From Aminivibrio pyruvatiphilus (lineage in GTDB: Bacteria; Synergistota; Synergistia; Synergistales; Aminobacteriaceae), in NCBI RefSeq assembly GCF_004366815.1, contig NZ_SORI01000004.1, positions 124,001 to 188,000 of the forward strand: a stretch of 64,000 bases of DNA. Direction: 5' to 3'. A program made the position numbers and the translations under genes. Positions 1 to 64,000 of this stretch are shown here, piece after piece. Each line of letters begins with the position of its first letter. Positions within the stretch are counted from its first letter, which is position 1. The notes under the pieces are model-generated. The model worked only from the letters and a program-made list of their open reading frames with translations, was not told the origin of the DNA and made no database searches.

Positions 1-144
1 GGCCTGACGAGGGACTCGGGAAAAAGAGTATGCGCTCGATGCATTCCCATACTCATCATTAAGAAAAGGTACCATGGCCTGATATGCTTGATTATCGAGG
101 CGGGTCGTCGCAGCATTATCAGCATAAATCAAAGCAGCACACCC

Positions 145-1614
145 TCATTCATCATACTGAATATCCGGTATGTCTCGTTTACCGGAAACATCATATTCTT
201 TGGGATCCACGATGCAAAGCTGCGTTCGGATTATCTGCCGCATAGACTTCGCAGGTTCCAGGCAGTATTTCACGAACTCTTCTTTCGAAATATCGCTTTT
301 CTTTCCCACGTGTGGGAAGAGCAATTTTAGAAAAGCCGTACAAAGCCTTTTAATGGCCGTTAAATCCCTCTTGTCTGCCTTTCTTGGTACCGAAATGCAC
401 TGATCTACGACTGCCGAATACACAAGTTCATTTCGTAATGCGTGCAATACCTCGGCAAAATATTCCGTGTTTAGTGCCCAGCCATGAGCGATAATATCCT
501 GATTAAGTCTTGGGATTTTCCAGCCGGGAATAAAACCGTGAAATCGATCAAGAGTTGCTGATTCTTGAAAAATGGGATTGATTTCTGCCACCATGTTTTT
601 GTTTACGTCAAATCGTTCCGCATCGATATTTCCTAACACGATAACGCCTGCATTTGCTACCACTTGAGCATCAAAACCCTTTATTTCTCCGAACTCCATA
701 TAATGTTTAAGGGCAGCCTGTATTTGACTGGGCTGATCGAACTTGATCGACTGGCTTTCATCAAACCCGACATAATCAAATCGAGACAAAAGGCCGCTCA
801 TTTTTTTTTGATTGTCATATACCAGGGCCGCTCTGGATACCGTACCGCCTGAAACCAGCCAGCCGCGCTTGCTGATCTTTTCGTATACGTAACTTTTCCC
901 AGTACCCTTAGGAGCTAACTCGATCAAATTAATACGGTTTTCTACAAAAGGAAGCAAACGCTGTAGGAAAAAAAGTTTCTTGGACTCGCTCGGGGCTCCT
1001 GTAACATCGTCAACATAACCTTTTGGATTGTAATCCACTGCGGATAAAAGAACATCAATCCATTCCTGAATTGAAAACTCTTTGCGAGCTTTCCGATAAT
1101 AATCCAAATCAACAGTATACGGGCAAAAGGGCTTATAATTGACAAGTCGTATGCATCCCTTGGGTGGCTTCTTCGAATAATCCAAGTTCCACATGAAATC
1201 GAGCACACCCCAGTTTTCATTTTCACGCAACAAAACATCTTGCCACTCCTTGACGACGTCGCTCTCAACGACGCCGCTCGCACCAGTTCGAGACCCGCCG
1301 AAATCAGGCAGTTCAAAAACAGTCTTTCCGTCCTTTATATCCACCATCACCCGTATGCGCGCTAGAAAACGAACCTTTTCTCCATTTACCATTGCATATT
1401 TGAATTGTTCGAAATCCTCACGACCAGGGATATATTTTTTTATATACCGGAGAACGCTATCGAAATCGATAACTCCGGATTCATCAGAAAACTTCATAAC
1501 AAGCCAGTCTCTCATATACGAAGGAAGGCTTAAATTCGAAAAGAATTCCGTTTTTTTGGGATCTTTTAGCACGATCATTTCAGAGAAGATACTTTTTATC
1601 TTATCTTCCAGCAA
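145..1614 (-). CDS. brxL: BrxL-like AAA+ ATPase of a BREX type 4 system (short form)
   Basis: 489 aa. The middle of the protein carries the BrxL signature: a Walker A loop APKGTGKS at residues 234-241, directly followed by the conserved segment with GWLVSGGTVSRAAL (251-264), and a Walker B-like YVGFDESQ at 281-288. BrxL proteins are AAA+ ring ATPases with a Lon-like region that bind DNA and are needed for BREX defence. Type 1 BrxL proteins are usually nearer 680 aa; this one stops about 200 residues after the ATPase core, so the C-terminal Lon-protease-like domain appears absent or reduced. It is the last visible gene of the operon, 27 bp after the zinc-ribbon ORF. The start is TTG at 1614, with GAGGTG 8 nt upstream. 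Identity is confident; the short length could be typical of type 4 or a truncation. Confidence 0.88.
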   Translation of the reverse strand: MLEDKIKSIFSEMIVLKDPKKTEFFSNLSLPSYMRDWLVMKFSDESGVIDFDSVLRYIKKYIPGREDFEQFKYAMVNGEKVRFLARIRVMVDIKDGKTVFELPDFGGSRTGASGVVESDVVKEWQDVLLRENENWGVLDFMWNLDYSKKPPKGCIRLVNYKPFCPYTVDLDYYRKARKEFSIQEWIDVLLSAVDYNPKGYVDDVTGAPSESKKLFFLQRLLPFVENRINLIELAPKGTGKSYVYEKISKRGWLVSGGTVSRAALVYDNQKKMSGLLSRFDYVGFDESQSIKFDQPSQIQAALKHYMEFGEIKGFDAQVVANAGVIVLGNIDAERFDVNKNMVAEINPIFQESATLDRFHGFIPGWKIPRLNQDIIAHGWALNTEYFAEVLHALRNELVYSAVVDQCISVPRKADKRDLTAIKRLCTAFLKLLFPHVGKKSDISKEEFVKYCLEPAKSMRQIIRTQLCIVDPKEYDVSGKRDIPDIQYDE

Positions 1615-1641
1615 GAGAGATGCACCTCGATTTCGACAATA

Positions 1642-1848
1642 TCATAAAAACAAAGAACAACCCTGCTCTTTGAATTCTTGTATCTTTATCTTCAAATCCC
1701 CTTCCGGACACCCGATATATTCAGCCAGGCAAGAAACGCAAAACATATCTCCTGGCAAATCCCCGACAAGCTTGCAAGACAATGCAACTTCGTCTTTGCC
1801 CAATTTTTTTTCGCATTCAGAGCACTTACGTTTTATTTTTGAAGACAT
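1642..1848 (-). CDS. Small zinc-ribbon protein inside the BREX operon
   Basis: 68 aa. The N-terminus has a CSEC pair (residues 9-12) and further cysteines at CKLVG, CVSC and GCPEG, the pattern of a small zinc-ribbon or treble-clef fold. It lies 3 bp after the pglZ stop and 27 bp before brxL, in the same orientation, so it is almost certainly co-transcribed and translationally coupled. I do not know a named BREX component of this size; it may be an adaptor for BrxL or PglZ, or a nucleic-acid-binding accessory. Function is inferred only from position and cysteines. Confidence 0.72.
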   Translation of the reverse strand: MSSKIKRKCSECEKKLGKDEVALSCKLVGDLPGDMFCVSCLAEYIGCPEGDLKIKIQEFKEQGCSLFL

Positions 1849-1851
1849 AAA

Positions 1852-4227
1852 TTACTCCCCTAACACATCATCCTCAGCGATTCCTCTTGTTCCCACTTCA
1901 AAACTACAGTTTTCTTCAAGCATTTTCCCGTCTGCTTCAAAACGTAAAAGATGCTTTCCTTGCTTCATTTCCGAGAAATGAATTTGCCACTCTCGTCCGC
2001 TTTCGACAGGACTGCAGTCAGCGCGCTTTTCTCCGGAAAAGGCAGATAGAACAGAAATCTTCTTTGAAAACTTTACCCGCAAAGAAACTGAATCTTTTTC
2101 ACGATAAACAAACGTTGCCAAAAGAGTTGGCTTAGGGGCAAGGGGGACTTTCCTCCTGAGGACAACGACAGGTACGAGTATTTCTTCTGGGGTAGCGCCG
2201 CCATGAACCTCGCCAACACTTTCATGGTCATTGTCACTTTTCCCCGCAGCATTGCCGGACTGTGTAAAGTGCTCATGATTCTTGAACACAATGAAATTCT
2301 TTCCGTCCCGCTCAATGTGGGACATTTCTGGAAGGATTTCTTTCGAGAGCGGAGCCTCTGAGGATTCGCAGTAGCGTCCATATCCTTTAACAGCCATATC
2401 TGCGTGTGGTGTGAAGCCGGGAAGCTTATGAAAAGCAAGTGCCGCTAACCGACTTGTTCCGTGATCTGCACTAATCAGCACATAATCATGTTCCCTAAGA
2501 CTATTAAGGGCAATATCTGCCACTTTTTCTATCTGATCCAGCTGATGGGCTACACAGGAAAAATAATTATTATCGTCGGGGACGCCAGAATGCGCCAGCT
2601 TATCTAAGGCATCCAGCTTCTTAAAAGGTGCGTCAATTTCTGTCCATTGCTGATTATAGGATGTTTCCGTCGGCGCACGGGCACAAACAGGTCTTGCTTC
2701 AACAGAAAAGTCATTGCCTTTATTTCTTAGGCATGAAAGTAATAACGACAACCATTCGACACCCATGGCATCAATCCAGAGAAAAAAGGAATCAAATTTC
2801 TCATATTTCTTCAGTACTGAGTAACGTTTCTCAAAACACTCCAAATCAATGGTCCTAACCATTTCGGATGCTTCCAGAGGCAGCACATTCATTAGTTTGT
2901 GTTTCCTGTACCAATGAAGATACGTCGATAACTCAGACGACAGACATTTATCGGAGGCGGTCATATAGTCCCAGAATAATGGGTAGCGTTCACGAAGAGG
3001 TGATGCAACCGCCTCGAAGTCTATTCCCTTTTTCAAGTATTTGTTGATCGTTTGTATCGCATACGTTTTTTCAGCATGTGTTTTGTAGGAGAGCAAGGAT
3101 AGTCGTGTTTCCAGTGAGGATACCTTTTCTAATTGAGAAAAAAAGTATTCGTCCTTTTCTTCAATTTTTAAAGCAGAAACGGCTTTTGCCCTCTCTTCGA
3201 TCCATTCGCTCTTCTCGATGCAGTCGAAAATGGAATACAATATTGAATCAAGGATGCCCTCTGGACTTTTTGCACGTTTTACCGCATATCCGCAGTAGTT
3301 TTCGGACGGATTGAACCTATACCAAAGCCAAATCAGCCAGCGTTTATAGGGTGACAGAATTTCCCATCGTGAAAGAAGTGAGATCGGCTCAAAAACAAGC
3401 ACATTCAAGCTTTTTTTTATGATTTCGGCCAAAGATTTTCCATAATGAAGATCTTGCGACAAGGAAGTCCATTCTTCGGCCGTTCCCCATTCACGTCTCA
3501 AAGTGCCGCCATCATCCAGGGAGGCAGTGATATAGTCAAAAACATCAGAAATGATCTTTATATTAATTAAAGATGATGATATTTGCTCCGTATTCCTCCA
3601 GAGATTTGTAACGAGCCTGCAGCTTTTTCTCTGGCCGTTTATCATGCCTGACCATTTATAAAACCATGTCTGAACACCCTGCATGATATCGGTTCCACAA
3701 AGAGCCTCTCCAAATTCCTGGGAATAAACATTCAAGGAAAAAGGCTCGAGGGAATGATCAGAATGAACTCGGCTTGAGGGAAGGCTCAGCTCCCAAATGC
3801 AATCCCTCTGGCGTTCATCATCGTAAGGAATTACTCTATCCCATAAATCCCGGCAACATGGCAAAGGGATGATAACTCTCGTCCTGGATGAGGCAGCCTG
3901 CTGGCTATACCAGAGGGACGGGATATTCGCTTTTTGTGGTTGGACCTCACGTGCAATGGTCAGACGTAAATATTCTCCGAGAGAAAGAAGCAAAATATGT
4001 TTTTCCCGATGCTCTTCTATCTTTTTGAAAATTTTACTGAAATTTGGGAGCACATCCGGCGCAGAGCAGAAATCGGCCAACTCCAGCGTCACGTCGCAAG
4101 CATTTTCAAGAGCGGTCTCCAACTCTTTGTATTGTGACCAATCATCGACAAAAATAAGCCGTACCGGAAATCGGGATTCTACCTTTTTTTCATCCGCGAG
4201 CCGCTGAAGAATCTCTTGCAGCGTCAC
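1852..4227 (-). CDS. pglZ: PglZ-family BREX protein (alkaline phosphatase-like domain)
   Basis: 791 aa. PglZ is the shared hallmark of all BREX types and has an alkaline-phosphatase-superfamily domain. Here that domain begins near residue 478 with FFLWIDAMG (metal-ligand Asp at 486), continues with LISADHGTSR (Asp588-His589), and ends with the conserved GEVHGGATPEEILVPVVVL segment. The ~470 N-terminal residues are poorly conserved, as usual. The start is GTG at 4227 with a GGAGGG ribosome site 7 nt upstream; an ATG one base away is in another frame. It follows brxC by 20 bp and precedes the zinc-ribbon gene by 3 bp. Its biochemical role in BREX (phosphodiesterase or phosphatase acting in DNA marking or signalling) is not settled. 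Confidence 0.93.
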   Translation of the reverse strand: MTLQEILQRLADEKKVESRFPVRLIFVDDWSQYKELETALENACDVTLELADFCSAPDVLPNFSKIFKKIEEHREKHILLLSLGEYLRLTIAREVQPQKANIPSLWYSQQAASSRTRVIIPLPCCRDLWDRVIPYDDERQRDCIWELSLPSSRVHSDHSLEPFSLNVYSQEFGEALCGTDIMQGVQTWFYKWSGMINGQRKSCRLVTNLWRNTEQISSSLINIKIISDVFDYITASLDDGGTLRREWGTAEEWTSLSQDLHYGKSLAEIIKKSLNVLVFEPISLLSRWEILSPYKRWLIWLWYRFNPSENYCGYAVKRAKSPEGILDSILYSIFDCIEKSEWIEERAKAVSALKIEEKDEYFFSQLEKVSSLETRLSLLSYKTHAEKTYAIQTINKYLKKGIDFEAVASPLRERYPLFWDYMTASDKCLSSELSTYLHWYRKHKLMNVLPLEASEMVRTIDLECFEKRYSVLKKYEKFDSFFLWIDAMGVEWLSLLLSCLRNKGNDFSVEARPVCARAPTETSYNQQWTEIDAPFKKLDALDKLAHSGVPDDNNYFSCVAHQLDQIEKVADIALNSLREHDYVLISADHGTSRLAALAFHKLPGFTPHADMAVKGYGRYCESSEAPLSKEILPEMSHIERDGKNFIVFKNHEHFTQSGNAAGKSDNDHESVGEVHGGATPEEILVPVVVLRRKVPLAPKPTLLATFVYREKDSVSLRVKFSKKISVLSAFSGEKRADCSPVESGREWQIHFSEMKQGKHLLRFEADGKMLEENCSFEVGTRGIAEDDVLGE

Positions 4228-4247
4228 ATGCGCTCCCTCCCTGCTTG

Positions 4248-7200
4248 CTATTCTACAAAGTAATAGCCGAGTTCTGGATGTTCATCCAAAAGAGCCGATA
4301 ATTTATTTTTAAGCGTGTTCTCGCTCATTGAAGCAATCTTTTCCTGGACATCCTGCAAATACTGCATTTTCAGCTCCTTTTTTCTAAATTCACTCAAAAT
4401 ATTCGTGATCTCGGGAGCTTTTAGAGCCCATCCGTATGCATCGACTCCCAATTGATTTCGAATATCTGCAAGAAGACGATCCCGGTTTATTGAGAAAAGG
4501 TCTTTAAATTCTGAACCTACCTTGGCAAAAAAACGATTTTGAACATACTCCGGATTCTGCAGATAGGAGATGGCCGTGTTCTTGAAAAATGAAAGCGTTT
4601 TTTTCAGCACTCCCCCGTCGACAGGTTGTATTTCCTGAATCGATTTCAAAATCCTGAAATGCTCAAGATCATTTTCAGGAACAACCCACTGAATCGGCGT
4701 GGCATATTTTTTGCACCACTCCGAAATCGATTCAGTTCCGGAAATCTCTTTCCAGATTGACAGTAATTCCTCTTTATTGCGTGATATTTCTATCTTGCCC
4801 AACTGTCTGTCGATCGTATCGGAAAAATGAGCTTCGGGGCTATCGTAGGGAACAGGCTTCAAGCTGGAAATAATCTCCTCCAGCTCTTTCTCCTGACATG
4901 AGATTCCCCTCTTCCTTAAGTATTCCTCCAGCATTAATTTGGAAGAAGTAACAAATTGCCATGCAGCTTTCGAATGAGTTTTCAAGACCTGAAGAATACC
5001 AGGTCTTTGATCTGATGGCGGAAGGAAAATGCCCTTGCTGATTTTGGACAATAAACGCAAAGCTTCTGTCCAATCTTTCTCGAATGTCTCGATCACGATA
5101 CCAGGGACTATCATTGAACGGAAATAGTTCGATAGCTGCTCACCAATCAGGGAAATACTTCTGCAAGAAGTACCCATCGCCGAATTCACTACGAAAACCA
5201 GTTCATATTCCCAACATAGTTCATCGAGTTTTGTTTTTACATCTTCCTCAGACCAGGTATACACGGCACTTTGAAGCACCTGTTTGATGCGTGAGATAAG
5301 ATCGCCCGAAGAAACGTCCATCTGCTCCATCAAAACGCGCAGCGGAGGTGAAGCTTCGGCTACAAAAAACCTGAAAGCCTCAGAAAGTTTCTTTTTGTCA
5401 GCGAAAGCCTCAGTCATATTCTTGCGCAGAGGTCCCATTCCATTAAACAAAGCGACGGTATTTTCCATTATTTCGGTAGAACTTTCAGCCCCGTTTATGA
5501 ACGCTCCTATGTTTTCGACTATCTCGCAGGCCTTTTTCTTTGCTTCGACACTACCGAAGCTCTCCTCTCGGAGGTATTTCATCACCCAGAAGGGAAGTCC
5601 TGTTGTCACGAGTTTTTCGCGCATGTACTTTCGAGCCTGCTCCTCGCTGACCACATCAGCGTCCGTAAGGGCAAAAATACACTGAATATACTCTTTAAAA
5701 TTCTGCCATGCCTTCGAACCACATGAAAGCGTATTGCCGATCATCTGCCCTTTGCAAATCTTCAAAATCATCGAAGCCATGGTCTGTTCGGTCAAAATAT
5801 GGGTATTATTTGTCTCATCAATCCAGTAAAACTGTCCATTCACATAGAACCTCAACACCGCCCCAAGAATGCCTGCACAGGCCAAAGAGTTAAAATAACC
5901 GAAAGGCTCTTTCTGGAGGTCACTCCACATCTGGTCTAGATGAACCCGCGTACCTTTGGAAAGCGTATCGTTAATATAACGGGACAGCTGGGAAACAGTT
6001 CGAGCTACGACATTGCTCCCTTCGTATCTCACAAGCTCATCTATAGATGCTGCTTCATAGACCTTAGCCGTTTGTAAGGGTTGGAGAATATTGTTTAATT
6101 GTGAACTGGTAGCTTTGCCGGAAATTCCGCTCAAGGCCGCACTTTCAGTAGCTCCCTTAAAAGCGGTTGAGGTACTAACGATACGCTCAGGTGCGGCCGA
6201 AAAAATGCGGAATATGACACCATCTTTCAGCTGTCGTGAAAGATCATCTTTTCCCCATGCAGAGAAGACCCTATCTTTATAAAAAGCGGTAATTTTATTG
6301 CTTACAGCAGACTGTACCCACGCGAGCAGCATTTGCTCCGCTTCATTTTCATATTTGTCCGCGCTCCCCTTTTTCCCCTCTTCGGCAGCCAGCTCTTTAT
6401 GCGTTATTTTTTCATGCCACCGGTTCAGAAAATCATCGGTCAGCGGCTCTTTTAAAACGCATGTAACAAGATGATTGGTTTCATCTTCTGCAGCCATGCT
6501 TTTTAGCTTGTCGTGAAGAGTTTGATATTCGCTGGATTCTTTCAGAACAATCACAAGAACTCCGACAGCATATGGTGATTTTTTTAACTCATCCAGCAAA
6601 TCCGCATGACGACGATTGATAGAGTTCGTCTCCGAAGAGCAGGCGCAGACGGTAACTCTTCTGCTTGTTGCGTCATCGTCAGCCCAAATACGTCCTTCTA
6701 GGGCATCTGCAATTTCACCCTTCTTTTTGAAAAGTTCATACCGTGTATATTTCCTTTGAATCTGCTCCAATCGGATGGAGAAAACATCGGCATTTCCACT
6801 GTATGGTAGTTCCAGGCGCACGTCTCCGCTGGAGCTTTTGTCGAGACGAAGCAACCCGTTCTCCTGAAAGAGTTCGAGATATTTGTCCAAATCTTCTTTC
6901 GTAAGCTGACCGCTAAAACAGAGATACAGGCATTTTTGGGTAGGTGAAACCCTGCCGTTGTTCAACCTGCTGTAAAGATGCGTTGTCCTGGTGGTGGACA
7001 TGACTGCTATCAAGAGCATAATCGCTTTAAAAACATGTTGGCCTGTCTCATTTCCCGCATAATCTCTCTTCTCTATATAGTGCTGATAACACTTTCGGGC
7101 ATCCGAACTGAGGTCTTTCACGTCACTATCCCGTGTAAAGAAATAGTCCCAGAGGAAATCGGGAGTCAACCATCTCCAATCATCCGGGCCATATTTATTG

Positions 7201-8444
7201 ATAAAGTGGATGAACCCCACGTTTTCGTCCGCCTCGCTGAGATCTTTCATGAATCGAAAAAGTGTTCTCTGTGAAGCCCCGAAATTCTGCGCCACTATAG
7301 CAAGCATTGAAAGCGTCATTGGATGCAACGGGCATAACTGGGAAAGCCGGTCTTGTTTCCTTTCCATCTCCAAATTATCGAATTCATGAACATCGTTTTT
7401 TAAGCTTTGCATCAGTTTTGCCTTGATTTCTTTCCACTGTTCCTCCATTCCGGGACGAATCCAGATGGAATTGCCTATAAGATCGTAAGCTGCACTTTCA
7501 CTGATATGAAACTCAAGTTCGTGATAACGGTGCATTATACGCTGATACGTTTGCTCTCCCATATTCTCTACCCAGCCCGGATCACGGTGCACTATCAGAC
7601 ACATATAAAACGGCTGTTGTTTGCAGTACTCGGATAAACGCTGCAAGACGTTGTCATCTCCGCAGTCTCGAAGAAAACCTGTAAACTCGTCCCAAATGAA
7701 AACAATTCCGGTATCCGTTAGTTTGTTCCCGGCGATTATGTCCTTTAGCCATTCCTGGAACTGATCCACGCTGTTGAAGAGCCCCCAGCCCTTCTCCTTG
7801 ATGATCATAGCCACTCTGTCGGTTGCTTTTAAATCGTTCCCCATGATCTCTGATTTAAGCTCTTCGAGAGAGCCGAATTCCTCAAAGAGACCGAATTCCT
7901 GGTCATGGAAAACATGCTCCCAGTTGATAGACCGGTCATTCAACTTGTCCTTCACTGAACGGACCAGGGAACTGCTCCCGTAATAAACCTTCTCCCCAAA
8001 CTTCTGGCGCAGTTTTTCGCAAATAGCGGCCTCCATCTCCATCATAAGATGAACGCCGTTTTTTATGCCCGTGCATCCACTCTTCCAGACAACAAGAAAC
8101 TCTCCTCTTTCTCGTATGGAGACAAACTTGTTACGGTAAGGCAAAAGAATTTCTTTTGAAAGAAAGGGCTTAATATCTTCTATAGGGTCTTCAAAGAGGT
8201 GTTTGAGCACTATAGCCGCATAGCTTTTTCCGGTACCGTAGGCACCGTGAATCCAGAACGATCGCCGGGCATCCTTCGTCTCTTCTTTAATCGACTGGCA
8301 AATCTTGTCCAAAGCGATCTTCATATCCTCATGGACAATATATTCCTGCCAAAGATTTGGATTGCGTTCCTCGGCATCCAGATCGACAACTGATTCATAG
8401 TAAGGACTCAGTTCAATGTACGAACTGTACTTCGGCATCTCCAT
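4248..8444 (-). CDS. brxC: BrxC-family large P-loop ATPase of BREX
   Basis: 1398 aa. BrxC proteins are very large AAA-type ATPases (DUF499/BREX BrxC family) that scaffold the BREX complex. A Walker A loop GAYGTGKS is at residues 67-74, preceded by FWIH, and a Walker B segment IVFIWDEFTGFL is near residue 250. The remaining ~1100 residues contain no motif I can name and are mostly helical in character. The ATG at 8444 has AGAGGTG just upstream. It starts 6 bp after brxP ends and stops 20 bp before pglZ, giving the brxP-brxC-pglZ-brxL order that defines BREX type 4. Homologues in other BREX types are about 1200 aa. Confidence 0.92.
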   Translation of the reverse strand: MEMPKYSSYIELSPYYESVVDLDAEERNPNLWQEYIVHEDMKIALDKICQSIKEETKDARRSFWIHGAYGTGKSYAAIVLKHLFEDPIEDIKPFLSKEILLPYRNKFVSIRERGEFLVVWKSGCTGIKNGVHLMMEMEAAICEKLRQKFGEKVYYGSSSLVRSVKDKLNDRSINWEHVFHDQEFGLFEEFGSLEELKSEIMGNDLKATDRVAMIIKEKGWGLFNSVDQFQEWLKDIIAGNKLTDTGIVFIWDEFTGFLRDCGDDNVLQRLSEYCKQQPFYMCLIVHRDPGWVENMGEQTYQRIMHRYHELEFHISESAAYDLIGNSIWIRPGMEEQWKEIKAKLMQSLKNDVHEFDNLEMERKQDRLSQLCPLHPMTLSMLAIVAQNFGASQRTLFRFMKDLSEADENVGFIHFINKYGPDDWRWLTPDFLWDYFFTRDSDVKDLSSDARKCYQHYIEKRDYAGNETGQHVFKAIMLLIAVMSTTRTTHLYSRLNNGRVSPTQKCLYLCFSGQLTKEDLDKYLELFQENGLLRLDKSSSGDVRLELPYSGNADVFSIRLEQIQRKYTRYELFKKKGEIADALEGRIWADDDATSRRVTVCACSSETNSINRRHADLLDELKKSPYAVGVLVIVLKESSEYQTLHDKLKSMAAEDETNHLVTCVLKEPLTDDFLNRWHEKITHKELAAEEGKKGSADKYENEAEQMLLAWVQSAVSNKITAFYKDRVFSAWGKDDLSRQLKDGVIFRIFSAAPERIVSTSTAFKGATESAALSGISGKATSSQLNNILQPLQTAKVYEAASIDELVRYEGSNVVARTVSQLSRYINDTLSKGTRVHLDQMWSDLQKEPFGYFNSLACAGILGAVLRFYVNGQFYWIDETNNTHILTEQTMASMILKICKGQMIGNTLSCGSKAWQNFKEYIQCIFALTDADVVSEEQARKYMREKLVTTGLPFWVMKYLREESFGSVEAKKKACEIVENIGAFINGAESSTEIMENTVALFNGMGPLRKNMTEAFADKKKLSEAFRFFVAEASPPLRVLMEQMDVSSGDLISRIKQVLQSAVYTWSEEDVKTKLDELCWEYELVFVVNSAMGTSCRSISLIGEQLSNYFRSMIVPGIVIETFEKDWTEALRLLSKISKGIFLPPSDQRPGILQVLKTHSKAAWQFVTSSKLMLEEYLRKRGISCQEKELEEIISSLKPVPYDSPEAHFSDTIDRQLGKIEISRNKEELLSIWKEISGTESISEWCKKYATPIQWVVPENDLEHFRILKSIQEIQPVDGGVLKKTLSFFKNTAISYLQNPEYVQNRFFAKVGSEFKDLFSINRDRLLADIRNQLGVDAYGWALKAPEITNILSEFRKKELKMQYLQDVQEKIASMSENTLKNKLSALLDEHPELGYYFVE

Positions 8445-8450
8445 ACACCT

Positions 8451-10796
8451 CTATTCGATAGCGAGATCTATGATATCCAGCGATGATACCTCCGTGGACA
8501 GCCTTACGTTGTCAAGGTCTGCCACAAATGAAACCCGGATAAACTTCTCGAAATGAAGAGCCAATTCCTGCAAGATTTCTTTGAAAGCAGCGGGGTTTAT
8601 AGCGAATATGGAAACGGGATCCATTCCTGCGCTTTCATCGCTTGACCTGGCCTGCTCGAGCTGGGCCAGGGAAAAAGCATGCCGACCGGTCTTTTCGGCC
8701 CAAAGATACAGGGCGTACAGAACAGCAAGAGCATCCGGCGTTTCCCACCCCTGCTTAATGAACTTGTAACTGTTTCCGATAGCAATGGGAATACCCTGCT
8801 TGAGAACGCTGCCTACCGGGCTGTGGCGCAGGGTTTCCAGCAGAGAGGTGATTGCGTTGTCCCGCGTCGAATGTGAATAGTCGTCCCCGAGCATAGATAC
8901 CAAGTCACCTTTTTCATAGGTCTCTCCTGCAGGGACCTTGAGCATGTACCACCGAATAATCGTTGAAGCATAGGCCAGATTCGACCAAATCACGGCCCAC
9001 GTCAGCGGGTTGTAAGCTCCTAAAGTTTTGAGTCTCTCGAAAAGAGGCGTAGGGTTTCCGGATTTCTCTCCCTTATTTGCTGGAGTAATCAATCCGCTTT
9101 CTTTTAGCCAGACTTTTAGTGCGTCGTATTGTCGATTCCCAAGGTGTCCCGTCGAAAAACAGTCGCTTCCAAGTTCGAAGTAGTGCTCCAGCCAGATTCT
9201 TCGAAACCCAAATGTCTGATATCGGTTCATTCCTTTCAAATTCATCCCGTTGCCCCCCAATGTCGTCGAAAGGGATTTCGCCACAAGACACCCTTTCCCT
9301 CCGGTGAATACAATGCAATTCCCGCAGTGTACGCACCGATCCTCCCGAACGAAGATACGGCCGCTATCTAAAATGGTGAATGCCCCTGTAGGGCACTGCA
9401 CGACGCAAGCCTTGCAGCCGATGCAGTATGCAACCTTGTTCGCAACACCTCTTAAATAGCTTAGAATGTAACGATCCATTTGCTTGTACGGAGCATATTT
9501 CACGGTAAACGCATCGGAATTATCTACCGTGAAAGAAAATTCCCTTCGCTGAATTAACTGAACACCTCTGTTACCAGAGACCTCAATTATTGGACCTAAA
9601 AGAGGAGCAACATCAAACCAATTTTGTTTTGGAGAGGTAGTGAATTGAAATATCAAATTGTCATTTATAATATTTTCTAATACCCTATTGCCCCCATTGG
9701 GTAAATTACGTCCACCCATACGAGTTCGCCAACCATTAGATTCAATATATAATTGCCTTCTATTGGCATTAACACCTTGATTCTCAGCATATCGCTCTAC
9801 TTTCCCCAATAGCGTTTTAACTTCATTGTGAAATAAGGAATTACTAAGGCTATCACGCCATTTTGAGGACAATGGGCAAACAGTACACCCTACTCGATTA
9901 AATCCCAAATAATAAAGATGATTTAATAAGATATTGTTTTTCAATAAATATACAAAGGCTTCGGCCGAATTCCACTTTAAAATTGGACTGCAATTCACTT
10001 GGCTAATATTCTTCGCCCCAACGCTGACATCACCGTATTGTGACCGCGCCGCACTTTCTTCCGCACGCACACCGTCAAAGACAACGGCCTTCACATTGTA
10101 GTCTCCTGTTATCTCACGAAGTTTCAGAAGCGTGGGCACCGACTTATGAACTGCACAACACCAACGCATGCGCCTTCCAGGAGGCCCGAACTCGTCCCAT
10201 GTCCTTTCGGGCGTCATATGTGATGCCGCCTCGTAAAACCTTAGATTGCTCCAATGTTTCTTTGCCCTCTCAATTGCATCTATGGTACCTTGTAGTTCCA
10301 TTCCGGTATTACTGAAAATAACCTGAAAACAGTCGGGAGGGAGAGCCTTGTCCACCAAATCCAGAACTAAAAGTGAATCCTTCCCCCCGCTGAAAGCCAC
10401 CACAAAGGAATATCCTTGACCGCTGAACTCTTCATATTGTCTGCGTATAAAAAAAACGGCTTTTTGTTCCAGGCCCTTAATGAGCCCCTCGTTTACACTC
10501 CATAGAAGGTCCAAATCTATCGCCTTCAAGCAAAGATCCTTTTTAAAAACTTCAATTCGCGGCTTGGTGTAGAACCCCCCGCCTTTTGCCTCAGCGACAC
10601 ATTCTCCATTCAGGATATATCGCCTGATTCCTTCCGCCCACAAAAGAGGGGCGGTTGTATCAGGATAGTTCCAGTATTCTTGCATACCGAAGAAATCAAG
10701 CTCTTCTTTGAAAACTGGCCGAATTTCTTTCTCAAGTTTACTCGTTACAGATAATTTAAAAATTCCATACTGACTGGTCCATTCATAGCCGTACAT
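8451..10796 (-). CDS. brxP: BrxP: PAPS-reductase-like PP-loop protein fused to a ferredoxin domain (BREX type 4)
   Basis: 781 aa from ATG 10796, which has AGGGG 7 nt upstream; an in-frame upstream start inside the HNH gene lacks a good site. A PP-loop SGGKDS lies at residues 136-141, as in PAPS reductases, DndC and SspD. Cysteines follow at WCC (212-214) and GCTVCP (303-308). A ferredoxin-type domain follows with CIGCKACVVQC (458-468) and CVHCGNC (488-494) plus a later Cys503, suggesting two 4Fe-4S clusters. BrxP defines BREX type 4. By analogy with DndC, ATP activation of a DNA-linked group and sulfur transfer is plausible, but no cysteine desulfurase is visible here. DNA coding residues ~259-418 (9541-10020) is visibly more AT-rich than the rest of the gene, hinting at an exchanged module. 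Confidence 0.9.
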   Translation of the reverse strand: MYGYEWTSQYGIFKLSVTSKLEKEIRPVFKEELDFFGMQEYWNYPDTTAPLLWAEGIRRYILNGECVAEAKGGGFYTKPRIEVFKKDLCLKAIDLDLLWSVNEGLIKGLEQKAVFFIRRQYEEFSGQGYSFVVAFSGGKDSLLVLDLVDKALPPDCFQVIFSNTGMELQGTIDAIERAKKHWSNLRFYEAASHMTPERTWDEFGPPGRRMRWCCAVHKSVPTLLKLREITGDYNVKAVVFDGVRAEESAARSQYGDVSVGAKNISQVNCSPILKWNSAEAFVYLLKNNILLNHLYYLGFNRVGCTVCPLSSKWRDSLSNSLFHNEVKTLLGKVERYAENQGVNANRRQLYIESNGWRTRMGGRNLPNGGNRVLENIINDNLIFQFTTSPKQNWFDVAPLLGPIIEVSGNRGVQLIQRREFSFTVDNSDAFTVKYAPYKQMDRYILSYLRGVANKVAYCIGCKACVVQCPTGAFTILDSGRIFVREDRCVHCGNCIVFTGGKGCLVAKSLSTTLGGNGMNLKGMNRYQTFGFRRIWLEHYFELGSDCFSTGHLGNRQYDALKVWLKESGLITPANKGEKSGNPTPLFERLKTLGAYNPLTWAVIWSNLAYASTIIRWYMLKVPAGETYEKGDLVSMLGDDYSHSTRDNAITSLLETLRHSPVGSVLKQGIPIAIGNSYKFIKQGWETPDALAVLYALYLWAEKTGRHAFSLAQLEQARSSDESAGMDPVSIFAINPAAFKEILQELALHFEKFIRVSFVADLDNVRLSTEVSSLDIIDLAIE

Positions 10797-10806
10797 AAAA
10801 CAACCC

Positions 10807-11490
10807 CTATCCAAGCGTTTTAAGAATCTGTTCGCACTGAGAGCGGGAACGCCACGGACGATACTGATGCAACACCTGATGGCAGTTCGGACAAACCGTT
10901 ATAAAATCTTTTCCCGAGAAACGCATTTCAGGTCTCATGTCTTGCGGTAGGACGAGAAGATGAGGATCAAGGAACCGAGCAGTTTCCCTGAGGTGAAAAG
11001 CTGTTTGTGGATTCAAACCACATATCGAACAGCTATTGCAAGTTTTGGAAAAGCGAAAACCATGACGATTCTCTAAGAAGCTATGTAAATTGAATAGAAT
11101 AACCCCCTCAGGAAACTCAACGGTCGAGGGGAAATAAGAAAAACCTATAGATTTAACGAAATCAGAATTTCTTTTAATAGATTGAGCAATTTCTGAGATT
11201 AATATTTTATTCTTGCCAATCTCATTATATACCGTATAGAATATTTCGCCTACATGAATTGGTTTCTTCTTTTTCTGCAACCCCCATTCAAAAGTAAGAA
11301 GTTGTCTCCGTACACCTGAAGGATTCCTAAAGGTCTCATCCCGCTCAGAAAGCGGAATGAGAGGAAGACTATTCAGTAGTTTGCTCAACTCGATAATCGC
11401 TTCATTCTCCACGGAAAAGTTCTTTGTATCCATGGAAAAAAGGACGTCCAATCCCAAAATGACTTCGTCTCGCGTCCAAGGAGGGTTCAT
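10807..11490 (-). CDS. HNH endonuclease-like protein at the head of the BREX type 4 operon
   Basis: 227 aa. The N-terminal half resembles the common leader of McrA-like HNH restriction proteins: PPWTRDEVILGLDVLF at the start and FRNPSGVRRQL near residue 55. The C-terminal half has a zinc-binding HNH scaffold, CNSCSICG then VCPNCHQVLH, two CxxC pairs about 55 residues apart. The usual HHxxP catalytic strand is not obvious; only an isolated His in AFHLRE precedes the second CxxC, so activity is uncertain. The stop lies 10 bp before the brxP start and its own start is 3 bp after the upstream gene, so it is translated in the same operon. Middle codons (11,060-11,330) are unusually AT-rich. It may cut foreign DNA by its modification state, but that is inference. 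Confidence 0.75.
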   Translation of the reverse strand: MNPPWTRDEVILGLDVLFSMDTKNFSVENEAIIELSKLLNSLPLIPLSERDETFRNPSGVRRQLLTFEWGLQKKKKPIHVGEIFYTVYNEIGKNKILISEIAQSIKRNSDFVKSIGFSYFPSTVEFPEGVILFNLHSFLENRHGFRFSKTCNSCSICGLNPQTAFHLRETARFLDPHLLVLPQDMRPEMRFSGKDFITVCPNCHQVLHQYRPWRSRSQCEQILKTLG

Positions 11491-11493
11491 TGT

Positions 11494-13677
11494 TTATACT
11501 CCTGCGTTCAGGAGGACTGTTCTCATGTCCTTGGACCAGGCAAATCGGAAATCGTCCAGTGCCTTGTGCATGCTGCCGACAAGTTCGTTTCCCTCCAACA
11601 CCCCGTTTTGCTTCAAGAATTGGCGCAAATCTTCAGCACTGACACGTTTGCGGGGCTCCCGTCGTTCTTGAAGCAAAGCTGAAACAACATCGGCAAAGGT
11701 CGCTATTTCGGATTGCAAAGGAACGAGTGCGGCGTGCAGAGTATCTGTTCTCTGTCCAGAAAGGGCGGGTATAGAACGATATCCGATATCCTGATGGAAT
11801 CGGAGAACCTCTTGGAGCAAAAGCGCAGTCCATTCAAGGCGAAATGGCAGTTCAGGAAGGCTCGAGTACCATTCCTTCCTAATGTCGCGAAGAATGATAA
11901 ACTTGTTGCCATCGAAAATCCTTGAAAGGCACCCGGAAATATGCTTTATCCACTGTTCATTTATTTGTAGGAACTCGTCAAGCAAGTAATGATTTCTATC
12001 ATACTGTAAAAAAGTGCCTTCTCTCCCGATACCCATTACAGTTTGCTTAAAATTCGGTACATTGAAGCCAAGGCGCTTTAAAAACTCGTCGCACTCTTCA
12101 CCGGAAACGATATTTTTCGCCATACGAGCGAAATGGATTGCAAGGCCTTTCATTGTCTTCGGATAACTCGGTTCTTTATACCAGATATGGGTCCCATTGG
12201 AAAAGACAAAAGAATGGCCACGATATTGCTCTTTTGAAAAAAAATGCTTTGCCAGCAAGTATACAGATACTATGTCATCAAAGCCGTTATCGTTCAAGGG
12301 AATCATTAACTCCACTCGAACTGCATTGTATAAGAGACGCGCTGAAACATATCCGTCGAAACGCTCGAAAAGCCGCTCAAGAATTCGGTGCAACCCGTCT
12401 GCAATCTTGTCCGCGTCTACAATTGCAGAACGATGGACATACTTCTCTCTTCCAATCTCTACGATTAGAATTTCAGAAGCGATTAATTCCGATGCGACCG
12501 CCCGTGTGCATTGCAGATTAGAACAAATTTCTTGCAGAGAAGCCCCCTGAACACCATAGCCCTTAATAAAATCCAAAATATGTTCCGAAAGGTGATATGA
12601 TGCAGTTGTATCGTTCAAGATATCATCCCGATTCCTTGAAAGAGAAACCTCCGAATTGGATGAACATGTACGCATCCCCAACGAAAACTTTGGGCGCACG
12701 TAGATTTGCACTTCCTGGATGGGAATGCCTGTATGAAGACAAATGCTCTGCGCGCTGCGGACAACATTACGGACATCGGGATCAGCGTTCACGAAGAAAC
12801 CATCAGCAAATTCCTTTGAAAAACGGAAAGCGTTTTTGTTTCGGGAAATTAAGGGGCACTCTCCTCGAACAATAGGAGTGTCAGCAAGTTTTCCGATACG
12901 TTCCGGGCTTTTTTGGATTGCTGCACTGCATACACAAAGCAGGACATCAGACCAAGATTCGACCGGGAAAGACCTGTTGCTTACCACAGAGCGGACAGGG
13001 GCAACCTCACTCAAAATCTCTTCGGAGGCGAGATCCATCACCACAAGACCAGCATTTTTCTGTACGAACGCATCTTTTGGGGCCAAGATAAACTGCACTT
13101 CTTTTGAAGAAGGTTCGTTTGGGAAACGCTTTTTAATGCTGTTTAAAATTTCTAGGCGCTCTTTCAAAGGGTAGATATTTTTTCTATTCATGTATTGCAA
13201 GATGGAAATATTCCTTATTTGTTCCAGAGTCGTAATTCCATCTATTTTAAAAGCATCGAGAAGGGGACGGTATTTATCTTCCTGCAGCAGAGTCTCTAGA
13301 GACTGAGACACCATTTTCTCCCTGCATTCCGCTGTTGAAAGAGAATCTGCTGAAAGAGTTCCCCTTTTAGCACTATCATACCTCGATTCAAGTTCGCTTC
13401 CTTCCTCCGAGCAAAACTTTTCATACAGCCGTAAAGCATCAATAATCGCAAACTGCTCTAAAGTGGGCATTGACCTGAATTCGGGGGATGAGATCACTTC
13501 TCTAACTTTATTTTTCATCAAAGAAGGCGACAGATGGATAAAATCAAATTCAATCTTCATAAAACGAGGAATTGAATAGAGATGCTTCATCACTTGGTTA
13601 GGATCGGACAGTTTTTTACTGAAAAGCCATTTTTTAAAGCGTGATTCATTAGTATTTGCTGAAACGCCAAGTGACAT
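11494..13677 (-). CDS. Unrecognised 727-aa protein, first gene of the BREX type 4 operon
   Basis: I do not recognise a family. From ATG 13677 (AGGTGG 5 nt upstream; a GTG 9 nt earlier is less well placed) it reads 727 aa, with no signal peptide, membrane segment or Walker motif. The middle (roughly residues 390-430) has a helix-turn-helix-like segment, GASLQEICSNLQCTR followed by ELIAS and a strand-turn ending KYVHRS, which reads like a winged-helix module. The N-terminal ~200 residues are strongly helical. It lies 3 bp upstream of the HNH gene, so the two are probably made together and may work as a pair. Candidate roles are DNA recognition, a specificity or regulatory subunit, or a nuclease partner; the sequence alone does not choose between them. 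Confidence 0.7.
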   Translation of the reverse strand: MSLGVSANTNESRFKKWLFSKKLSDPNQVMKHLYSIPRFMKIEFDFIHLSPSLMKNKVREVISSPEFRSMPTLEQFAIIDALRLYEKFCSEEGSELESRYDSAKRGTLSADSLSTAECREKMVSQSLETLLQEDKYRPLLDAFKIDGITTLEQIRNISILQYMNRKNIYPLKERLEILNSIKKRFPNEPSSKEVQFILAPKDAFVQKNAGLVVMDLASEEILSEVAPVRSVVSNRSFPVESWSDVLLCVCSAAIQKSPERIGKLADTPIVRGECPLISRNKNAFRFSKEFADGFFVNADPDVRNVVRSAQSICLHTGIPIQEVQIYVRPKFSLGMRTCSSNSEVSLSRNRDDILNDTTASYHLSEHILDFIKGYGVQGASLQEICSNLQCTRAVASELIASEILIVEIGREKYVHRSAIVDADKIADGLHRILERLFERFDGYVSARLLYNAVRVELMIPLNDNGFDDIVSVYLLAKHFFSKEQYRGHSFVFSNGTHIWYKEPSYPKTMKGLAIHFARMAKNIVSGEECDEFLKRLGFNVPNFKQTVMGIGREGTFLQYDRNHYLLDEFLQINEQWIKHISGCLSRIFDGNKFIILRDIRKEWYSSLPELPFRLEWTALLLQEVLRFHQDIGYRSIPALSGQRTDTLHAALVPLQSEIATFADVVSALLQERREPRKRVSAEDLRQFLKQNGVLEGNELVGSMHKALDDFRFAWSKDMRTVLLNAGV

Positions 13678-14004
13678 AAGATCCACCTCATTATTCAGAG
13701 AAATACAAATTAGATCAAAGACGTGAACATACCACCATCACATAAAAGATGTTTCAAATTAGTACACTCGGACCCTTTGAATAAGAAAAAGAAGAATCGA
13801 GAGCATCTCTTTTATAGTATTGAAAACTCGACCTGCATATTTTTAATAAACCTAAAAATCTCCATTTATCAGCCTGCATAGATAGATTCCATAAATATTT
13901 TCATCTTTCTATACTGCTCTAACCCTATTTGTTGAAGATAATTTACTGCTGTTTTTCAGTAGAAGCAACCTATCCTTATTTTTTACAGCTTTTCTCTGGG
14001 ATTA
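13678..14004. other. AT-rich gap between rpoC and the BREX operon
   Basis: About 330 bp with no convincing ORF on either strand and only a weak hairpin (TACTG...CAGTA near 13,950). No clear intrinsic terminator follows the rpoC stop, so some read-through from rpoC into the defence operon is possible. It contains the putative BREX promoter. Confidence 0.6.
13729..13757 (-). promoter_or_regulatory. Possible promoter for the BREX operon
   Basis: On the minus strand TTGAAA (13752-13757) is followed after 17 nt by TGGTAT (13729-13734), about 52 nt before the first ATG of the operon. The -35 fits well and the -10 only moderately. A TACTATAAAA element further upstream (around 13,812-13,821) is an alternative -10. 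Confidence 0.35.
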
Positions 14005-17000
14005 CTAGCTCTGTTTTATAAAAAACGAGCGGTTTCCGTTTTTTCGACCCATACTCAAATATCCTATGATTTCCAGATCAGCAGCATACACTTCTGATTT
14101 TTGAGAGAAGAAAAATGGTGTTTCACCTTGCCCCTTCCTTGATCGATCTCCTTGAGTCCGCACATTTCCATGGAGCATAAGCCAGCCAAGCAACATGACT
14201 ACAAAAAACAGGATTATGAGAGTGACACGTTTCAGAATTTTCACATTCGCTTTCTTTCTTGTTTCATCGTCCCGAGCAGTTTCGTCTCCGTTTCCTTCAG
14301 AGAAAACATGGTCTGGAGGCGTGGAAACCAACTGGACCCTTTCATCAGAATCTTCTCCACCAGGTCTGAATGCCGGGCGATCATGCTGGGCATGCTCTTG
14401 AAAGCTGTTGCTGTCATCCTTATTTTCATCCATTTTCTCTTGCAATCCAGTCTCTGGTGCCGGCCTTTTCGATTCTGCGGCATAATAAAAATGAGCTTCT
14501 TCATCGGCAATATTATGCTTTTCTCCTAAAGTCACTTCTATTTCCTTATGTTGACTGCCATAAGGCATGGGAACTATCTCATCGTATTTCTCCTCATCAG
14601 AAAAATGTTGATAAGGGTTAACATCGCTTCCAGAAACTGGATAGCCTGCTTTTTTGTTTTCAAAACTTGCTTTGGGCATATCTTGATAATATTCCTCGGT
14701 AAAAGAAATTGGGGAGTTCTCTGGATTTTTTTTCTCTTCAGGTCTTCTTAGTATTGGAGTCATCTGAATCATCTTGATGTTTTGGAAAAACTCCACTCCC
14801 GCTCCGGCGGCTTTTTCGGCCAGCGCCCTGGCCTGGCCGACCCTGATGGCCCGGAATCTTTCAACTCCCGTTCCGGCGGGGATGAGGTGACCGATGATCA
14901 CGTTCTCCTTCAGGCCCTCGAGGGGATCGATTTCCCCCTTGACCGCCGCCCCGGCCAGGACCTGGGCCGTCTGCTGGAAGGACGCCGCGCTGAGGAAGCT
15001 GTCCGTGGCGAGGGCCGCCTTGGTGATGCCGTGAACAAAGGGCTTCACCTTCGGCCCCTCCCGGAGTTTCCGGACGAAGGTCACCCGCTGGATGATCTTC
15101 TTTTCGTCCTTCCGGGGAGCGCCAATGGGACGGACCACCACTTCCAGGAGATCCGGACAGTCGGCGAGGGCGTCGATCACGGCCTGGTTCACTTCGGTGC
15201 CGGCTTCAGCCAGGACATGTCCTTTCCTGTCGGTCACTGATTCGAGCAATACCTTGCCGTAGATCTTGGCCGACAGGAGATCCCTGAGAAAACGGTCTCT
15301 CGAGAAAATGGAGCCGTCTATCTCTATGGCGGAAACGGAACCGTCGAGAATTCCTTTAATGATGGAAGCATCCACCAGCTGCGGAATGTCCGCAATGGCA
15401 TCCCCGTCCCGGTCGATGGCCTGGGTCAGGGGCTTGCCCCACTTGTCCTTGAGGCTCTCCTCGAGCTTGTCGGGTATGTTGACCCGCTCCACCGTATGCC
15501 ACAGGACGATGGACGGGACATTGAGCTCCCTGCACCGGGCGGCGTCCTTCGCCGTGAAGACCCTGTCGGCCTTCGCGATGAGTTCGTCGTCCACGATGAT
15601 GTTTTCAGCGAGATAAACGCCGTCGGCGAGCTTTTCAAGAATCTCGCCGTCACGGACGAGCAGGGGCGTCGGGTCGTCGGCGGTGATGATGCCGAGCTGC
15701 CCGAGGGTCAGGTGGGTCCCGGCGGAAATTTCCTTGCCGTCGGAGGAGGTGAAGGGAGTGATGAGGTCCATGCCCTCCATCTGCTTCCTGAAAGCGGCCT
15801 CGCCCACGATGAGGGTGACGGGAACGCCTTCCTCGTCGTCCACCACCACGGAGGAGATCATCATGCCGGGCCTGAGTATGGTCCGGATGGCTTCCTCGTC
15901 CAGGGGGACACCGATATACCTGGTCACCGCTTCGTTGAGCTTCTGGGAAGCCACGTCCCGGAGGATCCGGCCCGAGAAGATCCGGACCGCTTCGGTGATG
16001 TTGTCCTCGTTTTCCTTTACTATCTGGGCCATCTCGGCGTCGATGTCGTCGGTCCACACGAGGTCGCCGGCCACGAAGGAGGTGTCTCCCTCCTCGGTGA
16101 TCTTGACCCGGTTCACCGGCGCCACTTTCCGCAGGATGACCTCGATGTGCTTGTTGTTGATGGACACGCCCTGGGATCGGTAGACTTCCTGGATCTCGTC
16201 CACGAGGGCCCGCTGAACGGCCTCGATCCCCTCCACCTCGAGCATCTGCTGGGGGTCCACGTTGCCCTCGGTGATCTTGTCGCTCTTCCTGACCTCATCC
16301 CCTTCCTTGATCAGAAGGTTCTGGCTGATGGGGATGTTGTAGGTAGTCTTTTCCTCGCTCTCGCCGTTTCCGGAGGTGATGATGACCTTCCGCTTGCCTT
16401 CCATGACCCGGACTTCGGAAACCCTGCCGTCCACGCCGGCGAGGTAGGCCACTTTCTTTGGACGGCGGACTTCAAAGAGCTGCTCGATCCGGGGAAGACC
16501 CTGGGTGATGTCCTCACCGGTAAGACGGACACCGCCCGTATGGAAGGTCCGCATGGTGAGCTGGGTTCCCGGCTCGCCGATGGACTGGGCGGCAACGACG
16601 CCCACCGCCTCGCCCATGGGGACTTCCTTCCTGGTGGCCAGGTCCATGCCGTAGCACACCTGGCACACGCCGTGCCGGAGGCCGCAGGTCAGGGGGCTCC
16701 GGACCCACACGGATTCGATTCCCGCCTTTTCTATCTTTTCCGCCGTCTCGACGGAGATGCATTCACCCTTCGACGCTATCACGGTGCCGGTCGCGGGGTC
16801 GGCGATGTCGTCCAGGGCGGTGCGGCCGTAGATCCTCTCCGAAAGGGGGATCATGACCTTCCCGTCCTGCTTCAGGGGCTCGATGCAGATGCCGTGGTCC
16901 GTGCCGCAGTCATGGTCCGTGATGATGAGATCCTGGGCCACGTCCACGAGCCGCCTGGTGAGGTATCCCGACTTGGCCGTCCGGAGGGCGGTATCGGCAA

Positions 17001-19776
17001 TTACCCTCCTGGTAGTAGCAGCTACAATAAAGTACTCAAACATGTTCATCCCCTCGCGGAAGTTCGCCGTGATGGGATAGTCGATGATCCGTCCCGACGG
17101 GTCGGACATGAGGCCCCGGATGCCGGCCATCTGGCCCATCTGGCTCCGGCTTCCCCTGGCGCCGCTGTCGCTCATCATGCGGATGGGGTTGACCCGATCC
17201 ATGTGGTCCACGATGCTGTCGGCTATGGACCTTGATTTCTCCGACCAGAGGCTTTCCTTCTGGAAAAGATATTCGTCCTGGGTGAGGATGCTCATGTTGT
17301 ACTCGGACTTGAGCTCCTCATCCTCTTCCATGGCCTGCCTCGTGAGTTCCATCTTCTCCGGCGGGATGATGATGGACTGCACGCCGAAGCTGATGCCGCT
17401 CCGGGTGGCCCACCGGTAGCCCAGCATCTTGATGTCGTCGAGCATCTTCACCATGGCCACCCGGTTCACCATGTCGTAGGCCCGGTCGAGGATGGCGCCG
17501 AGGTCCTTCTTTCCGAGCTGTCGGTTGACGAACCGCAGTCCCTCGGGAAGGATGCTGTTGAAGATGACCCGGCCGGGGGAGGTGATGATCCAGTTCCCTT
17601 CCCCTCCCCACTCGGGGCTGTTTTTCAGCTTGACCCGGCCGTCCACCTTCACCGCGCCGTGGTTGAACGCCACGAGCACGTCGTCAAGGTCGGTGAAATG
17701 GGGCAATTCTTCCCCTGCCGTTTCGTCCTTCATGTCCGTCAGGTAGTAGATGCCCAGGACGATGTCCTGGGTGGGCGTCATGACGGGGCGGCCGCTCGCC
17801 GGGGAGAGCAGGTTGTTCGCCGAGAGCATGAGCAGCCTCGCCTCCGCCTGGGCCTCGATGGACAGGGGCACATGAACGGCCATCTGGTCTCCGTCGAAGT
17901 CGGCGTTGAAGGCGGTGCATACCATGGGGTGCAGGCGGATGGCCTTGCCCTCCATGAGCACGGGTTCGAAGGCCTGGATGCCGAGCCTGTGGAGCGTGGG
18001 GGCCCGGTTCAGCATGACGGGGTGGTCCTTGATGATCTCTTCGAGGATGCCCCAGATCTCTTCCCGGCCACGCTCGATGATACGCTTGGCGCTCTTCACG
18101 TTGGGGGCGAGGCCCCGCTCCACGAGCTGGCGGATGACGAAGGGCTTGAAAAGCTCGAGGGCCATCTGCTTCGGCAGGCCGCACTGGTAGATCTTGAGCT
18201 GGGGGCCGATGACGATGACCGAGCGGCCGGAATAGTCGACCCGCTTTCCGAGGGGGTTCTGCCGGAAGCGCCCCTTCTTGCCCCGGAGCAGGTCGGTGAG
18301 GCTCTTGAGGGGCCGGTTTCCGGCGCCCAGCACGGCCTTGCCCATGCGGCCGTTGTCGATGAGGGCGTCAACGGCTTCCTGGAGCATGCGCTTTTCGTTG
18401 CGGATGATGATCTCCGGAGCCTTGAGATCCTGAAAAATCATAAGCCGATTGTTCCGGTTGATGACCCTCCGGTACAGGTCGTTGAAGTCCGACGTGGCGA
18501 ACCGGCCGCCATCGAGCTGCACCATGGGGCGCAGGTCGGGCGGGATGACCGGCAGCACTTCGAGGATCATGGACTTGGCCGCGGATTTGCTCTTCCGGAA
18601 GTCCTCCGCCACCTGGAGGCGCTTGATGAGCTTCCGTTTCTTCTGGCCGGTGCTTTCGGAGACTTCTTCCCGGAGGGCCGCGCCGAGCTGGTCGAGATCG
18701 ATCTGCTCCAGCAGGGCCTGGACGCCCTCGGCTCCGATGCCCGCCCGGAATTTCTTGTCGTAGGCGGCGCAGAGGTCATACTCCCTCTCGAGGATGATGT
18801 CGGCGGGAGCGTAGGGGGAGATGCCCTCCTCGATGACAACGTAGCAGGGGTCCTCCACGGTGATGACTTCCTGCTGGGCGGTGAACCTCCCGGGGAATTT
18901 CTGGCTGTAGAGCCGGAACTCGCTCTCGGAGAGGACGTCGCCCTTTGCAAAGGGAAGGTGGACGGCGGCGATGACCACGAAGGCCTCCTGGTTTCCGGCC
19001 ATGGCCCGTTCGATTTCAAAGGTGTCGCCGTGGCGCTTCCGGTGACGCTCAACTTCAGACGCTGATACCACGGCACCTACAGCGCAGGAAGGGTCATCGG
19101 GAATGGTGACGAAGGTGAAGGCGGTCTCCACCTTGAAGCTCTCGTCGCCGTACTCCGTCTTGAACCGGGAGACCTGCCCCGCGGAGAGAAGGTCGTCCTC
19201 GTTCACGGGGACGTCGTCCACGGTGACGATGCGGAAGGCTTCCTCGGCCTTGAACTTGGGATCGTAGTGGCTGTGGATGCGGACCTCGCTCTCGGAGAGC
19301 ACGTCGTTCTTCCGGGCAAGGTCGATCCGCCGTCCCTCAATGACCACCTTGTAGGCGGCCTCCCGCCGGCGGGTGGGGGCGAAGTAGACCACATTCACCA
19401 GGTCCTTGATGGTGCAGCCCAGCAGCAGGCTGAGCCTGCTCGGGATGCCCTGGAGGTACCAGACGTGCACCACCGGCGCGGCAAGCTCGATATGGCCCAT
19501 GCGCTCCCGGCGGACCCGGTTGTCGGTGACTTCCACGCCGCAGCGGTCGCAGATGATCCCCTTGAACTTGGGGCTGCTGCGCTTGTATTTTCCGCAGGCG
19601 CACTCATAGCTCTTGATGGGGCCGAAGATGCGCTCGCAGAAGAGTCCGTCCTTTTCAGGCCGGAGGGTCCGGTAATTGATGGTCTCGGGCTTCTTCACCT
19701 CTCCGCTGGAGAGTTCCCGTATTCTTTCCGGGCTTGCGAGCTTGACCCGCACCCCGAGTATTTCCCTTCGGGCCAA
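14005..19776 (-). CDS. rpoC: RNA polymerase beta' subunit with an abnormal membrane-type C-terminal extension, not next to rpoB
   Basis: 1923 aa. The core is intact: N-terminal zinc ligands C59, C61, C76, C79; the catalytic NADFDGD at 624-630; the second zinc site ([20 protein letters not shown]) and the trigger-loop region [19 protein letters not shown]. Residues ~157-346 carry about five degenerate ~42-aa repeats (D-x-LSESE...KF.AE). The normal beta' end is reached near residue 1663; the remaining ~260 residues are an acidic, low-complexity linker, one hydrophobic helix ([18 protein letters not shown], ~1851-1868) and 55 more residues. These codons are AT-rich, unlike the core. The start is TTG at 19776 with AGGGG upstream and an in-frame TGA 9 nt before. 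rpoB, normally adjacent upstream, is absent, as are rpsL and fusA downstream. It may be an extra island-borne copy or the sole, relocated one. Confidence 0.93.
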
Positions 19777-20434
19777 CGGTCTTCATCCCCTATTTTTGTA
19801 GGTTCAACATACTCAACAAGAGCTCCTCCAAATTCCACATCTTCGCTTTAAAAATAAGGACTCAAATTTTCGGAGAGTATTCAAGCTATTGCATTGGATC
19901 GCTCGAGCAATATCACGAGCGGGATTCGATGGTTACCGTACAACGAGAATGTTCTGTCGGTCATTAACCCTCCGAAAAATAATGTATGCATTTTGTATTT
20001 GTGGCACTCATTGGATTGTGTAAGAAAAGAATCCTCGCTATTGCAGGATTCTTATGAATTGAATGGACTCTCGGCTCTCACATAAGTAAGTATACCTTAA
20101 TTCTCGAAATTTTAGGAGTGTTGGTCTTCTGAATAATTCTAAATTCACCCTAAACAGAGTCTTCATTCCTTTAAAGACAGGTCAGGACAAATCAATCGAC
20201 AAACTTCCCAGCGGTTCTTTTTGCGTCCACGGAGTCTTTTTCAGCATCTGAATTAATCTGAACACTATACGAAAAATCGGTCTTGCTTCTTGAACGTTGG
20301 TGTTCCGTAATGTAGAATAAAACCGTTGCGGGGGGCGGATGTGGTGTTACAAAGTGGTGTTACAAAACGGCACAACGGGTTTTTGAAGAATGCAGTGTTT
20401 GCAACGACTTATAAAAAGAGAGGAAAATGGTAAT
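19777..20434. other. AT-rich gene-poor stretch upstream of rpoC
   Basis: About 660 bp between the rpoC start and the tRNA-Ser fragment. Short open frames exist (for example 19894-20085 on the plus strand) but lack a ribosome site and family likeness. No rpoB remnant is visible. Near 20,340-20,366 the 13-mer gtggtgttacaaa occurs twice in tandem, the kind of direct repeat that could be an integrase or excisionase arm site. Composition differs sharply from the GC-rich rpoC core on one side and from the chromosome on the other. Confidence 0.55.
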
Positions 20435-20454
20435 GAATCCCTCCTTCTCCGCCA
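20435..20454 (+). other. tRNA-Ser 3'-end fragment, probable attachment-site scar (attR)
   Basis: The 20 bases gaatccctccttctccgcca match the T-loop end, 3' T-stem strand, acceptor 3' strand, discriminator G and CCA of a tRNA-Ser. No 5' part of a tRNA exists in the preceding 90 bases, so this is a fragment. A strong terminator begins 24 bp later, as expected if the original tRNA's own downstream sequence was retained. Integrases commonly use tRNA 3' ends and leave exactly such a duplicate; orientation places the island to the left, with the intact tRNA-Ser beyond position 1. Confidence 0.7.
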
Positions 20455-20477
20455 TTTATTTCGCCTTTATAATGGAT

Positions 20478-20522
20478 CAAACGGAGGAAAAGTGACTAAA
20501 CACTTTTCCTCCGTTTGTTTTT
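20478..20522 (+). terminator. Strong intrinsic terminator after the tRNA-Ser fragment
   Basis: A perfect 17-bp stem (20478-20494 with 20501-20517), 6-nt loop actaaa, then five T. Most likely the original terminator of the tRNA-Ser gene. Confidence 0.9.
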
Positions 20523-20647
20523 GAGCAGCGTATACCGGGAATAGGTGCTGCGGTACAGTCAACCCTGTCCTTTCGGTTGTTTCTTTCCCTGCTTTTCGAT
20601 ATCCTGTACACGGTATTTCCGGCAAATTTTTCCGGGAGGTTGATCTC

Positions 20648-21151
20648 ATGCCAAAAAAGGACCATGCAAATCGCGCAATTGTTTTCTCTGCGTTTTTTCT
20701 TCTCTGCCTTTCGGCTGTGTCCGCATGGGCTTCCGTTTCCCAGGGGCTCGCCGAGCGGCTTGACCTTTTCCGTGACCGGAACTGGGTGTACAACAACGTA
20801 GGCAAGCCGGATTCCGTTGACTGGAATACGACCTTCAAGGCAGAGCTTGAAATGTACAGAATCTCAGGTTCATCGTATTTTGACTGGTATTTTGTGTCAT
20901 ATGGCCTTGACGGAACAATCGATGTTTTGGGGCAAATTTACAAGAAGGGGTACATGTCGGGATATGAGGTCTGTGACGAGCTTGAATCCCGGGGAGGTTT
21001 CCCCGCCGGCACGACAGGGCTTGGGAAGATATTCAGGATACAGCACACACGAACGGGAAAATCCATCCGGGTTGCCGTACAGGACAATAAAAAGCTCGGA
21101 CAAACGGTGGTGTACATGCTGACGCAGGATGCCTGGGAGAGGGTCAACTGA
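20648..21151 (+). CDS. Secreted protein of unknown function
   Basis: 167 aa. The start ATG has GGGAGGT 7 nt upstream. A signal peptide is clear: positively charged N-terminus, hydrophobic FSAFFLLCLSAVSAWA, and a likely cleavage after AWA. The mature part is ~140 aa, rich in aromatic and charged residues (FDWYFVSYG, RIQHTRTG), with a single Cys; I recognise no family. It stands alone, first gene on the chromosomal side of the att scar, and no operon partner is near. A 9-bp inverted repeat at 21163-21193 follows the stop but lacks a T-run. Confidence 0.75.
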   Translation: MPKKDHANRAIVFSAFFLLCLSAVSAWASVSQGLAERLDLFRDRNWVYNNVGKPDSVDWNTTFKAELEMYRISGSSYFDWYFVSYGLDGTIDVLGQIYKKGYMSGYEVCDELESRGGFPAGTTGLGKIFRIQHTRTGKSIRVAVQDNKKLGQTVVYMLTQDAWERVN

Positions 21152-21409
21152 TCAATGTAATCATGAACTCCCTGTTTTCCGGCAGGAGTTCATCACAGGT
21201 TCCGCCCAGGGAAACGCACATCTCCGCGAGCATGGGAAAAATGCCGAAATCCTTTGTGGGCCGGGGTAATCGTCTTTATTGATGAACACCCTTTCCCCGG
21301 AACTCAAATGTTGTATTATTACCCGTAGGAAAGTTTATTCCGGTCCCTGCGGAGACGGTGCGGTTTCGGGAGCAAGGCGACGGGTTTCATTCTGAAAGGA
21401 GTGCGTTTT

Positions 21410-22420
21410 ATGCGTAAGGTTGTGCTGTGCGTTCTTCTTGGTGCCCTTTTCTTCATTCCGGCCTTCTTCTCCGGCTGCGCGGCAGCGGCGCCGGAAGTGA
21501 CTCTCCGCTTTGCAGGGCAGTTTCCTGAGGGGCATACCGCTACCACCCTCATGCGGCAGGTAGCGGAGGAAGTGCTGGCAAAAACGGGGGGACGCGTGGA
21601 GATCCGGGTCTTTCCCGACAACGAGCTTGGGGATTATACCCTGGTGTACGAGGAACTGATCCGCGGGTCCATCGATATGGCCGCGATTACGGTGCCGAGC
21701 CAGTTTGACCCGAGGCTGGAGATCGCCTACATCAACTGTATCGTCCGGACCTTTGACGGGGCAAGGAGGCTTTTTGCCCCTGACGGATGGCTTTTTCACA
21801 AGATGGACGAGCTTCATACCCGCCTTGGGGTGAAGCTTCTCGGATTTCAGATGGAAGGGTTCATCGGCATCGGCAGCACGAAGCCGGTGAATGAACCCCT
21901 GAATCCGGAGGTCAAGAAAGGTATTTTGCTGCGCATCCCGAACATGGAGGTTTTCAAGCTCGGTGCGGAGGCCATGGGCTACCGGACGATCACCATCCCC
22001 TGGGACGAGGTTCGGGGATCCCTCCAGAACGGTTTTGCCGAGGGGGTCAACGGCATGACGCCCACGGCGGCGTACACCATGCTGAAAGGCGTGCTGAAAT
22101 ACTGGTACGATCTCCGGTATTCCATGGAGAATCTGAATTACATGATCAGCCTGAAGACGTGGGAAAATCTGAAGGAAGAAGACCGCGCGGTCATTGCCGA
22201 AGCCTGTTCGAAGATAACCGCCCTGAGCATTTATCTGGCTGAAAAGGACCAGGAAAAGCACCTCGGCCTTCTGAGGGAGGCCGGCGTGGAAGTTCATACC
22301 TATTCCAGGGAAGAGCTGGCGCCTGTTTTCTCAAAGGTTTCGGCGACGTGGGAGCGGCTGGCCGATAAATTGTCGGCTGAGCTTATCGAAGAGTTTATCA
22401 GGGAATACGCCGAGAAGTGA
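21410..22420 (+). CDS. dctP: TRAP transporter solute-binding protein, DctP family
   Basis: 336 aa. DctP-type receptors bind organic acids outside the membrane and deliver them to the DctQM permease. The N-terminus is a signal peptide ending in FFSGC, so it may be a lipoprotein. The mature protein has the family pattern: TLRFAGQFPEGH at the start, RVEIRVFPDNELGD, and a region around GILLRIPNMEVFKLGAEAMG that matches the 'R-x-P' substrate-carboxylate loop. ATG 21410 is chosen over GTG 21401 because AAAGGA lies 9 nt before the ATG but touches the GTG. No dctQ or dctM is adjacent, so it is an orphan receptor here. A strong hairpin terminator follows. Ligand unknown. Confidence 0.9.
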   Translation: MRKVVLCVLLGALFFIPAFFSGCAAAAPEVTLRFAGQFPEGHTATTLMRQVAEEVLAKTGGRVEIRVFPDNELGDYTLVYEELIRGSIDMAAITVPSQFDPRLEIAYINCIVRTFDGARRLFAPDGWLFHKMDELHTRLGVKLLGFQMEGFIGIGSTKPVNEPLNPEVKKGILLRIPNMEVFKLGAEAMGYRTITIPWDEVRGSLQNGFAEGVNGMTPTAAYTMLKGVLKYWYDLRYSMENLNYMISLKTWENLKEEDRAVIAEACSKITALSIYLAEKDQEKHLGLLREAGVEVHTYSREELAPVFSKVSATWERLADKLSAELIEEFIREYAEK

Positions 22421-22436
22421 TTCCCGCTCCATGGAA

Positions 22437-22484
22437 GAAACAACAAGGGCGGAACCCGTTGCCGGGTTCCGCCCTTGTTGTTTC
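22437..22484. terminator. Bidirectional terminator between dctP and the convergent P-loop gene
   Basis: A perfect 21-bp stem (22437-22457 with 22464-22484) and a 6-nt loop, with T-rich sequence on both outer sides, between two convergent genes. Confidence 0.88.
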
Positions 22485-22508
22485 TTCGATTTCAGGGCCC
22501 CTAAATGA

Positions 22509-25217
22509 CTATTTCCAGGGAGATTCCGGAAGGTCCATGTCCAGTTTTATGGTGAGGGAGTTGCCTCCGCTCTTCAGAGTTCCGCTGAGCTTTTCGTAGC
22601 CGAAGATTCCGCCCGCGTCCACTGCGACGTTGAAGACTTCCTTGTCCGAGCCGAGAACGCCCCCTGTTTCGATCCCGACGAAGGTGAAGCGGGATTCCAC
22701 GTCCCAGGTGAATTCGTGCTTTTCGCCGAAAACGGGCCGGACCTCGTTGTCCACCGTTTTTGTCTCGAGCAGTACTGCGCCGTTCTTTTTCAGGAGAATC
22801 TTCATGTCGGGAGTGTCGAGAAGCGAATCGGCTGCGGTGAAGTCGCCGCCGACGAGGGTCAGGACGGCCTTGACCCCGTTGATCACGGCATCGAGGAACA
22901 CGACAGCCTTTTCTGCTTCTGCAGCTTCTTCCGAATCCGGCCAGAGGGCGGCAAAAGCCTTCAGCGTTTCGGAGACCGCTGCCATGTCTTCTTTGTTTTT
23001 GGATGATTTGAGCCCTTCGAAGGCTGTTTTGCAGACAGAGAGGTGGGCCTGGCGAAGTTCCTGAAGTTTTGTGCCCTGGACTTCAGCCGCTTCCGCCACC
23101 GCACCGTCTCCGAATGCCCCGAGCCCGGCCTTTTCAAGCCTGGCGGTGAGGGTTTCGACAGAGGAGGCAAACAGCCCCCTTGCCCCTGCAAAGTCCTTCT
23201 TTTCCGCAAGGGCGGCAGCTTCTCCGGCGATTTTCTCCCATTCGGAAGTCACGAGCCTGGAAAATGTTTTTTCGAAACTTTGGGCCACTTCTTCCTTTCC
23301 GGCCGGGTAGTCCGTCCAGGAGAGGTCCAGGTCGGACAGCCTCGCCCCAAGGGCTTCAAGAGATTCGGCAGCCTCTATGCCTGCGGAGACGCCCGCGGCT
23401 TCGTTCTTTGCAATGGCGAGAATGCGGTCAGAGAGGGTCTTCTTTGCTGCGTCAGGCATTTCCGGATGCCGTGAAAGAGCGCCCCGGATGGCATCGCTGT
23501 CAGCGTTCCCGTCCCCGGCAAGGGTTTCGGCAAGGCGCATATACTGGTCTTCCAGAGCGGTTGAGAGGGTCTTGCGTGTGCTTTCAGGAAGATCTTCCCT
23601 CTTCAGAAGGGCCTGGAGTTTCCCAATCCCATCTTCGGGGGTCAGGGCGGAGGCCTCCTGAACCCATGCGGCTCCCCTGTCGGTCCACCTGGCGGAAATC
23701 ATGTCCTTCCAGGCTGCGCTCCGGTCGGCGATGAGTTTTTTCAGCTCCTCCGATGTGTTGGGGTTGTCTGAAAGCTTTGCGGCAGAGGCAACGAAAGCCT
23801 CCGCTTCTTCGATGTCAGCGTCAGGTCCGGCCATGTCAGCCCAGAAGGAGAAGAGCTCGGCAGCCTTCTGCTCTCCTTCGGTCTTCCACTGTTCGGGAAG
23901 CTTTGGCAGAAAATCAAGCCAGCTCTCCAGGAGGCTGTAGGCTTCGCCCGCATTTCCGGCTGTATCTGCGGTGCTGCCTGCCGTTTTTCCGAGAAGGGCC
24001 TGTCCCGCTTCGAAGTACCACCGGAGGGACTGGATCCTGTCATAGTTGGCCTGGTTCACGGTCCGGAAGGGGGAATTTGCAAGGTACTTCTCCACTTTTC
24101 CCGATGCGTCCAGGTACTGCCCGGACTTCACATCAGGCATTTTGGCGGTGTCAAGGTCCCGGATCAGCGGCAGAAGGCTGTCGAACTGCGCCTGTTCGTG
24201 GGCTTTAAGAATGCTGCTCCGGAAGGCTTCCTTGTCCGCTCCCCCCCGCAGGGCCGAGGGAATGAGAGGGATGGGATCGGGAAAGACGTAGCTCTTCCCG
24301 AAAGAATCCACTATCTTGAGGGCATCCTCGTGTCTGGAAGCCGCCATGAGCTTCCGGGCCTCGCTTTTTGTGCCGCTCCACCTGTAGTGGCTCATGCCCC
24401 AGGTGGCCGCCGTTGATACGACGAGAAGGGCTGCTACCGCGAGGACGGCGGACCTGATCTTTTTGCGTTCGTGCTCCTGGCTGCTCATCATTTTGTAGAG
24501 TTCCTCCATTGGTTTTATGACATTCTGGGGCTCATATTCTTTCGGAAGGGTTTTCTGGTCCGGCCATTTGCCGATGGAAATTACCCTGAAAGCCTTGAGA
24601 TCTCCGCCGCTGCCGGAAAGAAAGGCTGACAGGGCGGAAGACTTCTGCCGGTCTTTGCCCAGGACTTCTATCATTTTCTCTGTAAGCTGTTCGACGGAAA
24701 CGTCGGGGACGGTGTCCCCCCTGGTGAACAGGAAGACTACCGGTATTTTCCGGCCGCCGCTCCACCGGGAAGAATGGTTTTCGAGAAGAAAGGAGAGGGC
24801 TTCCTGAAATGTCCCGTTTTCCCGGAGAATTCTCTCCGGATTTTTCATCAGGTCGTCGGCCGGGAGGAAAAAGAGCACGCCGTCCGCGGATTTCAATTCG
24901 GGAAGGAACTTGTGGTCCTGCCAGTCGCGCCTTTTTTTTGATCCGCCCTCCGGCACGTCGATAAAGCTGACGTCCATATCAAGGGGAATCACAGAATAGG
25001 CGATGAGATCCTTTTTTGCCTTCTCTTTCACCGGGACCTGCTGCTTGAAGAGTGTCCGGATGATCCGACCGACTTCCCCGGAAGCTTCCGGGGTGTTCAG
25101 AGATACGGGCTTGCCCTGACCGAGATTGGTGACGAGATTAAAATAAGAACTCAAAAAGACGGTTTTTCCGGCGCCGGATGCGCCCATGATCGCAATCCTG
25201 TACTTTTTTTTGGCCAT
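22509..25217 (-). CDS. Large membrane-anchored P-loop (GTPase-like) protein of unknown role
   Basis: 902 aa. Residues 1-250 form a P-loop NTPase domain: Walker A GASGAGKT (12-19), DVSFIDVPEGG (switch/Walker B, ~82-92) and FLFTRGD (~163-168), a plausible base-recognition loop. One transmembrane helix lies near 257-275. The remaining ~620 residues are Ala/Glu/Lys-rich and helical with TPR/spectrin-like heptads, ending in a small beta-rich domain. The likely topology is a cytosolic switch with a long extracytoplasmic helical arm. The start ATG follows GGAGGG. It lies alone, convergent with dctP and divergent from a serine hydrolase. No family assigned; possibly an envelope scaffold or a gliding/secretion-type switch. 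Confidence 0.78.
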   Translation of the reverse strand: MAKKKYRIAIMGASGAGKTVFLSSYFNLVTNLGQGKPVSLNTPEASGEVGRIIRTLFKQQVPVKEKAKKDLIAYSVIPLDMDVSFIDVPEGGSKKRRDWQDHKFLPELKSADGVLFFLPADDLMKNPERILRENGTFQEALSFLLENHSSRWSGGRKIPVVFLFTRGDTVPDVSVEQLTEKMIEVLGKDRQKSSALSAFLSGSGGDLKAFRVISIGKWPDQKTLPKEYEPQNVIKPMEELYKMMSSQEHERKKIRSAVLAVAALLVVSTAATWGMSHYRWSGTKSEARKLMAASRHEDALKIVDSFGKSYVFPDPIPLIPSALRGGADKEAFRSSILKAHEQAQFDSLLPLIRDLDTAKMPDVKSGQYLDASGKVEKYLANSPFRTVNQANYDRIQSLRWYFEAGQALLGKTAGSTADTAGNAGEAYSLLESWLDFLPKLPEQWKTEGEQKAAELFSFWADMAGPDADIEEAEAFVASAAKLSDNPNTSEELKKLIADRSAAWKDMISARWTDRGAAWVQEASALTPEDGIGKLQALLKREDLPESTRKTLSTALEDQYMRLAETLAGDGNADSDAIRGALSRHPEMPDAAKKTLSDRILAIAKNEAAGVSAGIEAAESLEALGARLSDLDLSWTDYPAGKEEVAQSFEKTFSRLVTSEWEKIAGEAAALAEKKDFAGARGLFASSVETLTARLEKAGLGAFGDGAVAEAAEVQGTKLQELRQAHLSVCKTAFEGLKSSKNKEDMAAVSETLKAFAALWPDSEEAAEAEKAVVFLDAVINGVKAVLTLVGGDFTAADSLLDTPDMKILLKKNGAVLLETKTVDNEVRPVFGEKHEFTWDVESRFTFVGIETGGVLGSDKEVFNVAVDAGGIFGYEKLSGTLKSGGNSLTIKLDMDLPESPWK

Positions 25218-25502
25218 CCCCTATTCCCTCCATACAGTTGTCTATGCAAAGTCCTATACCGACAGCATCCGCCATGACGCAGGGAACAACGGGGAAGAGT
25301 CGGAAGGATCCCTCTTCTTCCCCCAAAAAGAATACCATAGATTCGGGAATATCAGCAATTTTTCTGATACCATCGGTTCCCTCCTTTCCACTGAAAGCTT
25401 GTTGGCTGCATGAATTGATGCTATATTACAAAAGGTTTAAAAAGCGGAGACGGGAAGCATCATGGGAAATTTTTCGCTTCAAAATAAAGGAGGATCGGAA
25501 AA

Positions 25503-27485
25503 TTGAAACGTACGCGTTGGCCTCTATCCTGGGCGGTCATTCTTCTTCTGTTTTTTCTCACGGTGCCTGCGGCGGCCTCCTATGACGCGACACTCCGGAC
25601 GGCCAGGGAATTTTTGTGGAAGACAGTCACTTCCGGGGGCGTCAGTTGCGGTTCTGTGGCTGTCATGGACGGTGGGAAAATAATCTTTTCCGATGGTTTC
25701 GGTGCCGCCGACAGGGCGGAGGGGAGAAACGCCGACGGCAGGACCAGGTTCAACATCGGCTCGACGAGCAAAATGTTCGCCGCCGCCGCGATCCTCATTC
25801 TGGCGGATGAAAACTGGCTGAATCTCGACGACCCGGTTGTACGGCATCTGCCTGAATTTGTCATGAAGGATCCGCGGTACAGGGACATCACCATACGGAT
25901 GCTTTTCAACCATTCATCCGGGCTTCCCGGTTCAACCTTCGTTTTCGGGTACAAGGCCGACGAAGACCCCCAGGCAATATTGATCGAAACTCTCAAAGAG
26001 AGCACCCTGAAGCACGATCCCGGCGCCATGGGCATCTACTGCAACGACGGGTTCACCCTGGCCGAGATGGTAGCGGAACGGGTTTCCGGAAAGCCGTTCC
26101 TCGATTTTTTAAAAGAGAAGGTTTTTGACCCCCTGGGCATGAAAGATACGGGTGCAAGCCTGGGGATTACCGGAGGAAGGCTTGCGGAATTCTACGGCGA
26201 CGACGGAAAAAAATACCCCCGCGAAGTAATCACGGTCCTTGGCGCCGGAGGCCTGTCCTCTACCGTGGAGGATTTGTGCCGTTTCGCGGGCGCCTTTATC
26301 CCCGGCGGAAAATCTTTCCTTTCTCCCAAAATGCTGGAAGAGATACTCCGTCCCCAGCCGACACCCTTTGCGGCTTCACTGAAGGGACAGACCATCCTCG
26401 AAGCCTTCGGCTGGGATTATGCCCTTCTCCCCGATTATCAGGAACTGGGCTTCCAGATGGTGGGCAAAAGCGGAGGGACTACGTTCTATTCCACCAATCT
26501 CCAGATTCTTCCTTCCCGGGGTCTTGCGGCAGCTGTCATTTTCTCCGGCCACGGCCCCGCCCAGCAGGCGACTTCGAAAATTCTGGAGGCCCTTCTGAGG
26601 GACAAAAACCTCCCGGTGCCGGGCACACCGCGGGTCATGGCTCCTGGTAGGGCTGAACCGGTTCCCGCAGAACTTCTGGCCTTTGAAGGATATTACGTGG
26701 ACGCTTCCAGGGCGGCGCTTTTCGCCTTCGAAGCGGAAAAGGGGCTGCTCAACATCAGGCCCCTTCCGGGACAGGCCTCAGGGGCCTCCCCCGCTCCCCT
26801 TGTCCTCGAATATAGCGGCGGGTATTTTCATGATTTTGAAAGAAAGGAGAAATACTATTTCACTGAGGCCGGAAATGAAATCTTCCTGGTTATGGCGGAT
26901 CTTCCCCTGTACGGAACGGATATTCCCTCCTTCCAGAAGATCTCTGTCCCGGACAGGCCCAATCACCTTGCCGTCGATATGGACGGCACCGTCTGGCTGC
27001 TGCGAAACGCTTCCCCGTTTCTCCAGTCTCCGGATTTTTTGCTCGTCCGGTCATCCAGGATAGCCGAACTGCCGGGGTACATCGATTTCTTCGGAATCAA
27101 GAAAGTGGAATCCGCGGACTATGCGGCCATTGCGGCAACCGGGTTCCGGGACCAGTCATCCCTGCACCTGTTCAGGAAGGGGAATGAAATCAGGGCGAAG
27201 GTGCTGCAGTTTGTCTTCTCGAGGGAAGATACCGCACCGGCGGCCAGGTGTGAAAAAGTGGTCATAGGGGCGGAAGGGGAAAATGAATGGAGGCGGGTTG
27301 AACAGGGGGCAATTTTCTCTTTCACGAAGCCCGCCGATGGCAGGATTATCGTTATTGCAGAAAAAGAGGATCATCCCCTGCTTTTTGACAGCATCACCGA
27401 CGGGGGGGAAATCTTTGTTCCGGAAGGAAGCTACCTGTTTTTTGCCGGCCGGTCCGGTGATGTTTTTGAAATCAGCTTCAGATAG
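25503..27485 (+). CDS. Secreted class C beta-lactamase-fold serine hydrolase
   Basis: 660 aa. After a signal peptide (~residues 1-26, VPAAAS) comes a serine beta-lactamase/penicillin-binding fold: catalytic SxxK as S87-TS-K90 within FNIGSTSKMF, and a YxN motif Y179-C-N181. The catalytic domain ends near 400; the ~250-residue C-terminal part is beta-rich and resembles the lipocalin-like appendage of such esterases/peptidases. It probably acts in the periplasm on D-amino-acid peptides or esters rather than as a true antibiotic lactamase. TTG start at 25503 is supported by AAAGGAGG ~8 nt upstream. A strong palindromic terminator follows. Confidence 0.88.
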   Translation: MKRTRWPLSWAVILLLFFLTVPAAASYDATLRTAREFLWKTVTSGGVSCGSVAVMDGGKIIFSDGFGAADRAEGRNADGRTRFNIGSTSKMFAAAAILILADENWLNLDDPVVRHLPEFVMKDPRYRDITIRMLFNHSSGLPGSTFVFGYKADEDPQAILIETLKESTLKHDPGAMGIYCNDGFTLAEMVAERVSGKPFLDFLKEKVFDPLGMKDTGASLGITGGRLAEFYGDDGKKYPREVITVLGAGGLSSTVEDLCRFAGAFIPGGKSFLSPKMLEEILRPQPTPFAASLKGQTILEAFGWDYALLPDYQELGFQMVGKSGGTTFYSTNLQILPSRGLAAAVIFSGHGPAQQATSKILEALLRDKNLPVPGTPRVMAPGRAEPVPAELLAFEGYYVDASRAALFAFEAEKGLLNIRPLPGQASGASPAPLVLEYSGGYFHDFERKEKYYFTEAGNEIFLVMADLPLYGTDIPSFQKISVPDRPNHLAVDMDGTVWLLRNASPFLQSPDFLLVRSSRIAELPGYIDFFGIKKVESADYAAIAATGFRDQSSLHLFRKGNEIRAKVLQFVFSREDTAPAARCEKVVIGAEGENEWRRVEQGAIFSFTKPADGRIIVIAEKEDHPLLFDSITDGGEIFVPEGSYLFFAGRSGDVFEISFR

Positions 27486-27570
27486 GCGCCGAATCTTTTT
27501 CTGAATCAGGCCATTGTCCTATAAATGTGTAAGTGTTGCATTGAATGACGGTTTTCGTCACAAAAAAGCA

Positions 27571-27606
27571 GCGGCTTCCTGCCGGCAGGAAGCCGCCGTT
27601 TTTTCT
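27571..27606. terminator. Bidirectional palindromic terminator
   Basis: A 26-bp perfect palindrome (27571-27596, gcggcttcctgcc and its complement) with an A-run before and a T-run after, between the convergent hydrolase and UPF0145 genes. Confidence 0.9.
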
Positions 27607-27626
27607 GCTGGAACTCCAGGGGAGAC

Positions 27627-27959
27627 TTATTTCTCGAGCTTTACGGCCGTCCCGTACCCGATCACTTCCGCCGCTCCGGAGGAAACGCTGGTCGTGGAGA
27701 GCCTGAACCCGAGCACCATATCCGCTCCGGTTTTCACCGCCTGTTCGGCAATTCGTTCCATCACCAGGGCTACAGACTGGTCGATCATGGCCCGGTACTG
27801 GTTCAGCTCGCCGCCGATGGTCCAGTTTTTCAGGTTGGAAGAGAGGTCCTGGACGATGGACTTCGAGAGGCAGCAGGACGCAGTCACGCAGCCAAGGTAT
27901 TCGTATTGCCTTCCGGGAAGACTGTCCACGGTCAGCACCGGAACGTTGATTTTCGGCAT
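27627..27959 (-). CDS. UPF0145/YbjQ-family protein
   Basis: 110 aa. The sequence has the family pattern: YLGCVTASCC near the N-terminus, a helix with MERIAEQAVKTGADMVLGFR, and a GYGTAVKLE C-terminus. These small proteins form pentameric rings; function unknown, sometimes proposed in heavy-metal or membrane-stress responses. The ATG at 27959 has GGAGAAGG just upstream; a longer open frame upstream reads into the neighbouring gene's sequence and is not used. It starts 36 bp after the end of the upstream membrane-protein gene, so both may form one operon. Confidence 0.88.
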   Translation of the reverse strand: MPKINVPVLTVDSLPGRQYEYLGCVTASCCLSKSIVQDLSSNLKNWTIGGELNQYRAMIDQSVALVMERIAEQAVKTGADMVLGFRLSTTSVSSGAAEVIGYGTAVKLEK

Positions 27960-27994
27960 TTTTCCTTCTCCTGTTCCTTTATCTCGATTCATGG

Positions 27995-30067
27995 TCATCT
28001 TCTCCTTCTGAAGAAAAAGAAGAACATGGCAAATACTGCAAGGATTCCCGCAAGAATGACCAGGAAACGGGGCAGGAATCCCAGGTTTTTGAAGGTGTCG
28101 TAGAAAAACTTGCCCAGAAGGGGAATTTTCCTGCACAACACGGCAAACTCGAGCCTGTCCTTTTCTTTCAGGTCCTCGAAAGCATATCCGTCGGCAAGGC
28201 ATTCGACGCTCTGCCTGGCGAGGTTTTTCCCCACCGCCCCGGTGCCTTCCGTGGCGTATATGTCCCAGAGGGCGATTCCGGGCTTTCCGGCCTTGCGGAA
28301 AATATTGACGAGTTCGGCCCGGTCTTCCGGCGGAACAAGGACAGCCTCGTGGGCCTTGCCCGAGTTGACCGAGCGGAAGTCGGTGATCTGCAGCAGGTCG
28401 ATGATTTCGTCCCGGGACCATGCGCTCCAGAATTCCGGGCCGTAGCTCTTCAGGAAAACAGCGGCTGCCGCAGGATAGAGTTCCATGCTTTCGGCGATGT
28501 GTGCGGCGGCTCTTCTGTTCCCCAGCAGGAAAATCGTCCTATTCATGTCAGGCTTCAGGACCTGCCATATTTTCCCGAAGAGCCCCTTCTGCCCCGCAAC
28601 AGTTGCCAAAGCGTCAGGAGATATTCCCCGGACCGGTGCCCCCTCCAGCACAAGGGTCAGCAGGCCTGCGGCGGCATCCCTGTTGTCTGCGAGGTCGGGA
28701 AGAGTAAGGAGGTTTTCGTTGAGCAGGTGCCAGTCGATCTCTCCCCTGCCCCACTCCTCGGAAGAAAGGTAATTCTGCACACCGATCTTGCTGACCGCCT
28801 GCAGAAAATCCCGCCCGTAGGTTTTGTACAGTTCCGGAAGCTTCGGACCGAGACTTTTCGCGAGGAGCCGAAGTTCGCTCCGGTCCGGCGCTGAAACGAG
28901 CATGGATTCAAAAACCTGGACCTGACCCTGGGCCAGCAGCTGGCCGAAAACGTCCCAGAGGATGCTCATTTTCTGGAGCACCGGCTCGAATTCCGCCCCT
29001 TCGCTGATCTGCCCGGAAACGTACTCTCTGACCTCTTCGGAAAAGGACAGGATATGGGCACTCTGGATCATGGAGTCCGCTTCGGACCGGCAGATCCGTT
29101 CCCAGTTTTTCAGCAGCGACCCGATGTTCCGGTCCACTTCGTCCCGCATGGAAGGGCCTGCTCCGTTTTCACTCTTCCACCACAGCGTCTCCGCGCTGAT
29201 TTCCGCCTTGTACTCCTCGAAGAAGGATTTTCGCATCTCCTCTTCAAGGCGGTCACGGGCTCCAGCCATGTCATACACTTCAAAGGCAAGAAGCGCCCAT
29301 CCGATGACCGGCACCAGCTTCGCGAGCACCTTTCCAGCTATTTTTATGACGAGAAACTTCATTATCCTCGTTATGATCCTTCTTCCGAGAAGGACCAGCG
29401 CCACGCCCACAAGTCCCTTCAGGGGAACGGCCCCTTCGGAAAGGCCGTTCTTCCTTCCTGACGAGCCGTAGGACATGGCCGCCCTGTCGGTGTTCGGGAT
29501 GGGAATTGTGTTGTAGACCGGAAGGCGCTGCCTGAGGATGCCGAGAAAGGGTTTCCGTATCCGTTCCATTGATTCCTTCAGGTGGATCTGTGCCTCTTCT
29601 TCCAGGCTTTTCAGTATCTCCCTCTGGAATTCCTCGCTGACGGAGGAAAGCCGGGGCTGGAGATCGGCGAAGAATAGCTCCACGAGTTTCCTGAGATCGT
29701 CATGGCTGCCCGCTCCCGCCTTAGTCTGCTTCCACCAGACGCTGAACGTCCCTTCCTCCTGGGGAAGCCTGGTTTCTTCCAGAGCCTTCTCCACGTTCCT
29801 GTAATTCGCCTCGACAATCTTCGTCAGCCTGTTGTTGGCCCACTGGTCGAGGGCGTTCTTGATCCGGGAACGTTCATCGTCCACAATGCTCGGTAGTTTT
29901 TCTATCTCGGCCTCGGCTGTTTTTGCGGCAACCTCGATTTCGAGCAGCATTTTGGCAAACAGCCTTTCGGCGTCCTCCCGAGAAGGAGCCGCAAAAGAGG
30001 AGGCAGGAACAAAACAGAGAAAAAGGACGAGGAAGTGCAGTATGATTTTCGGGAAAAATAGCTTCAT
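27995..30067 (-). CDS. Exported, membrane-anchored protein of unknown function
   Basis: 690 aa. The N-terminus is a signal peptide (FLVLFLCFVPASSFAAPS). Residues ~30-220 are a charged coiled-coil-like helix. A hydrophobic pair (GLVGVALVLLG and ~GKVLAKLVPVIGWALLAFEVYDM, ~residues 218-270) suggests membrane contact. The C-terminus is a single transmembrane helix followed by RRRR, so the bulk is probably periplasmic and the tail cytosolic. No catalytic motif is evident. The family is unknown to me. The neighbours downstream (UPF0145) and upstream tRNA-Leu give no clear clue. ATG start 30067 with GGGAGGT about 7 nt upstream. Confidence 0.75.
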   Translation of the reverse strand: MKLFFPKIILHFLVLFLCFVPASSFAAPSREDAERLFAKMLLEIEVAAKTAEAEIEKLPSIVDDERSRIKNALDQWANNRLTKIVEANYRNVEKALEETRLPQEEGTFSVWWKQTKAGAGSHDDLRKLVELFFADLQPRLSSVSEEFQREILKSLEEEAQIHLKESMERIRKPFLGILRQRLPVYNTIPIPNTDRAAMSYGSSGRKNGLSEGAVPLKGLVGVALVLLGRRIITRIMKFLVIKIAGKVLAKLVPVIGWALLAFEVYDMAGARDRLEEEMRKSFFEEYKAEISAETLWWKSENGAGPSMRDEVDRNIGSLLKNWERICRSEADSMIQSAHILSFSEEVREYVSGQISEGAEFEPVLQKMSILWDVFGQLLAQGQVQVFESMLVSAPDRSELRLLAKSLGPKLPELYKTYGRDFLQAVSKIGVQNYLSSEEWGRGEIDWHLLNENLLTLPDLADNRDAAAGLLTLVLEGAPVRGISPDALATVAGQKGLFGKIWQVLKPDMNRTIFLLGNRRAAAHIAESMELYPAAAAVFLKSYGPEFWSAWSRDEIIDLLQITDFRSVNSGKAHEAVLVPPEDRAELVNIFRKAGKPGIALWDIYATEGTGAVGKNLARQSVECLADGYAFEDLKEKDRLEFAVLCRKIPLLGKFFYDTFKNLGFLPRFLVILAGILAVFAMFFFFFRRRR

Positions 30068-30368
30068 GGTCAGTTGTACCTCCCGGGTCTATGGCGAGGA
30101 TTGTATTGGATTCCTTCAAGGACCGCACAAACCTGAAACAACCAGGAAAACCCTCGAAATTCCGCAGTTCCGGCAGAATGTCCTGATCGGGTGCCTTGAA
30201 CAAAGGATGGGTCCCAGTGACCGATTACGGTCAGCATGATAGCATGAAGGCGGATTTTTTTCTCCCCGGCACATGGCCCGGGATCTATTGAAAAGCCAGG
30301 AATCGGGGGAAATTGAAGAAAAGCGAAGAAGAAACAGATTACGTGAAAAAAGCCGAGTTTAAAAAAAC

Positions 30369-30454
30369 TGGTGCCGGGGGGGGGACTCGAACCCCCACGT
30401 GGTCGCCCACGGCGGATTTTGAGTCCGCTGCGTCTACCATTCCGCCACCCCGGC
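30369..30454 (-). tRNA. tRNA-Leu (anticodon CAA)
   Basis: 86 nt on the minus strand with the acceptor GCCGGGG pairing CCCCGGC, discriminator A and an encoded CCA (plus-strand tgg at 30369-30371). The anticodon stem CGGA/TCCG encloses the loop CTCAAAA, giving CAA, which reads UUG leucine codons. The long variable arm (GTGGGCGACCACG region) is typical of class II leucine tRNAs, and the T-arm GGGGGTTCGAGTCCCCC is intact. Confidence 0.97.
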
Positions 30455-30519
30455 CGGCACTGGTAATTTTTACCATACTCTATGATGGATGTCCAGCGGG
30501 GGACAGAGCAGGCTTCGCG

Positions 30520-31113
30520 TCATTTTTTCCGGCAAAGGAAAAGCAGCGGCAGAAGAAAGAAAGGGAAAAGGCGGGTTCCTGTACTGCATCCGGCCCCTAT
30601 GCCGTAAAACCATCCGTCACCGTAATCGTCATCCCAGTCTTCATCCCACCTGATCCGGGCGGCGGAGAAAACCGCCGAAACCCGCTGACCGTCAATTGTC
30701 CTCGTAATCCTAAGGTCTGCCCGCGTTCGGCCTGTGATTTCCATGTAATACCGTACATTGTCAATGGAGATTTCAAAGGAGCGGAAATTGTACCATTGAT
30801 TGACCCACTCCGACTGACGATAGTCTTCCCTGATATTGGGAGAGGGAGACACGGAAAAAGTTCCATCCGCCAGGAATCTTCTGATTCTCTCGTCGAAATC
30901 ACGGCCCCACCGGTCATAGGAGTATCCGGAGTCGATGGTGATTCTTCCGCTGTCCCTGAGAACAGCCTGTTGTCCGTTGATGGTTACGTTGACGCTTCCC
31001 GAATATTCCCATACGCCCCCCAGGGGGTAACGGCTGTAGGCTCCGGATGGACAGGCAGAAAGGAAAAGAAGGAGGAAGACCGGAGCCGGCAACAGGCATG
31101 CGAAACGTTTCAT
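30520..31113 (-). CDS. Putative lipoprotein with a Synerg-CTERM-like sorting tail
   Basis: 197 aa. The N-terminus has a lipobox, FLLLFLSAC, so Cys21 may be lipidated. The C-terminus, GAGCSTGTRLFPFFLLPL followed by LFLCRKK, matches the small-residue GC(S/N)xG, hydrophobic helix and basic end described for the Synerg-CTERM sorting signal, found in Synergistota. The middle is an acidic beta-rich domain (WEYSGSVNVTIN, MEITGRTRADLRIT). Having both a lipobox and a CTERM is unusual. Neighbour downstream on this strand is tRNA-Leu; upstream is the repeat-rich secreted protein. No enzymatic motif seen. Confidence 0.8.
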   Translation of the reverse strand: MKRFACLLPAPVFLLLFLSACPSGAYSRYPLGGVWEYSGSVNVTINGQQAVLRDSGRITIDSGYSYDRWGRDFDERIRRFLADGTFSVSPSPNIREDYRQSEWVNQWYNFRSFEISIDNVRYYMEITGRTRADLRITRTIDGQRVSAVFSAARIRWDEDWDDDYGDGWFYGIGAGCSTGTRLFPFFLLPLLFLCRKK

Positions 31114-31136
31114 TGTTCTCAGCCCCTTTTGAAGTT

Positions 31137-31165
31137 CCGGGGATGAAGAAATCCTCCATCCCCGG
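31137..31165 (-). terminator. Hairpin after the secreted repeat protein
   Basis: A perfect 9-bp stem ccggggatg/catccccgg with an 11-nt loop, 14 bp after the stop of the 31179-32957 gene. It lacks a long T-run, so termination may be partial and allow some transcription of the lipoprotein gene. Confidence 0.55.
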
Positions 31166-31178
31166 AAATATCAGCCTT

Positions 31179-32957
31179 TCAGTTGCTCTCGGTGACGGAA
31201 CCGTCGCTCCATGTCACCTGGATCTTGAACTGCTTCTGGCCCCTCCTGCGGAGAAAGCCGTCGTCTTCCACGAAGAGCATGAGGTTGCTGTTCGGCGGTA
31301 CGTCGAAGGATACTGTACCGTCCGCCCGGTTCAGAAGGCCCCTGCCCTGAGCTGTTATGCCCAGAAGGGAGAACCCGTTGCCCGGTATGGTGTCCCAGAC
31401 GGCCATGCCGGTTGACGAACTGCCCTGGAGGGTCATGCTTTCAACCTTCCCTTTTCCCGTGATCTGCAGCTCGAAAACCCAGTCCTTGTTTCCGCTTTTT
31501 CCGGGGCGCTCTCCCTTGCCGACATAGTCGCTGCTCGAAGCCTGCCGTGGAGGGGAAAGTCTGAGCTCGCGGCTTTCCTTTTGAACAGGCCTGCCGGGTC
31601 CCCTCTGGGGGCGTCCCGATGAAGGTGACTGAAGCTGCCGGGAGAGAACCCTTCCGTCATCATAGGTCAGCGTTACCGCTGCTCTGGTTTCCGCTTCTGA
31701 AAAGGCGTTGTTGTCCTCATACCAGAGATGGAAGACCGAGGGACCGGACACCGGGATGGATACGGATCCGTCTGCCCTGTTGAGAATGGCGCCGTCGGTG
31801 CCTGTGAGCACCACAAGCCATTTGCCGTTTCCGGGTATGGTATCCCATTCACCTGACACTCCTGAAGTGGTGTGAATATTTACCGCCACTATGGTTCCTG
31901 TTGTTTCCACCTTGAGCTCAGCCTCAATGTCCGGTTTGCCGTTGCCTGCCCGCTGTTCATTTCTTCCCGTCAGGTCACGGTTTCCGGGGCCGAGGAGCAC
32001 CGCGCTCCCCGCGAAGGCGTCTCCGGCAGGCCCTGCCTGTTTTTCGTCCACTGCCCGCTTCACCACGGAACCGTCGGAGAAAGTGAGGCTCACTTCAAAG
32101 GTTGATCTTCCCCTTTTTATGGAGCCGTTGTCGGTCAGGCGGAGATCAAGGGCAGTCCTTCCCTTCAGGTCGGCTTCGATGCTTCCGTCCTTGCGGTTCA
32201 GTACTTTTTCGGAGGATGTGACTGCCACGAGCCAGGCACTGTTTCCGGGAAGAGTGTCCCATTCGGCAGCATCTCCCTTGATGCTCCTCACGGTTACGCC
32301 GGTCAGTTTTCCGCTGCCCTGGACCACGACCCGGATAGCCTCGTCAGGAACACCGTCCCCGGCCAGCTTTTCGTAATCGCCGGTGAGATCCCGTTTTGCC
32401 TCGTCACTCCACCTGGCCGACAGGATTTTAACCTGGGCAGTCTGTTCGGGCTCTTCCTTTACTGAGGGGGGAATTTCCACTGTCGCCGAATTTTCGGATC
32501 CGTCGACAAAAAGGGCGGTGAGGGTGAATTTTCCTCCCCTGGCGAGGGAGCCGTCGTCGTGGACCGTGAGGACAAAGGAGGCGCCAAGGAGGAAGGGAGT
32601 GATGGGAAGACCTCTGCTGCTGTCCGTCAGCAGCTTTCCGGCACCGTCCTGAACGTGGATGCCCGGAATGTTGTTTCCGGGGGTGGTGTCCCATGTCGAT
32701 TTCCCGTCTCCGGAACGGAGCGAGAAATTCGCCAGGGCGCCGATGCCCGTGATTGAAACGGAGAACACTGCGTCCGGATTGCCGTCGGGGGCGGCGCTTT
32801 CTCCAGGACCGAGGATATCGCCGGGGCCGAAGCCGGAAAAGGAGAAGCTCTGGATTTCTCCCATGGCGGCGAGTGCGGGGGCTGCGAAGAGAAGAGAAAC
32901 GGCAGCCGCGGCAATGAGCAGAAATTGGATTTTCAGGTATTTTTTCACGGAAATCAT
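31179..32957 (-). CDS. Secreted protein built of four tandem ~120-aa repeats
   Basis: 592 aa. A signal peptide (FLLIAAAAVSLLFAAPALA) is followed by four repeats. Each has a core W-D-T-x-PGN (WDTTPGN ~89, WDTLPGN, WDTIPGN, WDTIPGN), then an LNR(K/A)DGS turn, an acidic D(N/D)GS strand and a closing DGS-V segment. A proline/serine/arginine-rich linker separates repeats 3 and 4. The pattern suggests beta-sandwich domains on a cell-surface or extracellular protein, perhaps with calcium-like turns. It shares orientation and a short gap with the CTERM lipoprotein. No family or function recognised. Confidence 0.8.
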   Translation of the reverse strand: MISVKKYLKIQFLLIAAAAVSLLFAAPALAAMGEIQSFSFSGFGPGDILGPGESAAPDGNPDAVFSVSITGIGALANFSLRSGDGKSTWDTTPGNNIPGIHVQDGAGKLLTDSSRGLPITPFLLGASFVLTVHDDGSLARGGKFTLTALFVDGSENSATVEIPPSVKEEPEQTAQVKILSARWSDEAKRDLTGDYEKLAGDGVPDEAIRVVVQGSGKLTGVTVRSIKGDAAEWDTLPGNSAWLVAVTSSEKVLNRKDGSIEADLKGRTALDLRLTDNGSIKRGRSTFEVSLTFSDGSVVKRAVDEKQAGPAGDAFAGSAVLLGPGNRDLTGRNEQRAGNGKPDIEAELKVETTGTIVAVNIHTTSGVSGEWDTIPGNGKWLVVLTGTDGAILNRADGSVSIPVSGPSVFHLWYEDNNAFSEAETRAAVTLTYDDGRVLSRQLQSPSSGRPQRGPGRPVQKESRELRLSPPRQASSSDYVGKGERPGKSGNKDWVFELQITGKGKVESMTLQGSSSTGMAVWDTIPGNGFSLLGITAQGRGLLNRADGTVSFDVPPNSNLMLFVEDDGFLRRRGQKQFKIQVTWSDGSVTESN

Positions 32958-33095
32958 CTCCTTTGCTGATGAGTTTAGCTATGAATTATTCTAATTATAC
33001 CATATTGATAGGTTTTATTATTCCGGTGTGAATTCCCTCTTCCATCAGGGGGGGAGTGTATAATGAGGGCATTCAATATCAGGAGGGTCAAACGG

Positions 33096-33566
33096 ATGAA
33101 TAAACTTTTCATACGGCAGTATGTTCCTTCAGGGGATTCCGGGGCTTCCTGCGCTCCCTGCGCAGAAACAAACAGCTACCTTGTTTCCATGATCGAAAAT
33201 CTTTCGCCCAAGCTGGCGAACCTGAATATACAGCCGGTTCTCCAGGTCATGGAGATCCATGCCATAACGGAGAGAAACGCGGGAAAGCTGAATTACATCT
33301 CTTTCTTCTCTCCGGAAATGGGAATCCCCGAGGAAAAAAGCATCGAGGAGGTTCTTGGAGTACCTGTAAGCTATGAAGAGTGTGAAGGGTGCCTGCTCCC
33401 CGACGGTACACCCTTCAAGACCAGGACCCTGGGAGTCGAGGGCAGGGAATACCAGGCTCTGCCTCCGGGAGTGCTTACCGATGGGCTGATCCGGGTTGTC
33501 TTCTCCTCTCTGGGAGGGTGCTCGGGCGGAAGCTGCGACAGCTGCGCAGGCTGCGGACAGGGCTGA
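33096..33566 (+). CDS. Small cysteine-rich protein, upstream partner of the cobalamin adenosyltransferase gene
   Basis: 156 aa from ATG 33096 (AGGAGGG 8 nt before). A CAPC motif sits near residue 22, EECEGCLLPDG near 108, and the C-terminus is CSGGSCDSCAGCGQG: five cysteines in 13 residues, a likely metal- or thiol-binding tail. The pattern resembles DUF2703-like cysteine proteins, without certainty. It is 16 bp upstream of the cobalamin adenosyltransferase gene and likely in the same transcript, so a metal- or redox-linked role near B12 metabolism is possible. A TATAAT box at 33059-33064 may drive both genes. Confidence 0.72.
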   Translation: MNKLFIRQYVPSGDSGASCAPCAETNSYLVSMIENLSPKLANLNIQPVLQVMEIHAITERNAGKLNYISFFSPEMGIPEEKSIEEVLGVPVSYEECEGCLLPDGTPFKTRTLGVEGREYQALPPGVLTDGLIRVVFSSLGGCSGGSCDSCAGCGQG

Positions 33567-33582
33567 GACGGGAGGGACTTCC

Positions 33583-34116
33583 ATGGGAGATGTCTGGATC
33601 ACCACAAAAGGCGGAGACAAGGGAGAAACGTCCATAGGGAACGGCGAACGAATACCGAAGGACCATCCGAGAGTCGAAACCTACGGCACTCTCGATGAAT
33701 GTCAGGCACACATAGGAATGGCCCGGTCGCTGTGCGAGTACCCCGAGATCTGCGAAAGGCTGTGCATGCTCGAACAGGAACTGGGAAAGCTCATGGGCTA
33801 CATAGCCCTCTTTCCCGGACTGTCCTGCCCCGATATCCTCATGCTGGAGGAAATTACCGAAAAAGTGGCGGAAGTGACGGGAAAGAATTTCCGCTTTGTC
33901 CGCCCGGGCGATTCAACGCCCGGGGCTTCACTGCACGTGGCCCGGACCGTGGCGCGACGGGCCGAGCGCACGGCGGTGGGGCTTTTCCGGACGGGAGAAC
34001 TCGCCGAAGACGCCTACAGGTACGTCAATAGGCTCTCGGACGTCATCTACGCGCTCTCCCTCTGGTATGACCACCTTGAACGGGAGAAAAAGGGCAAACC
34101 TACAACCTGTCCATAA
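33583..34116 (+). CDS. ATP:cob(I)alamin adenosyltransferase, PduO/CobA2-type
   Basis: 177 aa. The N-terminus VWITTKGGDKGETSIGNG is the PduO family ATP-binding signature, and the C-terminal half has the conserved FVRPGDSTPGASLHVARTVARRAER and LNRLSDVIYALSLW-like helices. It converts cob(I)alamin to adenosylcobalamin in the cytosol. The ATG at 33583, with GGGAGGG upstream, is chosen over a longer open frame that overlaps the preceding gene. The gene follows the cysteine-rich protein by 16 bp. Adenosylcobalamin would serve mutases or aminomutases elsewhere; no such partner is in the window. Confidence 0.93.
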   Translation: MGDVWITTKGGDKGETSIGNGERIPKDHPRVETYGTLDECQAHIGMARSLCEYPEICERLCMLEQELGKLMGYIALFPGLSCPDILMLEEITEKVAEVTGKNFRFVRPGDSTPGASLHVARTVARRAERTAVGLFRTGELAEDAYRYVNRLSDVIYALSLWYDHLEREKKGKPTTCP

Positions 34117-34131
34117 AGTTGTTTCAGGCAC

Positions 34132-34160
34132 TTTTGCAAGTACTTCTCATGCAGTATAAT
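34132..34160 (+). promoter_or_regulatory. Promoter of the GntR regulator gene
   Basis: A perfect -10 TATAAT at 34155-34160 with a weak -35 (TTTTGC, 34132-34137) 17 nt upstream, ~30 nt before the ATG. Confidence 0.55.
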
Positions 34161-34188
34161 GAGTACATTGTGCTGTAAGGGGAGGTCA

Positions 34189-34887
34189 ATGCGTGTGGAA
34201 AAGAATCCATTGTCGCCGGCATTTAACCAGGGACTGCGACAGATAGTGTATGAAAAACTGAGGGAGGCCATCGTCAACGGCGCGATCCGGCCGGGGTCGA
34301 AGCTTTCGGAGATCGAACTGGCCGAACAGATGGCCGTATCCAGGACTCCGGTGCGGGAGGCGATCCGCCAGCTGGCGCAGACTGGGCTTGTGACCCTGAC
34401 GCCCAGGCGGGGAGCTTTTGTTACCCTGCCGAGCATGAAGGATGCGGCGGACCTGTACGAGCTGAGAACGGAACTGGAAATTCTCGCTGTTGAAAATATG
34501 TGTGCCCAGCCTCCGAAGGACGAACTTCAGAAATACCGGAAGATCTTCGAGGACATGACAGACGCGACACCGGCCGAAACATACGTCAGTGAAGACAGGG
34601 CCTTTCATCTCATGATTTACCAGGCCTGCACAAATCATTTCCTTGCACTGATGCTGAACAATATCTCCGACCTGATCAACCTCTGCAGACCCTTCTCCGT
34701 CGAACGGTCCCCCATCACCCAGTTCACCTGGGGGCATCTTGCAATCATCGATGCCGTTCTTTCCGGGGACAGGCTGAAAGCGAGAGAGGAAACAAGGGCC
34801 CACATAACAACAAGCAAGGACAGTCTTCTGGAATTCCTGAAGAACCACAGGGCTGAACTTTCCAGGGAATACCACTACGGAGAATGA
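34189..34887 (+). CDS. GntR-family transcriptional regulator (FadR/FCD subfamily)
   Basis: 232 aa from ATG 34189 (GGGGAGG just upstream). The N-terminus is the GntR winged helix: IVYEKLREAIVNGAIRPGSKLSE, AVSRTPVREAIRQLAQTGLV. The C-terminal FCD domain (residues ~85-215) has the acidic/His metal-binding pattern with E-D-R-AFH and HLAIIDAVLSGD. Such proteins sense organic acids, commonly amino acids, sugar acids or C4 acids. The stop overlaps the start of the DUF218 gene (ATGA), so the two are translationally coupled. The ligand and targets are unknown. Confidence 0.9.
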   Translation: MRVEKNPLSPAFNQGLRQIVYEKLREAIVNGAIRPGSKLSEIELAEQMAVSRTPVREAIRQLAQTGLVTLTPRRGAFVTLPSMKDAADLYELRTELEILAVENMCAQPPKDELQKYRKIFEDMTDATPAETYVSEDRAFHLMIYQACTNHFLALMLNNISDLINLCRPFSVERSPITQFTWGHLAIIDAVLSGDRLKAREETRAHITTSKDSLLEFLKNHRAELSREYHYGE

Positions 34888-35681
34888 CCTTATCGTATTT
34901 GCTTTACAAGACAATCGGGGCTTTTCTGACTCCTCCGGGAATATTTGTCACCGCTGCTCTTCTCGGAGGCCTGTATTTTTGCCGCAAAAGCGAAAGGAAG
35001 GGGATGTCCCCCTCTTCTTTCGCTTTTTTCTTCGCCCTTTTTCTGTATGTCTTCTCCATTCCGCTGACGGCCCGCTTGCTCCTCATGCCGCTGGAAGAGC
35101 CCTATCCTCTCGAAATAGCCGGAGCTGAAGGAAAGGCACCAGTGGTGCTCGTGCTGGCGGGGGGAATCTGGTCCGCTGACGGAAGCGACACCGTCTTCAG
35201 CATGAGCCCGGAAACCCTGCAGCGATTTGTTGCGGGGGCCTCGGCCGCCCGGAAACTTGGGGCTCCACTTCTCTATTCGGGGGGGTACCCGGAAAAGGCA
35301 GCAGACGGGCGAATAGAGGAAATGGTCCGGCGGACGGCGGAGATAATAGGTTTTAGGGGTGAGCTGCTGGTTGAGGGACGGTCAAGAACGACCTGGGAGA
35401 ATTTTCTTCTTTCATCGGAAATAATCCGGGAGAGGGGATTTGACGAGGTCATTCTGGTGACGTCAGGATTTCATCTTCGCAGGTCCATGAACTCGGCGGC
35501 CAGATTTCTCGGGCCCGAGCCGGTGCGCCCCCTTTCCTCGGGCCGCCTCGAAGGGGCCGGAGAGCTCATCGCCACCGACGTGCTTCCTTCACCTTCAGGG
35601 TTGAGGAATACATCCCTGGCTCTTCGGGAGCTCGCGGGCATCCTCGCCTACGAACTTTTCGGCAGCCTGAAAGGCCGTTAG
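34884..35681 (+). CDS. DUF218 (YdcF/ElyC-like) membrane protein
   Basis: 265 aa. Two N-terminal transmembrane helices (FVTAALLGGLYF; FFALFLYVFSIPLTARLLL) are followed by a DUF218 domain beginning VVLVLAGG, with the conserved LLYSGGYPEKA, RTTWENFLLSSEII and VILVTSGFHLRRS. Family members are envelope proteins linked to lipid-carrier or peptidoglycan-precursor metabolism (SanA, ElyC). The ATG overlaps the regulator's stop codon, so both genes are coupled. The gene ends just before a convergent rarA. Confidence 0.88.
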   Translation: MTLSYLLYKTIGAFLTPPGIFVTAALLGGLYFCRKSERKGMSPSSFAFFFALFLYVFSIPLTARLLLMPLEEPYPLEIAGAEGKAPVVLVLAGGIWSADGSDTVFSMSPETLQRFVAGASAARKLGAPLLYSGGYPEKAADGRIEEMVRRTAEIIGFRGELLVEGRSRTTWENFLLSSEIIRERGFDEVILVTSGFHLRRSMNSAARFLGPEPVRPLSSGRLEGAGELIATDVLPSPSGLRNTSLALRELAGILAYELFGSLKGR

Positions 35682-35682
35682 G

Positions 35683-36966
35683 CTACGAGTCCCCTCCTTC
35701 ACTGAACCGCCTCCAGAATTTCCTCAGGCGGGAGGCCATTTCTCCCTCCATCCCCAGAGTTCCCGGGAAATAGAACCTGCGCTGCCTGTCCATGTACTGC
35801 TGGGGCACCCAGTGCCGCGGGTCGTCATGAGGATAGATATAGCCGGAGCCGTCGGGCCTGAGATGGAAGGGGACTTCCTGGAGGTCTCCCTTTTCGATGG
35901 CTTTGGAGGCACTGTCGACGGCAAGGTAGGCGCTGTTGCTCTTCGGAGCCGCCGCCAGGTAGATGACCGCCTCGGCGAGGATGATCCTGGCTTCGGGCAT
36001 GCCTGTCATTTCAACGGCCTGGACTGCGGCAGCGGTAACGGGAAGGGCATTCGGGTCGGCGAGGCCTACGTCTTCAGCGGCGGAAATAAGAAGCCGCCTG
36101 CAGATAAACCGGAGGTTTTCCCCTCCGGCCAGCAGACGGGCCAGCCAGTAAAGGGCCGCATCGGGGTCGGACCCCCGAATGCTTTTTATCAGGGCGGAAA
36201 CTACGGCGAAATGGTCCTCCGAAGCCTTATCGAACCTGACCGCCGCCAGGGGAAGGGCGGACAGCACCCCTTCTTCCGTGAGGAGGGCGCCCCCCCGGGC
36301 CCCGACGGAAGCTGCGATGAATTCAAGCCGGGTGAGGGCCTGGCGGGCGTCTCCCCCTGCCATGGCGGCAATCCGCCGCAGAGCCTTTTCCTCGGCCTCG
36401 ATTTCAAGGTTTCCCAGGCCCCGTTCCCGGTCGGCAAGAGCCCGTTTCAACAGCGCGGCAAGGTCGTCTTCCGAAAGGGGGCTGAGCTGGAAAACCACCA
36501 TCCTGGAAAGAAGGGTCTTGTTAATTTCGAACCATGGGTTTTCCGTGGTGGTGCCCACAAGGATGAGGTCGCCCTTCTCCACCGACGGCAGGAGGGCGTT
36601 CTGCTGGCTCTTGTTGAAGTGGTATATCTCGTCCACAAAGGCAATGGCGGCGTGCCCCGCTCTCATGGCCTTGAGGTTGGACGCTTCGGCCACAAGGTCG
36701 CGGAGTTCCGACACTTTCGCGGAGACAGCGTTGATCTCCAGGATGTCTCTTCCAGTTTCCGAAGCCATGAGCCTGACAAGGGTCGTCTTTCCGACCCCCG
36801 GGGGACCGTAGAGAATGCAGCTCGGTGTCCGGCCGGCATCGAGGAGTTTCCTGAGGGGGGCTCCGGAACCGAGAAGATGCCCCTGGCCCGTGAACTCGTC
36901 AAGGGTTTTCGGACGCATCCGTTCCGCCAGAGGGACTTCCCACCGGCTTGTTCCCGGAGAGCTCAT
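35683..36966 (-). CDS. rarA: RarA/MgsA, replication-associated AAA+ ATPase
   Basis: 427 aa from ATG 36966. RarA is a clamp-loader-like ATPase acting at stalled replication forks. Conserved features: PLAERMRPKTLDEFTGQGHL, Walker A GPPGVGKT, sensor region IAFVDEIYHFNKSQQNALLP (Walker B), GTTTENPWFEIN, and the C-terminal helical region with NSAYLAVDSA and PDGSGYIYPHDDP. In most RarA the Walker B reads DEIHRFN; here it is DEIYHFN. The start overlaps the HAD gene stop (TGA/ATG), so they are coupled. It lies next to 6S RNA, a linkage also seen in other bacteria. Confidence 0.93.
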   Translation of the reverse strand: MSSPGTSRWEVPLAERMRPKTLDEFTGQGHLLGSGAPLRKLLDAGRTPSCILYGPPGVGKTTLVRLMASETGRDILEINAVSAKVSELRDLVAEASNLKAMRAGHAAIAFVDEIYHFNKSQQNALLPSVEKGDLILVGTTTENPWFEINKTLLSRMVVFQLSPLSEDDLAALLKRALADRERGLGNLEIEAEEKALRRIAAMAGGDARQALTRLEFIAASVGARGGALLTEEGVLSALPLAAVRFDKASEDHFAVVSALIKSIRGSDPDAALYWLARLLAGGENLRFICRRLLISAAEDVGLADPNALPVTAAAVQAVEMTGMPEARIILAEAVIYLAAAPKSNSAYLAVDSASKAIEKGDLQEVPFHLRPDGSGYIYPHDDPRHWVPQQYMDRQRRFYFPGTLGMEGEMASRLRKFWRRFSEGGDS

Positions 36967-37943
36967 GCCCTCCCTCCTCCCGCAGATGCCGAAAGGATTT
37001 CCCACTCTACGCCGTCCGGGGATGCTTGTTTTTCAACAAGGGAGGCAAAGGGGAAACGGGTTCCCAGAACGTATTCCGCCACGGTTTTCAAAGGCTGGTC
37101 AAGCCAGGCCGGGGAAAGGCCGGGCAATTTTTTCCACTGATCCGGAGACAGATGAGCTGACTGGTCGTCAAGCTGAAAGAAGAGCATTCCCTCCTCCGCC
37201 TTTTCCAGGAGGCGGGGAAGAACGTCCGGTGTTCCCGACGAAAGCACCGCCCCCTTCCTTCGTCCGGAGAGGAGGGTGTCCAGCCCCTTTTGGGAGGCGA
37301 GAAAGGCATACTCCCAGGGAACCAGGGCTTTAGGGTTTTTGAGGGATTCGACGAATTGGAAGAGCCTGTCGAAGGAAACATCCGCCCAGTGCTTCCACTC
37401 CGCTTCAGGACGCTGGACAAGCACGGCCCGCATTCCAGCGCGCCGGGCTCCGACGAGATCATAGACAAAATCCCCCACCATGACACAATTCTTCGAAGGC
37501 ACATGTATCTGTTCCGCCGCAGACCAGAGGGCTTCGGGAGCCGGCTTCACGGGGGGTTCGTCACGGCTCCGGACCACCGGGGGAAGGGGGAGGCCGGCCC
37601 TTTCGGCGGCAAGGGTAATGGAGTCCATGCAGTTTCTGGAAACGACGCACCAGGGGATATCTTCCCCTTCGAGCCATTCGACAAGCTCCCGGGCACCCTC
37701 GACGGCCACCGCCGATTCTGCGCCCGCCATTTCCACGTCATAGATGTCTTTCCTGAGCTGTTCTCCGAGAGGAGGCGGAAGGGTTTCCACCGCCTCGAAA
37801 AGGGGGACGAATTTTCCGTCGAAATATTTGGCCCGTATGGGTGCAAAGTTCAGCCGTGTTTCGGCAAGGACACCGTCCCAGTCGAGGATGAACCCTTCAG
37901 AAAAGGCCGGGTGCCAGAACGGCGCGGTGATGCCTTCAGACAT
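36963..37943 (-). CDS. HAD-superfamily hydrolase
   Basis: 326 aa from ATG 37943 (AGGAGG ahead). HAD motif 1 is FILDWDGVLAET: the nucleophile Asp is present, with Trp instead of Phe between the two Asp. Motif 2 is CVVSRN, motif 3 is Lys-containing PVKPAPE, and motif 4 is VMVGDFVYDLVGARRAGMRAVLV. A ~100-residue C-terminal extension follows beyond the HAD core and has no recognisable motif. Family members are phosphatases of small metabolites. It is coupled to rarA by an overlapping stop/start and follows the 6S RNA gene. Confidence 0.87.
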   Translation of the reverse strand: MSEGITAPFWHPAFSEGFILDWDGVLAETRLNFAPIRAKYFDGKFVPLFEAVETLPPPLGEQLRKDIYDVEMAGAESAVAVEGARELVEWLEGEDIPWCVVSRNCMDSITLAAERAGLPLPPVVRSRDEPPVKPAPEALWSAAEQIHVPSKNCVMVGDFVYDLVGARRAGMRAVLVQRPEAEWKHWADVSFDRLFQFVESLKNPKALVPWEYAFLASQKGLDTLLSGRRKGAVLSSGTPDVLPRLLEKAEEGMLFFQLDDQSAHLSPDQWKKLPGLSPAWLDQPLKTVAEYVLGTRFPFASLVEKQASPDGVEWEILSASAGGGRA

Positions 37944-37968
37944 GAGTGCGCCTCCTTTTTTGCACAAG

Positions 37969-38000
37969 ACAGGGGCGAGGTTGCTGCTCCCCGCCCCTGT
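37969..38000 (-). terminator. GC-rich hairpin downstream of 6S RNA
   Basis: A 12-bp stem with one mismatch (37969-37980 with 37989-38000), 8-nt loop, right after the 6S RNA body on the minus strand. No long T-run follows, so it may mark the 6S 3' end or be a weak terminator before the HAD gene. Confidence 0.5.
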
Positions 38001-38007
38001 ATCTGCC

Positions 38008-38194
38008 TCCCCCGCAATGTCGTGTCATGAACGTCTTGACCCGGTCCTTAACGTTTGGGGCCTGTTGAGCCTCAGTTCCGTCAATGCCGGAGCATCTCCT
38101 TCACCGGCTCAAACTGTCAGCCCCGCAAGGCTCGAGTGTTGGCTCAAGACAAATATCACGATCACGGGCATCGCAGGGTATTGTCTTCTTTCTT
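38008..38194 (-). ncRNA. ssrS: 6S RNA
   Basis: The minus strand folds into the 6S shape. The outer closing stem pairs CCCTGCGATG (38169-38178) with CATTGCGGGG (38010-38019), then inner stems continue to GTCTTGA/TCAAGAC. A large central bubble follows, with 5' strand AACACTCGAGCCTTGC and 3' strand AACGTTAAGGACCGGG, then a terminal arm with GGGGC/GCCCC and TTGAGCC/GGCTCAA. The 3' bubble strand resembles the CGTAAGGACC of Bacillus 6S RNA. 6S RNA binds sigma-70-type holoenzyme in the central bubble and serves as template for product RNAs. Placement beside rarA agrees with many other genomes. A perfect -10 lies just upstream. The exact ends are estimates. Confidence 0.82.
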
Positions 38195-38201
38195 CACGCA
38201 T

Positions 38202-38207
38202 ATTATA
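38202..38207 (-). promoter_or_regulatory. -10 element of 6S RNA
   Basis: A perfect TATAAT on the minus strand, about 8 nt before the expected 6S 5' end. A good -35 is not obvious; the region overlaps the focA terminator. Confidence 0.7.
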
Positions 38208-38213
38208 CCATAT

Positions 38214-38247
38214 AAAAAAGGAGGGACGCCTTTAGGGACGCCCCTCC
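38214..38247 (-). terminator. Intrinsic terminator after focA
   Basis: An 11-bp stem with two G-U pairs (38220-38230 with 38236-38247) followed by six T on the minus strand, about 24 bp after the focA stop. Confidence 0.85.
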
Positions 38248-38270
38248 GGAAGTATACCCCCAACCGGCGT

Positions 38271-39092
38271 TTATTCGAGATCGGTCAGGCCGTCCTGGAA
38301 AATAAAGTAGTAGAATACCGCTACGAACAGGATGCCGCCGACCATGTTCCCGAGAGTCACCGGGATGAGGTTGGTGAAGAACCCGCCGAGAGAAACGCTC
38401 GCCATTGCCTGTTCCGAAAGCCCGGAGGCGCTGACCGCTGCGGGAGTTCCCTTGAGAAGAAGGCCGAGGGACATGAAGTACATGTTGGCGACAGAGTGCT
38501 CAAAACCGGCTGCAACGAAGGTCATGATGGGGAAGAAGATCGCCCAGACCTTGCCGATGATGTCAGTGGCTGCCATGGCCATCCAGACCGCGAGGACCAC
38601 GATCCAGTTGCAGAGGATCCCGCGGAAGAATCCCTGGACCACCGGGAGGGACATCTTGCCGGCCGCTACCTGGAGCGCCCTTCCGCCGACCGCGTTGTCG
38701 GCGAGTCCGGAGAAATAAATCAGGACTGCGATGAGGATGCTGCCGATAAGGTTGGCCGTATAAACCCATCCCCAGTTTCTGAGGATTTTTTTCAGAGGAG
38801 TGCAGCCGGCAAGATAGCCCAGGGGCATCATGCAGTTCCCCGTGAAGAGTTCCGAACCGCTGATGACCACCATCATGAGCCCGACGCTGAACACGGCGCC
38901 GGACATAAAGCGGGTGAACCCGCTTCCGAAGTGCTGGGTCATGTCGTGGGACACCACCGTCATCAGCCATCCTGCGAAAGCGATATACGCCCCCGCGAGG
39001 ATTCCCATGAGCATCATCTGGCGGACCGAAAGATTCACCTTGACCTTTGATACCGCGCATGCCGCTTTTGCCAGTTCTGCAGGCGTTTTCAT
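38271..39092 (-). CDS. focA: Formate/nitrite-family channel (FocA-like)
   Basis: 273 aa. An FNT-family protein: about six hydrophobic helices, the conserved GSELFTGN loop (Gly-rich half-helix), and MGKVWAI-type turn sequences. FocA-like channels move formate across the membrane. It lies downstream of the selenocysteine formate dehydrogenase on the same strand, 102 bp away, so it most likely imports or exports formate for that enzyme. Start ATG 39092, with a GAAGGGAAG ribosome site. A terminator follows. Confidence 0.92.
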   Translation of the reverse strand: MKTPAELAKAACAVSKVKVNLSVRQMMLMGILAGAYIAFAGWLMTVVSHDMTQHFGSGFTRFMSGAVFSVGLMMVVISGSELFTGNCMMPLGYLAGCTPLKKILRNWGWVYTANLIGSILIAVLIYFSGLADNAVGGRALQVAAGKMSLPVVQGFFRGILCNWIVVLAVWMAMAATDIIGKVWAIFFPIMTFVAAGFEHSVANMYFMSLGLLLKGTPAAVSASGLSEQAMASVSLGGFFTNLIPVTLGNMVGGILFVAVFYYFIFQDGLTDLE

Positions 39093-39143
39093 TCTCTTCC
39101 CTTCCTCCCGTCGCTGGTTGTGTTTTTGTTGAACGTGTTACGA

Positions 39144-39177
39144 CCGGGAATCCGGAATGTTCGTCCCGGATTCCCGG
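39144..39177 (-). other. Stable hairpin between fdhA and focA
   Basis: A perfect 12-bp stem ccgggaatccgg/ccggattcccgg with a 10-nt loop, no T-run. It may stabilise the fdhA 3' end or give partial termination, setting the fdhA:focA ratio. Confidence 0.6.
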
Positions 39178-39194
39178 TAAAACTCATTCCAGTG

Positions 39195-41903
39195 CTATGA
39201 TTTTTCCACCCTGACGGCGCTGACTTTGAACCCCGGGGTCTTGGAGACCGGATCTATACGGGACGAGGTCAGGCTGTTGGCCGGCGTCTCGCTGAAATGG
39301 AAGGGGAGGAAGACCATCCCCGCCGGAACCCTGTCAGTTACCTTGACAGCACCGGCAACGGATCCCCTTCGGGAAGACACCCTGATCATGTCTCCGTCGG
39401 TGCAGCCGAGGGCCCGGGCATCTGCTGGATTGACCTCAATGGCCATTTCCCGGACAAAGTCACCGGTGGAGCTCCGCCGGGTCATGCTTCCGGAGTGGTA
39501 ATGGTACAGGACACGGCCGGTGGTGGCGAGGAACGGATATTCCTCGTCGGGCCACTCATGGGGAGCCTGCCATTCGCAGGGCGAGAAGTCCGCCTTGCCT
39601 CTCGGGAAACCGGTAGTATAGAGAACCGCCGTACCGGGATGGTCGCATGCGGGGCAAGGCCAGCTGAGCGGGCCGCCTTCAAGGCGTCCGTAGGAAATGC
39701 CGGCGTAGCTGGGCGTGATCTTTGTGATGGCTTCGAAGATGGTCTCGGGGGACGTCATATCGCTCCACGGAGCTCCCATCCGCTTGCCCACGGCCAGAAG
39801 AATTTCCCAGTCGGGCCGGGCCTCTCCCGGAGAATCCACAGCTTTCCGCACCCTCTGGACTGCCCTGCAGGTGTTGGTGAAGGTTCCGTCCTTCTCCCCC
39901 CAGCTGGAGGCAGGAAGCACCACGTGGGCCAGTTCTGCGGTTTCGGTGAGGAAAATATCCTGGACAACAAGGAAATCAAGATTCTTCAGGGCATGCCGGA
40001 CATGCTCCGAGTCCGGTTCCGTTACCATGGAGTTTTCTCCCATGATGTACAGGCCTTTGATCTTGCCTTTTCCGGCTGCCTCCATCATCTCGACCACGGA
40101 AAGACCGGGAGTTTCGGGGATATCGACGCCCCAGACATCCTTCGCCTTTTGTCTTGTCGCAGGAAGGGCGACCTTCTGGTATCCGGGGATAACTTCGGGA
40201 AGACAGCCCATGTCGCAGGCTCCCTGGACGTTGTTCTGACCCCTGAGAGGGTTCACTCCCGTGCCGGGACGGCCGAGCATTCCGCAGAGAAGGGCGAGGT
40301 TTGCCACGGACCGGACATTGTTCGTTCCCGTCACGTGCTGGGTGATTCCCATGGTGTAGAAAATGGCGGAATTGGGCCCCCTGGCGTATGCCCGTGCAGC
40401 ATCCTCGATGAGTTCAGGAGCGACGCCGGTGATTTCGGAGACGTAATCCGGCGTATACCGGGCCACGGTCTCCCGGAGCTTCTCGAAATTGTTCACGTTC
40501 TTTTCGACGAATTCCGCGGCATGGAGGTTCTCCCGGATGATCACATGCATCAGTCCGTTGAGGAGGGCCACATCCGAACCGCTCTTCTGCCGGATATACA
40601 CGTCGGCGTATTTCGCCATTTCGATCTTCCGGGGATCGCACACGATAAGGGTGCATTTCCCCTTCCGTTTCTGCTCCTTGATGAAGGAACCGATGACAGG
40701 ATGGTTTTCTGTGGTGTTCGAGCCGATGATGAGAATGGTGTCGGCCGACTTGATGGATTCGAAGTCATTGGTCATTGCGCCGCTTCCGAGGGTCTCGCCG
40801 AGACCCGCAACTGTGGCGCTGTGTCACAGATGGGCACAATGGTCGACGTTATTGGTGCCCATCACCTCCCTTGCAAGGCGCTGCATGAGATAGTTCTCTT
40901 CGTTGGTGCAGCGGGCCGACGAGAAGAAGCCGAGAGCGTCTCCTCCGTGCTCCTGCCTGATGCTGCCGAGCTTCTCCGCCACCAGGGAGAGAGCCTCGTC
41001 CCAGGACGCCTTCCTGAAAGTGTCCCCTTCGCGGATAAGCGGTGTCGTAAGCCTGTCCTCACTGTTGACGAACTGCCAGGCAAATCGTCCCTTGACGCAG
41101 GACCTGCCCTTGTTCAGGGCCGTGGGGCTCGAGTAGTTGGTTGTAACGTTGGCGATTTTTCCGGTCTTCCTGTTGACGTTGATTTCCACTTCACAGCCGA
41201 CGCCGCAGTAGGAGCAGACGGTCTTCACCTTTTCGATGTCCCAGGGCCGTCCCATGCCGAGAGATGTCTTCTCGGAGAGGGCGCCGACCGGGCAGACCTG
41301 TACGCACTGGCCGCAGAAGACGCAGTCGGAATCTTCGATGGGAGATCCCACCGGAGGCTGGATGGATGTCTTGATTCCCCGTCCCTGGAAGTCGATGGCG
41401 TGATACTGGGCATGCTCTTCGCAGGCCCGCACGCACCGCCCGCAGAGTATGCACTTGTTGAGGTCCCTCACGTAGAAGGGGTTGGCATCCTCATAGACAT
41501 GGGCGGTGTTCGTGTCGCCGGGGTCGGCGTAACGGGATTCCTTGATGCCAAGTTCATAGGCCACGTCCTGCAGTTCGCACTTTCCGTTGCTCGGGCAGGA
41601 GAAGCAGTCCAGGGGATGGCGTACAAGAATGAGCTCGAGCACCGCTTTCCGGGCCTCGATAACCTTCGGGGTATTTGTGAAAACCACCATGCCCGGCGTA
41701 AGGGGTGTAGTACAGGCAGGAAGAAGCTTCGGGTTCTTCTCCGCTTCGACGAGACAGATCCTGCATGCACCGAAGGGGGAAACCGCAGGATGGTCGCAAA
41801 GGGTGGGTATATGGATACCGTTCGCCTTCGCCGCCTGCAGGATGGTCATCCCGGGTTCGGCACTTATCTCTTTGCCGTTGATGATCGCTTGTATGGCGTC
41901 CAT
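39195..41903 (-). CDS. fdhA: Formate dehydrogenase catalytic subunit, selenocysteine-containing, NuoG/HydA-like N-terminus
   Basis: 902 aa read as one protein through an in-frame TGA at 40824-40826 (Sec360). From ATG 41903 (AAGGAGATG ahead): a 2Fe-2S plant-type ferredoxin (CDHP, GACRICLVEAE, PACTTP), a His/Cys 4Fe-4S segment (RHPLDCFSCPSNGKCELQ), two ferredoxin clusters (CILCGRCVRAC, CVFCGQCVQVC), then the molybdopterin domain with CSYCGVGCE. Just before the stop is TNNVDHCAHL and after it HSATVAGLGETLGSGAMTN, exactly where formate dehydrogenases have Sec. The C-terminal molybdopterin-binding part follows. It oxidises formate or reduces CO2, with Mo or W. An adjacent NuoF-like subunit makes an NAD(P)-linked complex likely. 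Confidence 0.93.
40790..40826 (-). promoter_or_regulatory. Selenocysteine UGA and bacterial SECIS-like hairpin of fdhA
   Basis: After the TGA (40824-40826) the mRNA reads CACAGCGCCACAGTTGCGGG and forms a 7-bp hairpin GGGTCTC/GAGACCC (40790-40806). The GTTGCGGGTCT stretch resembles the E. coli fdhF SECIS. This is expected to recruit SelB; selA, selB and tRNA-Sec must lie outside the window. Confidence 0.85.
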
Positions 41904-41925
41904 TTTCAGATCATCTCCTTCTTGC

Positions 41926-43719
41926 TTAACCTTTGGAAATAGCGCCGACGGGGCAGTTGGCCATGCAGGCGCCGCACTTGATGCATTTTTCCTGGTCAAT
42001 GAGGTGGGGCTCCTTCACTTTGCCGGAAATGCAGTTCACCGGGCAGTTCCGGGCGCACTTGGTGCAGCCGATGCACTTCTCCGGGGCGATGGTGTAGCGA
42101 AGAAGGTTCTGGCAGGCTCCGGCGGGGCACCTTTTTTCGTTGATGTGGGCCTCGTACTCGTCCCGGAAGTACTTCAGCGTAGTCAGCACCGGGTTGGGAG
42201 CAGTGCCGCCAAGGGCGCACAGGGACGTGGCCTTGATCTGCTCGCCGAGGTACTGCAGGGTGTCGAGGTCTTCCGGTTTCCCGTTGCCTTCGGTGATCCT
42301 GGTAAGAATATCGAGCATCTTCTTGGTTCCTTCCCGGCAGGGAACGCACTTTCCGCAGGATTCCCTCTGGGTGAACTCAAGGAAGAATTTCGCCGTATCC
42401 ACCATGCAGTTCGCTTCGTCGAGGACGACAAGACCGCCGGAGCCCATGATGGCTCCCGCCGCGGTGAGGGACTCGTAGTCCACCGGAAGGTCCAGGTGCT
42501 CTTCCACGAGGCATCCCCCGGAAGGGCCGCCGATCTGAACCGCCTTGAACTTTTTGTCCCCTATGATGCCGCCGCCGATCTCGTAGACGATTTCCCTGAT
42601 GGTGATGCCCATGGGGACTTCCACCAGGCCGGTGTTCTTCACTTTTCCCGTGAGGGCGAACACCTTCGTGCCCTTGGACTTTTCAGTTCCCATGGCGGCG
42701 AAACATTCCGCCCCCTGGAGCATGATCCTCGGAACGTTGGCCCAGGTTTCCACGTTGTTGATGTTCGTGGGCTTTCCCCAGAGCCCTTTAACGGCGGGGA
42801 AAGGAGGCCGGGGACGGGGCATTCCCCTCTGTCCCTCTATGGAGGCCATAAGGGCCGTTTCTTCTCCGCACACGAAGGCGCCCGCGCCTTCCTTGATATG
42901 CAGGTCGAAGCTGAAGTCGGTCCCCAGAACGTTCGCTCCCAGGAGGCCGTACTCCGTGGCCTGCTTTATGGCCGTCTGGAGCCTCTTGATGGCCAGGGGA
43001 TATTCGGCCCGGCAGTAAATGTACCCCTCGTCCGCACCCATGGCGAAGGCGCCGATCATCATACCCTCGATGACGGCATGGGGATCGCCCTCGAGAATGG
43101 AACGGTCCATGAATGCGCCGGGGTCTCCCTCGTCGGCATTGCAGATGACATATTTCTTTGTGCCCGGAGAAGCGGCACAGAAGCTCCATTTCAGGCCGGT
43201 GGGAAATCCGCCGCCCCCCCGTCCACGAAGGCCGGATTTTTTCATTTCATCGACCACATCGGCGGGAGACATTTCGGTGAGGCACTTGCCCAGGGCCTGG
43301 TATCCGTCCCTGGAGATGTATTCGTCAATGTTGTCGGGGTTGATGTACCCGCAGTTGCTGAGAACGATCCGGTGCTGCTTTCCGTAAAAGGGGATTTCCT
43401 TGTAGTGGCAGACTTTCTGGGCGGAGATGGGTTCCCGGTAAAGAAGGCGGTTGACGATACGCCCTTTGTAGAGGTGCTCCTCCACGATTTCGGAGACATC
43501 TTCGGGCTTCACCTGGGAGTAGAAGGTCCCCTCGGGATACACGACGACGATGGGGCCGAACTCGCACATTCCGTGGCAGCCTGTAGCGATGACAAGGACT
43601 TCCTTGTCGAGATTCTTTTTTTCCAGTTCTTCCCTGAAGGCGTCAAGAACTTTGGGCGCACCTCCCGAAGCGCATCCGGTTCCGTGGCAGATGAGAACGT
43701 GTGCGCGGTACAAAGCCAT
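41926..43719 (-). CDS. NuoF/HydB-like NADH-binding flavoprotein subunit of the formate dehydrogenase complex
   Basis: 597 aa from ATG 43719 (GGGAGGG ahead). The order is an N-terminal 2Fe-2S thioredoxin-like domain (CHGTGCASGG, ATGCHGMC), then the FMN/NAD domain (GLRGRGGGGFPTGLKW, NADEGDPGAFMDR, GAGAFVCGEETALM), the 4Fe-4S SCGKCVPCREGT site and two C-terminal ferredoxin clusters (CIGCTKCARNC, CIKCGACMANC). HydB-type subunits pass electrons between NAD(H), ferredoxin and a catalytic subunit and can be electron-bifurcating. Here the catalytic partner next door is FdhA. The gene ends 22 bp before fdhA and begins 19 bp after the 2Fe-2S gene. Confidence 0.92.
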   Translation of the reverse strand: MALYRAHVLICHGTGCASGGAPKVLDAFREELEKKNLDKEVLVIATGCHGMCEFGPIVVVYPEGTFYSQVKPEDVSEIVEEHLYKGRIVNRLLYREPISAQKVCHYKEIPFYGKQHRIVLSNCGYINPDNIDEYISRDGYQALGKCLTEMSPADVVDEMKKSGLRGRGGGGFPTGLKWSFCAASPGTKKYVICNADEGDPGAFMDRSILEGDPHAVIEGMMIGAFAMGADEGYIYCRAEYPLAIKRLQTAIKQATEYGLLGANVLGTDFSFDLHIKEGAGAFVCGEETALMASIEGQRGMPRPRPPFPAVKGLWGKPTNINNVETWANVPRIMLQGAECFAAMGTEKSKGTKVFALTGKVKNTGLVEVPMGITIREIVYEIGGGIIGDKKFKAVQIGGPSGGCLVEEHLDLPVDYESLTAAGAIMGSGGLVVLDEANCMVDTAKFFLEFTQRESCGKCVPCREGTKKMLDILTRITEGNGKPEDLDTLQYLGEQIKATSLCALGGTAPNPVLTTLKYFRDEYEAHINEKRCPAGACQNLLRYTIAPEKCIGCTKCARNCPVNCISGKVKEPHLIDQEKCIKCGACMANCPVGAISKG

Positions 43720-43738
43720 GGTTTTCTCCCTCCCCGCT

Positions 43739-44119
43739 TCAGTCGGCTCTGCCGAAGAGCTTGTCCTGAACAATGCGGCCGTTCACCACGTGTTCAGATA
43801 TGATCCTGGCCACATCCGCAGGTGCCACAAGGCAGTAGGTTATCCTCGGCTCGCCGGGACGAATCACGTCAAGAAGCGGTTCATTCTGGCACATGCCGAT
43901 GCAGCCCGTTGTTTCAACTGCCACGTTGTGCAGGTTTCTCGTCTCGAGTTCCTTCAGGACGGCGTTCATTATTTCCCGCGCCCCTGCCGCGATGCCGCAT
44001 GTGCCCATTCCGATGATGATCTTGACCTTGTCATCCTCGGACCGGGCGGACGTAAGGTCTCCGGTTTTTTCCTTGAGCTTCCGGAGGTCGTCCAGGCTGC
44101 GAATCTTTTTGTCGGTCAT
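43739..44119 (-). CDS. Thioredoxin-like 2Fe-2S ferredoxin subunit
   Basis: 126 aa. A 2Fe-2S thioredoxin-fold domain: MGTCGIAAGA near residue 40, ETTGCIGMCQNEP near 88, giving the four-cysteine C-x4..C-x3-C type pattern with only three obvious Cys (C43, C92, C96), so the fourth ligand is unclear. It resembles the small subunit often found between the HATPase and HydB genes in hydrogenase and formate dehydrogenase clusters, where it carries electrons. Operon position between the HATPase gene and the NuoF-like gene supports this. ATG 44119 start. Confidence 0.86.
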   Translation of the reverse strand: MTDKKIRSLDDLRKLKEKTGDLTSARSEDDKVKIIIGMGTCGIAAGAREIMNAVLKELETRNLHNVAVETTGCIGMCQNEPLLDVIRPGEPRITYCLVAPADVARIISEHVVNGRIVQDKLFGRAD

Positions 44120-44155
44120 TCATTTCACCCCTGTGATCAGAATGTATTTTCCAGG

Positions 44156-44698
44156 TTATGCGTACAGTTCATCAATGTTCGTTTCGATAAATTCCCTGAC
44201 ACCCAGGGCGAGCGCAGGTTCAAGAAAGGGGTTTCCTCCCCCGAGGGCTTCCCTGAGCTCCATGCTGTCCACCGTGAATTCTTTCCCGTTCCGCCGGTGG
44301 GTATATTTCCATGCAATATCCGGATTTCCAATAAAAAGGGTCACGAGGGTCGAAGGAACGTCGCCAAGAGGGGGCAAATCAATGGACGACTTCAGGAAGG
44401 TGGCTGTCACTTCCGTCCCCCTGCCGGGTTCCGATACGATGGAAAAGGTTCCTCCGCACAGTTCAGCAAGCTGCTTGAGAAATGGAAGACCAAGTCCCAC
44501 TCTTCGTTCCGTTCTCGTTGTATAGAAGGGGTTCACCACGGTTTTCACGGTTTCTTCCGTCATGCCCCGCCCGTTGTCCTTCACGGATAAAAGGAGCCTT
44601 CCGCCGGAATCGTCTATTTCAACCGATATTTCACCGGCTCCGGCGTTCACCCCGTTTTCCGCAATGTCGAGGATATGGTGGGACAGGTCTTCGAGCAT
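44156..44698 (-). CDS. HATPase-domain protein in the formate dehydrogenase operon
   Basis: 180 aa. It is a lone GHKL/HATPase domain: N box DIAENGVNAGAG, G1 box VKDNGRGM, G2 box RRVGLGLPFLKQ. It lacks the His-phosphotransfer helix and any sensor, so it is not a full histidine kinase. The gene lies 2 bp after the NuoE-like gene. Single HATPase proteins at exactly this site occur in many HydABC-type clusters; their role is unknown, perhaps assembly or ATP-linked regulation. About 60 C-terminal residues beyond the ATPase core are unclassified. Confidence 0.9.
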   Translation of the reverse strand: MLEDLSHHILDIAENGVNAGAGEISVEIDDSGGRLLLSVKDNGRGMTEETVKTVVNPFYTTRTERRVGLGLPFLKQLAELCGGTFSIVSEPGRGTEVTATFLKSSIDLPPLGDVPSTLVTLFIGNPDIAWKYTHRRNGKEFTVDSMELREALGGGNPFLEPALALGVREFIETNIDELYA

Positions 44699-44700
44699 AA

Positions 44701-45180
44701 TCAGGAATAATCGTCGAGAAATGCCTGAAGTTTCGCCGGATCGTCCGTAAGCCTTCCGTGGGTGTCCTCGTCAATCATGACGACGGGGGCCAGACCGCAG
44801 CATCCAAGACAGGCAACCGGTTCGAGGGTAAAGCGGAGATCTTCGGTGGTGCCGTTTTCCTGAACGCCCAGCATGGACATGAGTCTGTCCATGATCTTGG
44901 CGCTTCCCCGGACATGGCACGCTGTTCCCCTGCACACCCTGATGACGTGACGCCCCCTGGGCTTAAGATGGAACTGGGCGTAGAACGTGGCCACTCCGTA
45001 AAGTTCCGCCAGAGGCACAGACAGTTCTTCGGAAATAGCCTCCATTGCCTCGCGGGAAAGGTAACCTATCTGCTTTTGCGTCTCCTGCAGAACGGGTATG
45101 ACACCGCCCGGTTTTCCCTTCCACGGCGCCGTAATGTCCCGCACCAAAGACCGCGCGTCCTGCTGTGTTCCGACAACCAT
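44701..45180 (-). CDS. NuoE-like 2Fe-2S subunit, first gene of the formate dehydrogenase operon
   Basis: 159 aa from ATG 45180 (GGAGG 7 nt ahead); an upstream ATG at 45198 has no ribosome site. NuoE/HydC-type features: IPVLQETQKQIGYL, ELYGVATFYAQF, VCRGTACHVRGS, and VACLGCCGLAPVVMI with the 2Fe-2S cysteines. It forms, with the NuoF-like subunit, the NADH-linked electron module. It leads a five-gene operon (NuoE-like, HATPase, 2Fe-2S, NuoF-like, FdhA) followed by focA. Confidence 0.92.
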   Translation of the reverse strand: MVVGTQQDARSLVRDITAPWKGKPGGVIPVLQETQKQIGYLSREAMEAISEELSVPLAELYGVATFYAQFHLKPRGRHVIRVCRGTACHVRGSAKIMDRLMSMLGVQENGTTEDLRFTLEPVACLGCCGLAPVVMIDEDTHGRLTDDPAKLQAFLDDYS

Positions 45181-45214
45181 TGCCCGACCTCCACTCATAT
45201 GTGAAATTTATAAC

Positions 45215-45269
45215 ATTATACATACAAAAAACGTATTTCACCTATTTTTCCGTTCAGGTATATCCTGAA
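45215..45269 (-). promoter_or_regulatory. Promoter and candidate operator of the formate dehydrogenase operon
   Basis: On the minus strand a perfect TATAAT lies at 45215-45220, ~35 nt before the NuoE-like ATG; no strong -35. At 45253-45269 there is a perfect inverted repeat TTCAGG-TATAT-CCTGAA just upstream, a plausible binding site for a redox or formate regulator. A second near-palindrome, ggtaaaaaatttcacc, is at 45271-45286. Confidence 0.55.
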
Positions 45270-45443
45270 TGGTAAAAAATTTCACCGGGAGAAACGCAAT
45301 TTTTTATTTATGTTTAAAAAAAGTGACAAAAAAATAACCTATTGCACACGCACAGGATACCACTACGGCTTTTTTCCGACAAATTTTGATTAGAGAAAGC
45401 CGCAATTAAAAAATGTTCATCCTGAATAATCCCCTGGGTGGTA

Positions 45444-46364
45444 TCAGTCCGTCAACGGCAGGAAAGTGCCCTCGGAAATGATTTTCAGAGCTTCCGCAAT
45501 ACGTTCTTCCCTGGAAAGGACTCCCCAGTCGTCCCTGCTCTCCGCTTTGACCATGGCCTCTTCGCAAGGATCCGCAATGTCAAGGGCATCGGCAAGAACC
45601 AGCATTTTTTCCGCCGTTTCCCCGGGAAAGAGAGATGCCGTGAGTCCAAGGAGGATAGTTCCCCTGGTGAGCCATTTGATCAGTTCGTTTTCTGAAGACC
45701 AGATATCCTCAAAGAGAAGGGCAAAATTGTACTCTTCCTCTGCTTCTTCCGATTCGTCTTCAGGCTCGTCGATATATCCCAGTATATAAAAAGGAATGTC
45801 AGGCCCGGCGGCAAAAGCTTCCCAGAGGGCCCGGTAGGATGTGCGTCCTGCGCCTGCCAGCCGGAAAGACGCGATGGCCTTGCTGTGAGCCATGGCAGGA
45901 TTCGCTTCTTCTTCCCGGAGGGCCTCCTCGAGGACTTCCGTATCTTTCCCCATTTCGAGGAGCACGCGGTAGAGAAGGGTCCTGCCCAGGGTTTCTCTAT
46001 CGGGGTCATAACGGTCAATCTCCCGTGCAATGACAAGGGCTTCCTCGTTCTTTCCCTCGGAAAAAAGAGCGAAGCCGAGGCGCTGCATTACCGCAATATA
46101 CAACATTCCCGAGTCGTCATCGAGGAGGCTTTCGCCCGAGACGAGGCGTATATTCTCCACGTCATCCGCAAGGGCGCTTCTGGCTTTCTCAAGAATGGTG
46201 ATTTTTTCCTGCGAATATTCAATGGTATCAGCCAACAGGATGAGGGCTTCCACGTTATTTTCATCGAGACCAAGCACTTCCCTCGAGAGGCGCTCCATTT
46301 CCCCGGGGTCGTCCGTGGAATAGGCCTCTTCGAGCAGTTCTTCGATGCGCTCCATAGTGTCCAT
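45444..46364 (-). CDS. TPR-like acidic protein of unknown function
   Basis: 306 aa, strongly acidic (many Glu and Asp). The helix pairs ERIEELLEEAYSTDDPGEMERLSREVLGLDENNVEAL and the repeated LL-x-x-A spacing suggest tetratricopeptide-type repeats at the N-terminus; no catalytic motif. No signal peptide, so cytosolic. It resembles uncharacterised TPR proteins; a protein-binding role is likely. It ends 264 bp from the formate dehydrogenase operon on the same strand and is not coupled to it. ATG 46364 preceded by GGAGGA (11 nt). Confidence 0.68.
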   Translation of the reverse strand: MDTMERIEELLEEAYSTDDPGEMERLSREVLGLDENNVEALILLADTIEYSQEKITILEKARSALADDVENIRLVSGESLLDDDSGMLYIAVMQRLGFALFSEGKNEEALVIAREIDRYDPDRETLGRTLLYRVLLEMGKDTEVLEEALREEEANPAMAHSKAIASFRLAGAGRTSYRALWEAFAAGPDIPFYILGYIDEPEDESEEAEEEYNFALLFEDIWSSENELIKWLTRGTILLGLTASLFPGETAEKMLVLADALDIADPCEEAMVKAESRDDWGVLSREERIAEALKIISEGTFLPLTD

Positions 46365-46587
46365 TGTATGTTTTCCTCCGTTTGTCGGGGGGATAATAAC
46401 CGAATGGAAGTGTATCCCATGGCATGGAGAGAGTCAAATACCCTCTCCTGCCCCTTATCGACTGTCACAGGCGCTGTCTTTTAGAATGAGCCTGAAGGTT
46501 ACTGCCGGAACGGTAATTTCCCCTGTCGGGAGAGGCCGCTTTGTGCTAAAGTCCATTTCACAAATTTATGGAATGGAGGAGATGAAT

Positions 46588-47280
46588 ATGCGAAGCAAAA
46601 GCATGATGGCACTCTTTCTGTTTTCAGTTCTGCTTCTCGGGGCGCCTTCTTTCGGCGAGGCTTCCACCCCGGCAGGGAGAATAGAGGATTCCATCAGGAT
46701 TCTCAGGGAAATGGCACAGCAGAAGGATGCAGAAACCATGGGCGAGCTTCTTGAACAGGCGAAAGGAGTCGCCGTGTTCCCGTCGGTCATCAAGGCGGGG
46801 CTCGTTTTCGGCGGCCAGTACGGAGAAGGTCTCGTCCTCAGAAGAGATCCCGCGACAAAAAAATGGTACGGCCCTTCCTTCGCCACTGTTGCCGGGGCCT
46901 CCTGGGGCCTGCAGATAGGAGCGCAGTCCATAGCCCTTGTGCTGGTCATTACCAACGACAGGGGACTGGACGGCTTCAAGGGAAACAACGTCAAGCTCGG
47001 CGGGGATCTGGCTGTGGCAGCCGGTCCTGTAGGAAGGCGGGGGGAGCTGGGAACGGACTACAGGCTGAGGGCGTCGATCTACAGCTATTCCATGACGAAA
47101 GGGCTTTTTGCGGGACTTTCCCTGGAGGGGGCGGCCATTACCGTGGACAGGAACGCAAACCAGGTTTACTGGGGATCGCCGGTCACCGCAGCCCAGGCGC
47201 TCAATAAAAACGCATCAGGCCCCAGGGTCAAACCCCTGCTTGCCGAAATTGAACGGATTATCCGGACTGCGAAAAAATAA
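46588..47280 (+). CDS. Exported YSC84/SYLF-domain lipid-binding protein
   Basis: 230 aa from ATG 46588 (GGAGGAG ~6 nt ahead). A signal peptide (MMALFLFSVLLLGAPSFGEA) is followed by a SYLF/Ysc84 domain: LLEQAKGVAVFPSVIKAGLVFGGQYGEG, then WYGPSFATVAGASWGLQIGAQS and the DGFKGNNVKLGGDLAVAAGPVG signature. SYLF proteins bind acidic phospholipids; bacterial ones sit in the envelope. Monocistronic, closed by a perfect hairpin terminator at 47280-47320. Confidence 0.92.
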   Translation: MRSKSMMALFLFSVLLLGAPSFGEASTPAGRIEDSIRILREMAQQKDAETMGELLEQAKGVAVFPSVIKAGLVFGGQYGEGLVLRRDPATKKWYGPSFATVAGASWGLQIGAQSIALVLVITNDRGLDGFKGNNVKLGGDLAVAAGPVGRRGELGTDYRLRASIYSYSMTKGLFAGLSLEGAAITVDRNANQVYWGSPVTAAQALNKNASGPRVKPLLAEIERIIRTAKK

Positions 47281-47320
47281 CAGAACGGGCCCGCCGGTTC
47301 TTCCGGCGGGCCCGTTCTGT
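47280..47320. terminator. Terminator between the SYLF gene and the convergent 146-aa gene
   Basis: A perfect 18-bp stem (47280-47297 with 47303-47320), 5-nt loop. T-rich sequence follows on the minus strand (TTATTTTTTC), so it mainly serves the 146-aa gene. Confidence 0.87.
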
Positions 47321-47334
47321 CCGGTAAGGCAGTC

Positions 47335-47775
47335 TTACAGGATCAGCTTGCTCCCGCCGCCCTGCTTACCCCCCATGCGGTTGAGCTGCTGGAGGACCGC
47401 CGGTGAAGCGACGTCAATCTTCGGCTTCTGGTTTTGCCTGCTCATGGCTTCCTGCATCTTTTTTTCGTATTCTTCCATGCCCTTCTTCAGGGCGTCCACG
47501 TCACCCTTTATCCACTGAAGAATATTCTCGGCGATGGCTGCGATAACGTCCTCTTCGGGTTCTTCGGCAATAAGGCCGAGGTTCTTGAGCATTCTGTGCT
47601 CTTCCCTGATGGAATCGATCACGTCCTGGTCTGTGATTATTCCCTTCCTGTAGAGCACCCGGGTGATGATATTGAACTTGCTCTTCGAATTCTCGTCGCT
47701 CAGGGCGAGGCCGTCCACCCTCGCGAGGAGCATGGAGAGAATTTCGTCAAGACTTACCTGCATCGGCATGGCCAT
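47335..47775 (-). CDS. Small conserved-looking protein of unknown function
   Basis: 146 aa. Amphipathic helical protein with a VSLDEILSMLLARVDGL N-terminus and a helix pair (ILQWIKGDVDALKKGMEEYEKKM). A Gly-rich C-terminus GGKQGGGSKLIL follows. No signal peptide and no cysteines. ATG 47775 has GAGGAGG upstream. It starts 48 bp after ychF ends and is likely in the same operon, which points to a cytosolic role. Family unknown to me. Confidence 0.72.
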   Translation of the reverse strand: MAMPMQVSLDEILSMLLARVDGLALSDENSKSKFNIITRVLYRKGIITDQDVIDSIREEHRMLKNLGLIAEEPEEDVIAAIAENILQWIKGDVDALKKGMEEYEKKMQEAMSRQNQKPKIDVASPAVLQQLNRMGGKQGGGSKLIL

Positions 47776-47823
47776 AAGAAGCGCCTCCTCTTTATGGAAA
47801 ATTTGAGTCCTGATTTTACCATA

Positions 47824-48915
47824 TCAAACATTGAAGCGTATTTCTATCATATCTCCGTCGAGGACCCTGTAGTCCTTTCCCTCGAGCCTGAGAACGCCTT
47901 TCTCACGGCACCTGGCCAGGGAAGCCTCATGGGCGGCGAAGTCGTCGTAGGACACCACCTGGGCGCGGATAAACCCTCTCGCCAGGTCGGAGTGAATCGT
48001 GCCGGCGGCATCTACGGCAGTATCTCCCCGGCGGAGCGTCCAGGCCTTCACCTCGTCCTTGCCGGACGTAAAGAAGGATATGAGTCCGAGAAGGCTGTAG
48101 GCTTCGGTGATAAGGCGGTTCCTCCCCGGTTCTTTCACTCCGAGGTCCTGCATGAATTCTGCCTGCTCTTCCTGTGCGAGGTCGGCAAGTTCCATTTCCA
48201 TTTTCCCGAAGACCCGAACGAAACTCAGCCCTTTTTCCGACGCCATGGACCGGAGAGATTCCAGGAGGGGAAGGTTTTCATCAGTCTGGCTTTCGTCAAG
48301 ATTGGCCACTATCATTTCCGGTTTCAGCGTTACAAAGGCAAAACCGCTCAGGGTCCGGATTTCTTCCGGGGTAAGCTGGAGGTCCCTCAGCGGCCGCTCT
48401 TCCAGTAGGCAGGCCTGGCATTTTTCGAGCAGAGCTTCTTCAGCCTGTTCCGCCGGAATGTTCTTTTTCTTTGCCTGGAGCCTTGAAAGCCTGTTTTCAA
48501 TAACGCCGAGGTCCCGGAAAATGAGTTCCATTTCCACTATCGACCAGTCTCTTACAGGGTCGATGCTGTTTTCCGGATGAGGCACGTCCGGGTTTTCAAA
48601 CAGGCGTATTACGTGAACAAGAGCGTCGGATTCTGAGACGAAGGAGAGAAAGGAATTTCCCAGGCCTTCTCCTTTGCTCGCATTCCTCGACAGTCCCGCG
48701 AGGTCTACGAATTCCACCGTCGCCGGCGTTTCTTTCCGCGGTTCGAAAATACGGACCAGGTTGTCGAACCGCTCATCCGGCACGTTGACCATCGCCCTGT
48801 TAGGGTCCGTTTTACCGCTCGCGTAGGGTTTCACCTCGGCGCCCGCGCGGGTGACCACGTTGAATACCGTGCTTTTCCCGCTCAGGGGCAGGCCTATAAT
48901 TCCACATTTGAGCAC
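47824..48915 (-). CDS. ychF: YchF/Ola1-family GTPase/ATPase
   Basis: 363 aa, the standard YchF length, from GTG 48915 with AAGGAGGGGAG ahead; upstream open frame is non-coding. P-loop IIGLPLSGKST (Walker A GLPLSGKS), switch II-like VEFVDLAGLSRNASKGEGLGN, and the C-terminal TGS domain with AWTLRRGDTA, AAGTIHSDLARGFIRAQVV and GKDYRVLDGDMIEIRFNV. YchF proteins bind ribosomes and hydrolyse ATP; involved in translation and stress responses. Confidence 0.97.
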   Translation of the reverse strand: MLKCGIIGLPLSGKSTVFNVVTRAGAEVKPYASGKTDPNRAMVNVPDERFDNLVRIFEPRKETPATVEFVDLAGLSRNASKGEGLGNSFLSFVSESDALVHVIRLFENPDVPHPENSIDPVRDWSIVEMELIFRDLGVIENRLSRLQAKKKNIPAEQAEEALLEKCQACLLEERPLRDLQLTPEEIRTLSGFAFVTLKPEMIVANLDESQTDENLPLLESLRSMASEKGLSFVRVFGKMEMELADLAQEEQAEFMQDLGVKEPGRNRLITEAYSLLGLISFFTSGKDEVKAWTLRRGDTAVDAAGTIHSDLARGFIRAQVVSYDDFAAHEASLARCREKGVLRLEGKDYRVLDGDMIEIRFNV

Positions 48916-49083
48916 GATGCTCCCCTCCTTTGTTTCCGGGCTTGCTGCCCGGAAAGCATTATAACCGTTTCCGGGGAAAAACAAAAAGCAGGAATCGGCG
49001 GACAGATCCGGTTCTGCAGGGGGGTTTTCTGATATCATTCTGAAGACATCCCCCCTTACGGGGGGTGGAAAGGAGGAAGTGAA

Positions 49084-50610
49084 ATGAAATTAGCCTGCAC
49101 CGTAGCCGCAGTATCCGTACTGTTCCTGTTCTCTCTCCCGGGTGTCAGTGCCGCTGAATCCATTCTTCCCGCCGTTTCGAAAGTCGACCTGTATCCGAGA
49201 GGTGCCCGCATCCTCTTCTCCGTACCGGCTGCACTCCACGTCAGCTTCGAACTGCCGGGAACTTTCGACCCGTCCACAGTCCGTCCTCTTCCCGCAGACG
49301 GGCAGAAAATAACGTCTTTCGAGGCAGCCGGTGTTCCCCGGCCGGGGTGGATCCCGGAAGCCTTGAGGGATCTCCACGCTCAAATCAAAGAAAACGAGAA
49401 AAAACTCGCCGTTCTGGCGGGCAGAACTTCGGCGATCAAGCAGTCCTTTGATCTTCTCTCCGGGCCTCTGCCCAGGGATCTCAAGGGATCGGAGATGGCG
49501 GAATACGTCGAAGCCGCCAGAAAAACCCGCGAGAAAATGGAGACGGAACTCATCTCCGTTTCATCGGAAATGGACGAGATAAAGGAAACGACCGATGCAC
49601 TGATCGCAGATTTTTCATCCCGGATGCCCCAGGATTCCGATACAGCCGTCCAGGTTTCCGCCCGGGTCGAGGGCGGTGAAAAGCTTCTCGTGGAGGCTTG
49701 GACCCAGCAGGCCGGATGGAGCCCCTTTTACAGGATGAATCTCGATACCCCTTCAGGTGCCATCCACTCCTCCCTCCTCGCCAGAGCCCGCCAGCATACG
49801 GGAATGGTTCTGGAAGGGGACCTTTTCTTCCATACCACTGTTCCTTCCACTACGGTTGCGCCTCCCGACCTTCCTCCTCTCGTGGCTGATTTTGCGCCGA
49901 AAACCGTGAGACGGGCCGCCATGATGGAGGATATGGCCATATCGCCGAGGGCCGAGTTCAAACTCGGAGCACCTGCCCCGGCCGCCGCCCCGCCAGAGAT
50001 TGTCCAGTCCATGACCGACATGACCGTCCGCGCCAGGGGAACACTCCCCGGAGACAACCGTCCGGCGGAATTTCTCCTGGGAGAATTCGAACTGAAAAGC
50101 GAAGTCTCGATAGTGTCCGTTCCCGTGCTCTCTGAAGAGGCATGGATTACGGCTGAAGTGAAGAAGCTTTCCGTTCCCCTCCTTCCCGGCCCGGCGGAAC
50201 TTTCCGTTGACGGAAAGCTTTCAGCGAAGACCAGGCTCCCTGAGCAGGGATCGGGCACGGATATCCAGCTGGCCTTTGGAAAGATGCCCCTCGTAAAGGC
50301 CGTCAGGGAGAAGATGGTTTCAAGGGAAGGCAGCACATGGACAGGCAAAGGACGTCTTGAGGACGGTTATTCCATTGAAATCACCAACGGCCTTGAAAAG
50401 AAAATCACCGTGATACTCAAGGACAGAATTCCGGTTTCAGCCCAGGAAAAGATTTCGGTGGAGACCATGAAGATCGAACCCAGGCCTGACGAACAGGATA
50501 AAGAAAACATCCTGTCCTGGAAAATTACTCTCGCTCCGGGCGAGAAGAAAAAAACGGAGGTTCTCTTCAGGCTCGGATACCCCGCGGACGAGACGGTCGT
50601 TTTCAGGTAA
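49084..50610 (+). CDS. Exported DUF4139 (mucoidy inhibitor A-like) protein
   Basis: 508 aa. A signal peptide (LFLFSLPGVSA) is followed by a DUF4140-like N-domain (KVDLYPRGARILF and a coiled coil KENEKKLAVLAGR...), then a DUF4139 C-domain with WTQQAGWSPFYRMNLD, and later LSAKTRLPEQGSG, ITNGLEKKITVILKDRIPVS. Such proteins are periplasmic, thought to act in envelope polysaccharide or surface biogenesis, poorly understood. ATG 49084 with AAAGGAGG ahead; preceded by a short C/G hairpin (ccccccttacgggggg). Confidence 0.82.
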   Translation: MKLACTVAAVSVLFLFSLPGVSAAESILPAVSKVDLYPRGARILFSVPAALHVSFELPGTFDPSTVRPLPADGQKITSFEAAGVPRPGWIPEALRDLHAQIKENEKKLAVLAGRTSAIKQSFDLLSGPLPRDLKGSEMAEYVEAARKTREKMETELISVSSEMDEIKETTDALIADFSSRMPQDSDTAVQVSARVEGGEKLLVEAWTQQAGWSPFYRMNLDTPSGAIHSSLLARARQHTGMVLEGDLFFHTTVPSTTVAPPDLPPLVADFAPKTVRRAAMMEDMAISPRAEFKLGAPAPAAAPPEIVQSMTDMTVRARGTLPGDNRPAEFLLGEFELKSEVSIVSVPVLSEEAWITAEVKKLSVPLLPGPAELSVDGKLSAKTRLPEQGSGTDIQLAFGKMPLVKAVREKMVSREGSTWTGKGRLEDGYSIEITNGLEKKITVILKDRIPVSAQEKISVETMKIEPRPDEQDKENILSWKITLAPGEKKKTEVLFRLGYPADETVVFR

Positions 50611-50646
50611 GGGCCCAGTTTTGAGGACGGAGAAGCTGCATACACG

Positions 50647-51771
50647 ATGAGCGCCTGGATTACTCTTCCGCCGTTCGTTTCCCTTCCGATCGCCGTCGCA
50701 TTGTTCTTCCTCGGAGGACAATCGGCTCCGTTGAAAACAGGAGCGCCCTTCTGGGCGCTCCTTATGACTGTCTACTTCGTTCTGTGCGCAGCATATGCGT
50801 CGGCAATCCGCAGGAAGAGCTTTCATCTTCTTTATCCTGTCCAGCTCCTTTCCCAGGGCATGATTGCCACGGTAGTTTCCCTGGAATCGGGCACCCTGCC
50901 GATCATCTCCTGGCTGGGAGTGCTTTCCGCTGTTTCCGGAGCCTTCATACTCCTCAATCATTTTCTTCGGGAAAAAAAACAATCCCGGGAGATTCCCCCC
51001 CTGCCCGGGTGCACGCCAAACGGTTCGACCGCGGGCCAGCGAATCGCAAATATTCCCCTGCCCGCTCTTACCACCGACTCCCAGGGCATAGTTCTCGAAA
51101 GGAACGATGCTTTTGCCTCCCTCATTCCGGGCGGTGTGGTGACGGGAAAGCCCGTGACCGACTTTTTTATTCCCGGGGAAGACTCCGTCAGCCTTGGGAA
51201 CAGAGAATATACCGTATTCCAGGCACCTCTTGACGGATTGTTCTTTTTCGCCCTTGTCGAACTGCCTAAACAGCGGAAAAAAAGCGCAACGGCAAGGGGT
51301 GCGGTCTCCCTGCTCGATCCGGCGACAGGCCTCTACTCATCTGAATACGCATCCATCCGCATTCCAGAGGAACTCAGCAGGGCTTTCCGTTACAGGAGGT
51401 GGCTCTGCGGCGTCCTTCTGGCCGTAGAATACACGTATATTCCCGGGCTGAACTACCAGGAAGAGAAGGAAAGCTCCTTCATTGAAGCCTTTTCCGCCTT
51501 CGTACGGGGTGCCATACGGGACAGTGACATGGCGTTCTATCTCGGCGACAGGAAAATACTTATTCTCCTCCCGGAAACCCCCCAGCAGGGAGCCAAGGAC
51601 GTCAGCCTCAAGCTCATGGACCTGCCGGAATCCCTCGAGGAGCTCAAAAAATCGTTCCCGTTTTCCGTGGAGATCGAATACGGCTTTGTGTATTTCAGCG
51701 GAAATTACCCCATGACCAAAGACCAGTTCCTGGAAAAATTACAATCGAACCTTGGAGGAACCTCGGAATGA
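50647..51771 (+). CDS. Membrane PAS/GGDEF-like protein with a degenerate GGDEF domain
   Basis: 374 aa. Three N-terminal transmembrane helices (~8-25, ~37-52, ~90-105) precede a PAS-like domain (PALTTDSQGIVLERNDAF) and a GGDEF-type fold beginning LLDPATGLYSSEYA. The catalytic GG(D/E)EF loop is lost: at that site the sequence reads DMAFYLGDRKILILLPE, so it cannot make c-di-GMP by known rules and may instead bind nucleotide or serve as a sensor. It is followed by and overlaps by 4 nt the GH3 gene, so they are coupled. Confidence 0.75.
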   Translation: MSAWITLPPFVSLPIAVALFFLGGQSAPLKTGAPFWALLMTVYFVLCAAYASAIRRKSFHLLYPVQLLSQGMIATVVSLESGTLPIISWLGVLSAVSGAFILLNHFLREKKQSREIPPLPGCTPNGSTAGQRIANIPLPALTTDSQGIVLERNDAFASLIPGGVVTGKPVTDFFIPGEDSVSLGNREYTVFQAPLDGLFFFALVELPKQRKKSATARGAVSLLDPATGLYSSEYASIRIPEELSRAFRYRRWLCGVLLAVEYTYIPGLNYQEEKESSFIEAFSAFVRGAIRDSDMAFYLGDRKILILLPETPQQGAKDVSLKLMDLPESLEELKKSFPFSVEIEYGFVYFSGNYPMTKDQFLEKLQSNLGGTSE

Positions 51772-53486
51772 AAAGAAACCGAACCGCTCCTTTTCTCCTG
51801 TTCCTGTTCCTGTTCCTGTTCCTGTTCCTGTTCCTGTTCCTGTTCTGCTTTATTCCCGCCGGCGTCCTGCAGGCGGGAGCCGGGAACCTGGCCGGCAGCC
51901 TTTCCCTGGAAGAAAAAGCCGGCCAGATCATGATGTGCTATTTCGAGGGGCCGGAGCTCTCGCCGAATCTCAGGAAGATGATGGCCGACATGAAGATAGG
52001 AGGCGTTATTCTCTATTCGAGCCGGGGAAACATCGTTTCAACGCCCCAGGTGGCCGCTCTTTGCAGTGACCTTCAGTCTTTCGCTTCGTCATCGGGTTCA
52101 TGGCCTCTCTTTATCGGGATTGACCAGGAAGGAGGTCTCATACAGCGGCTCACAGAGGGAGTCACCCGGTTCCCGGGCAACATGGCCCTCGGAGCGGCAA
52201 ACGACGAAAATCTCGCCGCCAAAACAGCGGAAGTGATGGCAAGGGAACTTTCCACCCTGGGCATCAACATGAATTTTGCTCCCGTGGCGGACGTGAACAA
52301 CAACCCGTTCAACCCGGTCATCGGCGTGCGCTCCTTCGGATCCTCCCCTGAATTGGTTTCACGCCTCTCCGGGGCGATGGCATCCGCCTTTGCAAGAGAA
52401 GGAGTCATCCCGTCGGCAAAGCATTTTCCGGGACACGGGAACACGGAAACAGACTCTCATTCGGGGCTGCCCCTTATTTCCTCCGCAAGGGACGAGCTTG
52501 AAAAAACGGAATTCCCGCCCTTCCGCACCCTTGTCGCATCAGGAGTGCCCATGGTCATGACGGCCCACGTGCTTGTGCCGGCTCTCGACCCGGAACTGCC
52601 TGCCACGCTCTCCCCTTCCATCCTCGGCATGCTCAGAAAGGAAATGGGTTTTTCCGGCGTCATAATCACCGATTCCATGGGGATGGGCGCCCTGAAACAG
52701 GGGAGGACCATCGCTGAGGCGGCCATAACGGCATTCAACGCCGGTGCGGATATTCTTCTTTTCGGGGCGGACAGGGGGTACGAGGAACAGGAGCATTTCG
52801 TCATTTTCGAGTCAATCCTGGAAGCCTGCAGGAATGGTACCATCCCCGCGAAAAGGCTCGATGAAGCAGTGGGAAGAATACTCGATCTCAAGACAGAAGC
52901 CGGTCTCTTCAGTGAGGAGAAAGGAACGCGGATCGACCGTATGCCGGATCCTGAAGGAGAAATGATTGCCGAGAGAGTCGCGGCCGAAAGCGTAACACTT
53001 GTCCGCAGCTGGAGAGAAGCAACGGAAAAAATAAAAACCGGGGGAAAGATCCCGCTGGTCTGGCCCGAAGAGCAGATAGCTGCAGCAGAAATTCTTGTTC
53101 AGGCATGCCCGTTTTTTACCCTTTTTGCCCTCCCCGGGAAACCGGGAAAGGAAGATATCAGGCTTCTGTCGGACAAAATCGGGAATCAGGAGGTGATTTT
53201 CGCAGCCGACTACGACTGCTGGAAAAACGAACATTGGCTCGACCTTCTGAGAACCCTTGGGCAGGATCGGTTATTCCTCCTCTCTGCCAGAACACCCTAT
53301 TCCCTGCTCGCTCTTCCGGAAGCAAAAGGTTTTTTCGCGCTCTACAGCGACATACCCGCCACAATGAAGGCTCTCGGTCGAATCCTCAACGGGAATGCAT
53401 CACCCAGGGGAAATCTCCCGGTGGAACTGCCGGGGCTGTATCCGCAGGGGTGGGGAGAGGAAAAATTCCGCACGCCTTCCCCTTAA
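51768..53486 (+). CDS. Secreted family-3 glycoside hydrolase (NagZ-like beta-N-acetylhexosaminidase)
   Basis: 572 aa. GH3 NagZ features: FIGIDQEGGLIQRL, FAPVADVNNNP, the KHFPGHGNTETDSH loop (general-acid His-Asp dyad region) and SGVIITDSMGMGAL (nucleophile Asp). The gene's signal peptide is remarkable: the hydrophobic core is eight copies of Leu-Phe, encoded by eight exact CTGTTC units (51798-51845). The enzyme probably removes N-acetylglucosamine from peptidoglycan fragments outside the cytoplasm; most NagZ are cytosolic, so the export signal matters. A ~200-aa C-terminal domain follows. Overlaps by 4 nt with the preceding PAS/GGDEF gene. Confidence 0.93.
   Translation: MKRNRTAPFLLFLFLFLFLFLFLFLFCFIPAGVLQAGAGNLAGSLSLEEKAGQIMMCYFEGPELSPNLRKMMADMKIGGVILYSSRGNIVSTPQVAALCSDLQSFASSSGSWPLFIGIDQEGGLIQRLTEGVTRFPGNMALGAANDENLAAKTAEVMARELSTLGINMNFAPVADVNNNPFNPVIGVRSFGSSPELVSRLSGAMASAFAREGVIPSAKHFPGHGNTETDSHSGLPLISSARDELEKTEFPPFRTLVASGVPMVMTAHVLVPALDPELPATLSPSILGMLRKEMGFSGVIITDSMGMGALKQGRTIAEAAITAFNAGADILLFGADRGYEEQEHFVIFESILEACRNGTIPAKRLDEAVGRILDLKTEAGLFSEEKGTRIDRMPDPEGEMIAERVAAESVTLVRSWREATEKIKTGGKIPLVWPEEQIAAAEILVQACPFFTLFALPGKPGKEDIRLLSDKIGNQEVIFAADYDCWKNEHWLDLLRTLGQDRLFLLSARTPYSLLALPEAKGFFALYSDIPATMKALGRILNGNASPRGNLPVELPGLYPQGWGEEKFRTPSP
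51798..51845 (+). repeat. Hexanucleotide microsatellite (CTGTTC)8 in the GH3 signal peptide
   Basis: Eight perfect tandem CTGTTC units encoding (Leu-Phe)8. Copy-number change would not shift the frame but would lengthen or shorten the signal-peptide core by two residues per unit. Confidence 0.97.
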
Positions 53487-53671
53487 CCCGCAAGGATCAT
53501 ATTGCTGCCGTGGTGAAGCGAGGGCATTATGGAGACAGGAACCGCAGACTGGGCGAGAAACCAGGATCCGTCGTCGGTTTTGTCCCATACACAGGCTGAA
53601 GCCTTGGGGGAGCAGGTGCAGAGAGGACCGTCGCAGTACCAGTTTCCGTTGGCGTCTTTTATCCACATCAT
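53483..53671 (-). CDS. Small cysteine-containing protein with a strong own promoter
   Basis: 62 aa from ATG 53671 (GGGAGG ahead). Contains YCDGPLCTCSPKASAC (four cysteines within 16 residues) and ASACVWDKTDDGSWF, then a hydrophobic-Ser C-terminus. It could be a small metal-binding protein. Its stop overlaps the end of the convergent GH3 gene by 4 nt. A near-consensus sigma-70-type promoter sits directly upstream (53718-53746), which argues that it is truly expressed. Unknown function. Confidence 0.72.
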   Translation of the reverse strand: MMWIKDANGNWYCDGPLCTCSPKASACVWDKTDDGSWFLAQSAVPVSIMPSLHHGSNMILAG

Positions 53672-53717
53672 GGCGAAAACCTCCCGTAATTTAAACCTTT
53701 GTTTCTATTACGGGCTA

Positions 53718-53746
53718 TTTATAACATTAGGATTCTAAATTGTCAA
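53718..53746 (-). promoter_or_regulatory. Near-consensus promoter of the 62-aa gene
   Basis: TTGACA (53741-53746) and TATAAA (53718-53723) on the minus strand with an exact 17-nt spacer, ~46 nt upstream of the ATG. Confidence 0.82.
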
Positions 53747-53782
53747 CATGGGTTGATGTATTTTTTTTCTTTGAACTGATGT

Positions 53783-54631
53783 TCATTTTACATAGGGCAG
53801 GGTTTCCCCTTCCGGTGATTTCAGGGAGGGTACAAGGTACGTAACTTCCGGTACGGATGACTGACCCTGAAGGACATTGACGAGGATACGCCCAGCAGTA
53901 ACGCCGAATTCAAAAGCCGGCCACTCAAGGGCATGCATCCCCCGGGGAGGACGCACGCCGGGCCTTGCGCAGAAAACCCCCTGCGGTTCGGCAGGGGGGG
54001 GCAGGTCCGTGCCGTCGAGCACGGAGAAAACCTGATCTTCTCCTTCTGCCCAGGGGTCGATCATCCGGGAAAGAAAGGGGAACAGAAGGGCTCCTCCTCC
54101 TTCCCTGTACCTCAGTTTAGCTGTTTTGCCCGCCAGGGTTTTCAGTCGCTCCATGGTCCTTCCAGGTGAAATAAGGACTGCCGGCGTATGAGGGAGGGAA
54201 AAGCCGGCGGTAACCAGGGGGGTGGAAGAAATCGCCCCCCGGGACTCATGACCGTGATCCTCCCTTCCTGCCCAGAGGATGCAATCCACGTGCCGTGCCT
54301 CAAGGGAGGGGAAAAGTTCTCCCGGGCAGAAGCCCGGAAGCTTGAGCAAAAGATCCAGGCCGGCCCGTGAGAGCACCCTGTTGAGGCCCTCCATAAAAGG
54401 CCCCGTGAGCCAGGGGTCCATTTCGTCAAGGACGAGAGCGGCAATCCCCGTTTTTCCTCCCGACAGGCTGCTTGCTGCAAGATCAAGCCTGTAGCCGAGT
54501 TCTTTCGCAATTTTCCAGACCCTTTCCCTCGTCGCCTGGGAGATGCGGGAGTCCCCCCGCAATGCCCTGCTGACCGTGGCCTTGTTCACACCGGCCAGGC
54601 GGGCGACGTCTTCCATGGTCGCCTTCGCCAT
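53783..54631 (-). CDS. LacI-family transcriptional regulator
   Basis: 282 aa. The N-terminal LacI helix-turn-helix is clear: TMEDVARLAGVNKATVSRAL and the hinge ISQATRERVWKIAKELGYR. The rest is a periplasmic-binding-protein-like effector domain, but only ~220 aa instead of the typical ~280, and several core motifs are weak, so it may be a shortened or divergent form. The gene is 12 bp downstream of the uridine-kinase-like gene on the same strand, so it is probably co-transcribed. The effector and targets are unknown. Confidence 0.88.
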   Translation of the reverse strand: MAKATMEDVARLAGVNKATVSRALRGDSRISQATRERVWKIAKELGYRLDLAASSLSGGKTGIAALVLDEMDPWLTGPFMEGLNRVLSRAGLDLLLKLPGFCPGELFPSLEARHVDCILWAGREDHGHESRGAISSTPLVTAGFSLPHTPAVLISPGRTMERLKTLAGKTAKLRYREGGGALLFPFLSRMIDPWAEGEDQVFSVLDGTDLPPPAEPQGVFCARPGVRPPRGMHALEWPAFEFGVTAGRILVNVLQGQSSVPEVTYLVPSLKSPEGETLPYVK

Positions 54632-54643
54632 TCCGCCGCCCCG

Positions 54644-56287
54644 CTATACGTCGAAGCAGGTTCCGCCGATGAACTCCCTGATTATGGAATTGTTGGGAAT
54701 GTTTTCGGACGGAATCATGGGAATAAACCGGAGCATGGAAAGAAGCCGCTGGGCATCTCCGTAGACGGGAGACCCTTCCGGAACGGTGTGAAGAACAGGG
54801 TCGACGTAGGCCCGGAGCGCCGAGAGTTCGTAGGGAAGGGATGAATTGAACATGATATCCGCCCGTTTCTGGTAGGGGAAGACGTATTTCATGGCTCCCC
54901 TGATGACTTTGGGCCAGATGGTGAGGGTCGATTCCGCCGAATGCCCCCGGGTTCTGGAATCCCGGACAAGCCTTCTCAGAAGCCGGTTGTCGGTGGTGCT
55001 CGTCCTGTTGTGGTCGTCCAGGTAGACCCCGGTCAGGGGGGATACGAAAATTCCGTAGCGCTCCTCTTTCGGTATGACGTCGGTAATCCGGTCGTTAAGG
55101 CCGTGAATGCCCTCCATGATGAGAATATCCCTTGGCTGGAGGCGGACCTTCTTTCCGGGAAATTTTTTGCCTTCGATGAAGTCGAACTGGGGAAGAACGA
55201 CCTCCTCGCCGGCGAGAAGGCGCCTCAGGTGGTCTTCGAGAAGCTCGAGTTCCAGGGCTTCGATAACCTCGAAATCGTAGTTGCCCTCCCCGTCCCTCGG
55301 GGTGTTCTCACGGTCAACGAAATAGTTGTCCATCGCCAGGGTGACGGGATTTTTACCGCAGACCTGGAGCTGGATCTTCAGCCGCTCCGACAGGGTGGTC
55401 TTCCCCGAGCCCGAGGGGCCGGCTATGGCGACAACCTTGACCTTAGGCCTGGAAGAAATTTCCTCCGCAATTCTTCCGAGATTTCGGGCATGGAAAGCCT
55501 CGGAGATGAGAATGACCTCGAGAGCCTTGCCCTCAGCAACTTTTTTGTGGAGGCTGTCCATGTTCCGAAGGTCGAGTACTTCAAGCCACCGCGCGTAGTC
55601 CAGGAACACCGAAGAAAGGTTCTTCGAGGCCCGGAAAGGAGGAAGGGCGGAAGGATAGTTGATCGTCGGGAACTGGAGCACCATCCCGGGACCGAGAGGC
55701 TTGAGATCGAAAAGCTTCAGATAGCCCGTGGACGGGGCGAGGGGCGCGTAGTAATAGCCGTATATATCGGCGCACCGGTACAGTTCCACCGGGTCGACCC
55801 CTGCCCATTTGAAGAGCCTCGCGACTTCGCAGCTCCCCTGCCGTTCGAAAATCTTCCGGGCTTTGTCAAGGGAGACGACTTTCCTGACGAAGGGAAGATC
55901 TTTGGATATCAGGTCTGCCATCATTGTTTTTATGGCCTGGAGATCATCCCCGGAAAGAGGTCCTTCCTGGTCCTCCCAGTAATACCCTTCACTGATGGAA
56001 TGCCTGAGGACAATGTTTCGGCCCAGAGCTTTCCTGCAGGCTAGCACCAGCAGAAAGCTGAGGGACCGCCGGTACACTTCCATTCCTTCAAAAGACGAGG
56101 TATCGATGAACTCGACCTCAGCCGAGTCTTCGATGACCCAGTCCAGGGATCTGAGATAATTATTCACTCTCCAGGCTACGACAGTGTCGCCACCTTCGGG
56201 GCGGCTTTCGGAGAGAACTGCTTTGCCAGTGACGGGAACGTCGCTGGAAAACACGGGCCCGTGTTTCACATGGACGGTAAACGCCAT
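54644..56287 (-). CDS. Uridine-kinase-like P-loop protein with ThrRS-like N-terminal domains
   Basis: 547 aa. N-terminal ~60 residues look like a TGS domain; residues ~60-270 match the ThrRS/AlaRS second-additional-domain family (HSISEGYYWE). The C-terminal half is a uridine/nucleoside kinase: Walker A GPSGSGKT (290-297), DNYFVDRENTPRDGEGNYDFE and MEGIHGLND. This long architecture is known in Firmicutes, Thermotoga and Synergistota and is annotated as uridine kinase. It phosphorylates uridine or a similar nucleoside in pyrimidine salvage. ATG 56287 preceded by GAGGAG. Divergent from the FadR-like gene. Confidence 0.91.
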   Translation of the reverse strand: MAFTVHVKHGPVFSSDVPVTGKAVLSESRPEGGDTVVAWRVNNYLRSLDWVIEDSAEVEFIDTSSFEGMEVYRRSLSFLLVLACRKALGRNIVLRHSISEGYYWEDQEGPLSGDDLQAIKTMMADLISKDLPFVRKVVSLDKARKIFERQGSCEVARLFKWAGVDPVELYRCADIYGYYYAPLAPSTGYLKLFDLKPLGPGMVLQFPTINYPSALPPFRASKNLSSVFLDYARWLEVLDLRNMDSLHKKVAEGKALEVILISEAFHARNLGRIAEEISSRPKVKVVAIAGPSGSGKTTLSERLKIQLQVCGKNPVTLAMDNYFVDRENTPRDGEGNYDFEVIEALELELLEDHLRRLLAGEEVVLPQFDFIEGKKFPGKKVRLQPRDILIMEGIHGLNDRITDVIPKEERYGIFVSPLTGVYLDDHNRTSTTDNRLLRRLVRDSRTRGHSAESTLTIWPKVIRGAMKYVFPYQKRADIMFNSSLPYELSALRAYVDPVLHTVPEGSPVYGDAQRLLSMLRFIPMIPSENIPNNSIIREFIGGTCFDV

Positions 56288-56397
56288 GAAGACTCCTCCT
56301 CTCGGTTGGGAAAAAGGATGTTGCCTTGATGAATAAAGTAGATTATGCTGTATCTTATCATATTCCTATCAGCCTATTACACGGTGAGGAGAAACCC

Positions 56398-57102
56398 ATG
56401 GAGAACGGAAGAGGAAAAACGAAGATTTACGATCAGGTCGTTGAAACGGTAAAAAAAATGATCGCCGATGGAATCCTGCCCCAGGGATCGGCCCTTCCTC
56501 CGGAACGGCAGCTCATCGAGGAACTCAACGTGAGCAGGAGTTCACTCAGGGAGGGGTTCCGGATACTGGAAATGATGGGCTTTATCGAAAGCATCCCCGG
56601 GAAGGGGCGTTTCGTGCGCAGGTCAAGGGGTGAGGGGAGCAGCACAGGAAAGGTGCCTCTTCAGGACGAGGCGATCCTGGAACTGGTGGAGGCCAGGCTC
56701 GTTCTTGAACCCGCCATCGCGGTGGAGGCTGCCAAGCATGCGTCGCCTTCCGACCTGACGAGGATCAGGCGGATCCTCACAAAAACGGGAAAAGACGTGG
56801 AATCCCTGGAACACCGCGCCCAGTGCGACTACGATTTCCACCTTGTCCTTGCCGAGTCCACCCACAACTTCATCTTCGTCAATATCGTGAAGATGACCTT
56901 CAACCTCATCATGGCCACTCACGAACGAATCTACGCGCTCCTCGACGATAAGGAGATTTTCCTGAGAGAACACGAAGACGTGTACGACGCCATCGTCGTA
57001 AGGGACCTGGACAAGGTAACCAGGCTCATGACCGCTCATGTCCAGAGGGTGTACCGTACCCTCCAGAACGGAATCGCCCTTGAGGGAATCCGGGAGATCT
57101 GA
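56398..57102 (+). CDS. GntR-family regulator (FadR/FCD subfamily)
   Basis: 234 aa from ATG 56398 (GAGGAG ahead); an upstream in-frame start at 56326 lacks a ribosome site. GntR winged helix: KIYDQVVETVKKMIADGILP, LPPERQLIEELNVSRSSLREG; FCD-type C-domain with CDYDFHLVLAESTHN (metal-type His) and HEDVYDAIVVRDLDKV. Stand-alone, terminator-like hairpin at its end. Sugar- or organic-acid-responsive by family. Confidence 0.91.
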   Translation: MENGRGKTKIYDQVVETVKKMIADGILPQGSALPPERQLIEELNVSRSSLREGFRILEMMGFIESIPGKGRFVRRSRGEGSSTGKVPLQDEAILELVEARLVLEPAIAVEAAKHASPSDLTRIRRILTKTGKDVESLEHRAQCDYDFHLVLAESTHNFIFVNIVKMTFNLIMATHERIYALLDDKEIFLREHEDVYDAIVVRDLDKVTRLMTAHVQRVYRTLQNGIALEGIREI

Positions 57103-57112
57103 CGATCTCCCG
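57091..57112. terminator. Hairpin at the end of the FadR-like gene
   Basis: A perfect 9-bp stem cgggagatc/gatctcccg with a 4-nt loop, overlapping the stop codon, between two convergent genes; weak T-run, so efficiency uncertain. Confidence 0.6.
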
Positions 57113-57126
57113 TTCCCTGCTTTCCT

Positions 57127-58509
57127 TCAGAAGGTCCACTCGAAATCGGGCAGTCCTTCCGCGAGGAGCCTTCTTTTTATGTCGGCCCCGATTTCTTCAA
57201 GGGCCTTTCCGGTTCTGCCTTCACACCGGGTAACGATCACGGGCTGGGTGTTCGAGGCCCTGATCAGGCCCCATCCCGCCGGGTAGAGTATCCGCACCCC
57301 GTCCACAGTGATGGCTTCATGATCGTGCAGCGCCTTGTCACGGATCGCATTCACCACTTCGAATTTTTCTTCGTCGGCGCAGTCGATCCTTATTTCCGCC
57401 GTGCTCAGGTAGACGGGGACATGGGAAACCATGGCCGAAAGGCTCTCCGTGCCGTGGGAAAGCATCCGCAGGAGCCTTCCCGCCGCATAGAAAGAGTCGT
57501 CAAAACCGTAATACTCGTCCGCGAAGAAAAAATGGCCTGACAGTTCACCGGCGAAGACGGCGCCGATCTCCTTCATCTTCGCCTTGATGAGGGAGTGCCC
57601 CGACTTCCAGAACAGCGGCTTTCCTCCAAGCCTGAGAATTTCATCCACAAGGGACTGGGAGCATTTAACCTCAACTATGGCTTCCGCTCCCGGGTGCTTC
57701 GGAAGGATCTCCTCCCAGAAAAGAGCCATGAGGATATCCCCCCAGATCATCTCTCCCCGTTCGTCCACCACTCCCAGCCTGTCGGCGTCGCCGTCGAAGG
57801 CGATGCCCAGGTCGGCCTTTTCCCTGACGACGGTTTCCATGAGCGAAACGAGGTTCTCCCTTTTCTGCGGATCGGGGTGGTGGTTCGGAAATGTACCGTC
57901 CGGCTTTTCAAAAAGCGAAACCACCGAACACCCCAGGGACTCGAGAAAGGAGCGGACATGAAGGCCGGCGGTTCCGTTTCCGCTGTCGGCCACAACCTTG
58001 AGTTTCCTGGGACCCAGGGAGATCTTCGACCGCAGCATCTCCAGGTACCTGCCGGAAATATCGGCTGTTTCCACCCTGCCTTCAGGGGAACCTTTCTGAA
58101 GGTCGTCCTCAAGAATCATCCGGAGTATCTCCCGAATTTCGTCGCCATAGAGGGTGGAGGTTCCATAGGCAAGCTTGAGCCCGTTCATGTCTTTTGGATT
58201 GTGGCTCCCGGTTATCATTACCCCTCCCCCGAGGGAAAGTCCCGGTATGCTCCAGTAGAGAATAGGCGTGGTTACCGTCCCGAGCCTGACCACGTCAAGC
58301 CCGGCCCAGGTAAGGCCGCGCACCGCAGCCTTCTCTATTCTTGCCGTGGAGAGCCTGACGTCTCCTCCGACGGAAACCTTGTCCACGCCGCGGCGGCGGA
58401 GCCAGGTGCCGAAGGCCTTTCCTACGGCTTCCACCACCGGGTCGGAAAGATCCGTATCAGCGACGCCGCGGATATCATATTCGCGAAAAATGACAGGTGA
58501 AATTTGCAT
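57127..58509 (-). CDS. Phosphomannomutase/phosphoglucomutase
   Basis: 460 aa. Alpha-D-phosphohexomutase family: active-site phosphoserine in MITGSHNP (Ser102), metal loop FDGDADR (Asp239, 241, 243), sugar-binding loop GELSGH (~residue 320), and phosphate-binding C-domain RASNTQP. It interconverts the 1- and 6-phosphates of mannose or glucose and feeds sugar-nucleotide or envelope-polysaccharide synthesis. ATG 58509 with AAAGGAGG ahead. Divergent from the AEC transporter. Confidence 0.95.
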   Translation of the reverse strand: MQISPVIFREYDIRGVADTDLSDPVVEAVGKAFGTWLRRRGVDKVSVGGDVRLSTARIEKAAVRGLTWAGLDVVRLGTVTTPILYWSIPGLSLGGGVMITGSHNPKDMNGLKLAYGTSTLYGDEIREILRMILEDDLQKGSPEGRVETADISGRYLEMLRSKISLGPRKLKVVADSGNGTAGLHVRSFLESLGCSVVSLFEKPDGTFPNHHPDPQKRENLVSLMETVVREKADLGIAFDGDADRLGVVDERGEMIWGDILMALFWEEILPKHPGAEAIVEVKCSQSLVDEILRLGGKPLFWKSGHSLIKAKMKEIGAVFAGELSGHFFFADEYYGFDDSFYAAGRLLRMLSHGTESLSAMVSHVPVYLSTAEIRIDCADEEKFEVVNAIRDKALHDHEAITVDGVRILYPAGWGLIRASNTQPVIVTRCEGRTGKALEEIGADIKRRLLAEGLPDFEWTF

Positions 58510-58629
58510 ATACGATCCTCCTTTGTGTACACTCTATTTGTGCCCCGGAGCCTGAGACTGTATTATAATTGACCGGCATCAATTCACTGACAAGAAGAAG
58601 CCCGATGAAGGGCAAAAGGAGCTTATTTC

Positions 58630-59556
58630 ATGAATGAAATTGCCATCATCTCCCCCATTGCCGCTGTCATCCTTATCGGGTGGGTTTTCACCGAGTTCGG
58701 CATCATCCCCAGGAGCACGTTCAGGGAAAACAACAAGATACTCTACTGGCTTTCCATCCCAGCTCTTCTCATCCGGCTCACGGCCAGGGCGGACCTTACG
58801 GCTGCGGGGAACCTGAACCTTCTGCCCGCGGTCCACGCAGGCTATCTTATCATGCCCCTTATTGCCTGGGCCGCAGGGAGGCTTGCCGGCGAGGAAAGAA
58901 ACCGGCTTGCCATTTCCGCACTGGTCTCCATGCGGTCGAACCAGGTTTTCATGGGCATTCCCGCTGTTTCAATAGCCTTGGGTTCACAGGGACTCGAGAG
59001 CCTCTCCCTGTATTTCGCCATGAGCCTTGTAGGCTACCACATGATTTCCATCGCTGCCTCCCAGATTGTCCTCTCCGGGGGAATATCTCCGAGGTCCATT
59101 CTCAACTCGGCCAGGAAACTCGCCGCCAACCCCATGGTGATCGCCTGCTTCGCAGGAATCGGCTTCTCCCTGGCAGGGGTGAACGAATTCCCCCGCCCGG
59201 TGGATGTCACCCTGAAAGTATTGGGCGATATCGGGACGGGCATGGCACTCCTTGCCGTGGGAGCGGGGCTTTCTTTCCGGTCGGTTCCCTCCATGCTCAG
59301 GAAAACATGGAGGGATACGCTGATCAAGCTTGTGGTTCAGCCTGCTGTGGTGTGGGCGTTCTTTCTTCTATGGCCTGTGGACCCCATAATGGTGAAAGTG
59401 GTGGTCTTCGTGTGCGCCATGCCTGTGGCGGTGAATTCTCTCGTGGTTGCCCAGGGAATGGGAATGGACGACCAGTATGCGGGGGAAGTGATTGCCGTGA
59501 CAACCGTCCTTTCGGCAATCACCCTTCCCTTCTGGATCAGGGTGCTGGGAATATAA
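58630..59556 (+). CDS. AEC-family (auxin efflux carrier-type) transporter
   Basis: 308 aa with ~10 hydrophobic helices and the family N-terminus IISPIAAVILIGWVFTEFGI; later the conserved MRSNQVFMGIPAV (residues ~98) and MPVAVNSLVVAQGMG. The AEC superfamily exports or imports organic acids such as malate, so this may serve carboxylate exchange. ATG 58630 with AAAAGGAG ahead; a TATAAT box at 58564-58569 may drive it. It ends 7 bp before the convergent metallo-hydrolase. Confidence 0.93.
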   Translation: MNEIAIISPIAAVILIGWVFTEFGIIPRSTFRENNKILYWLSIPALLIRLTARADLTAAGNLNLLPAVHAGYLIMPLIAWAAGRLAGEERNRLAISALVSMRSNQVFMGIPAVSIALGSQGLESLSLYFAMSLVGYHMISIAASQIVLSGGISPRSILNSARKLAANPMVIACFAGIGFSLAGVNEFPRPVDVTLKVLGDIGTGMALLAVGAGLSFRSVPSMLRKTWRDTLIKLVVQPAVVWAFFLLWPVDPIMVKVVVFVCAMPVAVNSLVVAQGMGMDDQYAGEVIAVTTVLSAITLPFWIRVLGI

Positions 59557-59563
59557 CCTCTTT

Positions 59564-60448
59564 TCAGGGAGTTTTGCGCCAGAGCAGAACTCCCTTCTCC
59601 ACAACAGGGGCGACCTCTCCCCGCTTCCTCAGCCATGAAAGATGAGCCCCTACGGCAGCGCTGTTGAGAACGTATTCACTCACCGACATGGAAAGGGAAA
59701 AACGGTCCGCAAGACATTTGAGTATTTCCTCCCTGCTTGCCGGCTCTCCGCAGCAGTCAAGAACCGCCTCGCTCACCCGAAGCAGCCCCTTACGGTTGGC
59801 CTCGGCAAGAGGGAGAATATTCTCAGTGGCGGGTGCGTGACTTGGAACAAACCAGGCGGCTTCTGTCCCGGTCAGCCGGTCGATGGTTTCCAGGGCCGCT
59901 CCCACATCCAGGACGAACATGACGGCGTATTTTTCGATAAGCTCGGCCGAGAAGACGGAGTCAGCCACGAAAAGGACATCATCGGGAGTCCGGAGGCCTA
60001 TCATGTCGAGAAAATGCCCCGGCAGCGGGACGGCTTCCAGCCCCGACTCATCAAAGATTCCCCTGTTTCCGATGACCATGTCCACTTCCGACGGTTTTGC
60101 CTGGAGGAACTTGTTTCCCAGCTCCGCAAAGGGGAAGGCCGACCAGAGCAGAAGAGGTTCGAGGAACGGGTTTTCCATGACCACCGATTCAAGTTCCGTC
60201 GCCGCCACCGAACAGCCTGTCCTCTTTCTCAGGAACGCGTTTCCTCCGCAGTGGTCCGCATTGGAATGGGTCGTCACAATTCTCCGGAGGGGAATGTTCC
60301 TCTCCTCGAGCAAGCGTGCTATTTTTCTTCCCGCCTCGTCATCAAGACCGCTGTCAACGAGCCAGACCCCCTCATCGGCCAGATAGAGTCCCACGTTGAC
60401 TCTTCCCGGAATGTACTCCGTTGCAGCACCAAGCTTTACTGTTTCCAT
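59564..60448 (-). CDS. Metallo-beta-lactamase-fold hydrolase
   Basis: 294 aa. MBL-fold sequence: THSNADHCGGN (near residue 60) replaces the usual THxHxDH, so the second ligand His is Asn as seen in one MBL subgroup; then LPGHFLDMIGLRT and VPSHAPATENI. A winged-helix C-domain (EEILKCLADRFSLSMSVSEYVLNSAAVGAHLSWLRKRG) suggests an MBL-type with DNA- or protein-binding tail. Substrate unknown. ATG 60448 with GGGG-rich upstream; divergent from the 41-aa gene. Confidence 0.88.
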   Translation of the reverse strand: METVKLGAATEYIPGRVNVGLYLADEGVWLVDSGLDDEAGRKIARLLEERNIPLRRIVTTHSNADHCGGNAFLRKRTGCSVAATELESVVMENPFLEPLLLWSAFPFAELGNKFLQAKPSEVDMVIGNRGIFDESGLEAVPLPGHFLDMIGLRTPDDVLFVADSVFSAELIEKYAVMFVLDVGAALETIDRLTGTEAAWFVPSHAPATENILPLAEANRKGLLRVSEAVLDCCGEPASREEILKCLADRFSLSMSVSEYVLNSAAVGAHLSWLRKRGEVAPVVEKGVLLWRKTP

Positions 60449-60515
60449 AAGGACGTCCCCCTTTTCCGGATCCTGCTTTTATTGTGAGGCAAACGAAAAA
60501 TGTTGGCAATACCCC

Positions 60516-60543
60516 TTGCACAGTACGGACCATGTGCTATAAT
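60516..60543 (+). promoter_or_regulatory. Promoter of the 41-aa gene
   Basis: TTGCAC (60516-60521), 16-nt spacer, TATAAT (60538-60543). The 9-mer acggaccat is present twice (within the spacer and ~35 nt downstream), a possible operator. Confidence 0.82.
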
Positions 60544-60603
60544 TTCTTCATCTTTGGTACGGACCATTTTTAAATCTTTATCCTGCAGCAAAGGAGATGC
60601 ATC

Positions 60604-60729
60604 ATGGAAAAGACGACGCTCGAACTGAAAGGCAGCAAAGGCGCATCCCGGGACGATTCTTCCGATACTTTCAACAACCAGATGTCAGACCTGAATCACG
60701 ATACCTATAAGTCCCGGTACGATCAGTAG
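60604..60729 (+). CDS. 41-aa protein with its own promoter and terminator
   Basis: A short frame: ATG at 60604, GGAGATG ribosome site upstream, TAG at 60727-60729. The product is small, polar and mostly Ser/Asp/Lys (KGSKGASRDDSSDTF, NHDTYKSRYDQ), no hydrophobic segment and no cysteines, likely disordered. A clear -35/-10 promoter lies upstream and a T-run hairpin terminator follows (60736-60757), which together make a complete transcription unit. Function unknown. Confidence 0.68.
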   Translation: MEKTTLELKGSKGASRDDSSDTFNNQMSDLNHDTYKSRYDQ

Positions 60730-60735
60730 AAACAG

Positions 60736-60757
60736 CCGCCCCCAGGGGCGGTTTTTT
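60736..60757 (+). terminator. Intrinsic terminator of the 41-aa gene
   Basis: GC-rich stem ccgcc.../...ggcgg followed by six T. Confidence 0.88.
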
Positions 60758-60759
60758 CT

Positions 60760-60787
60760 TTGACGTTCCCTCCGGTTGCGTTATAAT
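60760..60787 (+). promoter_or_regulatory. Promoter of the amino-acid ABC transporter operon
   Basis: TTGACG (60760-60765), 16-nt spacer, TATAAT (60782-60787), then AGGAGGTGA and the GTG start at 60815; the transcript starts right after the preceding terminator. Confidence 0.85.
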
Positions 60788-60814
60788 GTTCCAGTTAAAC
60801 AGGAGGTGACGGGT

Positions 60815-61645
60815 GTGTCAAACAACGAAACTATCCCTTCAGATTCTTCCGCTTCTCTGCCCGCAATTGAAGTGCGGGGTCTTCATAAATCTTTCGGCAG
60901 CCTGTCCGTTTTACGGGACATTTCTCTTTCTGTAAGGGAAGGGGAAGTTGTTTCCGTTATCGGTCCCAGCGGCTCGGGGAAAAGCACCCTGGCGCGGTGC
61001 ATATGCAGACTGGAAAAAATCAACGCCGGAGAGATTTATCTTTACGGGAAGCGGACCGACGGTTCCAGCCATTCAAACCGTGATATCGCCCGCCTGGTGG
61101 GCATGATTTTCCAGCAGTTCAATCTCTTCCCCCATCTATCGGTCCTCGATAACCTCACGCTGAGCCCCATCCGCATTCTCGGCCTTTCCAGGGAGGAAGC
61201 GTCGGAGAACGCCATGGCCCTTCTGAAAAGGGTGGGACTGGAAGAAAAGAGAAACTCACGGCCGAGCGAACTCTCGGGAGGCCAGTGCCAGAGGGTGGCC
61301 ATTGCCAGGGCCCTGGCAATGAATCCCAAAATCATGCTGTTCGACGAGCCGACCAGCGCTCTCGACCCCGAGCTCGTGGGTGAAGTGCTCGATGTTATCG
61401 CCGGACTCGTCGATTCAGGAATGACCATGATGATCATCACCCACGAGATGATGTTCGCCAAGGAAGTATCCGACAGGGTGCTCTTTATGGCCGAAGGCAA
61501 TATCGTCGAGCAGGGACACCCGAAAAAGATCTTCTCCTGCCCGGAACTTCCCCGGACCCAGCTCTTTCTCCAGAGAATGCTCGTCCACTTCGGGAAAGAG
61601 CTTACCGAAGGAGATGAAAAGGAGGCATGCCGGCATGACGCTTGA
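60815..61645 (+). CDS. Polar amino-acid ABC transporter ATP-binding protein (GlnQ-like)
   Basis: 276 aa from GTG 60815 (AGGAGGTGA 5 nt ahead). ABC ATPase: Walker [10 protein letters not shown] loop with [17 protein letters not shown], signature LSGGQCQR, Walker [20 protein letters not shown] loop [10 protein letters not shown]. The [11 protein letters not shown] and DPELVGEVL pattern marks the polar amino-acid (GlnQ/HisP) family. It overlaps the permease by 11 bp. A periplasmic binding protein gene is not in the window. Confidence 0.95.
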
Positions 61646-62288
61646 TTTTTCCGCCATCGTCCCCTATCTCCACATGCTGCTTACCGGAGCGAAGGTGACT
61701 ATACAGGCATCCTTCCTTTCGGTATTGTTCGGGGCCCTGCTGGGCATTTTCGTCGGCGCCCTCAGGGTGGTTCCCCTGGCGCCGGTCAGGTCCATAGCAG
61801 CTACCTATATTTATATTATCCGGGGTACGCCCCTTCTGATCCAGCTCTTCCTTATTTATTTCGGACTCCCCTCCCTCGGCCTGAATCTGCCGGCCTTTAC
61901 CGCCGGTATAATCGGCCTTTCCATCAATTCTTCGGGATACGTGGGCGAGATTGTCCGGGGAGGAATCGAGGCTGTACCGAAGGGGCAATGGGAGGCCTCC
62001 AAGGTGCTGGGTCTTTCGTACCTGAAGACCATGCGCTTCATCATCCTTCCCCAGGCCATCAGGAACATGCTCCCCGCCATAGGGAACGAATTCGTCACAC
62101 TCATAAAGGAGTCTTCCCTGCTGTCCACCCTTGCCATAACGGAACTGACCATGGTGGGCCAGCAGGTGAGAAGCGTCACCTATGCTTCCTTCGAGACATT
62201 CATCGTGGTGGGAATAATTTACCTGGTTCTTACGAGCGTTACGAGTTTCTCTCTTCAATACGTGGAAAAGAAATGGAAAGTCAGCTGA
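61635..62288 (+). CDS. Polar amino-acid ABC transporter permease (HisM/GlnP-like)
   Basis: 217 aa from ATG 61635 (AAGGAGG ahead). HisM-type permease: about five hydrophobic helices, [20 protein letters not shown] near residue 60, and the EAA loop [18 protein letters not shown]. Pairs with the overlapping ATPase; the binding protein must be elsewhere. A near-perfect hairpin terminator follows. Confidence 0.95.
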
Positions 62289-62315
62289 AAGGAAGAGCTT
62301 TCCCGAAGCCGGTGC

Positions 62316-62358
62316 AAAAAACAGGAGAGAGGCTTGAAAGCCTCTCTCCTGTTTTTTT
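62316..62358. terminator. Bidirectional terminator between the permease and the 307-aa gene
   Basis: A perfect 19-bp stem of A-run, acaggagagaggct and its complement, with a 4-nt loop tgaa and T-run on both sides. Confidence 0.93.
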
Positions 62359-63277
62359 ACAACATTCTCGTTCCCTGTGCCGCAGTCCGCTGGGCGTACC
62401 GTGTTCTTTCCTTTTCCGCACCCAGGCCGTCAAGGTATCCCCAGGAGGCCATGACAATCTCCCGGATGGAAAGCTTTCTCCGTTCCCGCATTTCATTCCA
62501 GAGGGCAATGGGAAGGAACATCCATATGCGGAAAGCAGAATCAGGGCCTTCTCCGCCGAAATCGGAAAGGATGAGGTACCCGGACTTGCTGTACAGCACC
62601 ACCGGCCGGGAGGACTGGGAGTTCATCCTTTGCAGGTCGTCAAGGGAGAACGCAAGCCCTTCCATCTCCTCGATATCCTTTTTTCCGGGGAGATCTGTCA
62701 GGGAAAACCAGATCTTCGGCGGCTGGGTTACGCCCTCGAATACATCCGCCGCGCTCTTCATCCAGGTCTTGACCCTGGAGACGGCTTCATAATCATTCCT
62801 GAAAAGAGCAAGCCGAATGGCCCAGTACGCCATCTTCGCCGTGCCGTCTTTTTCCAGAACATCATAGAAGGCTTCTTCATTCTGAAGAAATTCTCCCTCT
62901 CCCAGAAGGTGTTCCTCCCCGATGAGCCCCCTGAGAATAAGAGCCGAAGGCATGTGTTCGCCCGGAGGAGGCATTTGCCCTGAAAGGCATGCTTTCAGCT
63001 GAGAAACGACATCGGCGGAAATGGTCACCTTCTCCACTTCGCCGAGCAAAAGGGTCTTCGGCTTCCCCTCGTATAGAAAGACTTCCGTGGATTCGTCCGT
63101 GCAGAGCTTCCCCAGTGTCCAGCGTTCATAGTTCTTCATGGTCGCGGAACCCACGAGATACCTGTTGTAGGGGAGAAGAAGGAGGACCCTCTGAAACGGC
63201 CCATCGGGCAGGCCGTCAACAGTCATGCCGTCAGGAAGGCGAGCGATGTTTCCTCGCGACATGAGCTCGAATATCAT
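62357..63277 (-). CDS. Protein of unknown function
   Basis: 306 aa from ATG 63277; an in-frame ATG at 63283 is only two codons earlier and overlaps its own ribosome site AGGAGGGG, so the second is preferred. The protein has ~13 aromatic-rich strands and helices, one Pro-Pro-Gly-Glu loop and a hydrophobic-aromatic centre (LPYNRYLVGSA; FLPIALWNEMRER) but no signal peptide. No family recognised. It converges with the ABC permease. Confidence 0.68.
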   Translation of the reverse strand: MIFELMSRGNIARLPDGMTVDGLPDGPFQRVLLLLPYNRYLVGSATMKNYERWTLGKLCTDESTEVFLYEGKPKTLLLGEVEKVTISADVVSQLKACLSGQMPPPGEHMPSALILRGLIGEEHLLGEGEFLQNEEAFYDVLEKDGTAKMAYWAIRLALFRNDYEAVSRVKTWMKSAADVFEGVTQPPKIWFSLTDLPGKKDIEEMEGLAFSLDDLQRMNSQSSRPVVLYSKSGYLILSDFGGEGPDSAFRIWMFLPIALWNEMRERRKLSIREIVMASWGYLDGLGAEKERTRYAQRTAAQGTRML

Positions 63278-63398
63278 GACCATCCCCTCCTCTTCTGATG
63301 TTTTGTATTAGAGTAGCATCAAAAGATCGGAGTATCAAGGGAAAAATACGGAACAGGACTAGTTTCGCAGGCTTCATTCCTATTTCTGTCCGGGCATT

Positions 63399-64000
63399 TT
63401 ACTTCCACCGCCTGTGAAGCCAGAGCCACTGTTCAGGGAAAGGGCGGATCATTTCTTCAATTGCCCTGTTCATGCGGAGCGTGTTTTCCTGAATGGCGCT
63501 GTTCCTGTCGGTACCTTCCGCCATGGGAACCGGTGGGGAGATGACCACCCTGTGCCGGAAGGGGGCAAGCCTGTAGGACACCACCGGAACGACGGGTACC
63601 CCTGCCATGTGAGCTATGGCTGCCGGGCCTCCCGCCGTATAGCACATCCGGCCGAAAAAGGGGCCGTGCACACCGGTGGAATTCCATGCCTGGTCAGGAA
63701 GAAGACCGAGAAATCCTCCCCGTTTCGCGAAGCGGACCGCATCCTTCATTATAAAATGCTTCTCGATGGTTCCCACTCCGAGCGCAGCCCGGTAGGTTTC
63801 AATCAGTTCGGAGAGATTCGGGTCGTCCGGGTTCCGGACCACTGCCGTCAGGGGATAGCCCGACTGGGCGAGCCATCCCGCCAGGAGTTCCCAGTTTCCC
63901 ACGTGGCCGGTCAGGATTATGGCTCCCCTGCCGGAGTCACGGAGATTGTCGAGGATTTCTTTCCCCTCGGTTTCCACAACCCATGAGTGAACCCTGGCGG
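63399..64000 (-). CDS. Lipid A biosynthesis acyltransferase (LpxL/HtrB family), N-terminal part outside the window
   Basis: Open through the right edge, at least 200 aa seen. The visible part has the acyltransferase HX4(D/E) motif LTGHVGNWELLAGWLA, then LLPDQAWNSTGVHGPFFG and the C-terminal FPEQWLWLHRRWK, which is the LpxL/LpxM family end. Such enzymes add secondary acyl chains to lipid A, consistent with an outer membrane. Its start codon lies beyond position 64000. Confidence 0.9.
   Translation of the reverse strand, partial: ARVHSWVVETEGKEILDNLRDSGRGAIILTGHVGNWELLAGWLAQSGYPLTAVVRNPDDPNLSELIETYRAALGVGTIEKHFIMKDAVRFAKRGGFLGLLPDQAWNSTGVHGPFFGRMCYTAGGPAAIAHMAGVPVVPVVSYRLAPFRHRVVISPPVPMAEGTDRNSAIQENTLRMNRAIEEMIRPFPEQWLWLHRRWK

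What the first reader, a model, noticed from the sequence alone, without database searches (positions are those of the whole stretch)
145..13677. Expanded BREX type 4 operon with three accessory genes
Seen: seven genes on one strand with gaps of 3-27 bp. The brxP-brxC-pglZ-brxL order defines BREX type 4. Added are a 727-aa unknown protein and an HNH nuclease at the head and a zinc-ribbon ORF between pglZ and brxL. Type 4 is among the less studied BREX types, so this gene set may be a variant defence system with its own nuclease.
Basis: partly seen in the sequence, partly recalled or inferred. Interest (0 to 1): 0.82.

Follow-up and report, generated by a model that had tools for sequence, protein, structure and literature searches.

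The report
Sulfur-based BREX operon with DNA-reader genes
A bacterium carries a known kind of anti-phage gene cluster that probably marks its own DNA with sulfur; the two odd genes at its front look less like an extra DNA cutter and more like detachable DNA-reading parts that related clusters carry fused into one protein.

Summary
The operon is real, and its core is an ordinary type 4 (phosphorothioate, PT) BREX. brxP, brxC, pglZ and brxL match PADLOC or NCBIfam models. The window edge hides an eighth gene, a cysteine desulfurase 12 bp after brxL. That gene and the zinc-ribbon gene are already reported type-4 parts (PMC12839542), so only the two leading genes are unusual.

The 727-aa gene does co-occur with brxP: its last ~320-350 residues recur directly upstream of brxP in the two closest relatives whose upstream DNA is visible (G124, L061). 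All six loci of a second brxP clade carry a different, modular head protein in the same place.

The HNH gene is in no other BREX-4 locus examined. It has lost the water-activating histidine (HH to HL), so 'its own nuclease' is not supported. Its N-terminal domain is homologous to modules fused into the G124 and gut-contig L046 head proteins.

Best reading: a horizontally acquired PT-BREX whose head protein and detached HNH-derived module read DNA. Reader function, shared transcription and PT marks were not tested.

The parts
11494..13677 (-). 727-aa head protein (GTG alternative start at 13686). C-terminal ~320-350 residues conserved next to brxP; N-terminal half unlike the relatives
   Evidence: no match in Pfam, PADLOC, NCBIfam, PHROGs; C-region 41% identical to G124 head and 37% to L061 head, both directly upstream of brxP
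10807..11490 (-). 227-aa HNH-like protein: N-terminal reader-like domain (residues ~4-107) plus degenerate HNH domain
   Evidence: Homologues on plasmids; catalytic His replaced by Leu178; N-domain homologous to head modules of G124 and L046
10957..10959 (-). Codon 178 (CTT, Leu) where seven homologues have the second His of E-x-H-H
   Evidence: role of the residue from TagI His229, PMC6212794
8451..10796 (-). brxP: PAPS-reductase domain, ferredoxin-like Fe-S region, C-terminal DUF4007-like region (start refined from 10814)
   Evidence: PADLOC BrxP 8e-225 over 7-785; Pfam PAPS_reduct 2.9e-29 and Fer4; start by homology
4248..8444 (-). brxC: P-loop ATPase
   Evidence: PADLOC BrxC 4.5e-77, weaker SspC matches
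1852..4227 (-). pglZ, type 4
   Evidence: NCBIfam NF033445 BREX_PglZ_4 298 bits, cut-off 140; PADLOC PglZ 6.6e-47
1642..1848 (-). 68-aa zinc-ribbon protein (two CxxC pairs)
   Evidence: 50-57% identical genes at the same place in G124, L061 and L165, and after brxL in G033, G131, G092 and L046
145..1614 (-). brxL, short form
   Evidence: PADLOC BrxL 2.8e-185; NCBIfam TIGR02688 397.6 bits, cut-off 329.3
1..132 (-). 5' part of an eighth gene, cysteine desulfurase (379 aa), which continues outside the window (contig C4:122993-124132; L042:5993-7132)
   Evidence: Aminotran_5 2.7e-80; same place in L061, L165 and L046
13678..14004 (-). AT-rich upstream region (31% G+C) between the operon and the rpoC copy, likely promoter region
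   Evidence: Composition; one weak promoter-like match at 13718-13690, not above chance

Best explanation
An eight-gene, horizontally acquired type 4 BREX (phosphorothioation-based) operon in a Synergistales-like bacterium. Shown: gene content, order, families, and conservation of the head gene's C-terminal region next to brxP. Inferred from the families: the cysteine desulfurase supplies sulfur, BrxP with BrxC puts phosphorothioates into short host sites, and PglZ with BrxL stops DNA that lacks the mark. Inferred from architecture: the 727-aa head protein is a BREX-4 component that couples swappable N-terminal DNA-reading modules to a conserved C-terminal region, and the HNH-like protein is a nuclease remnant kept for its N-terminal reader module, which in relatives is fused directly into the head protein.
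For: Core families. Desulfurase and zinc ribbon in place, matching the published type-4 set (PMC12839542). Head C-region found in 2 of 188 phylum genomes by strong matches, both among the 8 genomes with full-length BrxP, and in L061, each time directly upstream of brxP. HNH N-domain profile matches the tandem modules of the G124 head: hhalign probability 95%, score 50.7 against a best control of 18.6 over 68 segments; reciprocal profile searches agree and add L046. Catalytic His lost, other HNH features kept. Island composition 44% G+C against 56-60% around it.
Against: No experimental evidence for DNA reading by the head or the HNH-like protein. No recognised DNA-binding domain in the window head protein itself; its structure model failed. 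The HNH gene itself is seen in only one BREX-4 locus. Several type-4 loci (Methanosphaera, G233) have no head gene, so it cannot be essential to all type 4. One substitution could be a sequencing error.
Confidence: 0.55

Rival explanations
1. The HNH-like protein is an active accessory nuclease of the BREX operon, a backup or auxiliary effector that cuts unmarked or foreign-marked DNA.
For: HNH nucleases are the second most common auxiliary effector class beside BREX (PMC12839542); homologues are annotated HNH endonucleases, two beside restriction-modification genes; the structural cysteines, the first His of the HH pair and the last His are kept.
Against: The His that activates water is Leu here while seven of seven homologues keep it; Pfam HNH hits the seven and not this one; no other BREX-4 locus examined has the gene.
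Confidence: 0.12
2. The head protein and the HNH-like protein are regulators of operon expression rather than readers of target DNA.
For: First position in the operon. A sigma-70-like gene is the gene upstream of brxP in G176, and a distant relative of the head C-region in G101 carries sigma-70 region 4.
Against: Length and module turnover exceed what an autoregulator usually needs (inference). The G176 sigma factor may be an ordinary neighbour. No regulator family matches the window proteins.
Confidence: 0.15
3. The HNH-like gene is a chance passenger inserted between head gene and brxP, with no role in BREX; the head protein alone is the type-4 component.
For: The gene is absent from all other BREX-4 loci examined, including the close relatives G124 and L061; its homologues live in other contexts; its active site is decayed.
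Against: Gaps of 3 and 10 bp to its neighbours and an intact frame; its N-domain is the same module type that is fused to head proteins in two other BREX-4 loci.
Confidence: 0.18

Closest known systems
BREX type 4 / brxPCZL (phosphorothioation-based)
   Same: brxP, brxC, pglZ, brxL in the defining order; cysteine desulfurase and small zinc-finger gene as reported (PMC12839542)
   Different: Adds a head gene and a degenerate HNH-like gene in front of brxP; neither is named in the main text of the published type-4 description (its supplementary tables could not be read)
Head proteins of other BREX-4 loci (G124 707 aa, L061 673 aa; second family in G163, G033, G059, G131, G092, L046)
   Same: Directly upstream of brxP; C-region 37-41% identical in G124 and L061
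   Different: N-terminal modules differ between loci; the second family's C-region is not shown to be homologous
Stand-alone HNH endonucleases on plasmids (Priestia, Shinella, Burkholderia, Rhizobium, Psychrobacter, Nocardia), with an EcoKMcrA-like HNH domain
   Same: Same two-domain layout, 25-30% identity along most of the protein; the family profile hits the EcoKMcrA HNH domain at 8e-7
   Different: Catalytic His replaced by Leu; lies inside a BREX-4 operon. The family profile does not hit the solved PT sulfur-binding domains
Ssp and Dnd phosphorothioation systems
   Same: BrxC resembles SspC, BrxP resembles SspD/DndC weakly
   Different: No SspE, DndDE or DndFGH among the window genes; PglZ and BrxL instead

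Membership tests
BREX type 4 | BrxP (PAPS-reductase family with DUF4007-like C-terminus) | tested here: met
   PADLOC BrxP 8e-225 over the whole protein; PAPS_reduct 2.9e-29
BREX type 4 | Type-4 PglZ | tested here: met
   NCBIfam BREX_PglZ_4 298 bits against a cut-off of 140
BREX type 4 | BrxC ATPase and BrxL in the order brxP-brxC-pglZ-brxL | tested here: met
   PADLOC BrxC 4.5e-77, BrxL 2.8e-185; order
[quoted passage not shown]
   published frequency 56% of taxa for the desulfurase (PMC12839542)
BREX type 4 | Phosphorothioate marks in host DNA and phage exclusion | not testable with these tools
   Needs DNA from the organism or a host carrying the operon
[quoted passage not shown]
   Leu178 in the window protein, His in seven of seven homologues; role from PMC6212794
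Active HNH (His-Me finger) endonuclease | Metal-binding His of CxxCHxxxH and structural cysteines | tested here: met
   C154, C157, C200, C203, H204, H208 invariant in the alignment of eight
Active HNH (His-Me finger) endonuclease | Match to the Pfam HNH model | tested here: not met
   PF01844 hits 7 of 8 members, not the window protein
PT-dependent SBD-HNH restriction enzyme (ScoMcrA/SprMcrA type) | Sulfur-binding domain | tested here: not met
   The family profile finds only HNH-type chains in the PDB, no solved sulfur-binding domain, at E up to 1; a sequence test, so a fold-level relation is not excluded
Ssp / Dnd | SspE or DndDE/DndFGH partners in the operon | tested here: not met
   No PADLOC match to these in the seven window genes

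The most novel reading that the evidence does not exclude
The head protein is an unrecognised component of two of the three type-4 BREX clades sampled: a specificity or reader subunit whose N-terminal modules are swapped between loci (tandem or fused in some, detached onto a former HNH nuclease here), which would set the PT motif or the self/non-self reading, much as HsdS does for type I restriction.
Probability: 0.35. Interest if true: 0.65.

Novelty: new variant of a known kind. Interest (0 to 1): 0.45.

Why it matters
How PT-based BREX systems choose their DNA sites and tell self from non-self is, as far as I could find, open. It also warns that 'HNH nuclease in a BREX operon' should not be taken as an effector without checking the active site.

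Tried and rejected
AlphaFold of the head protein with three sequences: pLDDT 35, not used for a fold search. Homology between the clade-A and clade-B head C-regions: not supported (hhalign probability under 1%). HNH N-domain as the known PT sulfur-binding domain: no sequence hit. Genome-contig scan with the head C-region used only two peptide patterns and found just the G124 record, so co-occurrence beyond this phylum rests on few loci; plasmids gave no head relative. Attempts to reach Clostridia genomes failed: 'of' takes only genome handles, no spore-formers among the sampled handles, and the BrxP genome found outside the phylum, G233, belongs to a phylum with three genomes held. Pfam PglZ (PF08665) misses this type-4 PglZ. 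Scans with single proteins against viral contigs gave little. Considered and set aside: a separate transcript for the two leading genes; the promoter and terminator scans show no excess over chance, which is not decisive. The bioRxiv/PMC paper on BREX type 4 in gut bacteria (PMC12914056) is not held.

Full report
OBSERVATION. Starting brxP at the Met shared with its homologues (10796) rather than at the ORF caller's TTG (10814) gives gaps of 3, 10, 6, 20, 3 and 27 bp. The operon runs on past the window: 12 bp after brxL begins a 379-aa cysteine desulfurase (contig C4:122993-124132). The operon is 44% G+C (desulfurase 45%), against 60% for the neighbouring rpoC and 56% for the rest of the window. 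A relaxase-like ORF and a transposase-like ORF lie beyond the desulfurase (my reading of the translations). This points to horizontal acquisition. The organism is Synergistales-like: the record that matches relative G124 is titled Synergistales bacterium, and G124 is in the same order as the window's genome.

THE CORE. PADLOC gives BrxL 2.8e-185, BrxP 8e-225, BrxC 4.5e-77 and PglZ 6.6e-47. NCBIfam's BREX-4 PglZ model scores 298 bits against a cut-off of 140. BrxP carries the PAPS-reductase domain and ferredoxin-like clusters, with the ferredoxin-region cysteines invariant in ten homologues. A 2026 survey (PMC12839542) describes type 4 as phosphorothioation-based and reports a cysteine desulfurase (56% of 457 taxa) and an often co-occurring small zinc-finger protein. 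Another paper lists brxPCZL among the three known PT-synthesising gene families (PMC11931770).

THE HEAD GENE. No library recognises the 727-aa protein. Its last ~350 residues are 41% identical to part of a 707-aa protein directly upstream of brxP in G124, and residues 403-724 are 37% identical to part of a 673-aa protein directly upstream of brxP in the viral-collection contig L061. Among 188 genomes of the phylum, strong matches occur in two, both of them BrxP genomes, while full-length BrxP occurs in eight. The only viral-contig hit is again beside brxP. A BrxP tree of 14 rows gives a clade A (window, G124, L061, L165; support 100/99), a clade B of six (100/100) and a third group of four (G176, a Methanosphaera plasmid, G233, L047; 95/95). 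All six clade-B loci have a protein of 469-1002 aa directly upstream of brxP, all from one other family. The third group has no head of either kind: Methanosphaera and G233 lack one, G176 has a sigma-70-like gene 45 bp upstream, and L047 shows little upstream DNA. The conserved C-terminal regions of clades A and B are not shown to be homologous. Their N-terminal modules are shared, however: L061 matches G163 and G131 (1e-16, 4e-12), and the duplicated G124 module matches L046 (1e-8). L061 also shows a HARE-HTH-like stretch (1.4e-4, just under the curated cut-off) and an integrase SAM-like stretch (below cut-off); L046 has an integrase SAM-like domain above cut-off. Heads therefore look like mosaics of DNA-binding modules. 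That DNA is what they bind is an inference.

THE HNH-LIKE GENE. Relatives on plasmids (about 25-30% identity) are stand-alone HNH endonucleases. Two Psychrobacter copies lie beside cytosine-methyltransferase restriction systems; none of the annotated stretches shows BREX genes, and three records carry no annotation. In the alignment of eight, the window protein has D-P-H-L where the others have E-x-H-H; codon 178 is CTT at 10959-10957. In TagI the corresponding His229 activates the attacking water and is needed for activity (PMC6212794; the correspondence of residues is my alignment). Pfam HNH hits the seven relatives and not the window protein. The structural cysteines and the last His are kept. 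The likely reading is a nuclease remnant; a sequencing error or an unusual active site is not excluded. In the phylum the gene family has no other strong match.

THE LINK. A profile of the N-terminal domain of this HNH family matches the tandem N-terminal modules of the G124 head protein (hhalign probability 95%, score 50.7, against a best of 18.6 over 68 control segments of head proteins). It also matches the N-terminus of the L046 head (hmmsearch 7e-8). In reverse, a profile of the head modules finds the window HNH protein (2e-6). These searches were over a handful of sequences, so the E-values are only relative. One module type thus occurs fused to the head in two loci from two clades, and detached next to the head in the window. 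This is the main argument that the HNH-like gene works with the head protein, and it favours a reader over an effector nuclease.

MECHANISM. Shown: gene content, neighbourhood conservation, module homology, loss of the catalytic residue. From family knowledge: sulfur transfer by the desulfurase, PT insertion by BrxP/BrxC, effector action of PglZ/BrxL. Inferred: reading of DNA sites or marks by the head protein and the HNH-derived module. Not tested: PT in this organism, phage exclusion, a shared transcript.

LIMITS. The head family was sampled in few loci outside this phylum. The published survey's supplementary tables could not be opened and may already list such a gene. The head structure model failed. 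The notion that the island was acquired horizontally rests on composition and neighbours, not on a tree.

Noticed in passing
window 14005-19776 (-): A second, solitary full-length rpoC (RNA polymerase beta'): 94% identical in protein to the resident rpoC on contig C9 (in the usual rpoB-rpoC setting) and 96-97% to that of a congener. DNA homology spans almost exactly the ORF, dN/dS is about 0.1, and the last residues are replaced in frame by a ~260-aa tail with a probable transmembrane helix that has no match in 188 phylum genomes. Assembly error was not excluded.
   Followed up: partly
L061:1-21489 and L165:1-19934 (IMG/VR contigs): Type-4 BREX loci of the same clade lie on contigs called viral: in L061 directly behind tail, holin, endolysin and tail-fibre genes (PHROGs), suggesting carriage on or beside a prophage.
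   Followed up: partly
L036:10587-11981 (G176): A complete sigma-70-like gene (regions 1.1 to 4) sits 45 bp upstream of brxP in the same direction; whether it is the housekeeping sigma factor or an extra copy was not checked. L036 also holds a second, separate DUF4007-like fragment between brxP and brxC.
   Followed up: no
window 1672-1651 (-): A terminator-like hairpin with a T-run (9 pairs, 3 G-C) at the end of the zinc-ribbon gene, before brxL, in the longest gap of the operon; possible attenuation, but such hits are not above chance in this scan.
   Followed up: no
L055:5741-8485 (G101): A 914-aa protein with sigma-70 region 4 and a distant match to the head C-region (2e-6), with no BREX core gene recognised on that contig: the C-region may belong to a wider class of HTH-rich proteins.
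   Followed up: partly
L042:1-5605 (contig C4, downstream of the operon, outside the window): A relaxase-like ORF, a small HNH-like ORF, a transposase-like ORF and two short repetitive secreted-looking ORFs follow the desulfurase, consistent with a mobile island boundary.
   Followed up: no

Follow-up and report, generated by a model that had tools for sequence, protein, structure and literature searches.

An HNH-fold protein with a very probably inactive nuclease site, encoded directly before brxP in a BREX type 4 operon of Aminivibrio pyruvatiphilus

The BREX type 4 island and its HNH-like gene

The window, by which we mean the whole 64,000-nucleotide stretch of the Aminivibrio pyruvatiphilus genome that was analysed, carries brxP, brxC, a pglZ of the BREX-4 type and brxL in a single operon, the gene set that identifies a BREX type 4 system. 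Directly before brxP lies an intact ORF of 227 aa with an ATG start, confirmed as it had been given by the initial annotation. The genes of the island and its flank are as follows:

145..1614, minus strand: brxL (TIGR02688)
1852..4227, minus strand: pglZ, BREX-4 type (NF033445, E 1.6e-88)
4248..8444, minus strand: brxC (BrxC/PglY, SspC-like)
8451..10796, minus strand: brxP, with a PAPS-reductase domain, 4Fe-4S and a weak DUF4007 match; start at the ATG giving MYGYEW
10807..11490, minus strand: HNH-like probable pseudo-nuclease, 227 aa, with a helical N-terminal head (~1-70), helices to ~150 and a degenerate HNH core (~154-209)
11494..13686, minus strand: 730-aa protein upstream of the HNH-like gene; tandem winged helices are modelled in its C-terminal half, and its homologues stand before brxP in related BREX-4 loci
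14005..19776, minus strand: rpoC (RNA polymerase beta'), a host gene flanking the island

The 730-aa ORF is followed after 3 nt by the HNH-like gene, and brxP starts 10 nt past the HNH-like stop, its mechanical ORF beginning at 10814 and its likely ATG being placed at 10796. BrxP (PADLOC, E 8e-225) has PAPS-reductase and 4Fe-4S domains and weak SspD/DndC matches, which upholds the original observation of an HNH-fold protein encoded together with an enzyme of DndC/SspD-like type. BREX-4 has been reported to make phosphorothioates (PMC11931770 and PMC12839542, in part). Just beyond the window, a class-V aminotransferase (E 2.7e-80; L027 4994-6133) adjoins brxL, and by sequence it is a putative counterpart of the cysteine desulfurase described for BREX-4, an enzyme found beside the BREX-4 core in 56% of taxa (PMC12839542, in part). 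The G+C content of four measured island genes is 41-46%, whereas the window as a whole has 53.6% and rpoC 59.6%; for this reason the island (145-13686), which lies right after rpoC, is probably an acquired, recent-looking insertion. A separate small HNH protein (PF01844, E 6.4e-8; L027 1184-1504) is encoded in the same genome outside the window, a few kb past brxL and near a transposase-like ORF.

The 227-aa ORF is a genuine gene and not a chance reading frame: tblastn on plasmids returned 16 records, 9 of them with coverage of at least 80%, mostly at ~20-30% identity and many annotated as HNH endonuclease. Phage records gave no match and viral contigs no close relatives; an alignment-based scan of the latter led to 25 loci, and the wider profile found there only relatives whose first core strand ends in two histidines (HH-type). 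The protein could be placed in no family of Pfam, NCBIfam, PADLOC or PHROGs, as none of these collections gave a meaningful, usable match. The family profile of the protein matches EcoKMcrA in the PDB (E 3e-8), and its AlphaFold model, based on a 23-sequence alignment (pLDDT 87.4, pTM 0.85), displays the beta-beta-alpha core of the HNH, or beta-beta-alpha-Me, fold (strands 175-178 and 196-199, helix 201-209) with its zinc Cys pairs. On structural re-alignment the best matches are HNH proteins over ~131-227 at modest Z values (5.3 and below), the assignment resting on sequence and structure jointly; this search covered mainly ~131-227 and hardly probed the N-terminal part. The head domain plus HNH also align over their full length with relatives, and judged from sequence and model together the protein is an HNH-fold member of the McrA-like HNH endonuclease family.

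Other endonucleases that combine this head with HNH (on Priestia, Psychrobacter and Rhizobium plasmids; L011, L014, L015 and L017) align full length at 26-32% identity and share the head domain, the Cys4 zinc site and three metal-ligand His with the window protein. They differ in that their first core strand ends in HH, whereas that of the BREX-4 copies ends in HL and neither Arg of a conserved "RER" helix is present there; the neighbours of these relatives, moreover, are restriction-modification (R-M) genes or others, not BREX. EcoKMcrA (PDB 6ghc) has the HNH core in common (Z 5.1 over 81 residues) but another N-terminal specificity domain, and its HH is intact in the aligned chain. ScoMcrA (PDB 5zmm), a phosphorothioate (PT)-dependent type IV enzyme, likewise offers an HNH-fold core and a PT context, but the match is weak (Z 3.5 over 86 residues, rmsd 5.4). 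Pfam detects no SBD or SRA domain before the HNH in the window protein, an SBD model in the library being unconfirmed, and 227 aa leave little room for one. SspE and the GmrSD/BrxU-type ParB(DUF262)-HNH proteins are effectors of PT and BREX systems. They too are HNH-fold proteins attached to such systems, but the window protein has no DUF262/DUF1524 match and its core is degenerate. Legionella DotN (PDB 5x1h), from an unrelated system, is also among the structural matches (Z 4.2); it is an HNH-like component of the type IVB coupling complex and a precedent for structural use of such a fold.

Some relatives occur in other surroundings. A separate, syntenic HNH-like pair with HY (L143 6761-7450, L144 9377-10069) is not near BREX and lies between genes that look like housekeeping genes by eye (acetate-kinase-like in L144, SDR-like in both); the L143 copy has no Pfam match. 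One HH-type relative adjoins a gene read by eye as nucleotidyltransferase-like, possibly another defence context (L156 4919-6715), and two adjoin cytosine methyltransferase genes of R-M systems (L015 2505-4030, SinI-family; L017 8774-10714). A general R-M link of HH-type relatives was rejected, since a cytosine-methyltransferase motif is nearby in 5 of 30 loci only.

Lost and retained residues of the active site

The first core strand ends in HH in all 28 aligned relatives. Where the family has E-[AC]-H-H, the window protein reads D175-P-H177-L178, which bears out the earlier comment that an ordinary HHxxP strand is hard to make out. In colicin E9 (ColE9) and HpyAV the first His of this pair binds the metal and the second acts as general base (PMC2816704, in part), and the water-activating His of TagI stands at the end of the first core strand (PMC6212794, in part). 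In the AlphaFold model L178 ends that strand (175-178) and occupies the position of the TagI His; the position that holds the general base in an active HNH endonuclease is here a Leu, the pair being HL in all four known BREX-4 copies and HH in 28/28 aligned relatives. The residues concerned are encoded at:

10957..10962, minus strand: codons of H177, the metal-ligand His that is kept, and L178, the changed general-base position (column analysis and model strand 175-178)
10867..11031, minus strand: zinc/metal core C154, C157, H177, D195, C200, C203, H204 and H208 (alignment columns)

The HHxxP of the relatives aligns gap-free to HLTVP in L038, another BREX-4 locus. A one-residue slip of register, which would keep the general base at the cost of the metal ligand, was rejected because L038 retains the P of HHxxP at equal spacing and strand 1 of the model ends at L178.

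The Leu does not stand alone. R139 and R141, both Arg of the RER helix, and the strand Glu E175 are changed in 4/4 BREX-4 copies, the relatives having R in 26/28, R in 28/28 and E in 26/28, respectively; K63 and N66 are changed in all three BREX-4 copies that extend that far. By comparison with these losses, C154, C157, H177, C200, C203, H204 and H208 are retained in all four copies, so that the metal-ligand His of the fold (the first His of HH and the pair of CxxCHxxxH) are all present as H177, H204 and H208. H136 and E140 are invariant in the alignment columns of the whole family.

Judged by the alignment and the model, the HNH-like protein of the window has very probably lost its nuclease activity. 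The label "HNH" in the initial annotation stands as a description of the fold, given the EcoKMcrA match and the modelled core, but finds no support as that of a nuclease, given Leu178. A catalytic His or Asn in the modelled site, which it had made the test of activity, is found only in part: the three metal-ligand His are there, but the general base is missing, and Asp takes the place of the Asn, a feature shared with 27 of the 28 active-looking relatives. Its guess of inactivity is the one that the evidence favours, the general-base His being Leu in every BREX-4 copy found. For that reason a ScoMcrA-like enzyme that cuts modified DNA is improbable; Pfam, moreover, detects no SRA or sulfur-binding domain (SBD), and the ScoMcrA match reaches only Z 3.5. 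The puzzle that had been raised of how such a cutter spares self-DNA is thus not supported.

The HL variant and the head domain in other BREX-4 loci

Other BREX-4 loci supplied three further copies, each immediately ahead of brxP: those of L038 and L155 are intact, and that of L091 is a relic. L038 and L091 are the two relatives found directly upstream of brxP in a scan of the best 80 of 289 BrxP relatives, which is not a random sample; profile searches across 1595 genome entries, some overlapping, yielded one more intact operon, L155. The intact operons, three in number, share one gene order: the gene of the upstream protein, the HNH-like gene after 3-4 nt and brxP after a further 10-33 nt. 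Each also carries brxC, pglZ, brxL and a class-V aminotransferase. PADLOC recognises brxP, pglZ and brxL in both L038 and L155; it also finds brxC in L155, whereas the brxC of L038 was read by eye. The brxC of L155 (11082-15292) falls into two ORFs of 957 and 451 aa, through a frameshift or an assembly error, the operon being otherwise complete. The relic in L091 (6541-7698; also L148) sits in an otherwise unrelated neighbourhood and consists of a 116-aa HNH-like remnant beside a 266-codon brxP remnant.

Among 51 distinct homologous ORFs, 41 have HH, 4 HL, 3 HY and 2 HN, and one was left unclassified by the script, its stretch containing HH; HL is thus found in 4/4 BREX-4 copies versus 0/46 other classified homologues. 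The four HL proteins form a single clade (support 100/100), and the branch has acquired invariant residues (R142, L178, F196, T198, P201 and C219) that are present in 4/4 BREX-4 copies and 0/28 relatives. The three full copies are 35-51% identical, keep their reading frames, diverge most at third codon positions in every pair, and span the lineage of the window and Bacillota. Because the branch is one fully supported clade with its own invariants, these sequence comparisons indicate that it is a maintained, apparently non-cutting variant and not a product of decay. The gene is at the same time, to judge from its distribution, an optional part of BREX-4 and no core component, since it is present in only 2 of the best 80 of 289 loci and the loci that bear it are scattered on the BrxP tree. 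The BREX-4 loci of the closest taxa (L020-L024) gave no tblastn match to it, and no HH version of the family was seen in the best 80 of 289 BrxP loci.

The head domain of the HNH proteins, ~65 residues long, was sought in all ORFs of those best 80 of 289 loci and found in the brxP-adjacent ORF of 23, namely the HNH-like protein of L038 and 22 large proteins, nearly always at the N-terminus of the latter. The count of 22 fused heads was obtained with a profile that had been rebuilt from its hits in two rounds, the profile before iteration giving 14 (E<=0.1), and comprises fewer independent cases, L096/L106 and L061/L088 looking near-identical. Two fused-head proteins, those of L041 and L081, are homologous to the 730-aa protein of the window (E 6e-49 and 2e-72); neither the 730-aa protein nor its counterparts in L038 and L155 carry a fused head. 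When two modules form one protein at some loci and two proteins at others, they usually work jointly, and on this ground the head and the upstream protein may be expected to work together. The model of the 730-aa protein (pLDDT 71 overall, ~90 in the C-terminal half) contains winged helices, with a best match of Z 9.9 over 60 residues; the matches to Pol III, SelB and similar proteins were taken merely as winged helices, and Pfam offers no match of note. An ORF of at least 90 aa ends less than 500 nt from brxP in 71 of the best 80 of 289 loci, homology being shown for part of these only, and the large protein that precedes brxP is absent from the BREX-4 components named in the available part of PMC12839542.

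Two candidate relatives of the head domain were set aside. The Type ISP coupler gave weak matches only (Pfam E 0.0028 in 1/15 members; LlaGI E 0.26), and the PDB match 9r1o (sc-apCC-6-DPH-NR, E 0.00015), presumably a designed coiled coil, was disregarded.

A possible role in BREX-4, and its alternatives

On balance we think it probable that the protein is a pseudo-nuclease serving as a DNA-binding or adaptor subunit of BREX-4, in partnership with BrxP and the winged-helix protein encoded upstream; within this proposal, the loss of efficient cleavage stands on firmer ground than the rest. An McrA-like HNH endonuclease would have lost its nuclease chemistry and survived in the phosphorothioation system as a subunit that is stabilised by zinc and binds DNA or acts as an adaptor. 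Its HNH core, with a structural zinc and the complete set of metal ligands, would occupy DNA without hydrolysis, DNA binding being putative and suggested by the fold. The N-terminal head would dock the protein to the winged-helix protein, or else do the same job as the fused head of other BREX-4 loci, and the pair might present or sense DNA for BrxP and BrxC. Fusion of the head to the protein before brxP ties the HNH-like protein to the DNA-handling side of BREX-4, and a disarmed HNH fits better than a cutter because BREX-4 has been described as antiviral without restriction endonuclease activity (PMC11931770, in part). Against the adaptor reading counts that merely two other intact copies and one relic are known. 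A more specific version, to which we would give a rather small chance, is that the core holds the backbone phosphate sulfurated by BrxP, or reads an existing phosphorothioate, without hydrolysis, as a pseudo-nuclease clamp interchangeable with the head fused to the winged-helix protein elsewhere.

Retention of all metal ligands and the zinc site means that residual cleavage could persist, and H136 and E140 might act near the site. The protein might accordingly still be a slow or re-wired nuclease, either a weak nickase tolerated by the host or an enzyme in which another residue activates water; its nicks might serve the insertion of sulfur, or it might act as a reserve for restriction. There is precedent in HpyAV, whose H295A mutant retains about 1% activity, and in I-PpoI, where a neighbouring His stands in (PMC2816704, in part), and HNH auxiliaries are reported in BREX loci (PMC12839542, in part). 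We nevertheless hold this unlikely: Leu is the substitute in every case, the two arginines of RER and the Glu of the strand are lost alongside, and an HH version is missing from the best 80 of 289 BrxP loci. The fully active form of the idea, a PT- or 5mC-dependent restriction enzyme of McrA/ScoMcrA type under BREX control, has the resemblance to EcoKMcrA in its favour and the cytosine methyltransferase genes near some relatives, but lacks the general base, any SRA or SBD seen by Pfam and a convincing fit to ScoMcrA; with the RER arginines lost as well it was rejected as the main reading, and its chances are very slight.

Two further explanations, both of which we consider improbable, accept that the site is dead. 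Patchy presence on the BrxP tree and the truncated L091 relic would suit a decaying passenger, an auxiliary nuclease that has lost its active site and is being discarded; the three intact frames, from the lineage of the window and Bacillota, however, share the same substitution and new invariants, their differences concentrate at third codon positions, and in L091 brxP is cut short too, which points to loss of the operon and not of the HNH-like gene alone. A sensor, decoy or switch, in which the dead HNH captures DNA mimics or anti-restriction proteins of phages and so controls BREX with no part in modification, would parallel the inactive nuclease domains proposed for such roles in other BREX-related systems (PMC12839542, in part), but a site between the putatively DNA-binding upstream protein and brxP fits a role on the modification side equally well or better.

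An HNH protein encoded beside BREX or PT genes is usually taken for an auxiliary or backup cutter, and HNH auxiliaries in BREX have been described as effectors (PMC12839542 and PMC10853773, in part); no report of an inactive HNH branch in BREX was found in the literature covered, and one search of open-licence PMC articles gave only an unrelated review on CRISPR. The HL branch, at four loci, is a counter-example. For a branch that resides in BREX-4 and is apparently disarmed yet conserved, annotation as a restriction enzyme would mislead. The common head domain, moreover, links the HNH-like protein to a little-described large protein that stands before brxP in most of the BREX-4 loci examined. 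How BREX-4 chooses and handles the DNA that it sulfurates is poorly described in the literature covered, and a small, separable and probably non-cutting subunit may offer a handle on this process.

Follow-up and report, generated by a model that had tools for sequence, protein, structure and literature searches.

The genome of Aminivibrio pyruvatiphilus carries a second, accessory rpoC, here referred to as rpoC*, which stands at the head of a type 4 BREX island, is altered at several functional sites of the β' subunit and runs on in frame into a predicted one-helix membrane segment. The rpoC gene is essential, occurs normally once per genome and ranks with the most conserved genes. In the following, we describe this copy, the sites at which it has changed and its surroundings, and weigh how it may have come about.

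A second rpoC at the head of a BREX island

The window is a stretch of 64,000 nucleotides (G000:C4:124001-188000) within a 207-kb contig, and positions refer to it unless another locus is named (Table 1). The frame of rpoC* (19776..14005, minus strand) comprises 1923 open codons from a TTG. Its protein is 96.9% identical to the rpoC product of a congener (G001), 93.9% to that of the housekeeping rpoC of its own genome and 91.7% to that of a further genome (G002). It carries the Pfam domains Rpb1_1 to Rpb1_5, which are the domains of a full-length β', scores 1578 bits against TIGR02386 (cut-off 963.5) and retains the trigger-loop sequence. Residues 134-310 (window 18847-19377) form an insertion of ~175 residues with repeated (S/L)E.E...Y...F-like units; this insertion is missing from the β' of the closest PDB relatives, is present in the rpoC of congeners and is probably lineage-specific.

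The housekeeping rpoC resides on contig C9, where it directly follows rpoB and encodes a protein of 1663 aa with a normal C-terminus. Since this gene is intact behind rpoB, rpoC*, which lies outside the rpoB-rpoC operon, is the second and accessory of the two rpoC of this genome and not the cell's working β' gene. Its nucleotide homology to the closest rpoC loci is limited to 14799-19791. The 5' limit lies 15 nt before the start codon, within the last codons of rpoB, and the 3' limit lies in the last codons of rpoC. The normal rpoC stop is absent; tentatively, the alignment at the 3' end points to a small deletion that would have removed it. Outside rpoC*, the window has no match to these loci except a short one at its tRNA-Leu gene, and a remnant of rpoB upstream of rpoC* was looked for and found no support. 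Likewise, a search for short repeats of 9-11 nt that might connect the two junctions, or the edges of the island, found none.

To the right, synteny with G001 resumes at window position 20027, and to the left near C4:118275, so that the variable stretch between the shared flanks spans ~26 kb. Here, rpoC* is followed, on the same strand, by the genes for a 730-aa protein, a 227-aa protein, BrxP, BrxC, the type 4 PglZ and BrxL. The 227-aa protein has no match in Pfam, PADLOC or NCBIfam. The type 4 BREX set has been described as BrxP, BrxC, PglZ, BrxL, DUF4007 and a cysteine desulfurase (PMC12839542); a protein that by eye resembles cysteine desulfurases is encoded just left of the window and would fit this proposed sixth component. 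We considered whether rpoC* is a regular part of BREX-4 and rejected this, because the BREX-4 locus of another genome (G124) contains a homolog of the 730-aa protein and no rpoC, because a full-length BrxP is encoded by eight genomes of the order, of which the other seven carry a single rpoC and this one alone carries two, and because a survey covering 457 type-4 BREX taxa makes no mention of rpoC in its text (PMC12839542).

Two further observations concern the surroundings. Between the same flanks, G001 has ~34 kb of other DNA (L042 from about 14275), including genes for large helicase-like proteins. Between rpoC* and the gene at 20648, the non-coding DNA contains, on the plus strand at 20478-20517, a 17-pair hairpin followed by T's, which is terminator-like.

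Table 1. Features of the rpoC* region and of the polymerase loci compared with it; positions are those of the window unless a locus is given
Feature	Position	Strand	Basis
BrxL	145..1614	-	TIGR02688, 398 bits (cut-off 329)
Type 4 BREX PglZ	1852..4227	-	NF033445 BREX_PglZ_4, 298 bits (cut-off 140)
BrxC	4248..8444	-	PADLOC BrxC, E 4.5e-77
BrxP (PAPS-reductase type)	8451..10814	-	PADLOC BrxP, E 8e-225
227-aa protein, Cys/His-rich C-terminal part	10807..11490	-	HNH-like by eye
730-aa protein, BREX-4 locus companion	11494..13686	-	homolog with 41% identity at the G124 BREX-4 locus
In-frame C-terminal extension of rpoC*, about 260-264 codons	14005..14796	-	AT-rich, coding periodicity, open beyond chance
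Predicted single transmembrane helix, core residues 1852-1869	14170..14223	-	highest hydropathy window and model
β' body of rpoC*, residues 1-1660, TTG start	14797..19776	-	protein identity and nucleotide homology to rpoC
Remodelled N-terminal hinge of the bridge helix, residues 913-928, LEYFISTHGARKGLAD replaced by another 16-residue sequence	16993..17040	-	densest cluster of changes
Intact catalytic NADFDGD motif, residues 624-630	17887..17907	-	sequence
L508P in switch 2 (E. coli L342P)	18253..18255	-	alignment
Changed clamp coiled coil, residues 446-450, KKLQE to MIFQD	18427..18441	-	E. coli K280M, R281I, L282F
15 nt kept from the end of rpoB, carrying the rpoC ribosome-binding site	19777..19791	-	5' limit of homology
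Non-coding DNA, specific to the island, that separates rpoC* from the conserved chromosome (from 20027)	19792..20026		synteny; no rpoB remnant
Housekeeping rpoB (contig C9)	L032:8615-12217
Housekeeping rpoC (contig C9)	L032:12217-17208
Fused mini β-β' loci	L092:2592-11270; L094:6768-15434; L091:4615-13766; L090:10290-18637; partial in L093 and L095

An orphan tail with a predicted membrane helix

The normal β' end, counted from MARREI, lies at residue 1663-1664 both in the other copy of this genome and in two congeners. An earlier note on this DNA had described a frame that continues for ~260 codons past this end, with an acidic linker, a strong hydrophobic helix and a switch from GC-rich to AT-rich composition, and all of this holds. 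The frame runs on for about 260-264 codons, and a frameshift or stop at ~14,780, for which that note had allowed, does not occur in this sequence. GC content drops from 62.5% in the rpoC body (GC3 86%) to 41.5% in the tail, where GC1/2/3 of 0.54/0.34/0.37 reveal a coding periodicity resembling that of the neighbouring BREX genes. Moreover, of 20,000 Markov-simulated sequences of equal composition, none kept a given frame open over 264 codons. Because it is open beyond chance and has its own coding periodicity, the tail is real coding DNA.

The encoded tail starts with an acidic stretch of ~190 residues (40 D/E and 20 K/R in the first 185), which precedes the helix. The top 19-residue hydropathy window of the whole of rpoC* starts at residue 1851, with a Kyte-Doolittle value of 2.56 against a maximum of 1.53 in the body. 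In a single-sequence AlphaFold model, the tail consists of disorder and one helix (mean pLDDT 52), with tail residues 174-211 as the sole confident helix, and it is thus predicted to be a one-helix membrane segment. The earlier note had likened the ~54 residues after the helix to PilP/GspC-like pilus-assembly proteins, a likeness that found no support, as neither Pfam, even at E 10, nor PDB returned a match. No convincing homolog of the tail emerged from its own genome, from 183 genomes of the order, from the contigs of 84,980 species, from viral contigs, from phages and plasmids, or from Pfam and PDB. Within the genomes searched, the tail is confined to this one; judged by these comparisons, it is an orphan. 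Comparison with the rpoC of relatives, as the note had proposed, bore out that the extension is specific to rpoC*, but the gene, which it had taken for that of the β' subunit, proved to be a second copy.

Changes at functional sites

The densest cluster of changes lies at the N-terminal hinge of the bridge helix, where STHGARKGL has become VAATTRRVI. This block holds 19 copy-specific changes in 45 nt, compared with ~0.7 expected from 80 evenly spread changes and with 4 to 9 in the densest 45 nt on normal branches. Mapped to E. coli β' by one alignment of three sequences, the changes of the hinge correspond to L770F, S775V, T776A, H777A, G778T, A779T, K781R, G782V and L783I. Beyond the clamp coiled coil, that is, the sigma-docking helices, and switch 2 (Table 1), the same alignment places further changes at L265F and G671S, with several more in the N-terminal region. 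How conserved the bridge helix is was judged from six rpoC, the PDB relatives and general knowledge. In contigs of 84,980 species and in viral contigs, exact DNA-pattern matches to the VAATTRRVI bridge helix included no rpoC. Salinamide resistance in E. coli maps to eleven β' positions, among them 775, 779, 782 and 783, in a segment termed a functionally essential, dynamic hinge (PMC4029172). All four of these positions are changed in rpoC*, an overlap in position.

As a donor of the bridge-helix block we considered a fused, CRISPR-linked polymerase of relatives, which is ruled out, as its helix differs. This polymerase is a side finding of our searches. It is a single-chain, fused mini β-β' protein of about 1360-1560 aa (complete copies), which combines Rpb2_6/Rpb2_7 with Rpb1_2/Rpb1_5 domains, possesses NADFDGD and a trigger-loop-like motif and occurs in six genomes that belong to a different genus (g16) within the family. 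It is preceded by a CARF-HD protein (Cas_APE2256); then comes a hypothetical protein of ~290 aa, after which most loci encode an AAA protein of the RtcR/sigma-54-activator type, and some loci have type III CRISPR genes (Cas10, Cmr1, Cas6) beside it. The fused protein may be an RNA polymerase linked to type III CRISPR, of which a literature search yielded no description.

Ancestry and selection

The rpoC* gene is a mosaic of congeneric ancestry. Its residues 991-1650 differ from G001 by a dS of 0.07 and a dN of 0.003; its residues 1-660 are about equidistant from its own and the G001 rpoC (dS 0.19-0.25). It has exact stretches of 434 and 370 nt in common with the G001 rpoC, and its longest exact match to the own rpoC measures 159 nt. 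Residues 1-990 show a large excess of amino-acid changes, with a dN ~4 times (residues 1-340) and ~12 times (residues 341-660) that between the two normal copies. When changes are polarised against the own rpoC and that of G002, 39 nonsynonymous and 41 synonymous changes fall on the rpoC* branch and 6 and 56, respectively, on that of G001 (Fisher p 5e-7); the excess stays at p 2e-4 after removal of the three densest clusters. Within residues 991-1650, the rpoC* branch has 7 synonymous changes and 1 nonsynonymous change, which is normal constraint; outside this region, rpoC* does not display the purifying selection of the other rpoC of the genus. At positions on which five other rpoC agree, rpoC* has 28 residues of its own (start-codon residue included), and the same count gives 4 for the own rpoC and none for G001. 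The absence of stops as proof of function was rejected as uninformative, given that 27-40 neutral changes leave no stop with a probability of 0.23-0.39.

A separate observation concerns the own housekeeping rpoC (L032). Because its residues from about 661 to 760 have a dS of 0.60 to G001, compared with 0.21-0.28 elsewhere, its sequence suggests interspecies recombination of rpoC in this genus.

Origin and possible role

We lean towards the view that rpoC* is a captured copy that has been freed from housekeeping constraint and is mostly drifting, and we favour drift over selection for a new role. A complete rpoC unit, from the ribosome-binding site to the last codons and without rpoB, sits at the edge of the island, with or into which it would have been captured, presumably by recombination among congeners. 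It continues beyond the site of its former stop into a coding sequence of the island that lies in the same frame and encodes a predicted one-helix membrane segment. The suggestion of the earlier note that the fusion was made by an insertion fits such a course, as AT-rich island DNA surrounds a GC-rich rpoC unit whose limits are exactly those of the gene and which continues in frame into island coding sequence. If translated, the product would be a membrane-anchored β', which may still be able to bind α2β because most of the protein is unchanged, and whose nucleotide addition and sigma binding would be impaired or altered. Against this view, the changes form dense blocks at functional sites instead of being scattered, and residues 991-1650 are normally constrained, which would not be expected from simple decay of the whole gene; the frame, intact over 5.8 kb, argues weakly in the same direction.

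It is possible, if rather unlikely, that rpoC* has instead been selected as a subunit of the defence island: a membrane-anchored, hinge-remodelled β' that serves as a decoy for phage or natural-product inhibitors, is insensitive to inhibitors or acts in a dominant-negative (abortive) manner. Its place at the head of the BREX-4 island and on the strand of the defence genes would suit such a role, as would the blocks that strike the hinge, the sigma-docking coiled coil and switch 2 while sparing NADFDGD and the trigger loop, the positional overlap with four salinamide-resistance sites (PMC4029172) and a tail of coding DNA fused in frame. However, such a copy is known from one genome, with no counterpart in the seven other BrxP genomes of the order and no mention in the survey of type-4 BREX taxa (PMC12839542). 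The fuller claim that the island encodes an accessory, membrane-anchored β' with a remodelled hinge and sigma-docking surface, which acts in anti-phage defence as a decoy, by inhibitor insensitivity or abortively, strikes us as doubtful. If it held, rpoC* would encode, to our knowledge, the first RNA polymerase subunit to act in a BREX island.

The remaining explanations concern the fusion and the sequence itself. It is improbable that two products are made, the membrane segment being translated from its own start (M at 14770-14772 or 14761-14763) and the fusion being incidental: ATG codons do stand at the start of the AT-rich coding sequence, with GGAGTGGAG ~18 nt upstream, but this spacing is long for a ribosome-binding site, and without an intervening stop the fusion would arise with every translation of rpoC*. 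An assembly artefact, in which the rpoC of a congener was misjoined to the BREX contig or a chimera was built from the two copies, could be read from the mosaic and the long exact stretches common with G001. We nevertheless consider it very improbable, given that both joins lie at gene boundaries inside the 207-kb contig, that exact matches to the own rpoC are so short, that the copy-specific blocks occur in no other genome searched, which leaves no known source to mix in, and that estimated contamination is 0.48%. Finally, the earlier note had proposed that the extension tethers RNA polymerase to the membrane. The frame and the helix are real, yet for the working polymerase the proposal fails and is scarcely credible: a normal rpoC with a normal C-terminus is present after rpoB, and rpoC* is without residues that are common to all other rpoC compared. 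At most, an accessory, radically altered β' would be membrane-tethered, if it is expressed.

With bridge-helix residues replaced that all other rpoC compared share, and with most of the rest intact, this second copy constitutes a rare natural experiment on how much change the bridge-helix hinge and the coiled coil that docks sigma can tolerate. A functional rpoC* would connect RNA polymerase with the membrane and with a BREX defence island. Were it a passenger, the gene would still illustrate that a single-copy marker gene can occur twice per genome via a defence island.

Comparison with known systems

Among known systems, housekeeping rpoC (TIGR02386), and most closely that of G001, is 94-97% identical to rpoC* over 1650 residues and alike in NADFDGD and the trigger loop. 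Unlike it, rpoC* is a second copy with no adjacent rpoB, a TTG start and a 264-residue membrane tail, and its bridge helix, clamp coiled coil and switch 2 are altered. As for type 4 BREX, rpoC* adjoins a complete-looking set as its first gene and on the same strand, but rpoC is no known part of this system and, judging by copy number, is absent from the loci of the other BrxP genomes.

Duplicated polymerase subunit genes offer another comparison. In actinomycetes, rpoB duplicates are linked to rifampicin resistance. Francisella has two rpoA (PMC3294249). Like these, rpoC* is an extra copy of a normally single subunit gene that diverges at functional sites; unlike these, it lies in a defence island and is fused to a membrane segment. 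Plasmid-borne rpoC were considered as mobile precedents and set aside on the basis of one annotated example, Shewanella pSbal03, which carries a block of rpoBC and ribosomal-protein genes and not a lone rpoC. Lastly, the phage multisubunit-type polymerases and YonO (PMC7598289, PMC5467207) resemble rpoC* in being encoded by β'-type genes outside an rpoBC operon; however, they are highly divergent, whereas rpoC* is a near-identical, host-type β' without a β partner.
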